Part shown: positions 1 to 64,000 of the stretch, one piece after another
Layout: each line of letters opens with the position of its first letter
Position numbering within the stretch: position 1 is the first letter of the stretch
Notes under the pieces: generated by a model
What the model was told of the DNA's origin: nothing
Databases searched by the model: none
Seen by the model: the letters and a program-made list of their open reading frames with translations, nothing else
Origin: Nymphaea colorata
Lineage: Eukaryota > Streptophyta > Magnoliopsida > Nymphaeales > Nymphaeaceae
Assembly: GCF_008831285.2 (NCBI RefSeq)
Contig: NC_045147.1
Coordinates: 5,062,334 to 5,126,333, forward strand
Direction of reading: 5' to 3'
DNA length: 64,000 nt
Made by a program: the position numbers and the translations under genes

Positions 1-1382
1 GCTCTCCTGTAGTCAATTAATGGCTCATAAAGGCGCGATTGCTTTTACCTCGGAAAACAAGATCCACTGTTGGAGCATCTCAACATGTTTTGCCTTTAGG
101 ACAAGTCCATATACGTGGCATATCCCTTATGATTTTATCTTTCATGATGCAGTTGGTTGTACATATAACGAAGCTTAAATTTTTAGAGTCTTACTTTAAT
201 TAGTTAACTTGGTCTGTAGCTTTGCAAAACAGGATCGCAACTTCACAAGTCGACCTCTTATTTGGTTTTCTGATAGAAATAAATGTGTTTTACGCTAATA
301 AAGTTAGACGCTTTTTTGGTCTTCGATTTTTGGATTACCAAAAAATGTTGATACATATATTGTTCAACAATTCAAAAGTTGATTTGAACTAAATCAATCC
401 TGTAAGTCCCATTCTTAGCGCTGGACATTTTCCAGAATGTTAAAAGAAAAAAAAAAAACAAATGGAATCTGCATGTGTGTGTGTGTGTTTGTGTGTGCAT
501 CGATATTTATATTTTCAGAGAGAGAGAGAGAGAGGGACAGCGGGAGAGAGACAGAGAGATGCAAAAGTACAAATCCGAAATTAAAATAAATCTCTGAATT
601 ATATTTCTCTGAACTAGTTCTGAATGATCACATGTGCTTCAATTGTGAACCGTTTGACTTCTAGGCAATCACAAGTTAAAGAATCTTATGATGCTTTATA
701 GTGATTAAACTTAACATGATAATAGACTTCGCTAAACATAGCCATAGAATTCAGCCTGCACCACACAATCCCCCAACATATTCAAGACGGTTCTCGCCAG
801 AAGAAACTTAAGTTTAAAATGTTTAATGTTTGTTTCATTTTAGCATTTTTATAACAAAGCTGGACATTTTTCCTTGGGGCGATATGTGCACACTCCACTT
901 GCACGTTCCTCTTGCTAACAGTAACCACCTCATTTTGAGATTCTTTGCACCTTTTAAATCCATTCCCCAAAGGAACAAAAGTAGACAGAGTGGAAGATCG
1001 TCTCATATAAGTGAAATCCAGCACAATTCCAGGAAAAAGATTATTGTCTTCATAACTGCTACCATTATTATTATTGCGAAGAAAAGTTGGATGATATACT
1101 CGCTTTTAAGTGAGCCTTTATTTTCCTTTAATTAGAGACCATCTATCCCCTCATCCGTATCTGATAGAAATGTGATGGATGAAATTAAAAATCGATAAGT
1201 GCAAAATTCAGATGCTTGCAATATCCATCCATTTCGTCGAACCAGCCAGACCCACTGAAACCCTTTTACGCACACCTGTGTCCCAAATACCGTTATTATG
1301 TGCCAACCGTTAAAAATGCAACATTAAAAAGCTTCCTCACAGGCAACATCTGAAATAGTTGAACAAAATTTTTCCATTTCTT
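1..1382. other. Intergenic sequence, no gene seen
   Basis: No open reading frame here resembles a known protein and no splice-consistent exon chain was found. The stretch is AT-rich. It holds a (TG)n run at about 473-497 and an (AG)n run at about 517-535. It lies beyond the 3' end of the LIN37-like gene, before the TIR element. Confidence 0.6.
473..535. repeat. TG and AG microsatellites
   Basis: An interrupted (TG)n tract at about 473-497 is followed by an (AG)n tract at about 517-535. These are ordinary simple repeats. Confidence 0.85.
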
Positions 1383-1654
1383 TCAGGGGGCTTAACGGGC
1401 AGGAAAAATCCTGTAGCAGCAGAAAAAAAATTCAAATTTTTAAAAAATTTCTGAACGCGGAAAAAAATTTTGGACCGTTACGGTCGATTTCGTAAATTTT
1501 TTTTCCGGAAAAAATTTCCACTCAGGGTGGGTGGAAATTTTTTTCCGGAGAAATATTTTTGCCCGTTAGGGCACACCTCGCTTCTCCTGGCTTTCTCCTC
1601 CTGCAGCCGCATCATCCTCTCTCTCGCCCGCAGCCGCACCAACCTCGCCTTCTC

Positions 1655-1734
1655 CTCTCACAGCGTCTTCCTCTCGCCCGTTCGCCCGCTCACCCTCTCA
1701 CAGCGTCTTCCTCTCGCCCGTTCACCCACCTGAG
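1655..1734 (+). repeat. Tandem duplication, 40-bp unit
   Basis: The word CTCTCACAGCGTCTTCCTCT occurs at 1655 and again at 1695, with matching flanks. This gives a two-copy 40-bp direct repeat in the C-rich interior of the TIR element. Confidence 0.75.
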
Positions 1735-2232
1735 GTTTCGCCTGGGAATCCGTTGGGAGGAAGAATGTTTGCTTCTGTTGGGCGGTTGAGGCTGACCTTG
1801 TTGCTGCCGCTGATGGTGGTGGTACTGGCGGTTGTGGCGTTGGATTGGTGCTAGTGGATGATGGGGGAGAGAGGATAGATGGGGAATGGGGATTGGAGAG
1901 GCCAAGTCTGGCAGGCGACGGTCATCTGGGTAGGGTTTTGCATCATCATCTTCTCCTCCTCTTTCCTTTTGCTTCCTCTTCTTAACCCCTCTGATCAAAC
2001 GAATCGGCCGTCAGCCGTCAGGTGGAATTGGATGTGGCAAAAACCCTTTGAACAGAGATGGAACGCAAAAAGTTGAAGGCGCAAGCGGATATGGCTGCCC
2101 TAATCCAAGGAGAGACATAGAGAGGGAGGGAGAGGGAAAGGATGAGATTCCTACAGTTCCTCCCTCTTTTCTCATGGGTGGAGTTCCGTCCCCCTTTTGC
2201 TTCCCGTTGAGAAAATTTTCCAGAGTATATCG

Positions 2233-2430
2233 GTGGTCATAGATCTCGACGGCATCCTCCAAGAGCCATTCCACCTCTCTACATAGGGTGTGAGAGTGGG
2301 GGCCGTTGTCGAGCTGGGCAAACTTCGAACCCACAGAGAGGGCGAGATTTCTGGCCCACGAACGCCACTTCTGCAGGTCCGGGATGGTGGTGGTGTAGAC
2401 CAGAGGGCGGAGGAAGAGACGACTCGGGGT
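2233..2430 (-). pseudogene. Captured exon resembling the N-terminus of a plant PrmC/HemK-type methyltransferase
   Basis: A minus-strand open frame (2559..2011, 182 codons) contains, at residues 44-109, a segment that reads like a real protein: LFLRPLVYTTTIPDLQKW, then RSWARNLALSVGSKFAQLDN, then CREVEWLLEDAVE. This pattern matches my recollection of the region before the catalytic domain in plant homologues of PrmC/HemK, which methylate release-factor glutamine. The catalytic NPPY motif and SAM-binding domain are absent, so this piece alone cannot be an enzyme. After residue ~109 the frame turns into unrelated sequence, as expected where an exon stopped. It lies wholly inside the TIR element, which suggests transduplication of a host exon. 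The family assignment is from memory of the motif and is moderate in certainty. Confidence 0.5.
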
Positions 2431-2667
2431 TTCCTCGGTGATGGCGGTGGTCGTCGTCTTCCTCTCCTCAGGGCACAGAACCGTCGTCCTCTTCCTTCTT
2501 TTCCAATTTTTTTTCATCAAACAAAAAAAAAATCCAGAAAAATAATTCCTATGTAACAAACGTGGTTTTGGACGATTGGAATTTTATTTCGTATTCACCA
2601 ATTCCAGAAAATTTTTTCTGAAAATTTTTTTTCATTTCCATATTTCCTGCCATCAAACGGCCCCTCA

Positions 2668-3440
2668 GAGAATCACCGAAAGGGGAGAAAGCGGGAAGCG
2701 CGTGGAAAGAATCGCAAGATGAGAAAAAGATATAACCCGAGTGGTCTGGTACTTTACCGATTTCTACGTGAGTACTCGACAAATACCAGAGGTAACATTG
2801 AAAAACGAGACCTCTTGATTTTGTGTCAAAAAATATCGTAAACAAAATGTGAACATCCTAACATGTTCATAAATACTAATTTAATATAAATCATGTTTTC
2901 ATTCAAATTATTTTTATAAAAAATTTTGATTTTTCTACTATCAAAGCTTTATGTTATAAGATCCATTCATTTTTTATTATTAAAAAAACATGATTAAAAG
3001 TAAAAAAATGACCAACTTAATACATGGTGGCTGCCGATGCTTTTGAGCAATGATCTCCTAGCCAAGATAACAAGCTACCCAACTCAGATGTCTTCGATGC
3101 TTACTCGTTGTCATTGCCATGTTGCTCGTCGAAGAAACCCAGAGATTTGGTTTCTATTACAGGACTGAGACCAAGAAAATCATGACAGGAAATATACATA
3201 ATTAACAGTGCAGCTTTCTCCCATCGTACCTTCAGCACTGGAATGCATGAAAACTTTCTGAATGATAATGAATCTTCTTAGTGGGGAAATACGGCCAGTG
3301 CAGGTTCTTCAGTTGGTCTGCGTTTTTTGACTTGGTTTTTTCCTCCCTTCATTTTTTTCCTTTTTTGAACCTAACAGTAGGTCCAAACAATACATTCAAT
3401 AGCATTACATGTGACGCAATGACACGGCAAGGCTGGAGTG
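2668..3440. other. 3' flank of the LIN37-like gene, no gene seen
   Basis: AT-rich sequence lying downstream of the LIN37-like stop codon (that gene is read on the minus strand). It should hold the 3' UTR and polyadenylation site. Short TTTATT words on the plus strand could be polyadenylation signals, but none is decisive. Confidence 0.5.
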
Positions 3441-6400
3441 TCAGCTTCCTGCCACCACATCATTTTTGTTCTGCTCCAGTGAAGGAGGAAGTAAGAGGGC
3501 AAGCCTTTGTTTGAATCTATCGATGCGTTGTAATCTTTCCTCCCGCAATCTGCAAAATCAACAACCAGGAAAAAGAAACCTACTTTTATCTCCCGAGAAG
3601 CTGATGAGAGACTCAATGACTTGGAAGTTAGTTTCAATCAATAAAAAAACAAAGAACAAACGAATAAAGGATGCGTCAGCCATTAACTAACAGTACTTCA
3701 AGATTATTACACTTTTCTCATCAATTGGTTACCAGCATTAGCAGGCTCATCCAAACCCATAATTTACATTTTAGTGTCCAAACTTTGGAAAGGGAAAATC
3801 GTGGTTGTTTTTCAGATAAACTGTACAAAAGGACAATCTGCCAACTTTAGAAACTGACTCAAGAAGTTTTTTTTTCTTTAAACTAGTCTGAGAGCATACA
3901 TAAATCACACTATTGTTCAGTGAAACACAAATATGGATTAAAATAACCATTAGCTCTGATAATTGTTCTCCTCCAAGGAAATGAAGGAAAATGTGTCTAG
4001 CAGAAACACATCCAGGCGCACTGAAAAAAATAAATAAAACAAATGGATTCATCACTCTATGTTAAAGGTCATACCTTGCCCGAACTTTTTTAGCATGTCT
4101 TACATGCGTCTCCAGTAACTCACGTGTAGATAGGTTATCAACAGAATTTTTTGCCTGTGAAATGAAGAGATGTTTGTGAAAAGATGAGAATTTTTGCAAT
4201 AAATAATCTGAAACAAATTCCAAGTTCATGAACGGATATGGATAACCATCTTTTCTGAAACCTAGTCAAAGCATAAACTTTGAAAATCAGTTGGCACTGG
4301 AAAAAAAAGAGATAAGGCTAGTAATCTAATACTTAGAAGCATATCATCCTATGCAGAAATATTCGACATATTTTAAGATGAATCTTTGAAATTGAATATC
4401 CAAAGGAAACATAAGCGACAAGAAGTCTTTGCTACTTATCCCGACACCAGGAACAAGTTCCACAACAGCCTTCAATTAGTATTACCATTGAAGGTTTGAG
4501 ACGTTCCAGGTAGCAAAGATACACCCATCAACAATTTTACTATAAGCATTACAAAACTATGCAGACCCAACTACAAAGTACCCCGCAATCCGCATAACAA
4601 TAATAGAGTTCTAATCCAACTCTTGCATAACAGGAAATTATTTTCATTACCAATTAGGGCAAATTTCCCCATATTTAAGCACAAGTATTCTGAGTTGGGT
4701 TTAGTACCTCTATAGCTCTGCACCCGACTTGACTCAGATCCTCTAGAACAAGATCAAGAAATAAAACCTGCTTACTGTATTAAGGACCCTCCTCCTCTGC
4801 TAAGACCCGACTCTAACACTTCTCCAGTAGGAATCACACAGCTGGTGAGGGACAAGGAAAGGAACAAGTGAACATGTGATAGAGCTCATCCTCACATGGC
4901 ATTCCAGGTATGCATCCTCCTCCTGGGAACTCATTTGACCCATTTCACCAAAAATGGAGAATATACCAAATTAGCTAGGGGCCCAAAAAAAATATTTCCT
5001 AAATTTTTCATTAAGGACCCAACCATCTACGTCTTTTAGGCAGGAGCATGATTAACTGTCAAGGGGTTGCTGCTGAGATCAAGGTCGCTGACCCAGCAGT
5101 TTATTTAGAAAGCCTGGATATATGCTGGTGCATTTAGCAACACAGGAAGCCTAATTGGGGGCAATTTGTAAAAGCCCTAATGGTAAGATTTGAGCCTTCT
5201 GCCTACTTGAATTATAATGTTGAGCAGTCAAGATCAAACAGAAGGGGTGGGTAGTGGATTAATAGGAGAAATTTGAAGAACTAAGGAACACGGTGACAGG
5301 TTGGCCAATGGAGGCCTCGATCAAAGCATCTATTGGGTGCTTGAAAGAGAAATACAAATTGAAATACAAGCTGCCATACCCCTGTCACTTCTCGAGAGTT
5401 TCGAGCTGGAATGGCTAGCATGGGTAACAGAGAAGAAGTGATGTAGGCGGGGAAATGGAGTTTGGGAAGGATATCTGACTAATGCTTCCTTGGGGAAAAG
5501 TCCTAGGATGATGAAGGACGACAATGAAACTATCTCATGGCAAGGTGGCTGTCACAGGGTAAACAAGTTCTATTCAAAAGGTTGACGCCATAACGGATCA
5601 AAGTCATCAGACAAAGGAGTATGTTTCTATAAAACACAGACAAAGTACTTGTGTCAGTGCAACACGACACTGGTGCTGGCACAGGACTGTTTGGACACAG
5701 TTGACTTAACTTTTCTAATCTTTTTTGGGTATACTTTTATATTTAGATATGTTTTTGATGTATTTTAGCATTTTATGTTCAGGAATGTATATTTTATAAA
5801 TGTAAACGATGATGATGCATTTATTTTTTAAAAATTTTATTTTTTATAGATATATATATATATATATATTTATTTATTTATTTATTTATACACGACTGTG
5901 TTTCCATACCCATGTTTTTAAAAGTGCTTCAATACCCATACCAACACCCGTATCCCCCATGTGACATAGATGCATTTCCAATGTGATGAAAAGTGGACAG
6001 TAGGACACACTCGTAAGAAACTTTGCAAGTATTTAGTTGATGAAGCTGGCAAAGATGTCAATGCAGAAGCAAAGAAGGTAGCAGCATCTAGCATAGCAAA
6101 GCTTGGACGTGGCTTCAAATATATCATTTCACACCTTGGCTAGGGTCAATGTACCACAAGTAATGACAGCAGAAGGTCGACTTAAAGGAAGAAGAAATCA
6201 ACATCCTGATGTGCCACCATAATTGTATAAGCAAAAAGACAGGAAAGATCGGTTGGAGCAAATAAATGGAGCAGCCAAAATTTAAGGTGGTTGTAGGCAA
6301 CGGAAGCTCTCTGTTATGCAAAGGAAGGAGCTCTCAGGAGATGCTTTGAGATACAAGGGTTGTGCTTCAGAGTGGAGTTGTACCCCCTTGATAATGTTGG

Positions 6401-9400
6401 CATCCAATGGCTAAAGCAATTAGGGAAGATAGAATGGGATTTCATGAAAATACAGATGAAGTTTCAAGGACCTGAAGGAGAAAGGACTATCCAGGCTTCT
6501 AAAGTTGATTGATTGGAGGCAAAAAAAAGTGACGAAGTCGGCTAAGACTAGGGGAGGGTGAGAAGGCCTGCACTTGTTAACAATTGTGACTGCAGGGTTT
6601 AGCCAAGAAAAACCAAGCATAGTGAATATACCACCTAAATTCTCATAGCGCATCTTGAAAGAGCCTGGTTCAGCTCATGTCAAGCTGGGACCTTATCAGT
6701 ACAATTACTGCAGAAAGGTGAGAGAGAAAGATTGATTATAGAAATGCTGCAGGAAGGAATGATCCAGCCCAGTAGAGGCCCCATTATTCAAGAAAATGGA
6801 TGGGCACTAGAGATTTTTCATCGACTAGAGGGCCCTAAATTCAATTGCTGTCAAGAATAGGTATGCCATACCAATTGTTAAGGAGCAGTTGGATGAGCTC
6901 AAAGGAGCTGACATATTGCTCGAGCTTGACTTACGGGATAAGTACCACCAAGGTAAGGATGATCATGAGGATATTAAGAAGGCTGCCTTTCAAACACGAG
7001 GTCAATTTAGAGTCATGCCATTCAGGCTCGCAAATACCCCTACAACATTCCAAGCTCTGACAAATGAAGTTTTTACTCGCACCTACATATTCATTTATGT
7101 TTTTTTTTTTATGACACATCAATTCATAGTAGCAGCCGAGAACATTGTCAAGTTGAAGGAAGTACTAAAATTGTTGTGCAGCAATCAGTTGTATGCCAAC
7201 GCTTCAAGTTGCATGTTCATCAATCCACATGTCACTTATTTGGGTCACACTATATCTGGCCGAGGAATTCAGATGGAGGAAGACAAGGTTTTAAAGACTG
7301 GGAAATACCAAAGGGGATCAAGGGACTGGGAGATTTCGTGTGGCCCACTGGTTATTACAGGTGCCTTGGAAAAACTTCAGGGAAATAACTATGCCATTAA
7401 CAGCAATGTTTACGAAAGATAGCTGGAAATGAAAGAAAGACACTGTGGTCACATTTGAGAAATTATAGAAGGCCATCATGAGCACTCTAATACTGACTTG
7501 GCCAGATTTTAGTCGGCCAGTGACAGTTGATATTGATGAATCAAAAGTTGGAATAGGGGATGTTTTGAGCCAAGGTTACCACCCTATGGCTTTCTTCAGT
7601 AAGACAAAGGAGAGCTGATTTAAGGCCAAGTCCACCTATGATCATGAACTGATGGTCATGGTTCTTCTCCCATTTTTTTTCTACTTCCACCCCACCCCCC
7701 CACTCCTTCTCTCTCTCTCTCTCTTTATCTCTCTCATAGTAAGGAAGAGGGCCAATGAGATTAAAGACTAGTCACAAATGTCATTAATGGGTTTTAAATG
7801 GTGAGGTTTTCCTCTGGTATTTTTCAACAAAGCTGAAAATCTTGGGAAAGTTCAGCAATTTTTATTAAAAAGAAAAAATCCTAAAAAATAGAAATAAGCA
7901 AAATAAATGAAAAACTAACAATAAAACATAATAAGTGACTTGATAAAATGATAAAAATGATGTTTTGGTAATGAGATAAACAATTTAACTTATGTTTTAA
8001 ACTTTAAAGAAAAATAACCTAAAAATAATGACAAAAACGTAATAAAAACTAAAAAAATGCAAAAAATTCATTTTAGAACTTTTTCAAAAAAAGTTTAAAA
8101 ATACATGTTTTTTTCATTTTCATTCTTAACATTTTTATTGGGTCTTTTTTGAAGAAGACAGGTTTTTTGTGGCTATGGATTAAAGCAATCTCCATAAAAA
8201 AATTAAAAAACGTAGACAAATAAAACCGTCAAACTTGTAATGACTTACATAACAGATTATATATATCATATATGTGCCCTCGCTACAACCAGCCACCTGC
8301 AGCCATGTAAGATGGCAAGAGAACCAGGCACCATGGCCGAGATGGGAGTACTCTACTTGGCTACAATGATGTTTCCAGCCTTCACACCTTGAGGATTGTA
8401 AATAGCGGAAAGCAAAGCATAGTTATAAGTATAAATAAGTTGGTTGTGGACCAAAGAGGTCCCAAATATAGTTGACCCACCTGAGTTGTATTCCCATTTA
8501 AATATTTTGGGTCTATTGAAGCCTAAGGTTCTACATCAGAAGGGTATGTGAGAAAGGTTGTCATACCCAAGCCCCTGATACACTATAGGTACATCAGGAT
8601 AGATTTCCGATCAGAACCAATCCACAAGCCTTAAACTCTCTTTTCTAAAGTTTTTTTTGGGTAAAAAAAAAAGTCAACAGCTCTTCCCTTGGAAAGAGGG
8701 TTCAAAGCATTGTCATTGTAGAAATAATAGACGCGCAAGAACGGAAAATCGAACACAGGTGTAACGTGGAAAACCCTCAACTAGAGGGAAAAAACCACGG
8801 GTGAGGAGGTCTGGTGCCCACTAGCCGCCAGACTCTCTCTCTCTTTGAAAATTCATTAACACTTAAGATTAGGGTTTACAATGGTATAAGTATGCCCAAA
8901 CCAGGACATACTGGATCGGGTCCAGACCCGGACCCATACATCAAGATCCGTCAACACTCCCCCTCAAGTTGGGCATACCTATCAAACATGCCCAACTTGG
9001 ATACATTTCTCTCGAATGAAGTTAAAGATAGGGCTTTCGTCAAAACATCAGCTGTTTGGTCTTCAGATCTCATGTAAGGAAGTATAAGTTCTTTAGCATC
9101 AATTCTCTCTCGAATGAAATGCATGTCAATCTCAACATGCTTTGTTCTGTCATGAAGCACAGGGTTGTTGGCCAAGTTGATTGTCGACTTGTTATCGCAA
9201 TACATCTTCATTGGTTCTTCAACCTTTATACCAATATCAGTCAACAATACTTTTAGCCACAAAAGCTCTGAAACTCCCATAGTCACTGCTCTGTATTCTG
9301 CTTCAGCACTGGAACGAGAACAAACATCTTGTCTTTTACTTCTCCACACTATGAGATTCCCTCCCAAATAAATACAATAGCCAGAGGTGGACCTCCTAGT

Positions 9401-12400
9401 GTCAATACAGCCTGCCCAGTCTGCATCTGAATAACCTTCAATCCCAAGAGTGCCTTGCTTGACATACAAGAGACCTTTGCCAGGATTTCTCTTCAAGTAG
9501 CACAAGATCCTGTCAACAGCCTTCAAGTGGGCATCCGTGGGAGCATGCATGAACTGACTCATCACATTCACAGCAAAGGAAATATTAGGTCTAGTGAGAG
9601 TAAGATAAATCAACTTCCCTACAAGACATTGATATCTTCTTTTGGCCTCTTCACAGAGAGGCTCCCCATCTCTAAGACTTAGCTTATGGCCAGCATCTAG
9701 AGGAGTAGAAGCTGGTCTACACCCCAATTTCCCGGTCTCCTTTAACAAATCTAGAGTGTACTTCCGTTGATTTAGCACGAGGCTAGTCCTAGACCTAGCA
9801 ATTTCAATGCCAAGGAAATATTTCAACTTACCAAGGTCCTTGAGATCAAACTCGATCGCCAACAGTTTCTTTAACTTAATTAGTTCATCTTCATCGTCAC
9901 CAGTGACAATCATATCATCAACATATACCAACAAAATAGTAACCTTTTGCTCATTTCTCTTCACAAAGAGTGTATGATCTCCATTCCCTTGATGGTATCC
10001 ACATTGTCTCATGACAAGTCTAAGTCGTTCAAACCATGCTCGAGGAGATTGCTTGAGCCCATATAAAGCTTTCCTTAGCTTGCAACATTTTCCAGGTTCC
10101 TCATATCCTGGAGGCATACACATATATACTTCCTCTTCAAGGTCTCCATTGAGAAATGCATTCTTGACATCAAGTTGGTACATCTTCCACTCCTTCATCA
10201 CAGTTAAGGAGATAATGACTCTGACAGTCTTCATCTTCGCAACAGGAGCAAAGGTCTCCAAATAATCAATCACATATTTCTGACTAAACCCATTGGCCAC
10301 AAGACGAGCTTTGTATCTTTCAACACTTCCATCTGGTTTGTACTTGATGGTGTAGACCCACTTAGATCCAACCAAGTGAGCCGCCTCAGGAATCTTTATA
10401 ATTTCCCATGTCATGTTTCTTCTCAGGGCTTCCATCTCTTCTTCCATTGCATAAGTCCACTTGGGATCACTTTGAGCCTCAGCAACATTCCTGGGAATCA
10501 TAGCCAAAGAAAGAGAAGATACAAAACATTTGTAGTCCTTGCTCAGTCTAGAATATGAAACAAAGTTACCAATAGGATGTTGAGTACATGACCTGACACC
10601 CTTTCGCAGGGCAATGGGAAGCTCTTCACTTGCAAAACCAGTCTGAATCTCTTCTTCAACAGGTTGCTTCTGAGCACGACTTGGGTCATCCAGGGAAGGA
10701 CTAACTAGATTGGGAGTAGAATTCTCACCACTTGTCATCTCATCAGTACAAACTCTTTGCCTAGAGTAAACTTGCCCAAACAGACGATTGCATTCCTCTC
10801 CTGCCCCAGTAGAACACTCTCCACTTTTTTCTTGTTCAAGCACCTCAATAGAAGGACCAACGGATTCACGCCTGTAGTCCAAAAAATCTGTAAACAGAAT
10901 TTCCTGACTCGAAGAATACTCTTCGTTTGACATAGAATTCTCCCCCTGAAGAGGATTCTCACCAAAATAGGAAGCATGTTCAAGGCAAGTGACATCTTTG
11001 GTAACATAGGCACGACCAGTGGAAGGGTCCCGACACTTATACCCTTTTTGAGTGGGAGAATAACCTAGAAATACACCCTTAATAGACCTTGGATCAAGCT
11101 TTTTAATGTGAGGACTATGATTGTGAATAAAGCAAACACAGCCAAAGACTCTTGGTGGAAGAGAGAAAGGTTCACGACTCCCCGGTAACATAGAGTGAGG
11201 CGTCTGCCCATTTAACACACGACTAGGCAAACGGTTTATAAGATACGCACTGGTCAACACAGCATCCCCCCAATATCTATTTGGAACATGACGTTGAAAA
11301 AGAAGAGCTCGAGTCATATTCAATAACTGACGATTCTTTCGTTCAGCAACTCCATTTTGAGGAGGAGTATAACTACATGAAGTCTCATGAACAATTCCCT
11401 TTTTTCGAAAGAAGCTATCAACAGACTGACACATGTACTCACGAGCATTGTCAGATCGAAAGGTCTTAACAGATGCTCCATATTGAGTTTCCACATAAGC
11501 AATGAAAGTCTCTATAACAGTAGGAACTTCACTACGATCTTTCAACAAGTAGACAATAGTGTTACAAGAACAATCATCTATAAAGGTGATAAAATATTGA
11601 AAATCATGATAGGAAGGAATCCCTGAAGGCCCCCACACATCAGAATGAATCAGGGCAAATACCTCATTAGAACGATGGCTAGACAAAGGGTATGAAGCCC
11701 TAACATGTTTGGCCAGGTGACAGACATCACAGGACACCATAGTCATATCTAACCTGAAACATAAATCAAGAAACAACTGTCTAAGAAGCCCAAAAGGCAG
11801 GTGTCCAAGGCGCTCATGCCAACGTAGAATCAATTGAAGGGAGTCCTCTCTGTTCTTCGTTGCTTGACTGACTGCCGTCATGAGAGCCTGAGCAGTACGC
11901 ATAGGTAAACGATATAGCCCGTCAGAAATCAGACCAATCTCAATCCTCTTCCCTGTCACCAAGTCCTGCATAACATAGTGTCCCTGTCCCCAAGATCAGG
12001 CACTTTACATTGCCCAGAAATGGGAAAACCGAGTGTTCCTCTTTTTAGCTGGCTTAAATGATGAGTTTGAAGGTGTTCGGAGCCAGATTCTGAATTCTGA
12101 AGAGGTGTCCAGTATTGAAGATGTATACTCGGTTGTTGAAGCAGAAGAACAGAGAAGGCTGGTCACCAATGAAAGCAAGAGGGATCTTGGTCTCTCTCAT
12201 GAGAGATCAGCCCTTGTGAGCCGTGGACCTGGAGGCTTGGCTAGACCCCCTCGCCGATGCACACACTGCAAGAAGATGGGTCACACCGTCGATTACTGTT
12301 GGGATCTCTATCCAGACAAGAAAGGAAATAGAGGGAGGTCTTCTAGTGGGAAAACACCTGGGCCTGAGGCGCCCAAATCTAGTAGGGAAAAACTTTCTAT

Positions 12401-15400
12401 TTCGGTTGATCAGCTTCGTGAACTAAGGGCTTATTTGGGCAGGATCGATGTCAATAAGATTGAGACCTCAGAGGAAACTACAGCTAATCATGCTCTTGCA
12501 GTTATTGGCAATAAAGGTAACTCTTCTGTTGGCACTGTCCCCAAGATCAGGCACTTTACATTGCCCAGAAATGGGAAAACCGAGTGTTCCTCTTTTTAGC
12601 TGGCTTAAATGATGAGTTTGAAGGTGTTCGGAGCCAGATTCTGAATTCTGGAGAGGTGTCCAGTATTGAAGATGTATATTCGGTTGTTGAAGCAGAAGAA
12701 CAGAGAAGGCTGGTCACCAATGAAAGCAAGAGGGATCTTGGTCTCTCTCATGAGAGATCAGCCCTTGTGAGCCGTGGACCTGGAGGCTTGGCCAGACCCC
12801 CTCGTCGATGCACACATTGCAAGAAGATGGGTCACATCGTCGATTATTGTTGGGATCTCTATCCAGACAAGAAAGGAAATAGAGGGAGGTCTTCTAGTGG
12901 GAAAACACCTGGGCCTGAGGCGCCCAAATCTAGTGGGGAAAAACTTTCTATTTCGGCTGATCAGCTTCGTGAACTAAGGGCTTATTTGGGCAGGATCGAT
13001 GTCAACAAGATTGAGACCTCAGAGGAAACTACAGCTAATCATGCTCTTGCAGTTATTGGCAATAAAGGTAACTCTTCTGTGGGGGAATGGATTGTCGATA
13101 GTGGTGCTACTCATCACATGACAGGTAATCCAAAATTGTTTCATGAGTATAAGTTGTCCTCGGGAAGGGAACGTGTTTCTCTTGCAGATGGTTCCTCTAC
13201 CTGTGTGGCAGGCGAAGGCACTTTGTCCTTGTTAGACAAATTTCATGTGCAGGGCGCATTACATGTCCCCCAGTTTCCTTTAAATCTCTTGTCAGTCAGT
13301 AGACTTACTAAAGAATTGAATTGTGAACTTATTTTCTCTGCCGATCGCTGTGTTTTGCAGGACTTGGTGACAGGGAAGAGGATTGGGATTGGTTTAGCTT
13401 CTGATGGATTATATCGTCTTCCCATACGTGTGGCTACTGCTCTGTTGACAGCGATCCGCAAGACAGATAAGAGAAGAGAAGATTGTCTTCAGTCCTTTAT
13501 GTACTGGCATGAACGTTTTGGGCATTTACCTTTTGGGATTTTGAAACATTTGTTTCCAGACCTGTGTTCCTCCCTTGATTTGTCTTCCATTTCTTGTGAT
13601 GTTTGTCAGTTTGCCAAACATGTGAGGGCTTCGTACCCTCTTTCTACTAGTTGTGTTAATGAAGCTTTTTCCCTGATTCACTCTGATGTATGGGGACCTT
13701 CGGGAATTCATACCCGTCAAAGTTTTCAATATTTTATCACTTTCATTGATGATTTCTCTCGTGCTACATTTGTGTACTTGTTAAAAGACCGCAGTGAGGT
13801 TCCTCGTATCATCGAGACATTCATTCTTCTTGTGCATACCCAATATGGTGCGAATGTTAAAACTTTCCGGTCCGATAATGCCCGTGAATACATGTGTCAG
13901 CCTGTTGAGGAGTTTCTCAGACAAAAGGGGATTGTTCATGAGACATCTTGTAGTTACACCCCCCCTCAAAATGGGGTAGCTGAAAGGAAAAATCGTCAAC
14001 TTCTTAATGTCACCAGGGCTCTTTTGTTTCAAAGAAATCTTCCTAAACACTATTGTGGTGATGCAGTTCTTACTAGTGCCTATCTTATTAACCGCATGCC
14101 CAGTCGTGTTTTGAATGGTAGGACTCCCCACTCGTTACTTCCTGGCAGTCGTCCACCATTCCTACTTCCTCCTCGTGTTTTTGGTTGTGTATGTTTTATC
14201 CATGATCACAGTCCAAATGTCAAGAAACTTGATCCTAGGTCTATCAAAGGTGTCTTTGTTGGATACTCTCCTACGCAAAAAGGATACAAATGTATTGATC
14301 CTATTACTGGTCGAGTTTATGTTACGAGGGATGTTACCTTCTTAGAACATGCCTCTTACTTTGGTGAGAATCCTCTTCAGGGGGAGCAGTCTGTGGGCAG
14401 GGAAGAGTATTCTCAGAGACATGAACTTCAGTTTACAGATTTTTTGGACTACAAGAAAGCAGAATCGCTTACTACTGTTGATGTGCCTGAGAAGGAGGAA
14501 AGGTGTGACACTAGCATTGAGAAGGAAGGCCCTCGGTTGTTTGGACAGTTCTACTCTAGACGAGGTACTCGGACAGAGATGATGACTTGTGATGCTAGAT
14601 CTACTTCCAATCCCAATGCCACTCCTTCCCTGGATGAACCAAGTCCTACCGTGGAGACTGTGGAGACTCATGATGAGGTTGAAAAGAAGAATGAAGATCT
14701 TCCCATTGCCCTGAGAAAGGGTGTCAGGTCATGTACTCAACACCCCATTGGTAATTTTGTATCTTATTCCAGACTTGGAAAAGATTACAAGTGTTTTTTT
14801 TCTACTCTTTCTTTGGCTGTGATCCCCAGGACTGTTGCTGAAGCTCAAAGTGACTCCAAGTGGGCTGATGCAATGAAAGAAGAAATAGATGCCCTGAGAA
14901 GAAATATGACATGGGAAGTGGTGAAGATTCCTGAAGCCGCTCACTTAGTTGGATCCAAATGGGTGTATACCATCAAGTACAAACCAGATGGGAGCGTTGA
15001 AGTTATAAAGCTCGACTTGTGGCCAAGGGATTTAGCCAAAAATATGGAATTGATTACTTGGAAACTTTTGCTCCTGTTGCGAAAATGAAGACAGTAAGGG
15101 TGGTTATATCCCTAGCTGTGATGAAGGAGTGGAAGATGTATCAACTAGATGTTAAGAATGCATTCCTCAATGGTGACCTCGAAGAAGAAGTATATATGCA
15201 TATGCCTCCAGAATATGAAGAACTAGGAAAATGTTGTAAGCTGAAAAAGGCCTTATATGGCCTTAAGCAATCGCCCAGAGCGTGGTTCGAACGACTGAGA
15301 AGAGTGATGATACATCATGGATACAAACAAGGAAATGGAGATCACACTCTGTTTGTGAAGAAGAATGAGAGCAGGGTTACTCTCCTGCTGGTCTACGTAG

Positions 15401-18400
15401 ATGACATGATTGTCACAAGAGATGATGAGGAGGAGATTATCAAGCTAAAAGGATTACTGGCTACAGAATTCGATCTCAAAGATCTTGGCAAGCTAAGGTA
15501 TTTTCTTGGTATGGAGGTTGCTAGGTCTAGTACTGGTCTTATACTAAACCAAAGGAAATACACATTAAATCTGCTGAAAGAAACTGGTAAATTGGGATGT
15601 AGACCTACTCCTACCCCATTTGACATTGGGCACAAGTTGAGTCATGGAGAGCCTCTCTGTGAAGAAGACAAGGGAAGATATCAACATCTGGTTGGGAAGT
15701 TGATTTATCTTACCCTCACGAGACCTGATATCACCTTTGCGGTGAATGTTTTGAGTCAATTCATGCATGCACCAACCGATGCACATCTGAAGGTTGTGGA
15801 CAGAGTACTATGCTACCTGAAGAAAAATCCTGGCAAGGGACTCCTGTATGTGAAACAAGAGACTGTGGAAATCGAGGGCTATTCTGATGCGGATTGGGCA
15901 GGTTGTGGTGATACCAGACGATCTACTACAGGGTACTGTGTCTACTTGGGAGGAAACCTTGTTGTATGGAGAAGCAAGAGACAGGATGTTTGCTCTAGAT
16001 CTAGTGCAGAGGCAGAATATAGGGCAGTTGCTATGGGAGTGTCAGAATTACTATGGTTGAAGATACTGCTGACTGACATTGGAATAGAGATTGAAGGACC
16101 TATGAAAATGTATTGTGATAACAAGTCTGCAATCAACTTAGCCAACAATCCTGTTCTTCACGACAGAACAAAGCATGTTGAAATTGATTGTCACTTCATT
16201 CGGGAAAGAATTGATGCGAAAGAGTTGATCTTACCTTACATGAAGTCTGAAGACCAAACTATTGATGTTCTGACGAAAGCTCTTCCTTCAGCTTCATTTG
16301 AGAGGAATGTATCCAAGTTGGGCATGTTTGATATGTATGCCCAACTTGAGGGGGAGTGTTGATAGATCGTATGTTTCGGGTCCGGATCCATACCCGACCC
16401 GCCTTGTAGCCCGTGTTGGGCACTACTTAAGTCATGTAACCCTAATCCTTATGTGTTAATGATAATCTAAGGAGAGAGAGAGTCTGGCGGCTAGTGGGCA
16501 CCAACTCCTCCTCATTCGTGGTTTTTTCTCCCTCGTGTTGAGGGTTTTCCACGTTACATCGTGATCGTTGTTCCTCTTCCTCTCCTTGTTCGTATTTCTA
16601 CACATAGCAATCAGCAGAAAAGATAAGTTCGCAATTCAACTCTTTCGTAATCTTGCTAACCGACAAGAGGTTCAAGGGAAGATGGGGAACATGTAGAGCA
16701 TTGTGGACAAAGAACTTGTTCAAAAGTGGAAGACTCTCTTTCCCAGCCACAGAGATAGAGGAACCATCAGCAAGAGAAACACGTTCCTTTCCTGACGAAA
16801 GCTTATACCCATGAAAGACTTTAGGATCGCCGGTCATGTGGTGAGTAGCACCACTGTCGATGATCCACTCTCCCATACAGGAATCCGCCATCACGTTGAT
16901 AGAACACCCAAATTTCTTCTGCAGTGACAAAGGGCAGCCTCGGCGAAGCAGACAGATACACTGGCGGCACTGACTGGCACAGCAATGCTGGACAGACAGT
17001 AACAAGTCGTCTGGCAGCAAGAAGCAGCGACAGCAGGGCGTCTACAGTGACTCTCGGAGCACTCCAGCAGAGACGATAGAGCAGAAAGCGTCGGGTGACG
17101 ATAAGGGGGGCGTGCAAGCAGGCTGAGGGCGACGAGGTAGAAGGCTGACAGCCGGCGTCGGGCGAGCAATAGAGAGCTCGGCGTCGGGCGACACTGAAGG
17201 AGACAGACGATGGAGACCCCTCAGGCGACCGCAAGAAGGCAGAGGGACGCAGGGAGTCGGGCGACGGAAGATCACGGTGGATATAGTCGGGCGACCAATC
17301 AACACTGACAACTCTGGATAGAAGGGCGACGCTGGGTATAGTGGATCCCGAACAAACAAAATCGAGCAATGGACCAGGCGTAGCCACGTCGTCTCAGTGA
17401 GCAGCAACTTGGACGACGTTGGAGAAGATCAGTCGCGCTGGAAGGGAAAAAAAAAACGGCAACGGCGCTGGAGCAGAATGAAGACACGCCAAACGGAAGC
17501 AGGAACCACAGGCGTCGTCAGGCAATGAAGATTCTGAGCAGCGGAGGTGTTGGCTGGAAGTTCACGGCAACAAGCAGGGCAGAAACAGAGAGCCGCCTGA
17601 ACAGAGAGACGCCGGAACTCCAGACGGTGTCCAGTACGTCGCCGGAACTCCAACGGCGTTGAGTACGTCGCTGGAAGAAACGCCGGAACTCCAACGGTGT
17701 CGAGCGATGATCAGTCACGCCAGAACTTCACGGCGGTAGCGGGCGGCGGCGGCGATAGCGGACGGCGACGGGCGGCGGCGGCAGGAGCAGTGGCGGCAGC
17801 AGCAACACGTGGTCTAGGGTTGGAACTTCACAACCCTAAAAAAATTTCCAAGCTCGCTGGCTCTGATACCATGTAGAAATAATAGACGCGCAAGAACGGA
17901 AGATCGAACACAGGTGTAACGTGGAAAACCCTCAACTAGAGGGAAAAAACCACGGGTGAGGAGGTCTGGTGCCCACTAGCTGCCAGACTCTCTCTCTCTC
18001 TTTGAAACTTCATTAACACTTAAGATTAGGGTTTACAATGGTATAAGTATGCCCAAACCAAGACATACTGGATCGGATCCAGACCCAGACCCATACATCA
18101 AGATCCGTCAACAGTCATAAATACCGTTCTCAGGTATTTTAATGGCAAAATGTTTTTCAGATAATTTTCGACAACGATGTTTTTCTCAAAACAAAAATCT
18201 CGGGAAAAACTCAAAAACTTTAAAAATGAAAGAAAATGAAAAAGTAGGTAAACATGAAGTAAATCAGAAATTAACAATAAAACATAAACAAAACTAGATA
18301 AAAGTGATAAAAAAATGTTGTAAACTTTTAACGATGATAAAAATGAGAAAGCATAATTTATGTAAAGTTCAAATTTGAATCCATGATGATATTAACGTTT

Positions 18401-18713
18401 AAAAAAAGAAAAAAATAGGGAAAAATGCAAAAAAAATGTGATAATACATTTTTCCTTTTTTCCAAAATATCACGATTTTTCACTTTTGTTCTTTTTCTCG
18501 TTAGTCTCACGCTACTTTTTAAAATATTGCAATATTTGTAACACTGATTAGAGAGAAAATGATTGAGAGCCCTCCCTCCTTATGGGGAGGGATGATCTTC
18601 AAATTGTGTGTGTGAGGAAGAGAGAGAGAGAGAGAGAGAGGAAAAGAAAGAGTTGACTGAAAGTTGAACAGAAAGTTAAAACCATCTCTCATTGCGAGGG
18701 AAAGAAGGTTTTC

Positions 18714-18749
<36 letters not shown>

Positions 18750-21700
18750 TGATGGCTCCAGCACCGCCAACACATAGACTAGCAACTTCACCTAACTACC
18801 TAATTAGTCAATTGGCCATGAACCATGTTCCAGCCGACTAGATAATCATGGACCAGTCAGCTGGTCATAGACTAGGTTGACTAATCAGCCAACTAGTCAC
18901 TAGGTTGATATCAAAGGATGTATATGAAGCGCTTTTGCTTTTTCTTTGTGTTGCATTCAGCACAAGCTTCACTCCCTAACATAATAACTCTGTGCAACTG
19001 ACAGTTCAAGTTGCTTTCAATCTTAGTGTGGTGAATAACAACAAAAGACCAAGTAAAAAGCAAGATACTGCAAGTATAAATACAGGTTTGGAGGAAACAA
19101 ACCTGGTTTTGACGTGAAAATTCATCATCTTCATCAACATCACCTTCTACCTTTCTAGGGATGGCATTGTTCCCTGTGTTTATAGGCAATGGCCTTGGAA
19201 GAAGCTTTAACCCTTCCCCAAACTGTGGCTGCCAACATAGTGATAACATGCTTATAGTTTGAAATTTGATATGGATAATAAGCCAACCCGTTACAATAGA
19301 ATGCCAGGCTAATAAAAAAAAGGCAGGAAGAACATGGAGAAATCACTCGCCAAAGACAAAAGGTAGAAGACATATAATCAACAGTACAAGCATTTTGTCA
19401 GTTTCACAATTCTCACTGTGGTTGGAATTTAAACAAGTCTTAGCTTGTCTAATACTCTCTAGCCATGCTTGAGACTAACACCTATGTCTATGTTAAGCAA
19501 CACAGTTTAGAATCATGGTCACTTCAATTTTCTAATACAGAACCAATTTATACCCTTGCCTTGCCCCTCCCTGTATCTAGAAAGGGAAAATATGTTCAGG
19601 GAATAGGTGCACTACCTAGAGGGGCATGAGTTCTTCTATATCACACATTCCCACTACGTAAAACATTTCCATTCCCAAGAATGCTGAAGAGCTCTGAAGA
19701 TTACACAATGGAAAATGAAGAGACAAATTGATGTCAAACAAAGTGTATAGATCAATACAGGTTTATGTTATCATGTTCAAAGTACAAAACAAATTGGTTA
19801 GATCAAATGTAAGAAGCAAGGCCAGTTGCTACCAGATATTCAAACTTATGATGTAACCTACCAAAAAAGCTTGCATATGCAGCTAAGCTGAATTCAACAG
19901 AATGGTATGCTTATTTGCAATTTACATGATGTTTGTTGCACTAATTAGGTATGAATAATAATTTCTACACAAGACTTTACATGTCATTCCCATATGAATT
20001 TCTACAAAAATAAAAATAGATGTTGATAGAAATCAAAAAAGGTTATGTATGATTTCAAGCAGGGATATAGAGTATGGTTTGAGAGGTTCAACATGGTCAA
20101 CTTTGGATTTGGTTTTTCATATGCATTTTTATCTATATACTCTACACTACAGAGCTCATATCCTAGGGATACGAGGCAGTGGTCAAAGAAAATGACAATG
20201 ATGAAATTAAGAGGTCAAAATTTACCCAAGCCTCTAAAATTTACCTAAATAAGACCTATGGTATTAGACTATTGGCACATTGAAGTTCTTAGGCACCTAA
20301 GGGATAGTATAGCCTCCCAAAGGAATCATGATTTTGGTCCATTGAAGGAAACAAGTATAAACAAATGTAAGCTACTGAGTAAATATTCTTATAAGCTGAA
20401 ATAACAAGCTCCAAGCACAAATACGCAAGAAATTGGTGGTTAACTTATCTTACAACGACCATGGTCATAAATACCAGCGATATTTTCAGAATATCCAAAT
20501 AATATTGCCAAAAAACATAAAAAGAATTTAATGTGATATTTCCAAACATAGTCACAGAAAATCCGTCTTTTCGAAAACGACCTGCTAAAAATGCTAAAGT
20601 AACGAAAACAAAAAAATCTGCCTTTTTCCTTTTTTTTGAAAAAAAATCCAAATTGAATTTCACGTTTTTATCATTTTTCCTCATTATTTTTATGTTATTT
20701 TTGCTTTAAATTTTAAAACTTTAAGTTAAATTATTTATTTTCATTTTTATTATTACTAAAACATCATTTTATCAAGTTATTTTTTATATTTTCTTGTTAG
20801 TTTTGTGTTTATTTTACTTTTCCTTAATTTTTAAGACTTTTTCTTTTTCTAAAAAATTGTCAAGATTTTCCTAAGATTTTCAGCTTTGTCGAAAAATACC
20901 CAAGAAAATCCTCATCGTTTAAAATCTATTAATGTTTTTTTTACTATGTTTCCAAAATATCACTGATTTCAATTTTTCACATAACAATGCATTATTGTAA
21001 GATCTTTTAAGATATTATCAATCATCTCTCCTTCACCATCTCAATTGGTCATATTTGAATGAATTACATATTCAATTGTTTTGTTGGCATATTCAAATGG
21101 GAGAAGAAGAGTCAGAAGACTCATTTATTTATTGAAATGGGTCCGTGGCCACTCTAGGGTTCTCCCAGTGACCAAGATACAAGGGGCTGGTGTGGGCCAC
21201 TCATCAAAAATTCCATGTGAAGAATTCAAAATTACATTATGATGCCTTAAAAATTACATGGGTGCCATATCAGACCTCAGCTAGTGACTCGAGTACCCCT
21301 CAGCCAAAAAAATCCTAGCTCCACCACTGGTTTCTCCTGATCACTTGTGAATTAGATTTCACTTTTTGTATTAGTAAACAAACTCATAATTTCATATTTT
21401 TCCGATGATTTTGTGTGTAATTTTACTATTTTGTCTCCTAATCACTTGTGAATTAGATTTCACTTTTTGTATTAGTAAACAAACTCATAATTTCATATTT
21501 TTCCTATGATTTTGTGTGTAATTTTACTATTTTGAATTCCCAAGATTTCTCTGACAGATTGAATTTTCTAGTTAATACCAAGAAAACCTCACAAATAAAA
21601 AACTAAGATATTTGTTACTATGACAGTAACTAGGAGTCTAGGACATATGTCTATCCTATACAAGTTGTAGAAAGATATATAACCTCACCTGCTAATTATT

Positions 21701-24700
21701 AGATGCAAGTATATGGAGAACCAACACATCTAAAAGGAGATTTAGCCAAGGGTTCATCACATGCAAATCATGGACCATTCAAATTTGCAACATATTCCAA
21801 CGTAGACTAGACAAAGTGCAATACGACAAGAAATCTATTATCTCCAGCATTTGCACATGAATTGAGGATAATATTATATGTTATGTCCAACTTAAAAGGC
21901 CAAATATAGAGGAATGACACTTTATGTGCGTGAAGGCCTATGCCTAGAGACATGCTGAGTTGGGACTTCTTGGAGCTGAACCAATGACATTACCATTTAC
22001 ATTATCAACAGTCCAATGCATTGAGCACACCAAACACATTGACATCTCTTGTTACTTTATTTTTGAAAAGGCTAAGAAAAAAAAAATCACGTTGGTATAT
22101 ATGCAGGTCCATTTGGACATGTGATTTGCCTAGTTAGAAGAATGGCCACAAATATCGTCCTTGACTTTTATTCTCCAGTATTTTTTGGCAATTTAAAAAA
22201 AAAAATCAGGAAAATATCAGCAAATTTTTTAAAAATGAAAAAAATCTTAAAAATTAGGTAAAAATAAAACAAATGAGAAACTAATAAGAAGATATTAAAA
22301 AAATAGATAAAATGATAAAAGGAATGTCTTAATGATGATAAGAATGATACTAAATAATTAATTTAAGTTTAAAGGTGAATCCATGATGTCACTAACCTTA
22401 AAAATGAGAAAAATGAAAATACCAGAAAAAAAAAGGAAAAAACATGATAAATGTATTTTTCACAATTGTTTTTTCAGGTTCTTTTTGTTCTTATCATTTT
22501 CTCATTAATATCGTGATATTTTCAAAAATATCATGATATTTTTTACCATGGCTAGAAGCATAAGTTCAAAGCCTCCAAATCAATAAATCATAGTGGTACC
22601 TTAATGCCCAAAATGTGCTTCCCTTGCTACAGAGCCAGCAACGGGAAGACCTTCCAAGTGAGCAATAAACAGGACAAAAAAAGTAAAACTAAATATGCAT
22701 CTCTTAATTCAACCAGCATTTAGGAAAATAAGGGACTTCTCGCATCATCAAATAAATAAATAAGCAAATGAAGTACTACCTATGCACTCTAAAGTCAAAT
22801 AGCTAATGTACTAAGTATAGTTGGTCACAATAGCCATGGTCATAGTAGGTTGGACAATCCATGTCATTCATCTGAAGTTCTGAACTTAAATGGGAGCAAA
22901 TACAAGCTTTACGAGTTTTTTTTTTTCACAATGCACAAATAAATATGACAAGTTATAAGTTCAAAAATAAGGCCCGCAGAAAATATTGTTATCAAGGAAT
23001 GAGCTAATAAACTAGTAGAGCTCATATTGCTTGACAATAGTTTGGGTTGCTCATGAAACCTACTCAGATTTATAAAGGATCTTAATCAATAATTTATATT
23101 ACACCAAGAATATGAAATATCTTTTATTCCTTGAAACATGTGGTAGAATGCGTAGTGAGAGGCAGAGTGGATATCATTTCACAGAAAATGTCATGAAAAG
23201 TGATGGAATGTAAAGGAACTATTCTGACAATCTGTTTTATTCCTTGAGCATGAGCTAAAGATGAGTAGTAAACCCATATATATCATTCCACAAAACCATC
23301 TATGACAATGACATACATGTTAAGAGGTTGTTTTCTCAGCAATGTATCAGCTGGTCTAACAGAACTTTTGAACAAACCTGAATTTCTTGAGGCATATCAT
23401 TCCGAACCCATGAACGACAAAGTGCATAAAGAGATGATGGGGCACCATCAAGCAACCTGACCTACAAAAAATATGTGAGTTCAAATGATTAATAATATCC
23501 AACATCTTCATGAATACCATAAAATCTTATGGACGAGGACTTATGTGCTTTACAAGACATATCTCAGAAGACCAAAACTAAATTAAATATGTAAAACTGA
23601 TCCAATTGCAGAAATTGGAAATGATTAATAATTTTATTACTTTTCTATCATTTATGACCACTGTAACAGCATTCTCGCCATTCTTCTCCCTGAAAGAACA
23701 TCAAATCTAATCACTAAATGAAGAAAGAACGTACAATTAAGAAAAAATAACATGAGAATTTAAAATACCTCATATCTTTATAGTTATTCAAATCGGAGGG
23801 AGAAGGAACATCTGAAAATGGAGTAACCTGATATAAGCAAGTTGCGTTGGATCAGGATCCTAAAATGGAAATTTAAATTGTAAGGAAGAAATAAAATGCT
23901 GCAAAAGGGAAAAACCAGGACGTTCAAAAGTAGTTTAGAAGTTCACAGCAATGCTCTTCATAATCATTTGTGAAGGTGAGCAGACGGAAACAATTGAAGG
24001 CCTTGGAAGTAAATGAAAAATGACAGCGGTAAACAACGCTGATGGAGATGCATATAACGGCCATGATGCAGAATTTTTTTTTTTACAGGCCATAAGCTTT
24101 CCAGCAAAAGTTCACTAAGAAAACTGCATAAAGTAGATCTAGAAACATGACTTTTGATTGGAGTGGCAAACAGTCTCAGCAATGCTCTCAGGTACTTTAA
24201 TATGACTCGTGACATGATACTCTGATCAATTATAACTCAAGGTCCACAGCTATTTAGGGTGCTGCAAGAGGAATATGTTATTGACAATGCATAAGCATCC
24301 AGGTGTCTTGGAAGACATCAAGTTAAAAAAATTAGTCAGAAGCCTACAGAGCACCTGAATTAGACTTTGTGCTTGGCGTCTAATTCCACATTAAAAGGTA
24401 ATTGAACTAATAAACTTAATTTTCAGGATCAGCCTCCATTTTCACGCTAAATAAGAGAGAACTGGAGTTAATGAACCTCCCGTTGACAACGCACATTGCA
24501 TGTCGCTTTACAAGTGAACCTCTATACGTGAAGCCCAAATTCTGAATGTCCCAGAAACCACGATAATCTGATAAGTCTACGCAGACTCTAGGGTATCCAT
24601 TTTTACTTCATCTCAACACTCCAATAAGCCCACTATGACAATCCTAATAGATATCGCATAAATTTACTGGGTGAAGGACGTCGATTGTCAGAACTATGTT

Positions 24701-25449
24701 ATATCAATAGCACTATATATTTCAAATTGTAAATAAATGGCAGCATCTAGATAAGATTTCACACATCGGAAAAAAAATAATAATAATAAAGATTCCCGTT
24801 ATTCATCAGATCTTATCTAGGAAACACCCATAAGATAACTTACTGAAAGAAGAAAAGTAAAAACATTAATTTTCGGTGGAGACGAAACCTTGTTGTGAAC
24901 AACAGGCGGTCCTATCCTTGGGGGACCAGAAACACCCGCATGCTTTGGGACCGTTCTAACAGGCACCACCGGCCGTTGCTGTGGCGGAGGTGATCTAAGC
25001 ACCCTGACCGCAGGGCCCGCCACAGCCGCCGCGGCTGCAGCCATGAATGAAGGAGCGAACCTGTGGACCTGGTGAACGCCGACGACAGCTGGGCTGCCAT
25101 TGAAAAAGGCGGGATTGACAACAGTGACTACCTGATCGGCGGACGATCGGGCGACGCGGCTGGATGATGAGAGAGAAGGGCAGACAGCGCCATGAGCGGC
25201 TAGGGACTCCTGGATTCGGGGGAGGAGCTGCTGTGCAGTTGCGGCCTTCGGTGGAGGGGCAATCGGAGAGGAAGGAGGCGGTGGGATCGGCGGGGAAGGA
25301 AAAACCCTTGACGCCGAATTGGTGCTGCCAGGAACCGGATTGAGGCCGTTGAGGTTGGGTTTCTGGTTGCTAAGGTTATTGGGGTTGGAGTTAGGGCTAG
25401 GAATTGAAGGAGAAGGGGTAGGGAGCTGATCAGAAGGAGGCGCGGCCAT
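3441..25449 (-). CDS. LIN37: LIN37-like DREAM/MuvB complex subunit, seven exons
   Basis: Exons on the minus strand are 25449-24889, 23827-23769, 23689-23641, 23461-23378, 19228-19103, 4154-4075 and 3549-3441. They total 1068 nt, or 355 residues plus TGA. Every junction has GT and AG and every reading phase joins. Residues 1-187 are proline/serine/alanine-rich and probably disordered. Residues 224-251 include SLYALCRSWVRND, matching the TPLYPICRAWMRN signature of LIN37, preceded by VTVVINDRKVRLLDG, which resembles the VIKLFDR segment. KLLPRPLP follows, then an acidic stretch (VDEDDEF). The basic C-terminal helix contains RARLREERLQRIDRFKQRL. LIN37 belongs to the MuvB core, which represses cell-cycle genes in the nucleus. 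The start has an excellent context (ACCATGGC). Introns are 1061, 79, 179, 4149, 14948 and 525 bp; introns 4 and 5 are swollen by transposable elements. An additional small exon inside intron 5 cannot be excluded. Confidence 0.87.
4155..5240. other. LIN37-like intron 5, 3' portion, no feature seen
   Basis: Intronic DNA next to the exon 6 acceptor. There is no coding signal and no recognisable repeat. The gypsy relic starts further on. Confidence 0.5.
5848..5890. repeat. (TA)n/(TTTA)n microsatellite
   Basis: A run of TATATA followed by repeated ATTT units, just before the gypsy relic. Confidence 0.8.
5960..7640 (+). mobile_element. Degenerate Ty3/gypsy retrotransposon relic
   Basis: Fragments of a gypsy gag-pol can be followed in order on the plus strand, with frame changes. 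A gag-type zinc-knuckle segment (QCDEKWTVGHTRK) is at about 5980. A protease/spacer segment resembling LGIQWLKQLGKIEWDF is at about 6380-6450. The entry to the reverse transcriptase (MLQEGMIQPSRGP) is near 6740. The reverse-transcriptase palm follows, and then an RNase H start (VDIDESKVGIGDVLSQGYHP) near 7530. The element is antisense to the LIN37-like gene. No LTRs were recognised, so the true ends are unknown; the gag portion may begin nearer 5200. Confidence 0.75.
6845..7422 (+). pseudogene. Gypsy reverse transcriptase fragment, inactivated
   Basis: The segment includes VKEQLDELKGADILLELDLR and then QFRVMPFRLANTPTTFQALT, which are the gypsy RT landmarks around the first catalytic aspartate and the FGL-NAPATFQ region. 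The YxDD box that should follow is replaced by an FFFMTH-like run, so the catalytic aspartates are missing. LGHTISGRGIQMEEDKV near the end matches the RT thumb/connection. The remainder of the polymerase is frame-shifted. This is a dead relic within LIN37 intron 5. Confidence 0.75.
7795..8160 (+). repeat. AT-rich MITE-like repeat, copy 1
   Basis: This member of a dispersed AT-rich family has the order: a GGTATTTTTC.ACAAAGCTGAAAATCTTGGGAAA start, then an A-rich tract with AACTAACAATAAAACATAA, then GATAAAATGATAAAAATGATG. The same order recurs at 18119-18540, 20440-20990 (inverted), 22150-22545 and, in part, 59565-59700. No coding capacity is seen. Confidence 0.5.
8161..8711. other. LIN37-like intron 5 between MITE and Copia, no feature seen
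   Basis: No protein-like frame and no clear repeat boundary. It ends at the GTCAT target site of the outer Copia element. Confidence 0.45.
8712..8716. repeat. Target-site duplication GTCAT, left of outer Copia
   Basis: GTCAT directly precedes the TG of the left LTR. It is repeated exactly at 18114-18118 after the CA of the right LTR. Confidence 0.9.
8717..8956 (-). repeat. 3' LTR of outer Copia
   Basis: 240 bp, bounded TGTAG...CAACA on the plus strand. It includes the CTCTCTCT tract and GTGGGCACCAG-type words also present in the opposite LTR and in the LTR of the inner element. Confidence 0.92.
8951..11973 (-). CDS. Outer Copia polyprotein, integrase-RT-RNase H portion
   Basis: A single open frame of 1006 codons starts from the methionine at 11971 and ends in the first six bases of the 3' LTR (codons TGT TGA). 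Its order is: the integrase zinc-binding HHCC region (HERLGHLPFG ... CDVCHLAKH, about residues 48-88), the catalytic core (DVWGPSG, then SDNAREYM, then NGVAERKNR), the copia RT with YVDDMIVTGDD near residue 690, and the RNase H domain with DADWAGC, SSAEAEYRA and CDNKSTINLANN. There are no internal stops or frameshifts. The methionine is not the natural start: the frame continues upstream, across the inner insertion, into the protease segment ending at 16608. Integrase before RT defines Ty1/copia. Confidence 0.92.
11974..11978. repeat. Target-site duplication CATAG, left of inner Copia
   Basis: CATAG at 11974-11978 is repeated at 16603-16607. Removing one copy and the insert restores the outer polyprotein frame (Cys-Tyr-Val-Met-Gln-Asp), which proves the nesting. 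Confidence 0.92.
11984..13085 (+). repeat. 551-bp tandem duplication of gag
   Basis: CTGTCCCCAAGATCAGGCAC begins at 11984 and again at 12535. The two units (11984-12534 and 12535-13085) are almost identical, with scattered single-base differences. The join between units is GTTGG|CACTGTCC, where the intact continuation is GTGGGGGAATGG. Confidence 0.92.
12033..12534 (+). pseudogene. Partial gag with zinc knuckle, first duplicate
   Basis: The frame carries FLAGLNDEFEGVRSQILN, typical of the end of the Copia gag (UBN2-type) domain. A CX2CX4HX4C nucleic-acid-binding knuckle (CTHCKKMGHTVDYC) follows, then a serine/glycine-rich tail. The N-terminal half of gag is missing. The frame crosses into the second duplicate and ends at 12599 without reaching the protease. 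Confidence 0.85.
12584..15008 (+). pseudogene. Inner Copia gag-protease-integrase-RT, first frame
   Basis: The second gag duplicate is in frame with the rest: FLAGLNDEFEGVRS, knuckle CTHCKKMGHIVDYC, aspartic protease active site WIVDSGATHHMTG (about residue 170), integrase zinc-binding HERFGHLPFG ... CDVCQFAKH, and core DVWGPSG, SDNAREYM, NGVAERKNR. The start of RT (VGSKWVYTIKYKPDGSVE) follows. At about 15003-15008 one base is lost relative to the outer element (DGSVERYKARLVA there). The open frame therefore continues only as nonsense to 15088, and the true sequence moves to the frame described next. With gag halved and RT shifted, the element is defective. Confidence 0.88.
15009..16362 (+). 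pseudogene. Inner Copia RT-RNase H, second frame
   Basis: This frame picks up after the single-base shift. It carries AKGFSQKYGIDYLETFAPVA, VKNAFLNGDLEEEVYMHMP, ALYGLKQSPRAWFERL, the YVDDMIVTRDDEEE catalytic box, and the full RNase H (DADWAGCGDTRRSTTGY, SSAEAEYRAVAMG, CDNKSAINLANN). It ends QLEGEC and TGA, the last two codons being inside the LTR as in the outer element. There are no further stops. The catalytic residues look intact, so the loss of function comes from the frameshift and the missing 5' end. Confidence 0.88.
16357..16602 (+). repeat. 3' LTR of inner Copia
   Basis: 246 bp beginning TGTTGATAG and ending CTACA. It is preceded by the purine tract CTTGAGGGGGAG. It shares GGAGAGAGAGAGTCTGGCGG, GTGGGCACCA and GAGGGTTTTCCACGTTAC with the reverse complement of the outer LTRs but differs at many other bases. 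Confidence 0.9.
16603..16607. repeat. Target-site duplication CATAG, right of inner Copia
   Basis: Matches 11974-11978 exactly and lies immediately after the terminal CA of the inner LTR. Confidence 0.92.
16603..16890 (-). pseudogene. Outer Copia protease portion, separated by the inner insertion
   Basis: Minus-strand frame with GEWIIDSGATHHMTGDPKVF (aspartic protease active site DSG), VSLADGSSISVAG and LNLLSVSKITKELNCELIFS. It breaks at SADCYV where the inner element entered. The continuation begins at 11973. Upstream of GEW only about a dozen protein-like residues are readable before GC-rich sequence begins, so gag is absent. Confidence 0.85.
16891..17858 (-). other. GC-rich leader of outer Copia in place of gag
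   Basis: Between the primer-binding site and the protease there are about 970 bp of GC-rich sequence with CGTCGGGCGA and CGCCGGAACTCCAACGG-like words repeated imperfectly, notably at 17600-17700. Open frames exist on the minus strand (for example 17387..16821) but are serine/proline/arginine-rich and show no gag domain or zinc knuckle. It may be a leader, a deletion scar or captured DNA. Confidence 0.6.
17859..17871 (-). promoter_or_regulatory. Primer-binding site of outer Copia (initiator-Met tRNA type)
   Basis: The complement reads TGGTATCAGAGCC directly after the CA end of the 5' LTR. This is the sequence used by many plant Copia elements to prime minus-strand synthesis. Confidence 0.92.
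17872..18113 (-). repeat. 5' LTR of outer Copia
   Basis: 242 bp, about 97 percent identical by eye to 8717-8956, with one extra CT dinucleotide and about six substitutions. Confidence 0.92.
18114..18118. repeat. Target-site duplication GTCAT, right of outer Copia
   Basis: Exact repeat of 8712-8716. Confidence 0.9.
18119..18540 (+). repeat. AT-rich MITE-like repeat, copy 2
   Basis: It begins AAATACCGTTCTCAGGTATTTT. It contains the family words GAAATTAACAATAAAACATAAA, GATAAAAGTGATAAAAAAATG and AAATTTGAATCCATGATGATAT, and ends near CTTTTTAAAATATTGCAATATT. The outer Copia inserted at the very start of this copy. Confidence 0.55.
18616..18747. repeat. Two (GA)n microsatellites
   Basis: Tracts at about 18618-18641 and 18717-18747 within LIN37 intron 5. 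They create a spurious LSLSLS frame on the minus strand. Confidence 0.85.
20440..20990 (-). repeat. AT-rich MITE-like repeat, copy 3 (inverted)
   Basis: Read on the minus strand it starts near GATGAGGATTTTCTTGGGTA and TTTTTCGACAAAGCTGAAAA. It passes AACTTGATAAAATGATGTTTTAG and ends GGTATTTATGACCATGGTC. It lies in LIN37 intron 4. The terminal CCATGGTCATAAATACC is the same word found at the start of copy 2. Confidence 0.55.
21333..21536 (+). repeat. 102-bp perfect-length tandem duplication
   Basis: Unit 1 spans 21333-21434 and unit 2 spans 21435-21536. Both start TCTCCT.ATCACTTGTGAATT and differ at only about two bases. It lies in LIN37 intron 4. Confidence 0.92.
22150..22545 (+). repeat. AT-rich MITE-like repeat, copy 4
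   Basis: It runs from near AAATATCGTCCTTGACTTTT to ATGATATTTTTTACCATGG. The ends are roughly complementary (CCATGG.. with ATATC words), as in a TIR element. It shares AAATCTTAAAAATTAGGTAAA and GAATCCATGATGTCACTAA with the other copies. Confidence 0.55.
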
Positions 25450-25567
25450 GGTGATTTCTTCCTTCTGCTTCTTCGTTTCTTCTGCTTCCTTTTTATCTCC
25501 CTAGTCCTTTCAAATCGGTTTGGATTTTGCGCTCGCTTTGCCGCTTCTTTATTCAAGGATGGTTTCC

Positions 25568-25573
25568 TATATA
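25568..25573 (-). promoter_or_regulatory. Candidate TATA box of the LIN37-like gene
   Basis: The minus strand reads GGGTATATAGGAAACC about 120 bases before the ATG at 25449. This is a normal plant distance for a short 5' UTR. Confidence 0.4.
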
Positions 25574-25579
25574 CCCTCA

Positions 25580-26420
25580 ATAATGTTACATAATTCCTGA
25601 AAGCGGTTTCCTTGCGAATTGTTTTCCCAAGTGGTCTCCATCCGTTGAGTCAGAAGATTGTCGTATCGGTCCACAAGGGCCGACTCGATACAATTCTACG
25701 CCATTGGCTTGATTCCTTTGTCGACCATGATATAATATACGCTCGGCTTAGCTGGGTTTACCATGACAGGTCAAGTTTTTCTACTCAAACTTTTCAGCAA
25801 CTGAATAACCTAGAATCTCATTTTAAAGTTATATGTTAACCTCAGGAGAGTGTGAAAGCTATCGGCCACCATTGATGGGGTCAATCAAACTCTCCTCAAA
25901 AGCATTTGCATAGAAGAAAATCCTATGAGATTTTGTTTGCATCTCAGTTATGTTTTTTGTTTTTGGTTTTTGGAGAGTTTCAAAAAAAAATAAAATTTTG
26001 TTTTGAAAATAAAGAGAAATGAATTCATTCGTTGGTACGAGGATTGGCTATTAGTGGTGTATCGAAAGTAACTAGTCCAAAAGCTACACTTACTCTTAAT
26101 GCATTTTATTTTTACTTAAACATTTTTTTCATCTTAATTGTGGTGTATTGCTTAAAAACAATGTTTAAAATTGATATCTCATAAACTTTTGGATGAAAAA
26201 TTTTTGAAGTATTATTTGAGAGTTAAACCATTTCGAAATCAAAAAACCTTTACAAATATCATTTGAAAATCTTTAAAAACCACCAATACCAATATGGTTA
26301 TGTCCAAGATTCCTAAGGGGTCGGGCTTGGGCTCTATACTCTGCTCGCCGGAGGCCTCTGGGGGCCGATAGGCCGGACAGCGGTTTTTTTTTTTTAAATT
26401 TACTTTTCATTATTTCAATT
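25580..26420. other. Upstream region of the LIN37-like gene, no gene seen
   Basis: AT-rich upstream sequence. No exon chain or repeat boundaries were recognised, and no initiator or transcription-factor site can be named with confidence. Confidence 0.45.
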
Positions 26421-27440
26421 AGGAATTTAGGGCTTGTTCGATTTCGATTTTTTGAAGAATCAAAGTTTTGTCTTCTGACTTCCAAACAAAGAAATGAATC
26501 TCCTCGTTGTCGCTCTCTACCAGACTGCCTCGCCAACCGCCGATGCCATCGCTGCCTCGCTGTCACCCCTACCTCCTCCTTGTCGCTGCCTTGCCATTGT
26601 CGCCATGGCGTCGCCGGGCCGCCTGCTGCCCAAGGCCACATGCCCACAGCCTAAAACGCAGCAAATAACTGCTTGCTGCCCAATGCCGCCTCTTCATTGA
26701 GGGATCACCGGTATCCAGACCCCAACCGCCGGTAGGTCTGCTTCTTCTTCTTCATCATCTACCTCAGGCGGACCACTGGTAGGGGAGAAAGATTTTGAAC
26801 ACCATTTTCTTAATCGCTATTACATTTTCTCTCCATTTTGTGCAGTATTGTGAATCCATTCACATTTCTTTGAATCTCTCGTCTTTGCCTTGCCGTTGCT
26901 GCCTCGCCGTCACCGTCGCCTCCTTGCCATCACTGCTTCACTATCACCGTCTCCTCCTTGTCATTGTCGCATCGCCGTCATGTTCCTTTTGCAGTCTTCT
27001 TCTTCTTCGACTGCCCAAATCCCGGTCCAACCTGATCTGTTACTAACCGGGCCGGGCCAGGTTTCAAACATAAAATCTAGCTCGAGGCTTGATATTCCAT
27101 CGGCCTGGCCGAGCCAGGCATCAGGCCATCTCAATAATGATATCGGGCTTGGATTTGGACATGATAATCGAGGTGGGCCGGTCGGCCCGGCACGATGCCC
27201 AACCTTGTGCGCATATGAACATTTTCGCATATGAGTCCTACTTTCCATCCAAATCATTTACTTTTGTAGGGTTTAGAAATGAACATAAGTATCATTTCTT
27301 TTCCTTTCTCTTTTTTCCCATCCAAACACATTTTTACATCATTTATTTTTTTCATCCTCTCTTTCCTTCCGTCCAAATATCTTTATCCCAACCCTTCCCT
27401 TTCTTTTTCATCTATTTCTCTTCATCCAAACAAGTTGTAA
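26421..27440. other. GC-rich island, possible small TIR element, unresolved
   Basis: This stretch begins near GGGCTTGTTCGATTTCGATT and ends near CATCCAAACAAG, whose complement CTTGTTTGGATG resembles the start. The interior has repeated GCTGCCTCGCCGTCACC-like words (26540-26610 and 26885-26980) and GGGCCGGGCC words (27040-27200). The open frames are low-complexity and not protein-like. A second gene-capturing or MITE-like element is possible but no target duplication was found. Confidence 0.3.
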
Positions 27441-29300
27441 ACAAGTTGTAAGAGCAAAATACTATAACCAAAAGGAAGAAACAACCGCAAAGCAAGAAAG
27501 GTTGGACTTCTCTACAACATTAGGAATGGAAAACATGGAGCCTTTGGACAAGATCTAATCTTTCTCATTGTGATTTTAAGATGGAACATTTGTGAGTTGG
27601 CAAACAAGGCATTGCAATGGGATAAGTAGATGTTGCTTTTTAGGTGAATCTCACCCATCGCATTCATCATTAATCTCATTTTGTCAGTCAAAGTATTCAA
27701 GACATTAAATATAAATTTCTTAATCACTACTTCACTTATAATATTGAAGAAAACAATCTTTGGGTAAGAATAATTGTTTTATTAAATATAAACAATGTAC
27801 ATCTTGAATATTTTTATTATATTCTCTACTGGAATGCTTGCAAATTTAGCTTAATTCAAGCACAAGAAGCATTTGATGAAGTAGGTATGTAAGTGGACCT
27901 CGATTTTGGAAGGAGAAGTTGGCTCTTCTAATTTTTATGCTCTAGGTTCTGTCAATAGTTAGTTGTTAGAGCTTGTTGTCTACGTGGTGATTTTATTGCA
28001 GTAATTACAACTAAAAATTTGGAAGACCTCCTACTCTATTAGATTACCTTACATCAATATATTCATGGACAATAATAAGTTCACAAAAAATAGCCTATTG
28101 TTTGTGTAAATATATAATGTTATAAGTTGAATCCTTTTGTTAGCAAAAAACTAGATTTAAAATTTCAAATTAAGATTTTGAATTATATATTATACCTCGA
28201 ACAACATTGGATCAAAACTCTTTAGTTGGTGGGACATTGAGAAGTTGATAGTAAATACTAAAATTTATTTTAATATAATGTTCAATAGGAGTCAAATGAA
28301 GAAAACTGCTAAGAATTTTATTATGAGGGAATGTTATGTGCAAAATACTTTTTCAAAAAATGATTTGTTGAACAAAAGGAGTGAATCAAGTGGTCCAAGG
28401 GAGGCAATTATAATACAAGTTTTTTTTTCATGACTCTACTAAAGGGTGCAAAAGGATAAACATGACAAGTATTTGGGCAATCATGTTAGCTCTTGTCAAA
28501 AATTATTTAAAGTTGCTCATTAATGTATATGCATTGGAGGAACTTTTTAGCAAAATGATTGACAAAGCTTCAATTTTTGTAGAGGCAAATTTGTTGTTTT
28601 TAAAACCTATATAGAACAAAAAAAATCAAGTGGGCAGTCCTTAAAGCTGATAGTGGTTTAGTGAAAGCTCTATTAGTTTGAAAAGTGAAGTGTACTACCT
28701 TGCGCTTATTCTCAAAGTCTCCAAAGAGTCCCAAGTTCACAATTTTAGACTGCCATGTAGCAACACAGTTAAGTTGATAAGTATGATTATGATGCATGGG
28801 GTGAAACCCATTTAGTGTCATATAATTTCTTAAGAACAAAGTGTCTTTCTCTTAGGATGATATATCTATGACAATTTTCTTCTGAACAATAAAATTGTAC
28901 ATTCAATGCAAAATAAAGAAGGCAAGACTGTATGTATAAAATTGATTTGAGTAATGCTCACAAAAAATAAGCCATAAATTTTCGATAGAAGTCACTTTGC
29001 AGGTTTTGTTTTGATGATAGATGAATGCATAAAATTATGGTATGTGTCTACAATCTCTATGACAATCTTGATAAATGAAAAAGAGGGCAAATGGTTCATA
29101 ACTACTTGGGAATTAAACATCATGATTTAATGTACATAATTGTAGTTTTCTCTAATAGTTCTGTAGATGTTGTTTAGGAGCTTGAGCTAAGTGGTAAGCG
29201 ATGGCAAACTTTACTTTCTAAGATGGCAAAATTTACTTTCTAAAGTTGGTGAGCAATGGAGGGAGCACATCTAGCAAGGAAATGGTCTTCCTAGAGGTGC
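27441..29300. other. AT-rich intergenic sequence, probably decayed LINE
   Basis: No intact gene. Scattered short frames could be the decayed upstream part of the LINE remnant described next, but none shows a readable RT motif. Confidence 0.35.
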
Positions 29301-29307
29301 TTGGACC

Positions 29308-29520
29308 TTGTTTATTATAGGCAAAATACTTATCAAGGTTAGGATGCAAAAACTAGGGTTTGTTCTTGCTTTAAGATGTATGTTGTGTTCAAGAGAGGGC
29401 AATGATGAATCTCATCTATTTTTTGGTTGTAACCATGCTACTGCAGTTAGGAAACTTTTTGTTTCCAAGTTTGAAGTTTTATTTAAAGCCCGTGCGAACA
29501 TTAAAAGGGAGCTAATGTAA
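29308..29520 (+). pseudogene. LINE reverse-transcriptase zinc-binding (zf-RVT) remnant
   Basis: A 70-codon frame reads GKILIKVRMQKLG, then CMLCSREGNDESHLFFGCNH. The spacing C-X2-C-X7-H-X4-C and the HLFF-C signature are typical of the zf-RVT domain downstream of plant LINE reverse transcriptases. Nothing else of the element is clearly readable. Confidence 0.6.
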
Positions 29521-30314
29521 TGCATGATTTAGAAAATTAGAGATAAGACTTAGAGGAAGTTGTAGAAGCTCTCCTATATTCATGTCATTAATTGGCGCAT
29601 CGGAAAGTTTAGAAATGACAACAAGCATATCGACAACAAAACCAACATGGCTGATAACAAAAACATTGTGCAATGGACCTAGAGTAATTATAAAGAAAAA
29701 ATAGTATTGCAAACTTGGAGCTTCCTACTAAAGCTCAACAAAGCATTAAAATGTAGTGCCACACATGGGTAGTGTATTAATGATAAAGACAATGATATGT
29801 CATTCAAATAGCAAAGTGGCCGAGGGTTAATAGAACATGAATTGCAAGCTTTATTAGATGAAAGAATGGTTATCATGTTTGTGGACTAAGTTAGCTAGTT
29901 TGAAGAAGACTTAACCATGGTAGAACCCTAGGTTCTTGAAAAAAAAATGTAGAAAATCACAGAGGATCATGACAGAAAATTGTCCAGTCAAAATCATGGT
30001 CTGCCTAATCTTAACTTGTTTATTAGAAAAAAGAAGAAAATGATTGGAAGTTATTGTCAAAGTTAGATCTTTTTGTTTTCTTTTAATTCTTTTTTGAGAA
30101 TCAATAACCAGACAATTTTATATCAAGCTTTTGGACAGTCCATTGACTTAACTGGGGTTGTAGCAATTAATTTGGAAAACAATGCATTCCACATTTCTAA
30201 GTTGATTTCAATTAATAGCAATATTATTATGGTACTTGGGGCTAATGTCGTTTTTTCTCTCTTTCTATTGCCATCTCCAAGAAAGAAAGTTTCTATTTTA
30301 AACACCATAGCGTC
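29521..30314. other. Intergenic, no feature seen
   Basis: AT-rich sequence without a protein-like frame or recognisable repeat boundary. Confidence 0.45.
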
Positions 30315-30316
30315 AA

Positions 30317-30410
<94 letters not shown>
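30315..30410. repeat. Compound microsatellite (CT)n(AT)n(AC)n
   Basis: About 28 bases of CT, 52 of AT and 16 of AC in direct succession. The ORFs of I-Y repeats on both strands here are artefacts of the AT tract. Confidence 0.95.
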
Positions 30411-32030
30411 TACAATCTGTTCAGTCCAGTTGACTTGAATGAAAGAATGTGTTTAGCATGCAATTGGGTTGAAAAGCCTCAAATGAGCTCATTATTTTCG
30501 CTTCTTAATGTGCTTCTTAATGTGGGAGCAGGACAATGTAATCCTAGATTTTTCCCAAAAAAAGGGTATTTTTGAGGCCAAAAAAAGCTAATCCTTCTTC
30601 TACTATTGTTTCTTGGATCATCAGAATAATCTTGGTAGAGGGAAAGTTCCAACTATTTAAATGTTGATCTTCCCTAAATCGACTTCACATATTAGGGTTT
30701 TGAGAGCTTCATATATTAGGAAAAAGTGAGAAAACTCATTTAAATTTTAGGTACAAAGAGTTTTTGTTATAAATAAAGTGAGAAAACTCATTTAAAGTCT
30801 AATCCATCTTCTACTATTGTGCGTGTGTGCGTGCGTATATAAAGACATAGTGATTCAAGATTCAGCGTGTGAGAGGTAGTCAACTGAAGTATCAAACATG
30901 TCACGAAAATAAAACTTAAAATTTTAAAGTTTCTGCCAATAGTAATAGTCATTTGTCAAATAAGAATTGCTCGCAACTGTTCCAATGAAAAGGCTGGAGC
31001 ATATGACTAAATATATGTAGGCTTCGCGTTTGAAATAAGTGAAGAATTCAATTCTTGAGATCCATCTCTTTACATAATAATTTACCAAGAATTATTAAAA
31101 GCCAACATTACAAGTCTTGACAATGATGTGGTGGGTCTGCCCTCCCCTCTCCAGCATAAGCTTGGAAAAAGCCAAGTAGAGTCAGCTGAGACGGAAGGAG
31201 GTCCGAAATTGATTACTTCAGAGAGCTCAAGCGGCGAAAATGCGAGCGACATGGTGCGCAGTCTTGATTGGGTGGCGGTAGCAGCTCGGGTGGGTTTGAC
31301 CCGAACTCCGGCGAAATTTCTAATCGGCTCGCTCGCAGTACGCTGTGGCTTGTCAAGTCAACTACAGTGGAAAAATGGCCTTTGACTGGTTTTCTCAGCC
31401 GAGTCGACGCCGAAAAACCGAGTCATTTCAAGAAAACAAGGATTTGGCAGGCGGAACGGAAACATCTGATCGGGACTGTGCTCCCAGCATCTCGCGGGCG
31501 GCTGTCTTGGATTCTCCGCTTGACTCGAGAACCGTTAAGATGGACAGGTGTATGGTAGGGAATTGGCAGCAAGGATCTTGGGACAGATTGCGTGTCACCG
31601 GCTGGGATGCCGTCGAGTGCGGGCCGAGTCGGGCGGTGGAGCCGAGCCGACAAGAGGGCCAACCTGGCCCGGCAGTGACTGGCGGGCCATAGCCCTCCCC
31701 TCCCCAACACACATGGCACATGAGATGAGGGCCTTGTGGTTCGCCCTAGTGGGCCCCGCCATGAAACCTACCCTTCGTCTTCGTCGGTTGTCACTCCGAA
31801 CCCCTACTCCGTCCACCGGCTACCGCAGGTGAAGCCGGTTTCCGCTCCACCTCGGGAACCGGTTGCACCACACGTGCGAAAACACCAACCCGGGAGGGCA
31901 ATATGGGAAAACCAATAAAAAGAAATGAACGACGACGCAAAGGTGAAAATTGCAAAAAGATGAAACATGTAAACCCCGATTCCTCTCTCTCTAAAAAGAA
32001 AGTGGAAAGGAAGAAAAAAAAAAAATGAAT
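30411..32030. other. Upstream region of the WRC gene, no gene seen
   Basis: AT-rich to about 31100, then GC-rich between about 31150 and 31890. The GC-rich frames on both strands are arginine/proline/serine-rich and overlap each other, so none is convincing. This is the 5' flank of the WRC gene. Confidence 0.45.
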
Positions 32031-32032
32031 TG

Positions 32033-32040
32033 TATATAAA
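32033..32040 (+). promoter_or_regulatory. Candidate TATA box of the WRC gene
   Basis: TATATAAA lies 163 bases before the chosen ATG. A CT-rich leader (TCTCTCTCTTTCTCTCTC, about 32128) follows, as is common in plant 5' UTRs. Confidence 0.5.
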
Positions 32041-32202
32041 TTATGAAAAAAATAGTAGATGCAAAAGGATGAAACTAAAATAAAAACGCCAAAAAGACAA
32101 CCCACAAACACCATTTCTGAGGCTCCTCTCTCTCTTTCTCTCTCAAACCTCGTTTTCTCACACAGAAGGGGAAGAGAAGGAAGGGAAGAAGAGAAGGAGA
32201 AG

Positions 32203-33944
32203 ATGAGGATACGAAACAGATCGACCCATCTCTCGCTCCTGCTCTTCCCCCATTTCTCAAGGGAAGGAGGAGAGAGATTGGTGCAACCGAAGGAGGAAGG
32301 GGCGGCCCAGACGGAGGCTTCACGGCAAGAGCAGAAGGAGGAAGCCGCCAGCGGTGCAGCCTTACACCCCCGGCCACCCAGTTCTCACCCACCCACCTCC
32401 GGATCACTCCCTCTCCTGCAGAAAGCTGCCGGAGAAACCGCAAGGGACTCCCACACCGCCTTGCTCAAGCCTCACACACAGGTAGGTGCCCTCTACCTCA
32501 CCCTTTTTGGGAGTCCCCAACTGCCGTTTCCGCTGCTTCAGCCCCCCTTTTCCGGCCCCAATAATCGCATGCACCTCCCCCTCCCTCGCCAGAAAACGTC
32601 GGATTCCCGACGCCCATCTGGTTTTCCGCTACATTTTATGTTGCATCTCTTGTGGGTACCTACGCCCAAGAGGCACATCTGCTGTTCAAGACGGAAGCCC
32701 GTCTTTCAAAGATGGCTGCAGATTAAACAAATGTAGTCGGAGGGACCGTGTGGTTCGGTCTAGGGGCCGGATTCCTCGGCCGTCCCTTGCCGGATCTGCG
32801 TCGTTCCGGTCGGTGGTGCAAAGGAAATGGGGGAGAGCATTGCACTCTTTTTCTAGCCATGATTTCTCTTTGTTTGTCCTATCGATCTTTTCGGTTCAAT
32901 AAATGCTGAACATAATGACGGTGAAGAGATAAAAGGGCATGGGGATGAGCTCTTCATATGCGGGTTGGTGTTTGTGTGCAGGAAGCCGCACGGCTGGAGA
33001 AAAGAGAGGGTGCAAGGGATGAGAGGTAATGATCGTGATGCTGTTGAAACTTGAAACTATTGGTGCCAATACTAAGTGATAATGGTTCTTAGCCTTATCC
33101 TGCTTCCAAGGATGTCAAATCTGTTTGTGTGATGGAAACATCATATGGGTTGTTGATGGGTTTTTTTTGTTGTTATTTTGTTTTTCTTCCTTCTGGATTT
33201 TGAACAGAAATTGGTCAAGTGTGGAGGCTACCGAGAAGGATTATTCACAAGGTATGTGTTGTTTACAGAGAGAACATATATCTAAAGGTAGAGCATTTTT
33301 GTTGTTGTTGTTGTTGTTATTGATGTTGATGATGATGGCGGCGATGGTGATGGAGGAGGAAAATAAGAGCTGTTGGCATTGGGGTTAGTTTTAGGGTGGG
33401 GGCAGCGTGGATTTTGATTCTTTGATGCAATTGAGAAGCCCCATAATCGCATATCTGAATCTCTCATGGTTTCTTACCTTTGTTGATGGTGGTGCATAAT
33501 GCAACCGAAAACGGCACGGCAGATGGAAGATGGCATGAGGAGAAGAGCGCGTTCCCTTTGAAGAAGAGGAAGAATCTCGAGTGGGCATTCGACGGCGGTG
33601 AGGATGACGGCGATAATGGTGCTGAAGATGAGAGCGACGATGATGAGTGTAAGCAGAAGAGGAAGAAAGCCAAGGCGGTGGAGAAGAAATGGAGGTGCAC
33701 TCGGATGAACGGTAGAGGATGGAGGTGCAGCAAGCCAACACTTGTGGGATACTCCCTCTGCGAGCACCATCTCGGCAAGGGGAGGAGGATAAAGACGATC
33801 AACACACTTGCACCACAGAAACAGCAAGACGATAATCCTGAAGCTGCAAACGGGAGCAAGAAGAACAAGAAGAAAGAGAAGGAGATCGTTAAGGCTCGAT
33901 CCATGAACAGCCTTCTTCTAGATCAGGCTTCTCCTAGTGCCTAA
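32203..33944 (+). CDS. WRC-domain nuclear protein, four exons
   Basis: Exons are 32203-32481, 32982-33025, 33208-33251 and 33523-33944 (279, 44, 44 and 422 nt; 262 residues plus stop). All introns are GT-AG and the phases join: the split codons read Glu-Arg-Asn and Gln-Asp-Gly-Arg-Trp. Exon 1 begins MRIRNRS, like the MRIRKR start of plant WRC-only proteins, and is rich in Pro/Ser/Glu. Residues 123-139 read DGRWHEEKSAFPLKKRK. After an acidic stretch and a basic KQKRKKAK cluster (likely nuclear import), the WRC motif KWRCTRMNGRGWRCSK has its Cys/His ligands at residues 181, 191, 202 and 205 (C-X9-C-X10-C-X2-H). WRC is the zinc-binding, DNA-contacting half of growth-regulating factors. No QLQ domain is present, so this is not a GRF. 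The specific role is unknown. An in-frame ATG at 32059 is close to the TATA box and less likely to be used. Confidence 0.8.
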
Positions 33945-36900
33945 ATGGAAAGCCCCTATCCGCATCCCCTCCTCTTCTGGTTTCTTTCTCCTGTTTTCCT
34001 TTTGTGGGAATCTTTAGAATTAGTTGCAGTCATGCAGAGGGTGCAGGTCTTTCTTCTAGTGGGTGCTCTATAGCAGAAAGTAGACGCGAGTTCCTCTCTA
34101 GCCTTTCCCCTCCCTCTTTCTTCGCTTGTGAAATGGATGCATGGATGAAAATGAAGTTGGTTTTTTTTTTTTTTTTTTTCTGGTTCATTTATCAAAGCTG
34201 CCTGCCTGCACTTCTTTTCTGATTTTACCCCTCGACAAAACCAAGGAAAAAAAAGAAAAAAAGCCATACTTTTGCGCTGTGTGAATTTGGCGTCAAGGAG
34301 ACATGCGTACGATGAATAATTTCCTCTCTTTTTTTTTTTAATCTGTGCCTGCTTTCCCTCTTGACTGTCAAATTGTTTTCCAGAAAATGCCGGAGATAAA
34401 TAGATGATTTTTTCTGGGCAACCGAAGGAAATGAAAATGAAGGCCGGAAATGAGTTAAATACTGAGCTCGGCAATTCATGATTGCGAAAAAAGAGCACAG
34501 TTTTATGGTGTGCAAAAATTTTAAAATATTTTTTTGAAAAAGAATAAAGGTGTCTGATTTCCTTTTTATGCTTTTTTTTTTTTTGGGAGAAATCCGATTG
34601 ATGGCGTTGAGCGTAATCTGGAAGAGGATGGAGCGAAGGGCTTGAAGGAGCCATGACCCTTCATTCGATGCGACAACGTTCTTTCTAGATTGTCTGGAAT
34701 GCCCCTTCTCTTTTTTGGGAAGGGTGAGCGACAAGTTGCTTACCCAAGTGGGTACACTACAACTTGTATGATGTTGTTAATACTGTTTAAATATTTAAGA
34801 GCTCCTTTGGATGATTTCTAATCGAGTTCTTAGGGAAAAAAAATCTTTGCTCCAACCAATTCTTTTTGAATAAAAATAAGTAAGTTTGTCATAATTCAAT
34901 AAAGGTGAAATCCTTTGCATTCATTATTTAAACTGAATTTTATATATATATATATATAGAAAAAACAATTTTTAGGGAGTTGCACCAATGACCAACTCAG
35001 TTGGCGGTACCAGGAAATGTTTGTTAAAATTTTCACTGCCGTCTCTGCGAGACGCTCGTCCTCCTTGACATAACTTATATGACATAACGTGGAGAACGAT
35101 AGGCACTAGGCAGTCCTATAGCAGCAACGGGTTCAAGGCTTGGCTTGGGAAAAAAAAGGGTCTCGAGCGAGCTCCCGCCAAATTCTGAATGGTCGTCCGT
35201 GGAGAGGGGAGGACCGACGGCTGATCACACCAACCGAGCCGGGAAGGGTTTGACTCGTTGACGCTCGCCTCGGTCGAGCTCAGGCGCTGATCACGTGAAT
35301 GAATGAGAAAGGCTAAAGTGACCGGACATCGATGATTAGCTCCTGAAAATTAACCGACTTCGAATCGAGTCTGCTCATAAAAAAAATTACTGCGCAATTA
35401 ACCCGAGAAACCCGAACCAATAAGTTGGTTCTTTCCTTTTTTTGAAACCCCAATAGCTTGGAACTATTATAGATATTCAAAGCTCGAAAGACATATTCCG
35501 TCAAAAAATTGATTGAACAGCTGGCTGAAAGTATATGTGATTCAGGATTTGTGACAAAGGGATGAGAAGGGTCTAATCCACGCAGGCACACACATATATA
35601 TATACTATGCCAAACGGGATCTACAAGCTAACTCCTAACGAGTCCGAAACTGCATCAGGCTACTTTGCTTATAAAGCGTTGGCTTGAAAAGTTGTTAGTT
35701 TGCACCCGTAGCTTATGGAGAAATTAAGCCAAATTAACCTTACTCCAAACCTTGTAAACATTAGGAAGACAGACCATAGTGAAATCAAGCCTTCCCGTGC
35801 CGTTACCTCCTCTCGAGGAGAGGAAAGCGCGCGCGTGTGTGTGTGGGGGGGGGAAGAAGGCAGTGCAGGCGCTGAGGAGGCAACTGCCCACACAGATATT
35901 CAAAAATTTATATCTTCATATTGATATTTTAGGAAAATTCACTTCACTTACATATTGGTGTTCATTAAAAATTTAAAAAGTTATAACTGCTGTCTCTTAG
36001 CTACAATTTTCTTACTCCACCGGTAACTTTATCTCTACCATGTTTTGTTATAAAGAAAAAGAGGAAAGTAAGAAAGATTCGTGCGCCGGTGCTAGAGGAG
36101 GAGGAGGAGGAGGAGGAGGCGGGGAGAGAGAGAGAGAGAACCAACGTAAAATTTAATTTTTGTGATTAGCAAGGCGAGATTGGGGAGAGAATTAGCAGTT
36201 TATATATGCCAAGGCATATGAGAGGCAATACGCTGGTGGCCGGCATGCATGCATCCGGGGTAGTTTCAAATTATTCACCTCCTTCAACAACCTCCCTCAC
36301 CGTGAAATGGAAAGCAGCAAAAGAGAGTACATGGTGTGCACAAACACACGCTACCTCGAGGTCCAATAATGAAGGCAATCGGACCCCACGGTGGGGCCGG
36401 CGGTGCTTGTAACAATGGCTGTCGTCGCTCCGTTTCCTTGGGCATCATTCTTGCACATGTCAAAGTTGGGGGCGCTTTCTCCATTCAGTCGACGATCGAC
36501 GAGGTTATGGAGCGATTAGCAGCAGCTCTTGCTGGGCCCAACCCTCTTTTAATGCCACGCATAAGCCTTTATCACCTTCAACCACGACCACACTCCTCTG
36601 TTTGCTACAGGCTACAATGAGTTTCGAACTCCTGTCCAGCTACCTAATGCCTACAACTCTTTTATTGAGCCATCTTTTTGGGTTTTTTTTAATTACTATA
36701 GAAGGAAATAAAAAATGGTATGGCACTAAAAGGATGATTTTTTTTTTAAATCAAATCTGCGAAAACCTATTATGTTCGTGTAACAAGACGTTTTTTTTAA
36801 CTTTTTTGAACCTTGTTTTCGTTTGGATGATAAAAATGAGTTTTTCAAGATGTCTACACCAACTAGCGTCTTTTAAATACACAGAGTTTCTTTGTATATA

Positions 36901-37091
36901 GAAAAATTGAAATCTGCAGACTACAAAATGTTACTTGATACTAAATATTTAAAAACTGTGGCTAAATACAACGTAAACAATCACTAAAAACACTACAAAC
37001 CAGTACCATGCTACAGACCGTTGCTAGTGTTTCTATTGCATGTACAACATCTGGCAAGTGCAATTGGCTCATTTCAAATATATATATATAA

Positions 37092-37123
<32 letters not shown>

Positions 37124-37452
37124 ATAAAAACCAAACAGTTAGGTCAGGAATAAAAGCCACACACTTTAAGTTTTTGCTAAAAAATTAATTAAATAAAATA
37201 TAAACATCTTAATATATTTATAAAAACTTTCTTGATATAAAACATGATTTGATTCAAGTTGTTTTTTTATGAAAAATATGAATTTTTTATTATCAAAATG
37301 TTGATGTTATGAGGGCCATTTTGGTTTTTCTTATTATAAAAACACTATCAAAGCCTAACAAATGATCAACTTAATATATGTTTTGCGTCAACCTTTTTCT
37401 TAAGATCATATCAGTAAGGTTAGATTGCAAAAAAATTAAAGGGTATGGCTTT

Positions 37453-37455
<3 letters not shown>
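33945..37455. other. 3' flank of the WRC gene and intergenic DNA, no gene seen
   Basis: The first several hundred bases should be the WRC 3' UTR. Beyond that are simple repeats: a long T run near 34160, (TA)n near 34942, a CGCG/(GT)n/G run near 35827-35851, and (GAG)n then (GA)n near 36096-36139. No protein-like frame stands out. Confidence 0.45.
36096..36139. repeat. (GAG)n then (GA)n microsatellite
   Basis: Repeated GAG triplets pass into a GA run after a short GGCGGGG interruption. Confidence 0.85.

Positions 37456-37515
<60 letters not shown>
37456..37515. repeat. (AT)n microsatellite
   Basis: About 60 bases of uninterrupted AT dinucleotide repeat. It generates a false I-Y repeat frame. 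Confidence 0.95.
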
Positions 37516-37520
<5 letters not shown>

Positions 37521-38167
37521 CATTGAACACATACCATTAAACATTGACTATGACTACCATTAGTGGCTGTTCACTTCCGCAGCTTGTTTCATATGACTTG
37601 TAAAAAGTTTTATGCAACAAAAGTTGACAAGGACGAGCAAGAATTAACATCAATCAATGTGAACATATTTAAGCCAAGACTAGGAGAAAAGAAAACAAAA
37701 GGTTGATGGTTATTAGATCAATATAACAAGAGAGCGAAGCAAAAATGTGACTAGATCACCGACCACTTAGAGGTGATCATTGTTCCATGGGATAGGAGGA
37801 CAAAGAAAGTCTTGTCTACCACACCACTGTCTTATCTCAATAGACAGAACAGTTCTCTGTCCTTTGTTTGATAAATTTAGGAACAAAATACCACATCCTT
37901 TCTATCCGGCATTTGTTTCATGTGGAACATGTGTGTCGATTATATCCATTTCTGTCTGGTGTTTGTTTCCTATGGTGTCCATGCTGTCTGAATAGTCCGC
38001 TGTTTGTGACTTGTGAAGTTTGTTTTGTCCATTCTATCTATTGTTTGTGAATATAAACCCTGTGTTTGTATAAATTGCCAGATCTATTCACTGTTTGTTG
38101 GTAATATCTGACAAAACTTTAGTTGCAAAACAAGAGAAGTGGTGGCCCTCTTTCATCCATGGTTTCT

Positions 38168-38204
<37 letters not shown>

Positions 38205-40019
38205 AGTTTTCTGAGATGATCCCATAAACTTTTTGAGAGATGATACTTGAACCATCTGAATAGCAAAATTAGAAGTACAATTTTCGAAATTCATATCATC
38301 AACACTTAATTCCAATAAGAAAAGAGGCGGTATTTAGTCCCACCTATCCTTCAATAATTTTATAAAGTGGTTTAAAGACAAACCATTTTGGTTTTTGCCT
38401 GCTTCATAAAATCTTTATGTCTCTAATATTAGTCAATAGATGCATGCCAAAAAATTGAAGACATTTTTTCTATTGATTAACTGCAAAGATGAACTTGGCC
38501 CCGTTTTCAGCATCTACTGATACACACAGATAGGTAAGCAAGAATATGCTAAACAAGTTCATGTTGATATCATCTTGAAGAAGCAAATTTGCCACAACCA
38601 TCAATACCCACCATTTCTTTTGCTTTGCTTGCCTTCAGAGGGTAGACAGACAAAATCAGGAAAACAACAAGGCATCTAGTAGAAATGCACTAGGAAAAAA
38701 TTGCATAAAGAGGAGTCAATGTTTCCAATAAGGAAAACCAACATAGAATGGCCAATGGGACTTTACCAGAGCCCTCTGATTCTGGGAATACCACTTACCC
38801 GAGCTCAAAGATAAGAAGGAAGAAAAACACAGTATGAAAAAGAAGAAGCGATGAAGTGCCGGGAAAATAAATACATTCAGAAAAAAATAAAGGGTCCCAA
38901 GTAACACTCAGTTAAAAATTGACTTACGTACACATATTAAAAGAAACAGGCCTTTTCGCACTATAAGAAAAGGAAAACAATGGCAGTGACTCGACAACAC
39001 CACAAAAACTGCCAACACAGCATAGGTTATACTTAAACGGCAAGCTTCTCTGTAGAAATCGAATGACAGAATGCTGGGTTTTCACATGCCAAGAACAGAA
39101 AATCCAGTTTTGCCTCTGTTGCATATGAAAAAAACAGTTACACGTGAAGAAACTGATTTCCATCTCTCTCGGTCATTTCATCAAACAAGTTATGCGCGAT
39201 GTGGAACATACATACCCTGAATGCTAGCCGATCGATGAGACTTGGGTCACCGGTTGAAACTTGGTCACTATTCTTGTGCCTGGTGTAAAGAACTCAAATT
39301 TTCCACTTCATCTATACACCGGCTCCTAGTTGCCCAGCTTCCTGTTCTAAACGACCTTCATCTATACACCTAGTGAAACCCTAACTTTAGCTCTAGCTCA
39401 GAAAGTATGAGTGGTACTCCTAAACTAACTAGATGCAACACTTAGCCTACCTTCAATTTGGATTTAGTTCAAGTGTTACAGATGCAACTTTATTTGTCAC
39501 TCCTCATTCATGAGGCCCAATAACTTCACTATTCACAGTCAGAGTGTCCTTCTGAGCTAATTTCTAGCTCCACGTTTTGTCCGAATCATCCCGGTCTTTG
39601 AGCCATTACGATCAAGCAGCTCTGATTCGGGTATCCCCAGCTCAACTAAAAAAGACTCCATCTAGACCTCAGGTTCTCATTTCCAGCAGCGCCTTTTCCC
39701 AAAAACAGTCCAGTCAATTTCCAAATGTTCAAATTCTAGATAAACCAGAAAGAATTCTGACGAAATTCCAAGCTTAGGAATACTTTCATAAGCTCTTTGA
39801 TGTGGTATGGTTTGCAATACATAATCTTATTATATTTTTGAATTTTGGATGATTTTATGAAGGGAAAAACAGTCATTTTACATGTGATGTATAGGGCCAC
39901 TTTGGTCTTCTGTCCAAACTTCATATTTCATTACCTTCCTAAGTTTAAAACTTAGTAAACGTATGTTTAATATGAATATTTGAAACGTACATGGGAAAGT
40001 CTCTCCCAAGCCAGACACA
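37516..40019. other. Intergenic sequence with short internal repeats, no gene seen
   Basis: A TGTTTG-rich block at about 37860-38100 repeats TGTC(C/T)..TGTTTGT-like words imperfectly, and an (AT)n tract sits at 38170-38202. No splice-consistent coding chain was found. Confidence 0.4.
38170..38202. repeat. (AT)n microsatellite
   Basis: About 33 bases of AT dinucleotide repeat. Confidence 0.95.
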
Positions 40020-40290
40020 CCTCGCTCACCAATTCGTCCGTCTGGGTGGGCCTAGTGTGGGTGGACCTGATCTAAGCATACTTCACCCAGTTAAGTCTAT
40101 TCCACGTTAAACCCAAATCCACCTAGCCCACCCAAATTCATTTGGGTGGGCAGACCTGTTCTGAGCCGGGTTCACCCAGTTAAGGCTATCTCAGGTTAAC
40201 CCAAATCCACCAAGCTCACGAAATCCATTTAGGTGGGTGCAGTGTGGGTGGACCCGATCTAAGCCAGGTTCTCTGGTCAAACCTATTTAA
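40020..40290. repeat. Minisatellite of about 90-98 bp, three imperfect copies
   Basis: GACC(T/C)G.TCT.AGC words start at 40064, 40153 and 40251, giving spacings of 89 and 98 bp. Each unit also carries TTCACCCAGTTAAG-like and CCCAAATCCACC words and a GGTGGG block. Confidence 0.7.
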
Positions 40291-41780
40291 TTCAAGTTAA
40301 GTCAACTATGCACTACTCCAGTCAACCCTGACCAAACCATACACTGAACCCATCTTCGATCAAATTTCCACTGCAACCAATTTCAGTCAACTTAACTTGA
40401 ACTCACTTACGCCAAGAGGGACGAAATCTGGATACATATACATCTTCTATCCAAATCCGGGTTCAAAAATACAAACTAATATCCTTATGGAATTTACATC
40501 TAGATCATAGATTTCAAATCCAAATTTATGATCTGTTCTTTTTTCCAAATCTGAATCTTGCTATCAAATACCAGTCCAAGTCATAGATCCAAGTTGTCAA
40601 TCTGGATTTATATCTAGATTCCAGTTCACAATCTACTTAATTTAGATCATGAATTCTGATCTAAGTCAACAGTCCACACTCATCATCTATGATCTTTCAC
40701 ACATCCCAGATCCGACTCTCAGATCTTAACCTAATTTTCGAATTCAAAGTCACAATCCGATTCTTAGTTTCCTATCCGGAAACTAGAATCATTTTTGGAT
40801 CAAGTCCTTATCTTCAAATCCTTCGACCTAAGCCAGGATCTGAGATCCATATTTAGGAAAAATGTCTAGCTTCGTTGAATATACTTATGCCCATTGGCGG
40901 CCTACTTTTCCAAGCCTAGATGTGGACCACGGATCTCATGTTTGATTTGAGTATTAAACGTCAATTTTATTTGATCTTGCTACATCATCCAACTTTAATC
41001 AGAGTAGTTCAATCCCAATTTCCTATCTTTTCATCATGGAACCGAGGGTTGGACAACACATTCCTTTGCAATTTCTAAATTACTCTTGAGTTGGCGTCCC
41101 TTTCATTTGGAAAAATATGATCTCAATCTCTATCAAGTCAAATTCAAATAGGGTGAGTTAATTAACTAGATTTAGACACATGGCTTGCTCAAATAATCTC
41201 GGTCATCCAGTTCAGGGTCGAACCCTTGCATCTACCTTTAACATTTTCTGATGCAATTGATCTCTTTTTATATGAACCAAAACACTTTTGCTGGAAGGAA
41301 AACCTCTAAATCCCTCATATGATGACATGTGTCATCCTCAAAAGATCGTAGCCACTCAATTTGGTAGAAGTTTTTTATTCCGAAGAAATCCAAAAACTTC
41401 AAAATTATCAGGCTAATCTCACAATGACGCCATCCACCTGAGAGATAAGATCCACGGTGGGATCCGATAAATCATATCAAAATCTGATAATTCCTAGGGG
41501 TTAGATGATTAGATCCAAACACTATAATAGGATCTGATAGGCTTTGACATTTATATCCACATGCCATCATTGGATTTAGATTCACAGATTGGTCCACTTC
41601 ATCTTACATTCAATCCCCACCTTCCAGTCTCAAATTATTTTCTTTTTCGAATTTCTAAACATTTAAAATATATCCATCACAGGGTGTCACACAATTATAT
41701 AATTATGGAGCCGATCTCCATTTCCTTCCTTTTTTGTTTTTTGTTGACTCAGCATATTTTGAGAAGAAAGAGAGCATGTT
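40291..41780. other. GATC/ATCTAGAT-rich noncoding stretch, possible old LTR
   Basis: About 1.2 kb in which short words such as ATCTAGAT, CCAAATC and GATCTAAG recur far more often than in neighbouring DNA, without a coding frame. This texture is seen in some LTR fragments, but no TG/CA ends or duplications were found, so its identity is open. Confidence 0.3.
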
Positions 41781-41799
41781 AAGGTAATTAAGCCAAGTT
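41781..41799. repeat. 19-bp target-site duplication, left
   Basis: AAGGTAATTAAGCCAAGTT, repeated exactly at 42033-42051. Confidence 0.85.
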
Positions 41800-42032
41800 G
41801 CCTAATGGATGTAGCATAACTGGTTGAACAGGTAGACAAGTAAGAGGCACATCGCCTGTTCTCATGTGGGATCTACTCTACTGTACCATTAAAGGTGAGA
41901 TCATGATACTCAAGTTAAGGTTTTAATGTACTTTACCCAGATCCCGATGCAATCTAGGACCTTGAAGGTAAAGGGGAATGAAAGGGTCTTCAAGTCTTAG
42001 TTAAATGGTATGTTGCAACCTCTTGCTTACAC
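41800..42032 (+). mobile_element. SINE-like insertion
   Basis: 233 bp are bounded by an exact 19-bp direct repeat, the size left by LINE-type target-primed insertion. Near the left end, TAGCATAACTGG (about 41812-41823) fits the RNA polymerase III A-box consensus TRGYNNANNNGG, as in tRNA-derived SINEs. A good B-box is not visible: GTTCTCATGTGGG, about 44 bases on, is a weak candidate. There is no poly-A tail; the element ends CTTGCTTACAC. The duplication is strong evidence of insertion, while the SINE class is inferred. Confidence 0.6.
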
Positions 42033-42051
42033 AAGGTAATTAAGCCAAGTT
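42033..42051. repeat. 19-bp target-site duplication, right
   Basis: Exact match to 41781-41799. Confidence 0.85.
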
Positions 42052-42351
42052 AATTTTTCTCTTTCTCTTCTCCTTGTCAATCTCGTTTTTATTTATGGTA
42101 TTTCTTTATGCACTTTTCCGATCCATTAATTCACCTTCTTCTATGCTATTGGAATTAAATATCCTTTACGGAAGGAAGATAGGCTGGTTGGTTTAGAGGT
42201 AAGCTCGTGCCTTTTCTTTCCTGGTTTCTTTGTTTCATCATTTTCTTTTCCTTCATTAACTTTTCTCTTTCGTCCCTTTGTTACGTTTGAAGGTTAGATA
42301 CTAGAGAAGAAACGCACACCCCCCTTAGAGGCAGCACTACACCGAGGTAAT
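42052..42351. other. Spacer between SINE and Copia 3
   Basis: CT-rich noncoding sequence with nothing recognised. Confidence 0.45.
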
Positions 42352-42863
42352 TGTTGCTCTAACTCCTGTCGTGGAGGAGCTTGTGGGAACGTGTGTGCGT
42401 GCATCATTCTAGAATGTGCGTGGGTTCCAACATTTGTGGGTAGTTAAAGTGAAGAAAATCATAAAAGAAAAAAAAAAGTGAAGTGAAGGGGTTGTGGGAA
42501 AGCATGATGAGCAGTTACTATTCTTGATGATCAAGTTTTGCCTTTTTTTGTTTTTTCTATATATAATTGTTTTAGTGTAGTTGAGAATAACGCCCAAAAA
42601 GAAGAAAGGGAATTTTTTTTTTTGCCTCCACCGAGTGACTCCCTTTTCTCTCTCGCGCGCTCTCTCTCTCCCTTGCCGTGTATTCTCCGCAGCTTGCATT
42701 TTCATCTTGGTGTGCTGCCACCGTTTTTATTCCCTCACTTGACGCATCTTACACCAGTGGCAGCCATTGAAGCCATAGCAGGCTACACGGTTGCAACCTC
42801 TCCTCCTCATTTTGCCTTATCAAAACGAGGCAATTGAGTGCGAATCAAGGGAGTCTGCCAACA
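42352..42863 (+). repeat. 5' LTR of Copia 3
   Basis: 512 bp. It contains a TATA-like CTATATATAATTG at about 42557 followed by a T/CT-rich leader, the likely promoter of the element. Confidence 0.9.
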
Positions 42864-42884
42864 TTTGGTACCAAAGCTTCAGGT
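42864..42884 (+). promoter_or_regulatory. Primer-binding-like site of Copia 3
   Basis: TTTGGTACCAAAGCTTCAGG immediately follows the LTR. It resembles the initiator-Met type TGGTATCAGAGC with substitutions. Confidence 0.6.
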
Positions 42885-42890
42885 TGTATG

Positions 42891-43935
42891 CCAAAGCTCC
42901 CTCGATTCAAGCGGATGCCGATCATCACAACTGAGGCAGCGCGGGAGATCGCCAGTGGGACGTTTCAGTATCATCTGCTCATGGCAACCAACTATACCAG
43001 TTGGGTGATTAGGGTCCATGTGATGATGGAGGATCAAGACGTCTGGGAGGCAGTCGAGCCGATGGCCAGTGTGGCTGTCGACACGACGAAGGACAAGAAG
43101 GCGAGGTCGCATCATCTCCAAGCCCTCCCGAAGGATCTCCTAATGCAGGTGGCAAAGAAGGCGATGGTGAAAGAGGTCTGGGATTGCCTCAAGTCCAGAT
43201 TTTTTGGGGCCAATCGCGTGAGGAATGCCCGTCTACGACATTGAAGTGTGACTTTGACGCCTTGAGAATGCAGAAAGGAGAGTCGTTGGATCAGTATGGG
43301 GGTAGACTCACCGGAATGTCCGTCAAGTATACCAACTTAGGGGAACCCTGAGCGACGCCGCTCTGGTGAAGAAGCTATTTGACACCGTACCAAATCAGTT
43401 TCTCAACGTAATCGCCAGTGTAGAGCAGTTTTGCGACCTTGACACTATGCTGTTTGAAGAGGCCATGGGATGACTCAAGACCTACGAAGAAGAGGCCGTG
43501 GGATGACTCAAGACCTACGAAGAACGCTCTCGTCCCGAGCATTCCGTACCGGTGGCAACGGCGATGCTCAACTACTTCTCACTCAGGCCGAGTGGGAAGT
43601 ACGACAGAAGAGAAGTGGCGGCAACCCATCATTGACCCGAAAAGTGAGGGCTCACGGGGAAGGAGGGGTTCGCTGCTGGGGTGGACGTGGCAGAGGGCAT
43701 GGAAGAGGTGGACGCGGCGACTTCCCACTCAAGGACAGAGCAGGTGGCTCTGGGGGTGGTGGTCATGACAAGAATCACATCCGTTGCTTCAATTGTGAGG
43801 AGTTGGGGCATTACGCGAACCAATGCAAAGCCCCCAAGAAGAAGGAGGAGGTGCATCTCACACAAGCTGACGACACTGAGCCAGCCCTGCTGCTTGCAGA
43901 GTTGGAAGAAGTGGTGCCCGCAGCACTTGAGTGAC
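42891..43935 (+). pseudogene. Copia 3 gag, frameshifted
   Basis: It starts MPKLPRFKRMPIITTE and continues with NYTSWVIRVHVMMEDQDVWE, the usual gag entry. At about 43240 the frame shifts: LKCDFDALRMQKGESLDQYG then reads in another frame. A CX2CX4HX4C knuckle (CFNCEELGHYANQC) follows at about 43790. In-frame TGA codons interrupt the region around 43470-43510. A 33-bp unit is duplicated at 43456-43521. Confidence 0.85.
43456..43521 (+). repeat. 33-bp tandem duplication in Copia 3 gag
   Basis: GAAGAGGCC.TGGGATGACT begins at 43456 and 43489. The units differ by one base and each carries the same in-frame TGA. Confidence 0.85.
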
Positions 43936-43963
43936 TAGAATGGTAGGATCGGCAGGATGCCAT

Positions 43964-44188
43964 CCTGCTAAATGAGGAGCAGGTATGGCCGGAACTGCAC
44001 GAGACCAAGCACTATAAGGAAACTACCGATGATGTCGTCCTGCTAAATGAGGAGCAGCTATGACAGGAACTGCACGAGACCGAGCACTGCAAGGAAACTA
44101 TCAATGTTGTCGTCCTGCTAAATGAGGAGCAGGTATGGCCAGAACTGCACGAGACCGAGCATTGCAAGGAAACTACCGATATCTGGTA
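43964..44188 (+). repeat. 75-bp tandem repeat, three copies, in Copia 3 gag-protease spacer
   Basis: CCTGCTAAATGAGGAGCAG begins at 43964, 44039 and 44114. The period is exactly 75 bp (25 codons), so the repeat keeps frame. It lies between the zinc knuckle and the protease. Confidence 0.92.
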
Positions 44189-47100
44189 CCTGGATAACGG
44201 CGCCAGCAACCACATGACCGGAGACAAGGTCAAGTTTCGAGAGTTGGACGAGGCATTCACCAGCAAGGTGAAGTTCACCGACGGCTCATCAATGCAGATC
44301 ATGGGTAAGGGCTCAATTCTTTTTATATGCAAAAATGATGATCAATGGCTGCTCCAAGAAGTAGATTATATCCAAGGCTTCGCAACAACATCATGAGTCT
44401 TGGGCAACTCACCGAGGCAGGCCACAAGGTGGTTATGGATGAAGACGAACTAGAGGTGTTCGTCAAAATCCATGGCAGCTGATCATGAAGGTGAGACGCA
44501 CACCAAATCGTCTCTATCGCATCGAGCTGCAGATTGCTAGGCCAGTGTGCCTCCTGGCAAACCTTGAGAATCCGACATGGCTATGGCATGCTCGTCTCGA
44601 CTATGTGAACTTTCAAGCAGTGAAAATGCTTGTAAAGAAGAAGATGACAACCGAGGTACCGTCGATCACTCATCCCGCTCAGTTATGCCGAGAGTGCTTG
44701 GTGGTGAAGCAAATGAGACAGTCATTCCCATCGGCAGCCAACTATTGAGCGAATGAGCTACTCAAACTCTTGCATGCTAATCTTTGCTGCCCGATCACGC
44801 CACCCACCCCTGTCGGTAACAGTTATTTCTTACTAATAGTTGATGACTTCTCTCATTGGATATGGTTGTGCGTGATCAGAACAAAAGACCAAACATGCTC
44901 GGCGTTCATGAGGATCAAGGCGTTGGCCGAGAATGCGTGCAGGCGTCACGTAAAGATGCTCAGGACCGATCGAGGAGGCGAGTTCATCTCTCTCGAGTTC
45001 ACCAATGTGTGTGAACAGGCGGGCATTGCGCGACATCTCACCACGCCATACCACAACAAAACGGTGTGGTGGAACGAAGGAATATGACAGTGATGGCGAT
45101 GGCAAAATCTCTCGTTAAGAGCATGAGTATGCCGGAAAGTTTTTGGGGGGAGGCGGTATGGCACACTATCTATCTATTGAACTGCTCGCCTACGAAGACC
45201 ATGGGCGAGCGCACACCATATGAAGCTTGGAGTGGCAGGAAACCGGATCTTGCACATCTTCGGTTGTTCAGCTGCACGGTGCACGTCAGGGTGACAATGC
45301 CACACCTGAAGAAGTTTGATGATCGTAGCCAACCAATGGTGTACCTCAACATCGAGGATGGCTGCAAGGTGCACCGACTATTCGATCCACGACGCGAGAA
45401 AATTCATGTAAGTCGTGATGCTAAATTTGAAGAAAAACTGAAGTGGAATTGAAACATGGATGCAGGAGGCAGTGAACCATCGAATTTCACTATTGAGGAG
45501 GAGTCTAATGCTGAGTTGGTAGTGGGCAACTCAGTTGCAGGCAGACAAGCAAGAAGGTTGGTGTCCATGGAGCTAGGCCACCCGGTTTCTTCATCGATAC
45601 CGATGGGCGGTGAAGCAACGCCGGTGGTGACACTGGCTCAGAGATTGTAGGCAGATGAAACTGCCACGGTACAATAATGACAGACCCATTTGGTATAGAG
45701 ATATCGAGAAGCTCAGCACGTCGAGCTCGATGATGAAGACGTCGAAAAAGAGGTCATGCTCATAGCAACAGAGGAGCCGTTGTGTTACCAAGAGGCAGCT
45801 GGCCAGCCGACATGGGAGGAAGCTATGGCCAAGGAGATCGAATCGATTAAGCAAAACTTGACCTGGACGCTGACAACCCTGCCGACTGGAACTAAAGCAA
45901 TTGGACTCAAATGAGTGTTCAAATTGAAGAAAAAATCAGACGGAGAGGTGATCAAACACAAAGCCAGATTAGTCGCAAAGGGCTATGTCCAGCGGCAAAG
46001 GATTGACTTCGACGAGGCGTTTGCACCGGTCGCCAAGCTCGACACCGTATGAGGCATCCTTGCTGTCACAACCAGCCGTGGGTGGCAAGTCCATCACCTC
46101 GATGTCAAATCAGCATTCCTCAATGATGAACTTGAGGAGGAAGTCTATGTAGCCCAACCAAAGGGTTTCACAGTGAAGAATAAGGAGCATATAGTACTCA
46201 AATTAAGCAAGGCATTGTATAGTCTCTGACAAGCACCACATGCTTGGAACACGCGGCTAGATCGAAGCCTGAAGCACCTTTGGTTCTCAAAATGCGCGGA
46301 ACAAGCCGTGTATACGAGGGAAAAAGACCATGCCGACATCATCATGAGAGTTTATGTTGATGATCTGATTGTAACAGGGGAAGATTCAGAGGCAATCGCG
46401 GCATTCAAGCAGCAGATGATGGCTGAGTTTGAGATGAGCGACCTTGGCCTGCTCAACTATTAACTTGGGATCGAGGTGGCACAAAGCAAAGACAGTATTC
46501 GGATCAAGCAGACAGCCCATGCCAAGAAGGTGTTAACTCAATTTGGTATGCTTGATTACAATCCCACAAAATTCCCCATGGAACCAAGGTCGCAGCTGCA
46601 CAAGGATCGTGAAGGACATCGGTTGATGCAACAGAGTATCGACAAGTCATCGGAGTCTGAGGTATCTTCTTCACACAAGACTAGATCTTTTGTATGCCGT
46701 CAGTGTAGCTAGTCGATTCATGGAGAGACCGACGGTGATGCACCACAATGCAGTTACGCAAATTTTGTGATATTTAAAAGGTACAATTCACTCTGGTCTG
46801 GTATACACCAGGCGAAGAGGAGAAGATGTGATTGTCGGGTTCATGGATAGTGACTTGGCAGGTGACATCGATGACCGGAAAAGCACTGGAGGCATGACAT
46901 TCTATGTAAATGAAAGCTTAGTCTCATGAAACTTGCAAAAGCAGAAGACCATTGCTCTGTCTTCGTGCGAAGCTGAGTTCATGGCAGCAACCACAGTGGC
47001 ATGTCAGGCACTCTGGCTCAGATGACTGCTGGCTGAGCTAGTTGGAAAAGAGACGCAAGTGGTAAAGTTATATGTAGATAATAAGTCCGCAATTGCATTA

Positions 47101-47313
47101 ATGAAGAACCCAATTTTCCATGGACGTAGTAAACACATTGACACAAAGTTCCATTTCATACGAGAATGTGTCGAAAGAGGACAGATTGTTGTGGACTTTG
47201 TGCACACAGATGAGCAACGAGCGGATCTTATGACAAAGGCATTGCCGGTGGCAAAGTTGGCAACAATGCGACACTTGTTGGGTGTTCGAGATCTCAGGCC
47301 ACACCAGGATTAG
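44189..47313 (+). pseudogene. Copia 3 protease-integrase-RT-RNase H, multiply disabled
   Basis: Protease WYLDNGASNHMTGDK has DNG instead of DSG or DTG. The integrase zinc-binding segment WHARLDYVNF has lost the GH pair. The catalytic core shows FLLIVDDFS, RTDRGGEF and, after a frameshift near 45060, VERRNMTVMAMAKS. RT has [29 protein letters not shown] and the YVDDLIVTGED box. RNase H has DSDLAG, SSCEAEFMAAT, DNKSAIALMKN and HIDTKFHFIREC. Stops replace expected codons at about 45913, 46049, 46228, 46461, 46927 and 47022, several at positions where TGG or CGA would be normal. The element cannot make a polyprotein. Confidence 0.88.
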
Positions 47314-47322
47314 GGGGGAGGA

Positions 47323-47831
47323 TGTTGCTCTAATTCCTGTCGTGGAGGAGCTCATGGGAACATGTGTGCATGCGTCGTTCTAGAATGTGTGTCAGTTCCA
47401 ATGCTCATGGGTAGTTAAAGTGAAGAAAATCATGGAAGAAAAAAAACTGAAGTGAAGGGAATCGTGGGAAAGCAAGATCAGTAGTTGCTATTCTTGAGGA
47501 TCAAGTTTTGCTTTTTTTGTTTTTTTCTATATATAGTTGTTTTCGTGTCGTTGAGAATAGCGCCCAAAAAGAAGAAAGGGAATTTTTTTTTTGCCTCCAC
47601 TGAGTGACTCCCTTTTCTCTCTCGCTCTCTCTATCTCTCCCTATCGTGTACTCTCTGTACCTTGTGTTTTCATCTTGGTGTGCTGCCACCGTTTTTATTC
47701 CCTCACTTGACGCATCTGACACCAGTAGTAGCCATTGAAGCTGTAGCAGGCTACATGGTTGCAGCCTCTCCTCCTCATTTTGCCTTATCAAAATGAGGCG
47801 ATTGAGTGTGAATCAAGGGAGTCTGCCAACA
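47323..47831 (+). repeat. 3' LTR of Copia 3
   Basis: 509 bp matching 42352-42863 with more differences than the outer Copia LTR pair shows, mostly transitions, implying an older insertion. Confidence 0.9.
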
Positions 47832-47905
47832 AAGCTCTGCTTTCATTATCCAAATTACCTCGACTTAATGAATTCGTAGATTGAAGAAGGGAAGGAGGAA
47901 GGCAG

Positions 47906-48353
47906 TGTTGAAAAATAAAGAAGATAAAATATTTTGAACTCTGTTTGCATTCATGAACATAGTGAGAAGAAAACTCGAGAAAAAACTTGACCACAAAAAA
48001 CTTATATAGATTGCATTCATGCTAAGGGGGACATAAATCAGACGCAAACAAAGGCACAAAGTTTTCATGGAGTAAGAAGAAGACGAACCTAAGTTGGGGG
48101 CACCATGGAACTGTTGGCTGTCGTACCTGCAGCAGGTGCTGGGTTTCTCTCCTCAGCCATCCTCTCATACAACGAGGATATGTAGCAGACTGTGATAGTG
48201 GATGAGCATGACCATCTTTACCCAAGGCAGTGAAAATTGTAATCATAACGAAACACTATCATTTATATATCTTATGCGATTATTCAGTTCTAATCACTTA
48301 TTCGTATTAATACAATGTTGTTATAGTAGGTCTGGATTCAATACAACTCAACA
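47906..48353 (-). repeat. 3' LTR of Copia 4
   Basis: The inner boundary is clear: LTR end CTCAACA at 48353, followed by the complement of the purine tract ACTAGTGGGAGAT. The outer end is less sure. TGTTGAAAAA at 47906 is the best match to the start of the Copia 5 LTR, and both share GGGTTTCTCTCCTCAGCCAT. Confidence 0.55.
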
Positions 48354-48399
48354 ATCTCCCACTAGTCTGAATCGTTATAAATGAGTAAATACTTTATGG

Positions 48400-51300
48400 A
48401 TGAATTGCTCTTGAGATCCACTCTAAGGTCTTTAAGTCATTCTATATTTATCAAACAACTAGAAAATGAGGAAAATATTTATATAGAATAGACAATCAAG
48501 CTTTATGAGAATCAACAAACTATATGTGATCATTGTATTACATGTGGCATGTTTATATCAAATTGAAGAGACCTATTCTTGTTACATGTTTAGAACATAG
48601 TCCAGATGCTAGCACTCTAGTAAGAGGATACACCACCATATCTTTAGTGTTGATGTACTAAATTCACACTAGACGATTCTAAGTTCTCTCTTTAACAACA
48701 AAGTACATGAATTTCTTGTGATTACATGAAGTTGTACTCATGTTGTTATTAGAGAAAGACACCAAAACTTTATTGTCACAATAAACTTTAAGTAGTCTCC
48801 CAATAGATTCTTTTATCTTGAGTTGTGAAATAAAGTTCTTTATTCATATGTGCAAAGTAGTCTCATATAATACAACAAACTCTACTTTCATTATATGAAC
48901 AATTAACAGTTTATTTCTTGCTACTCCCTAAGACGACACCTCTAGCTAAAAGAATGAAAGACATATCCTATAGTAGATTTTCTACTATCGACACATCCTT
49001 CCAAGTCGCAATCTGACAAACCACCTAATTCCGGCTGGTCCATCTTACAATATGCTAACATGTATACTTTTGTGCTTTGCGGATATCACATGACTTTCTT
49101 TACAGCCTTCTAATGTGTCAGGGTTAGATTGAAATCTTTCAAGCACTTCAATAGCAAAAGAAATAATCATGCATAGTGCAAATTTGCGCATATTGTAGCT
49201 ACCAACTGCTGATTCAAATGGATTGTTATTCACCTATGCTTTTTCATATTTGTTGCATGGACAATCATTTAGGTTCAATTTATCTCTTTTAGCTATAAGA
49301 GCTAAAGTTGGAGAGCAATTTTCCATCCCGTATCACTTAAACACTTTATTGATATATGTAGTTTGAGAAAGACTTAAAACCCGTTTACTTCTGTTTGGAC
49401 AAATCTCGAAGTCAAGAATATAAGATGTCTTACTCATATCCTTTAATTTCAAAATGAGATGTAAGAAATTGCTTGGTTTCTGTTAGCATCTGTATATCAT
49501 TAGTTGCAAGCAAAATATCATCAACATATAACATCAAAATTATGAACTTGCTCCCAGTATTCTTAAGGTTTACAAATCGATTAATAATGTTTTTTGTAAA
49601 CCCAAAAATCACAATGACTTTGGAAAACTTGATATACCATTGTCAGATGGTTTGTTTAAGTCCATATATTGACTTATTAAGTTTGAAAATTAAATGATAT
49701 GTATTACTATCAGAAGATCCTTGAGGTTGCTTCACATACATTTCTTCATTTAAATCCCCACTAGGAAAGCTATTTTAATATTCATTTGGAATAACTCTAA
49801 GTTAAAATGAACTACTAGGGTAAAAAGATATAGAGTCCCACATACAAAAAAAAGTCACATATGGAATTGAAGCAAGGAATAGTGTAAATAAATAATGATA
49901 GTAAGGTCGTGATACCCCACCCTCCAAAGCGAACATGAAGGTCTCCCCTCACCAGCTCTTTACAGGGGAATCCATAGTCACTGCTTTCCCTAATATTGTC
50001 CCTTTACAACATCATGGGGGGTTTACATGAGATCCTAAAGGCTTGCAGAAAAGGCTATTGTACTAGCTATTCTCATTAACTTTTTAGTCGAGACATGACA
50101 ATACGTTTCATGATAGTCTATGCCCTCCATTTGGATGAGCCCTTTAGAAACTAATCTTGCTTTGCCTTTCAATGTTAGTTTTGGAGTCCCTTTTGGTCTT
50201 CTAGACACATTTATATTATATAGGTTTTACTCCTTCAAGCAACTTGACAAGACTTCATGTGTGGTTCTTAGCCATAGAGTCAAACTTTTGTTTTCATGAC
50301 ATTATCATGTATGTGTATTGCTTGCTTTTTATAGATTCCATAAATGTTTAAGAATCTTCATCAATATTTATGAAATCATTAGACTTAGACTCTGATAGAT
50401 ACACTACATAGTCAAGTGGAATCACAAGTTCTCTTATTCTAGTGGATTTTTGAACAAATAACAATGCATACTTAACCTGAAGATGTACACCTTGTTCTTG
50501 CTCATCAGCATGATCCACAACTGGTTCAATTTGTTTTGGTACACTACATCATGGATCAACTTATGTATTATCATAAGATATCATAAAGTCGAATCCTTTA
50601 GTATTTTCTTCAGTAGGTTTATATTCTATATCCTGAAATTCCTCAAATTTGAGGTTTTGTAATGCATTCAGCCCAACTAAACCATATTCTAGGAACTTAG
50701 CTTTACTTGTTTATACAATATGTGATGAATGGGATAGATAATAGAATATGTATCATTTTGATCTTTCTAGATAACCAACAAAAAAACCACTAGTTGTTAT
50801 AGGATCGAAGGCTTTTATGCGGGGGTTATATAATTTAGCTTCAAATGACACCCCCATATGTACAAATAAGAGAAAGAAGTTTCCTACTTGTCCATAACTC
50901 ATACAGAGTTTTGGGTACAACTTAGTATGGAGTTTATTTAAAATATGTACTACTGCTTTAAGAGTTTCTCCAGTAGAGAAATTTAACATAACTCTTTAAG
51001 CATACAATTTCTTTTTTTTCTGCTATGTCATTTTGGTAGGTACAACCATATATAGCATATTGAGGTACAATGTCATCTTCTTTTAGAAATTGCCTTAACG
51101 ACCCTTTCAATTGTTCCATCTCATAAATCTGCCATAATATTTGCCACATCTATCCGATCTAACTATCTTGATTACTTCATTGATATGGTTCTCTACTTCT
51201 TTCTTAAATTATTTAAAAACCTGACATACGTTTGATTTCTTAGAGATTAAACAGACATACATATACCATGAATAATCATCAACAAAGGTGAAAAAATATT

Positions 51301-51634
51301 TTTTTCCATTATAACATGGAGTAAAAAGTCTACAAACCTCTGTGTGGAGTATTTTTAATATGCTATTGCATCCTTTAACACATTCTTATGTGTGTTGGTT
51401 TGTTTTGTCTTTATGTAATCAACACATAGACTCTTATATGTAAAGTCTAGAGATTTTAAAATCCCTTCATTTACAAACCTCTTTTCTGTCTTTCCAGATA
51501 TATGACCTAGTCTGGATCTTAAAGCATATAAGAGTTATTTATCATGCCACATTTAGTATTAGTTAATTCAAATTTAGAAACAAATGTTTTATGTTTAATT
51601 TATCTAAAAGATCGCACAAAAGAACAACTATGAA
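48400..51634 (-). pseudogene. Copia 4 integrase-RT-RNase H, degenerate
   Basis: Readable islands on the minus strand include integrase C-terminal sequence (YEMEQLKGSLRQFLKEDDIV near 51110; ILNKLHTKLYPKLCMSYGQV then KAFDPITTSGFFVGY near 50900-50770). RT with the intact box LYVDDILLATNDIQM lies near 49530, and RNase H/connection (ERFQSNPDTLEGCKES) near 49100. Stops and frame changes separate them. The hAT transposon at 51635 cuts it off from its protease and gag. Confidence 0.75.
51627..51634. repeat. Imperfect 8-bp target duplication, left of hAT
   Basis: ACTATGAA here against ACATAGAA at 55331-55338 (six of eight match). Eight bases is the hAT length. Confidence 0.45.
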
Positions 51635-52650
51635 ACTTGGGTGTGCCATTTTTTTGTCTCACACCCACATCAATGCGATGCAGGTGCGGGTGTGGGTGCA
51701 GGTGCACCCTCGGTGCACACCCAAATGGGTCAAACAAGAGTCGGGGGCAGTCAGCCGCACCCAGCTAAAATCGTCTTTTTCAGACCCGCAGGCGACGAAG
51801 TCTACTTTGGTCCAATTTTTAGGGTTTTTTTTTTAAGTTTTTAACAAAGTCGACCTTTCCCTCTTCTTCGACCTTTCTCTTTTAGTCCCTCTTCTTGGTC
51901 CTTTCCCTCTTCTTCGACCTTTCCCTCTTTGTCCTTTCTTCTTCTTCTTCCCTCTTCCTCGACCTTCATCCCTCTTCCTCGACCTTCATCCCTCTTCGTC
52001 CCTTCTTCTTCTTCGTCCCTCTTCTATACGTCGCATTGGGTGGAGCCGACGAAGTCATCGATTGCAACTTGTAGGGTGACCTCCATTCGAGTTAAATGGC
52101 AATCTCCCTTGCCCACTCTCCCTCTCCCGGTTTTCTGTTTCGAGAATGGTGTTGCATTTGCATATTTGGAATTTTGGGTTTTCTCGTTTGGTCTGGCTCT
52201 CTCTTTTTTTTTTTTCATTTTTGGGTTTTCTCGTTTTCTATTATCAGCGCCTGGTTCTCTATTGTCAGCGTCTGGTTCAATCCACCTATCTCTCTCCCAC
52301 CGCCGGTCGAAGTCGAACAGTGGCTTGCCATCGATTCCTTTGCCGTTTATTCCCACAGCTGGCAACCTAGCCTCAGGTTAGTCTTTCTGACTATTAGAAA
52401 GCGTATTTTGAATTCTGTAGATCGATCCTTGCGATTTTGCTATTTTCGGTATTTTAGTATACACCTAGTTTTCTTTTACAAGGAAAATCAGCCCTGTTTT
52501 TGTAGACAAGAAATAAATCTCTCGTAAAAACAAAGAACAAACAAGAACAAATTAAAATGTAAAAACGATGGGCAATCTGTAGAGGCAGAAGAAAGGAAAG
52601 GAGAAAAGGGGGGAATAAAAGGGTTGCGTGGGGAATACAAAAATAGGATT

Positions 52651-52653
<3 letters not shown>

Positions 52654-52704
<51 letters not shown>
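52654..52704. repeat. (AT)n microsatellite inside hAT
   Basis: About 51 bases of AT repeat. Confidence 0.95.
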
Positions 52705-52706
<2 letters not shown>

Positions 52707-53181
52707 TTTCCAGCATAAGTTCCTGTATCTTGGTTTTGGATTCTTGGCAGTTTTATTGGTCGACACACTTGAGAAATTTGGTCATTTTGGAATAATTTGA
52801 GATGTAGATGATCAATAATTTCAGAGTTTTACAGCTTAGGAGTTGGTGTTCATCTTCGGATGTAACGTTGGTGGCTCTGTAGGTGCTCCAGCTGCATTGG
52901 TAGCTGGTTCCACCTGATCATGTTTACCTACTTGTGTGACTTCTTTGTCTTTGTTATCTGCTGGATTCATTCGGTAATTTGTTGGGTTGATTTCAGAATC
53001 TCTTTATCATGATCACGACCATGTTATTTTGGTAAAACTGGATTTTTTTGGTTCTTTGTTGAAATTATAAACAATCTAAATAATGTGGGAATTCAATAAC
53101 TTCAAGCTTTGCCCTAACGAGAATTTTTAGATTCAATGGGTTCATATAGAAACGTTGCAATTACGTAGTATATAGTCTATA

Positions 53182-55034
53182 TTGTTATCTATTCTTAGAA
53201 TTTTAAATTTGTTATATTTGAAATTTTTTATTTTGAACTTTGAAGGTAAAACCATAAACAGAACGAAAGGAAAAGAAGTTGTTTCAGATTCACCTGCAAT
53301 AGGTTCTTCAAGTAGTGTGAATGTGGATGAAAGTGATGTTTCAAAGTCTTCTACACTACCTGGTGAAGCATTTGCATATGAAGAACAATCACTATGGAAA
53401 GAAATGAAAGCAGTCACTAATGATGTAGGCAGTGATGGTGGAAATGTGCATTTTGTATACAAATATTGTGAAGGTACATTTGGAGGATCTTACACAAGAA
53501 TTAAGGCACATTTGTTGAAGTTGTCAAGTCATGGAATTCGAGGATGTAAAAAAATTTCTACAAAAAAAACTCGAGAGTTCAAGAGGTTGCAAGTTCGTGC
53601 TGATGCAATCCACAACAAGAAGAAAACAAGTATTATTGTGACAAATCCTAAGAGTTCTGATAAAAAAAAAGACTATAGAGACATGTTTTGATTCTTGCAG
53701 AAGAGCATAAATAGATAAAGTGATTGCTAAGTTTTTCTATTTTAGCTGCATTCCTTTCAATGTAGCTAGAAATCCATATTGGAAGAAGACTTGTACTATG
53801 CTTGCAAATAGAAAATTATCATGATATATACCTCCCGATTCGCAATAAATATTAGAAATTTCATCGTTAATCATCAACATGCATTGTCTCTTTTTAGTAG
53901 TTATTATGATTTGAGATTGTTAAAGGCTGCAGAGACACGGTTTGCTTCAATAATTGTCATTTGAAAATAATTCAAAGAGTGTGAGATGCACTTATTCAAA
54001 TGGTGTTTAGTAGAAGGTGGAGCTTTTATCGGGTTGAAGATGACGCTAAAGCTCAAAGTATGAAAAACCTTATTTTTGAAGATAAATGGTGGGATAAAAT
54101 TGCTTATTTTTTGGATTTTACAGAGCCAATTTGGTGCATGTTGAGAGCTGTTGATAAATATGAGCTTATGCCTCATAAAGTTTACGCAATGTGAGACGAT
54201 ATGATTGAACAAATTCAATGTATAGTTTTTAAGAAAGAAAAAAAAAGATATTGTACTTGATAAGTCAGAGTTCTTTGATCGCATAAGTATAATATTAGTT
54301 GAAAGGTGGGATAAAAGCACTACTCCCTTGCATTGCATGGTTCATTCTTTAAGTCCCAAATATTATACTAAAAAATGGATTGAAGGAGCTCCTAGACATG
54401 TTACTCTCAAATCTAGATAATGAATTAAATGCTCAAAAAATGTCATGTATGGACAAACTTTTTGATTCTTATACCAGAAGAGAAGATGATGACTTGAGTT
54501 CTTTTGATTGGTGGGCATCCTATGGATCAGCAATGCCCGTGCTTCATAAACTTGCTTTGAGGTTACTATCACAACCGGTTACATCATCGTGTTATTTAAG
54601 AAATCGGGGCATATATGGTCATATACACAACATTAAAAGGAACAAGCTCACTAACCAACATGCAAAGGACTTGGATGATGTGTATTCTAATTTGCGTTTT
54701 CTTTCAAGGAAAGAAAAGGAATACAAGTATTTCTTTATTAGGTTGTTTTGTTTTGTTCAATTTCTTATGTTGTATTAGATTTTTTATATTTTTGTGGTAC
54801 ATATTTTTTATTGTTTAACTTTCGTCTTTAATAAAATGCAGTTGTGGATCATCTCAATATTCGGATGTAAATCTAGATGAATTTAATTTCGATGGAGAAT
54901 GCAATTTATATACTACTAACATGAACTTTTTTGATCTTGTTATTCCTTCTGAGGCGTTTGATGATGATGATATCATTAGAAACAATCAAGAAAATCAAGA
55001 TATTTGTGGAAGTGGAAGTGGAACGCAACTCTGA
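53182..55034 (+). pseudogene. hAT transposase, broken
   Basis: The first frame (53182-53691) has a Ser-rich start, then a BED-type segment VHFVYKYCEGTFGGSYTRIK followed by AHLLKLSSHGIRGCKKI. The first BED cysteine pair is reduced (one Tyr in place of Cys), so zinc binding is doubtful. The frame at 54000-54194 has WWDKIAYFLDFTEPIWCMLR, the core found in DUF659-type hAT transposases, and LHCMVHSLSPKYYT follows near 54330. The frame at 54380-54778 carries the dimerisation domain (FDWWASYGSAMPVLHKLALR, SQPVTSSCYLRNRGIYG, IKRNKLTNQHAKDL). A last exon at about 54842-55034 ends in GSGTQL and TGA. Stops between the islands show it is inactive. Confidence 0.8.
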
Positions 55035-55330
55035 TTGATGATGTAATATGTATTGATGTATGGACTATGAAGTATGACTGTATGAACTGTGATTTTGTGA
55101 ACTCAAAACTAGAGTATATTTCTTGTTGAATGTTGAATTGATGATTGATAATGACATCATGATTAGCAAATTGTAATTTTCATCTTGTTATTTAATAATT
55201 TTATGGTTTATAGACAGTTTTTTGTCATATATATTATATAATAAAATACAATCGTCGCACCGCCGCATCAAAATTTTTTGAGATGTGCCGCGCCGGCACC
55301 CCCACCCCCACTCACACCTGCACTCAGGTG

Positions 55331-55338
55331 ACATAGAA
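55331..55338. repeat. Imperfect 8-bp target duplication, right of hAT
   Basis: ACATAGAA; see 51627-51634. Confidence 0.45.
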
Positions 55339-56375
55339 GAATAAAATCAATTTGAGCAGAATCTTTATATATATATATATATATACATACATTTTGACAT
55401 TTACAACCTTCATTCAAAATCCAAGTCTGTCTAATATTGATACAAATATGAGGTTCTTACTATATGATGGTACAAAAGATACATCATGAACACACATTAT
55501 GTTTCTTGAAAAGATGTTCCTTTTATATGTTGTTGCTCAGAAAGTCTTGCAAAACATTAGCAATAGGTACTATTAACACTTGAGTCAATCTGCCAGCTAT
55601 TCATGAGAACATGTAATAAATTACATTCATGAGAAACAAATGACAAATTACATTGCTTTTCCAACAACTTCTTGCATTTCATACAATCCATATGTCTCTG
55701 TCATTTCTTCCAACAAAAGAAGTTCTGCTTGGTTTGAGAAGAGCCTTCTCATGATGATTTCTTCCTCGCATTCTTTTTCATAACCTTTCTTTTGGGTCCA
55801 ACCTTTATGGAGTCTTGGTGAGATGCACCCCATAGTCTTTCTTCTTCCTCAACACACTTGGGCAAAAGTTCATTAATTGTCCATTGAATCATCATGCATG
55901 TTGTAAGAGATTTTAGACAGTACATATTCTGATGGTAGAGATGCCAAAATGAAATACGTTAAGAAAGAGTATGATATTATTAACGACAGGTCATTTAGTT
56001 GAGTCACTATGTTTCTCATTTCCATGATGTACTAACGAATATTACTTCCAATAGTGTACTTCATAAATATCAATTTAGACATCAAGATGTTGGCTCTAGC
56101 TTTACTGGAGTTGACAAATTGTGCCTCAATGGTATCAAAAAACTCTTTCACTGTTCTACATTGTGGGGTTGCACCTCATATGCATCTTGCTACTCTAAAT
56201 TGTGAAAACAACAAACTGAGTCGATTAGAATGCTCCCATTTTTCAAAGAACACTTTTTCCTCATGTGTAATTTGAGGTGTAAGAGCTGCATACTCCTCAC
56301 AATGTCAGATTTAGTTCTATATACCTTAAAGTGAACATCATAATTTCTTACCATGTATTGTAATTTGATCTATTA
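55331..56375 (-). pseudogene. Copia 4 gag-protease part, degenerate
   Basis: On the minus strand near 56270 it reads EEYAALTPQITHEEKVFFEK and then WEHSNRLS, matching the FDKWERSNRLS of Copia 5. A short RSNYNTW segment at about 56365 is the usual gag start region. Downstream pieces correspond to gag, spacer and protease of Copia 5 but with stops and shifts. The AT tract at 55368-55384 is a simple-repeat expansion. Confidence 0.7.
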
Positions 56376-56575
56376 GGGGGCATTTGATGCGCCGGAAAAA
56401 CACTATTCACCTGGAAAAAAAATTCAAATATTTGAATTTTTTCCATCGTATCAAACATGGAAAGTTTTTTTCGACCGTTGAAGTCGAATTCGGGAAATTT
56501 TTCCTGGAAAAAAATTTCCGTCTGGAGAGACGGAGATTTTTTTCTGGAATTATATTTTTGGCCGTTAGGGCACGG

Positions 56576-56888
56576 GAGCACGTCTTTGCGTTTCTTCTTT
56601 TCCTTCCTGTGCCGCAGCCGCTCCCTCTTCTTTCTCGTCGACGCACCCGTAGACTCCCTCGTGTGCCTCCTCTCCCTCTCCGCATCAGACTGCGATCATC
56701 AACCAAATCGACCTATTGGAGAGGCTCTCCTCTGCCCTCGATCCCTGCTTTCGCAGATCTCTCTCCCCGCGATGCCACTGCGCGAGCGACAAATCTGCAG
56801 CTAGTTTTGGCCTCCCGCGACATACTACTCCGGCAACTCATCCGACCTGCTTCTCAAACTCTCTAGCATATCAGCGGCTGCGTGTCAG
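56576..56888 (+). other. Captured 5'-UTR-like exon in copy B
   Basis: GC-rich sequence with a CTCGCGAC-type texture ends at GCGTGTCAG|GTAAGAAA, a strong splice donor. Three overlapping frames exist and none is recognisable. It resembles the leader and first exon of a host gene. Confidence 0.35.
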
Positions 56889-58810
56889 GTAAGAAATCGC
56901 TCGGCCGTCTTGCTCTTCGTATGCCCTTTGATTTTGTTTTGCTATTGAGAATGGTTTCGAGTTCGCTGGCCGTTTTCCGTTCTACATTTCTTCCTTCCTT
57001 GCTGTTTTGGGTTTCTAATGTTTCATGGTTCCATTTCTTGGGTTTCGATTTTGGGGGTTTGGTTTTGGGATTGGGGTTAAGCGTATTTCTGGCGAGTCAC
57101 AGGTGTGACACCTCTGATCACAGAAGTCAATCTTTGCACAGTAAAGTTCAGCAAAACCGCCACCCAACTATCTTTTTAGAGCTATGCTTTTCCGATTTCT
57201 ACTTTGATGAACAATGATTTAGAATAGCATTGCACGACTGCTTGTGTGAGCTTTTCTAACTGCAAAAGTTCAACTTTGCAACATCTTTAGTCTCTTCCAA
57301 TTTCTTTGGTCTCTTCATGTTTGGAACATCAGACTCCCTCACGACTTACGAGGAAGAAGAAACTCTGAGTTTATGTACTGAGTTACATTACTATCACTGT
57401 TGTTTTGAGATTAATTCGTCAACTGAACTTTAAATTTTGAAATTTAAAGTTTGGAACTGAGCCTGGGGATTAGATTTCAAAATAGATTTGTGCTGGGCTT
57501 CATTTTGGGTTTCAGTTGGACTTAAAATGGGTTTGCTCATATCAGTTCTGTTCTACTAGATTTTTTTTGGCATGATTTTGGTCATGCCTTCACGTTCTCT
57601 TTCATGCATTTTGCAGAATTAAGCCTTCAACTTAGCTGTTGCCCTTTGAGCAGCTTCAGATTGATGGGGTTGCGTTCAATTGCAGCTTCAGATCGATGGG
57701 TTGCTCATCAAGACATTTTTCAGATTGCTATGGTTGTAGATGTACCAGGAACAAAAATGATGCACCTGGTTTGGCTTTATCTGTTTGTCAAAGAAGAGTC
57801 GGACGAGTTATGTTAACTTTTTCTTACATGGTTTGGTCTGACTGTTATAATTACATGTTACTTGTTAGATGCTCACTTATTTATTAATTTTGTTATTGTC
57901 ATACAACTAAAGTGAAGATTGCTTAATTAGCAAATTCTAACTCATTTAGTGCTAATTGTTATTGTTATGCAACTAGCATGTTACTTGCTTAATTAGCAAA
58001 TTCTAACTCAATTAGTCCTTTTAACTTAGATGTCTAATGCCTTCATTTCAGCTGTTCATTTGTTTTATTTTAGCCTATTTTTTGTGATTTTTTTTTCTTG
58101 TTCTTTTTTTTTGGAAAATCTCAAAACTTTCCTGAGTAAAACAACAACAGAAGGATGGCCATCATGCACATCGTTTGTAAACGAGGATGAAAGTACGAGT
58201 CAAAGTGATCATCGAGGAGCGAATAATGATCTGCGGACTACAATAACATCTCAAATGTTTACGGATTTTCAAAATCGTAGGTGCAGATTAACTTATCACA
58301 CACATAAACTATTATGTTGCCATCCATAGTTAGGCAAATGTTTGTTTTGTTTATGTTCTATCGTTGTTAGTTATTGTACTTAGAATAAATGATTTTTACG
58401 CTTTAATCTCAGTGGAAATGTGTTGTTTATGTTTATGTTTTCAGGACTGGTTGAAGATGAAGCACCGACATCAGTCTGACGTATGTTTAAAGGTCGTGCA
58501 AGGGGAAAATTTGATTCAGTTTCAGTTTTTTTGTTTTGTTATGGCGCAGAGACACTGCATATGTATTTGCTTCTTTGAATACTCGAGACATGCACTTGGC
58601 TTTCTATTGAACGTTGAAGCTCTTCTGAACACTGAACACTGATGGGAATTTGTAAATATTTTAACACTGATGGGACTATGTATGTGGTTTGTTTAATATT
58701 TTATCACTGATGGGAACAATGATATGATCCTTCTTTATGTATGTGGTTTGTGTGGTCTTTATTCGCTTTGTCGTGCTATCATTGCGCTTTGTTGTTGATG
58801 TCAATTACAG

Positions 58811-58878
58811 TTGCTTTTGATGACATTCCAGAAGATGGCCTACATGTGCCCCTCAGGCTTGAAAAAGTTGCAAATGAG
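58811..58878 (+). pseudogene. Captured 68-bp host exon in copy B
   Basis: The segment is bounded by TCAATTACAG on the left and GTGAGC on the right, which are good acceptor and donor sites. It reads AFDDIPEDGLHVPLRLEKVA and then NE. The phrase RLEKVANE before a junction resembles the region before the NEVTYRRMK segment of IGHMBP2/SMUBP-2-type helicases, but this is a weak recollection. Neighbouring protein-like pieces lie at about 58133-58278 (EGWPSCTSFVNEDESTSQSD) and 57640-57790. They may be further exons of a captured gene; I cannot name it. Confidence 0.35.
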
Positions 58879-59564
58879 GTGAGCAGCAATTATTGGGTGT
58901 TGGTATTTTGTGTTGAGCTTTGGCAACATGTGCCATGTATGGGTGACTGACGCATGACCTCCCATTGTAATTTGAGCTGCTTTTCCTGTGTGCAGTTGAT
59001 GCTTCATTAATCTGAATTTCAATTGCCAAGAATAGGAATACATGATTTTTGATTTCGTGTGATGATATGGGCAAAGTGTTGAAATTGTGATGGACTTGAC
59101 GCCAGATTGATTCAATTTTTTTTATCATGCTGTTGGTGGTTGGTCTGATGTCAACTACAATTTTCTTGGCACTGCAGCTACGGTCGTTGGCTGCTTGCAG
59201 TGGAGATCAGAGCCGTTTTTGTTATGGTTCTGTTACATTCAGATCTGACACAGGTGGATCGGATCTGGCATGGCATGATTTTTATTCACATTTGATTTCA
59301 GTTTTTGATAGTTTCTATCAACTGAGGGTGTTGGTGTTGTTGATAATTGGTGTATGTTGAGAGTTAGGATAGTGATTCATAAGACTTCAGCATTCTGCAC
59401 CTTGCCATATCGTTCTTCTCTAGGATCCACCTACTTTGGTTGTATGTGGGTTTTTGACCAGGTTTTATGGGATCTTCACCTAACATTCGTTATAGTATTT
59501 GACAAACTGTGAGTTGCTGCAAGGTGAGGTGATCGGTGACAAATGTCAAGTGACGAGTATGTAC

Positions 59565-59700
59565 GGCGAGTTATTTCTTGGGTATAATATGACAAAATTA
59601 TGTATCTTGGAAAAATCTCGAGAAATTTTTTAATAAATTAAAAATATCTTGAAAATTAGGTAAATGTGGAATAAATAAAAAAATTAATAATAATACATTG
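59565..59700 (+). repeat. AT-rich MITE-like repeat, copy 5 (partial)
   Basis: TATCTTGGAAAAATCTCGAG is followed by AAAAATATCTTGAAAATTAG and an A-rich tail, matching the first third of the other copies. Confidence 0.4.
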
Positions 59701-60003
59701 AATTGTTCTAATCGATTGTGTGGGCGAGTATATCCGGTTTATACGTCCATACATGCATAACCATGTTGTTGCCATATTTTTGTAAATCTGGATAAATGTT
59801 TCCTTATTATCAAACTAAGAATTAAATTTCTGGAAATATATTTCTGTACTATCAAACTTAGAAATATAGAATTGGAAATATATTTCTGAGTCATACACAC
59901 ACACCAAAATTGGAATCGAAATTTTTTTTCTCATTCCATTTTTCCATTTCCTATATTTCCAGCAATATATTTCCAGAAATTTTTTTCCAGACCATCAAAC
60001 GGC

Positions 60004-61255
60004 AAAGAATAAAAGACATTCATAAGTTGACATGCATTACATGAAACAATAAAATGAAAAAGTAAACTACAAGCTCCTTAATGTTTATAATTTCCAAAGC
60101 TCATTAATATATCACTTTGGTGATACGCCTAACATGCACACGTATTTTGCCTTAACTAGATTTAGCAAAACTAGAAAAATCAAGCACAACAATAATAAAA
60201 GCAGAAAACATTTAGGTGCAACTAATTAAAATTTTGAAAAGCCAATCTTCTCTATTTTATCCTTCTCATTTTCTTGAACATGGCAGACTACCTTTGGCTA
60301 GCACAATCATTTCATATGAGTCTAAGCACAATTTAAATGTCATTTTTTCTTTATAATGAAAATAATTCTCAATTAAACCATGTTTACCCACTTTTGTGGG
60401 ATTAAAGGTGATTCAATTAAAGTCTTACCATCCCAAATATCAACATTTCAGTTTCTTGATATACTTAACATGAAATCATTCAATTCAGGCATGACACAAC
60501 ATAAACAACATCAAATAAACAAATGAATCATAGCCATGAAATTTTTTGCAGCTTTAGTGCTTTAAAATTATTCAGAATGCCGGAATTTTTCCCTTAACGC
60601 CTCGAATCAGCTCTCTATCAGTCCAAAATATATTGTACTAGTTCACAAGAGCTGCACACTATTCATAAAATCAAATAAATCAGTCTGTATTAGTCCAAAT
60701 GGACTGAACCTGTCGGTATTATCTCTGAACCGGCCACACACCTCACAAACTACTTTAAAAAGATACACAAACCAGTTACAAGGCATTCAAAGAGGTTTAA
60801 AAAATGGCTCAAATTGGTTTCAAAGTTTTGAACTGGTTCAATAAAAAATATTTTTTCTTTTTAACACGTATCGACCACCCTTACCCTTTTTTCTTTCTCT
60901 CTTTCCCAACAAACCATCTTTCTCCCCAACCCAGGGAGCTCACCGCCAGTGGCCATCGTCGACGACTAGGCAACCTGGCCAACACCTCCACCAGTCACCC
61001 CATAGCATCTAGAACAAGCAGCGGCAACGACAAAGCTCCGATGATAACCCTGCATGCCCAGTGATGGATGGTTGGCAATACTCTTGCCGGCTTTTCCATG
61101 ATGCCTGTTGGAGCTTCCGAATAGAGTTGGGAGAGGTTGGTCATCAGCAAATGCCGGCGACCCATAGCTTTTAATGACGTCCTTATTGAGGGGCGCATGG
61201 ACGGTAAACAGAGGGGGCAAAGGTGACTGTTTCCTTTTATTTTTTCTGTGTGGGA
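60004..61255. other. Spacer between copy B and Copia 5, no gene seen
   Basis: The first part should be the 5' leader or LTR of Copia 4, but no LTR end or primer site is recognisable. Short ACTGAACC/AACCGG words recur near 60710-60840, and a GC-rich block follows at 60930-61225 without a convincing frame. Confidence 0.4.
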
Positions 61256-61664
61256 TGTTGGAGCTTTGCTAGAAATCTAGATAGCGCACAAACGAAAATG
61301 CAGAAATTCGAAAGAAACGTTCATGATTCATGTGTTTCATAAAGGGCGAAAGAAGAACATGTAGAGGAGACCGCCGACTGAATGTCGGCGGCTGTGGGAA
61401 GAACGGCTACAGTCCCCGTAGAGTCGTTTCTCAGCGGCATTGGCGGCGGCGGTGGCGGCGGCAGCAATGGGTTTCTCTCCTCAGCCATAGCAGCCCAGTG
61501 ATGGGGAGAGACAATTCACGTATGGCTAAGGGGACCGATTACCCAGACGGTAAAAACTTGATGTGTCTCACACCATCACAAGACACGAGTATTTATACTT
61601 AAGGGTCCGAAACGGATATGGACCTGTATCGACGCAGGACTATCCAGATGAGAAAATCTCAACA
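61256..61664 (-). repeat. 3' LTR of Copia 5
   Basis: 409 bp from TGTTGGAGC to CTCAACA. On the minus strand it is preceded by the purine tract ACTAGTGGGAGAT. It contains a GGC-triplet-rich stretch near 61440. Confidence 0.8.
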
Positions 61665-61889
61665 ATCTCCCACTAGTCCAAGTCGATATCAAGGGTAAAC
61701 AAAATGAATGGATTAGCCTTAAAATCCATTCCAAGGTCCCACCTTGTTGCCTTACAGAACTTCTCAACAAACAAATGAGAATACAAAATAAATAGACAAC
61801 AAACTTAATGAGAATCAACAAACTGTATGTGATCACATTCATAAATGTTTGTATAATAGTGTGTTTACATTGAACTACACAAACCCATC

Positions 61890-62569
61890 CTCTTAACATG
61901 TTCAAAGAACATACCAGATGCTAGCGCTTTAGTAAGAGGATCTGCAACCATATTTGTAGTCTCAATGTGTTGAATACACACTAGTTGATTCTCTGTCCTT
62001 TCCTTAACAACAAAATACTTAAGTTCCATATGTTTACAAGAAGTAGTACTTTTGTTGTTGTTGGAAAAGGACACTGCAGCTTCATTATCAGAGTGAACCT
62101 TAAGTGGTCTATCAATAGATTCTACTATCTTGAGCTGTGAAATGAAGTTCTTTATCCAAATTGCCTGTGATGTAGTCTCATATAATGCAATGAATTATGC
62201 TTCCATGGTGTGAGCAGCAGTCACAGTCTGCTTTTTGCTTCCCCATGAGATGACACCTCCTGATAGAAGGAAAACAAAACCAGTAGTAGACTTTCTACTA
62301 TCGGTACATCCTCCAAGATCGGCATCAGAATAGCCAATCACTTCTAAATGGTCCACCTTGCGATATGTCAACATGTAATCTTTTGTCCCTTGCAAGTACC
62401 GCATGACTCTCTTTACGGCCTTCCAATGTGCCATGTCTGGATTAGATTGAAATCTACCATAATATTCACCACCTCTATCTGATCTGACTATCTTGATAAC
62501 CTCACCGGTTTGTTTCTCTACTTCTTTCTTTGTAGTCTTTGAAAACTTGACACACATCGGTTTTTTCAA
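61890..62569 (-). pseudogene. Copia 5 integrase-RNase H fusion lacking RT
   Basis: One minus-strand frame (62569..62195) runs from integrase sequence KIVRSDRGGEYYGRF straight into QSNPDMAHWKAVKRVMRYLQ, which belongs to the connection/RNase H region. It continues through DADLGGCTDSRKSTTGF. A stop at 62195 interrupts it, and the remaining RNase H (ELKYFVVKERTENQLVCIQH, ADPLTKALASGMFFEHVKRM) is read at 62074-61865. Everything from the DDE glutamate through RT, including the YVDD box, is absent. A frameshift at about 62560 separates it from the upstream frame. Confidence 0.85.
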
Positions 62570-64000
62570 AGATTAAGTAGAGATACAAATACCGAGAATA
62601 GTCATCTATAAAGGTGACAAAATACTTTTCGCCTGTGTAACAATGAGAAAAAGGTCCACAAACATCTGTGTGAACAATTCCTAACTTTTCAGTACATCGC
62701 TCGACACCTTCTTTATATATGTTAGTTTGCTTTGCCTTTATGCAATCTACACATATGTCGTTATCTGTAAAATCAAGAGATCGTAAGATCCCTTCATTTA
62801 TGAGTCTCCTTATTCTCTTTTCAGAGATATGACCCAAACGGCGGTGCCATAGCATGTATGAATCATCCTTTATGGTACTACGCTTATTGCCAAATATATT
62901 ATGACTAGAAACCAACGATTCAGGAGATTGGATCTTCACATTCAACTTGTATAAACCATCACACAATATAGCAGAACCAATTTCAACAAGATCTTTATAA
63001 ATCAACATTTTTGAATTTTCAAACTTTAAACAGAAATCAAATTTGTCCAGTCTTGATACAGAAATTAAGTTTCTACTATATGATGGAACAAAGAAAACAT
63101 CATGAAGATCCAAAACAAAGCCAGTATCAAGCCTAATCTGGCATTCTCCTACAGCTTTCACATGTGAGCGCATTTTGTTTCCTGAGAAAATGCTCCTCTC
63201 ATGTAGTGTTGGTTCCCTTTTGCTCAGAAAGTCCTGTAAATTATTGGCAATATGCACAGTAGCACCAGAGTCAATCCACCAGCTATTAATAGGAACATGT
63301 AACATATTACTTTCAAGTGAAACAAATGACATGTTACCTTTCTTCTCTAACCAATTCTTGTACTTGATGCAGTCTGACTTCTTATGCCTCTTTTTCTTGC
63401 AAAAGAAACACTTTATAGGGGCTAAGTTACTCTGCGCAGTTTGAGAAGCAGTTTGTCCTGTTGACTTCTTCTTGGCACTCCTTTTCATTAAACTTTTCTT
63501 TATGCCAACTTTACCAGCCCCAGAGTGAGAAACCATATGTGCACTTTGCAACTTCTCACCCTTCATTCTTTCCTTCTCTTCAACACACTTAGACATCAAT
63601 TCATTGAATGTCCATTCAGTATTATGTGTGTTGTAACTGATCTTAAAAGGTGTGTATTCAGCTCGTAAATAGGTCAAAGTAAAGAATACCAAGAATGATT
63701 CAGAAATAGCCAACTTCATGTCATTCAATTGAGAAGCAATGTTCCTCATTTCTAACATATGCTGGCGAATGTTACCCCCTCCTTGATATTTCATAGATAT
63801 TAACTTTGACATTAGGGTACTGGCTCTGGCTTTATGAGAACTAACAAACTGAGCCACAACTGTATCCAAGAACTCTCTCACCGATCTACAAGGTGGGATA
63901 GCACCACGTATGTTCTTAGCGACCCTTGATTGCAAAAGCAATAAGCTTAGTCGGTTAGAACGCTCCCACTTGTCAAAATACACTATTTCATTATGTGTAC
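62502..64000 (-). pseudogene. Copia 5 gag-protease-integrase N-terminus, partial at window edge
   Basis: A long open frame (at least 493 codons, entering from beyond the window) reads YFDKWERSNRLSLLLLQSRV in gag. A basic region follows, then the knuckle CFFCKKKRHKKSDC (C-X2-C-X4-H-X4-C, with Arg in place of the usual Gly before His). Next come protease WWIDSGATVHIANN, the integrase zinc-binding HRRLGHISEKRIRRL ... CVDCIKAKQ, and the core start HTDVCGPF and FVTFIDDYSRYLY. It is open throughout until the shift at about 62560. The gag start is outside the window. Confidence 0.88.

Follow-up and report, generated by a model that had tools for sequence, protein, structure and literature searches.

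The window analysed here is a 64,000-nt stretch of Nymphaea colorata DNA in which intron 5 of a LIN37-like gene holds a long inverted repeat of Copia sequence. On the evidence of its ends and divergence, this inverted repeat is a by-product of Copia nesting: the pol region of an outer-family Copia was invaded by a related inner-family Copia in the opposite orientation. The best explanation, to which we give good confidence, is that the nested pair is mainly ordinary silenced intronic heterochromatin, probably tolerated by LIN37; any siRNAs would most likely act locally and be redundant with the Pol IV pathway, and the locus would have no selected role as a silencer in trans. The predicted host gene is laid out as follows.

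3441..25449, minus: LIN37-like gene, seven coding exons (splice sites, phase and PF15306 match); the coordinate 3441 of the last exon is one base short of the stop codon's end
25449-24889, 23859-23828, 23689-23641 and 23461-23378, minus: exons 1-4, GT/AG borders, consistent phase
19228-19103, 4154-4075 and 3549-3441, minus: exons 5-7, GT/AG borders, consistent phase
19102..4155, minus: intron 5, 14,948 nt, containing both Copia elements

The Pfam LIN37 profile (PF15306) matched the spliced 346-aa product at 33.2 bits, above the gathering cut-off of 27; the raw frames, without splicing, gave a signal of E 0.12 only. The predicted seven-exon, minus-strand gene model is supported, and it places 8951-16362 inside intron 5, as the sequence-only reading had proposed for both arms of the repeat. 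The outer Copia lies in this intron in the LIN37 sense orientation (minus).

8712..8716 and 18114-18118: target-site duplication (TSD) GTCAT (flank comparison)
8717..8956, minus: 3' LTR, TG...CA ends
17872..18113, minus: 5' LTR (self-BLAST and reading of ends and flanks)
16876..17871, minus: GC-rich leader (GC 0.58) at the expected gag position
16608..16875, minus: protease segment (Pol_BBD, Pfam 59 bits), 5' of the nested insert
8951..11971, minus: pol ORF of 1006 aa, arm 1; the homologous arm reaches 11978

Self-BLAST paired the two outer LTRs at about 8717-8959 and 17872-18116 (96.3% identical), and the 3' and 5' LTRs differ by 6 substitutions in 240 positions (K2P 0.0256). After the 5' LTR, on the sense strand, stands what we take to be a tRNA-iMet-like primer site. 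Pfam found gag_pre-integrs, rve, SH3 and RVT_2 (229 bits) in the pol ORF, with RVT_2 after the integrase, the Copia order. Self-BLAST did not match the leader with the inner gag, and the leader's match to gag-bearing relatives is confined to the LTR-side end; Pfam detected no gag domain in its three frames, a result of little weight since Pfam misses the inner gag too. The inner insert comprises the following.

11974..11978 and 16603-16607: TSD CATAG (flank comparison)
11979..16602, plus: inner Copia insert, 4,624 bp, starting TG and ending CA, without a 5' LTR
11979..12529, plus: 3'-half gag unit, tandem copy 1, starting at the insert edge
12530..13079, plus: 3'-half gag unit, tandem copy 2 (self-BLAST)
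13348..16362, plus: pol, arm 2, split over ORFs 12584-15088 and 15019-16362
16357..16602, plus: 3' LTR, 246 bp, start set by family LTR comparison

Over the two inner ORFs Pfam found RVT_2 (188 bits), rve, SH3 and gag_pre-integrs, and Pol_BBD is present in both elements. CATAG occurs once at the equivalent place in the homologous inner sequence. Self-BLAST found a 3' LTR only, and the insert is a defective Copia copy rather than a complete element. In the genome the inner LTR (query 16359-16602) gave at least 40 matches including the window's own, at least 39 of the others being at 96% identity or more; at least 38 outer-type LTRs at 90% identity or more lie beyond the window. In nine pairs of inner-family LTRs elsewhere, spaced by 4.9-5.2 kb, the flanking 5-bp sequences by eye agree exactly in seven cases and with one mismatch in two. 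Among these nine pairs with flanks compared, one is another inverted nesting.

We aligned the arms in two ways. Self-BLAST returned one inverted match (8743-11978 with 16574-13348, 76.1% over 3,260 columns, E=0), and a global alignment of 13348-16602 against the reverse complement of 8717-11978 had 3,246 ungapped columns, of which 75.7% were identical, and 25 gap columns. The homology extends to the LTRs and to the protease segment (13080-13353 with 16602-16875, 75.9%). The earlier description of homologous, oppositely facing pol arms about 1.4 kb apart is borne out: the arms are collinear, at 11978..8951 on minus and 13348..16362 on plus, with a spacer of 1,369 nt (11979-13347). Its estimate of roughly 85% identity holds near the reverse transcriptase core (about 10581-10181, 200-column bins of 83% and 86%) and is ruled out for the whole arms by the global alignment, in which the lowest bin, a short final one within the LTR, is at 66%, the second lowest at 69% and the highest at 86%. 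Likewise, the arms are inverted and homologous as described, but they represent two diverged Copia families and not copies of one.

Could a single element instead have been duplicated and inverted in place, the copies then decaying? The arms are collinear with few gaps, as such an origin would have them, but nearly everything else speaks for two separate insertions, and we give the duplication almost no chance. Each element has TG...CA ends and its own 5-bp TSD (GTCAT, CATAG), which refutes a duplicated palindrome. Over 997 of 1,006 codons the arms diverge by 0.19, 0.10 and 0.43 at the three codon positions, and the near-saturated dS of 1.36, with dN 0.14 and omega 0.10, also argues against it; in this comparison the divergence is that of two coding lineages under selection. 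The LTRs belong to different families (K2P 0.37-0.39), and the inner family has its own genome-wide gag copies (92-97% identity over up to 671 bp, 15 copies compared). Given nested insertion with dS of about 1.4 and dN/dS of about 0.10, the arms have at no time been near-perfect at this locus.

From 12535 on the tandem gag units differ at 10 of 545 positions (divergence 0.0187), and two further mismatches fall in their first five bases. All ten differences are transitions. Polarised against 14-15 family copies per site, nine are changes from C to T or from G to A, as expected of decaying methylcytosine, and one is T-to-C; three of the nine changed states are also present in one to four other family copies. 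A CHG bias with P 0.007 under an assumed direction came to five of nine after polarising (hand count), which is weak evidence. The outer LTR divergence (0.0256) exceeds that of the tandem units (0.0187), the order expected if the outer element is older, with changes too few to decide.

RNA folding bore out in silico the proposed capacity of the intron to form a hairpin with arms of about 3 kb. The minimum free energy, computed on naked 7.4-kb RNA with splicing, proteins and co-transcriptional folding ignored, was -3912.6 kcal/mol for the native sequence, against -2205.9 after flipping of the insert and -2149.9 to -2165.0 for three block-shuffled inserts. The long hairpin ranked first: 2,496 pairs join the two arms, none more than 30 nt out of register; they cover 82% of outer-arm bases and include 24 stacks of at least 20 bp. 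On the LIN37 strand 83.5% of aligned positions can pair (75.7% Watson-Crick, 7.8% G-U), and 10 Watson-Crick runs of 21 nt or more occur along the arms. In length and in silico pairing the arms suffice for the fold-back RNA of a Mu killer-type hairpin locus, and RNA copied across both arms could form an imperfect hairpin of about 3 kb. The crossing transcript would be LIN37 pre-mRNA or an RNA started by the outer element's 5' LTR, and the hairpin might then be cut by plant Dicers.

Too low an identity had been named as a ground for rejecting stable pairing. At 75.7% with 25 gap columns the arms compare with hairpin transgenes carrying one substitution per 4 nt, with which all 33 of the 33 tobacco lines showed RNAi, though it was strong in only 10 (PMC9263138). 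An identity of 76% is therefore no ground for rejecting the siRNA idea, and with the near-gapless pairing of the folding model active siRNA production is a real possibility. The fuller version, in which LIN37 read-through or outer 5' LTR RNA is diced into siRNAs that act in trans on both families, strikes us as unlikely. The pairing, the runs and the fold energies are in its favour, the LTRs counted above offer potential targets, and mismatched transgenes are described as keeping RNAi while escaping self-methylation (PMC9263138). An antisense nested EVD insertion has been proposed as a silencing trigger (PMC11624286), and maize gene-local hairpins, which are short local structures, are reported as mostly intronic and associated with small RNAs (PMC10760457). 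The EVD study, however, made its proposal without an siRNA assay of the locus and notes that most LTR siRNAs in that plant were 24 nt long, which is not usual for hairpin products (PMC11624286). Introns, moreover, are as a rule spliced out and degraded fast. The LIN37 strand carries the outer arm in sense and the inner arm in antisense orientation, and the arms are 24% different, so that well-matched antisense siRNAs would meet the inner family only. We give still less credence to a two-family silencing hub in LIN37, in which one imperfect hairpin, transcribed through LIN37 read-through or from the outer LTR, would direct each arm's siRNAs against a different Copia family, while the 24% divergence would avert the self-methylation by which perfect hairpins are shut down. 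Separately from this, the inner copy may stem from an aberrant cDNA that integrated without its 5' LTR. The suggestion that a host intron feeds Copia silencing is itself weakened, since transcription from the outer 5' LTR might in principle yield this hairpin independently of LIN37, and since inverted nesting occurs elsewhere in the genome.

A different reading concerns LIN37 itself: the main effect may be that the sense outer LTRs act as early poly(A) sites, restrained by H3K9me2-type heterochromatin and EDM2/IBM2/EDM3-like readers. We rate this as possible but on balance doubtful. The gene model has a long intron (15 kb) with the outer Copia in sense orientation; RPP7 transcripts are reported to terminate at the COPIA-R7 5' LTR in intron 1 upon EDM2 loss (PMC7529245), and the gag-unit decay is of the methylated-DNA type, though its CHG bias is weak once polarised. 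COPIA-R7 is, like the outer element, a Copia in a host intron; the 5' LTR of COPIA-R7 can end transcripts, from which its sense orientation follows. The control described there works on poly(A) sites via H3K9me2 and not through a hairpin (PMC7529245).

The nearest known systems compare as follows. The effective imperfect long hairpins in plants, of which the G:U form was shown to be diced, were synthetic transgenes of 200-450 bp with designed changes, unlike natural arms (PMC9263138). Mu killer in maize is likewise inverted transposon sequence beside a gene, with a kilobase hairpin as the proposed siRNA source, but it arose from a single transposon (mudrA) as a partial inverted duplication, and its silencing phenotype is proven (PMC3440606), whereas the LIN37 pair consists of nested diverged relatives. 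Its hairpin model is disputed: flanking-gene read-through transcripts are described there as sense and uninvolved in silencing, with a minor hairpin contribution allowed (PMC3440606). EVD (ATCOPIA93) in a silenced rdr6 Arabidopsis line is also a Copia antisense within a Copia, proposed to form a hairpin or convergent dsRNA that initiates silencing; there the same element is present twice and the nesting is new, whereas the LIN37 pair is of two families, 76% identical, older and intronic (PMC11624286). Antisense Copia-in-Copia as a candidate silencing trigger is therefore already published. The present locus adds a documented case in which an antisense Copia is nested in a sense one inside a gene intron. 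If siRNAs arise, it would be a natural test of diverged, nested antisense retrotransposons as lasting silencing sources, an idea raised before for one EVD locus and, as inverted duplication, for Mu killer; if siRNAs are absent, it is another nested transposon pair.

The left edge of the inner insert may reflect an aberrant cDNA that integrated, or a later loss sparing only the first three LTR bases. The tandem half-gag unit was absent from all 17 other copies checked. At the unit's start point 31 of 31 other gag stretches read continue across and none stops there; at its far end 16 of 19 continue across. Family copies carry a near-repeat in two places, one where the unit ends and one upstream of its start (the exact 11-mer AACTCTTCTGT upstream of the start in five of the copies listed, one-base variants in others), so that a switch at this near-repeat plus loss of about 64 nt (hand count) could account for the tandem junction. 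The near-repeat weakens an alternative cause of the shared unit start, reverse transcriptase running off twice on broken RNA. Among the papers listed in literature searches none matched for one-LTR insertions or gag tandem units of this type, which is not proof of absence. Tandem LTR-retrotransposon insertions flanked by a single 5-bp TSD have been described (PMC11899658), and the inner insert is similarly a rearranged LTR element with a single 5-bp TSD; in those elements both terminal LTRs are kept and entire internal regions are repeated, whereas the inner insert lacks one LTR and repeats half of gag only.

The LIN37 gene was modeled from sequence alone as seven minus-strand exons with GT/AG borders and matching phase, giving a 346-aa protein whose match to PF15306 LIN37 reaches 33.2 bits (cut-off 27). 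Its intron 5 (19102..4155; 14,948 nt) contains an outer Copia element oriented in LIN37 sense and, nested inside it and facing the other way, an inner Copia insert, each with its own target-site duplication (TSD):

17872-18113 and 8717-8956, minus strand: outer LTRs, 6 substitutions in 240, K2P 0.0256
Both sides of the outer element: TSD GTCAT
11979-16602, plus strand: inner insert with TG...CA ends
11974-11978 and 16603-16607: inner TSD, CATAG

With the homologous inner sequence as reference, the outer sequence picks up exactly past the inner insertion point. The outer ORF carries the Pfam domains RVT_2, rve, SH3_retrovirus, and gag_pre-integrs, and the inner pol has the same four-domain set spread across two ORFs. 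Self-comparison of the window gave one large inverted match (8743-11978 to 16574-13348; 76.1%), and global alignment of 8717-11978 with 13348-16602 gave 75.7% identity across 3,246 ungapped columns; 25 further columns hold gaps. These analyses bear out the coordinates and geometry that a sequence-only reading had assigned to the inverted Copia pol arms. Its figure of ∼85% identity, for a short stretch compared by eye, is local: along the arms, 200-column bins range from 66% (the short last bin, in the LTR) up to 86%.

The outer and inner LTRs are separated by K2P 0.37-0.39, and the pol arms by dS 1.36 and dN 0.14 (omega 0.10; 997 of 1,006 codons). Taken with the separate TSDs, these sequence divergences argue that two long-separated, selected Copia lineages were brought together here through nesting. 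On the same evidence, a near-perfect palindrome at this site is ruled out for any past time.

On the LIN37 strand, the aligned arm positions are 75.7% Watson-Crick, 7.8% G-U, and 16.5% mismatched, and include 10 Watson-Crick runs of at least 21 nt (longest 32). RNAfold gave −3912.6 kcal/mol for native 16358..8951, with 2,496 of 2,902 pairs formed arm-to-arm in register, whereas flipping the insert gave −2205.9 kcal/mol and 188 such pairs out of 2,385; three block-shuffled inserts ranged from −2149.9 to −2165.0 kcal/mol. The differences in energy and in arm-to-arm pairing point to a large folding capacity, within the limits of a naked-RNA model. It had also been proposed that this intronic hairpin may seed siRNAs, as in maize Mu killer; the hairpin can form in silico, and its silencing role is a candidate one. 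In tobacco, hairpins carrying a substitution at every fourth base on average are reported to have caused RNAi in 33/33 lines (strong in 10), and G:U hairpins to undergo dicing (PMC9263138). Of two silenced rdr6-EVD lines, one carried an antisense EVD copy nested within EVD, which was put forward as a possible silencing trigger in a study that did not assay siRNAs from the locus (PMC11624286); the silencing idea already has this counterpart in print. By analogy, both reports would favor a silencing role, and the Mu killer account, in which flanking-gene read-through is described as sense and uninvolved in silencing (PMC3440606), would speak against it. The outer 5′ LTR could by itself transcribe the hairpin; the inner copy would have no LTR promoter ahead of it because its 5′ LTR is absent.

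Despite its TG...CA ends and 5-bp TSD, the inner insert lacks a 5′ LTR and begins mid-gag, its left part (11979-13083) carrying two tandem 3′-half gag units of ∼550 bp each. Sequence continues past the unit start in 31/31 other gag stretches; the 17 other copies having the zinc-knuckle part each hold a single unit, and the tandem was found in none of these 17. A 201-bp query across the tandem junction matched at full length only in the window, among the best 40 of 493 candidates. Over 545 aligned positions the units show 10 differences, each a transition; this count excludes the first five bases, where two differ. Polarized on 14-15 family copies per site, nine of the ten are C-to-T or G-to-A and are split four to five between the units, which suggests that the two aged in parallel. 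This left end may stem from the integration of an aberrant cDNA with its TSD or from a later loss of the 5′ LTR. Abstracts describe a Ty1 sub-genomic transcript initiating within GAG; its likeness to a copy opening mid-gag is a resemblance only.

Nine inner-family LTR pairs, 4.9-5.2 kb apart on one strand, were drawn from 40 LTR matches and their interiors read in part. One of them (C12:2402184-2407298; G000, with stretches L007, L024, and L039) is nested opposite-facing in an outer-like Copia, judging by its flanks against the window: the left (L039) matches outer pol at 78.5%, the right (L024) at 83.5% and 88.8%. Both LTR types are repeated in the genome (inner, best 40 of 1,476 candidates scored; outer, 41 matches from 1,502 candidates, best 40 scored). 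This second pair and the many LTR copies indicate, at the sequence level, that inverted nesting recurs. Elsewhere, L002 (C1:5361323-5361566) is an LTR identical to the inner 3′ LTR of the window, and at that locus a further LTR copy is joined nearly directly onto the pol 3′ end, the structure of an internal-deletion derivative.

In place of the expected gag, the outer element carries a GC-rich leader at 16876-17871. L063 (C12:1061700-1063779), ∼95% identical to it over the compared parts of pol and protease, likewise gave no match to inner gag in sequence comparison; four LTR-similar elements (L062, L064, L065, and L066) match inner gag at 66-73%. This suggests that the outer element and L063 form a gag-less, non-autonomous Copia subfamily.

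Intron 5 also holds, on the plus strand at 6790-7663, an RVT_1 fragment (28.4 bits, just below the cut-off of 29.6) and an RNase H fragment (41.8 bits), which belong to a retroelement type other than Copia. Inverted ∼400-bp copies (7782-8177 and 20547-20934; 73%) flank the Copia pair, and AT-rich pieces at 18189-18436 and 22195-22431 are partially similar to them. Intron 4 contains a head-to-tail duplication of 101 bp (21333-21534; 98% identical). Farther along the window, direct repeats of ∼510 bp (42352-42863 and 47323-47831; 88% identical, 5 kb apart) are probably the LTRs of another element, and a 75-bp tandem repeat in three copies accompanies them at 43956-44180.
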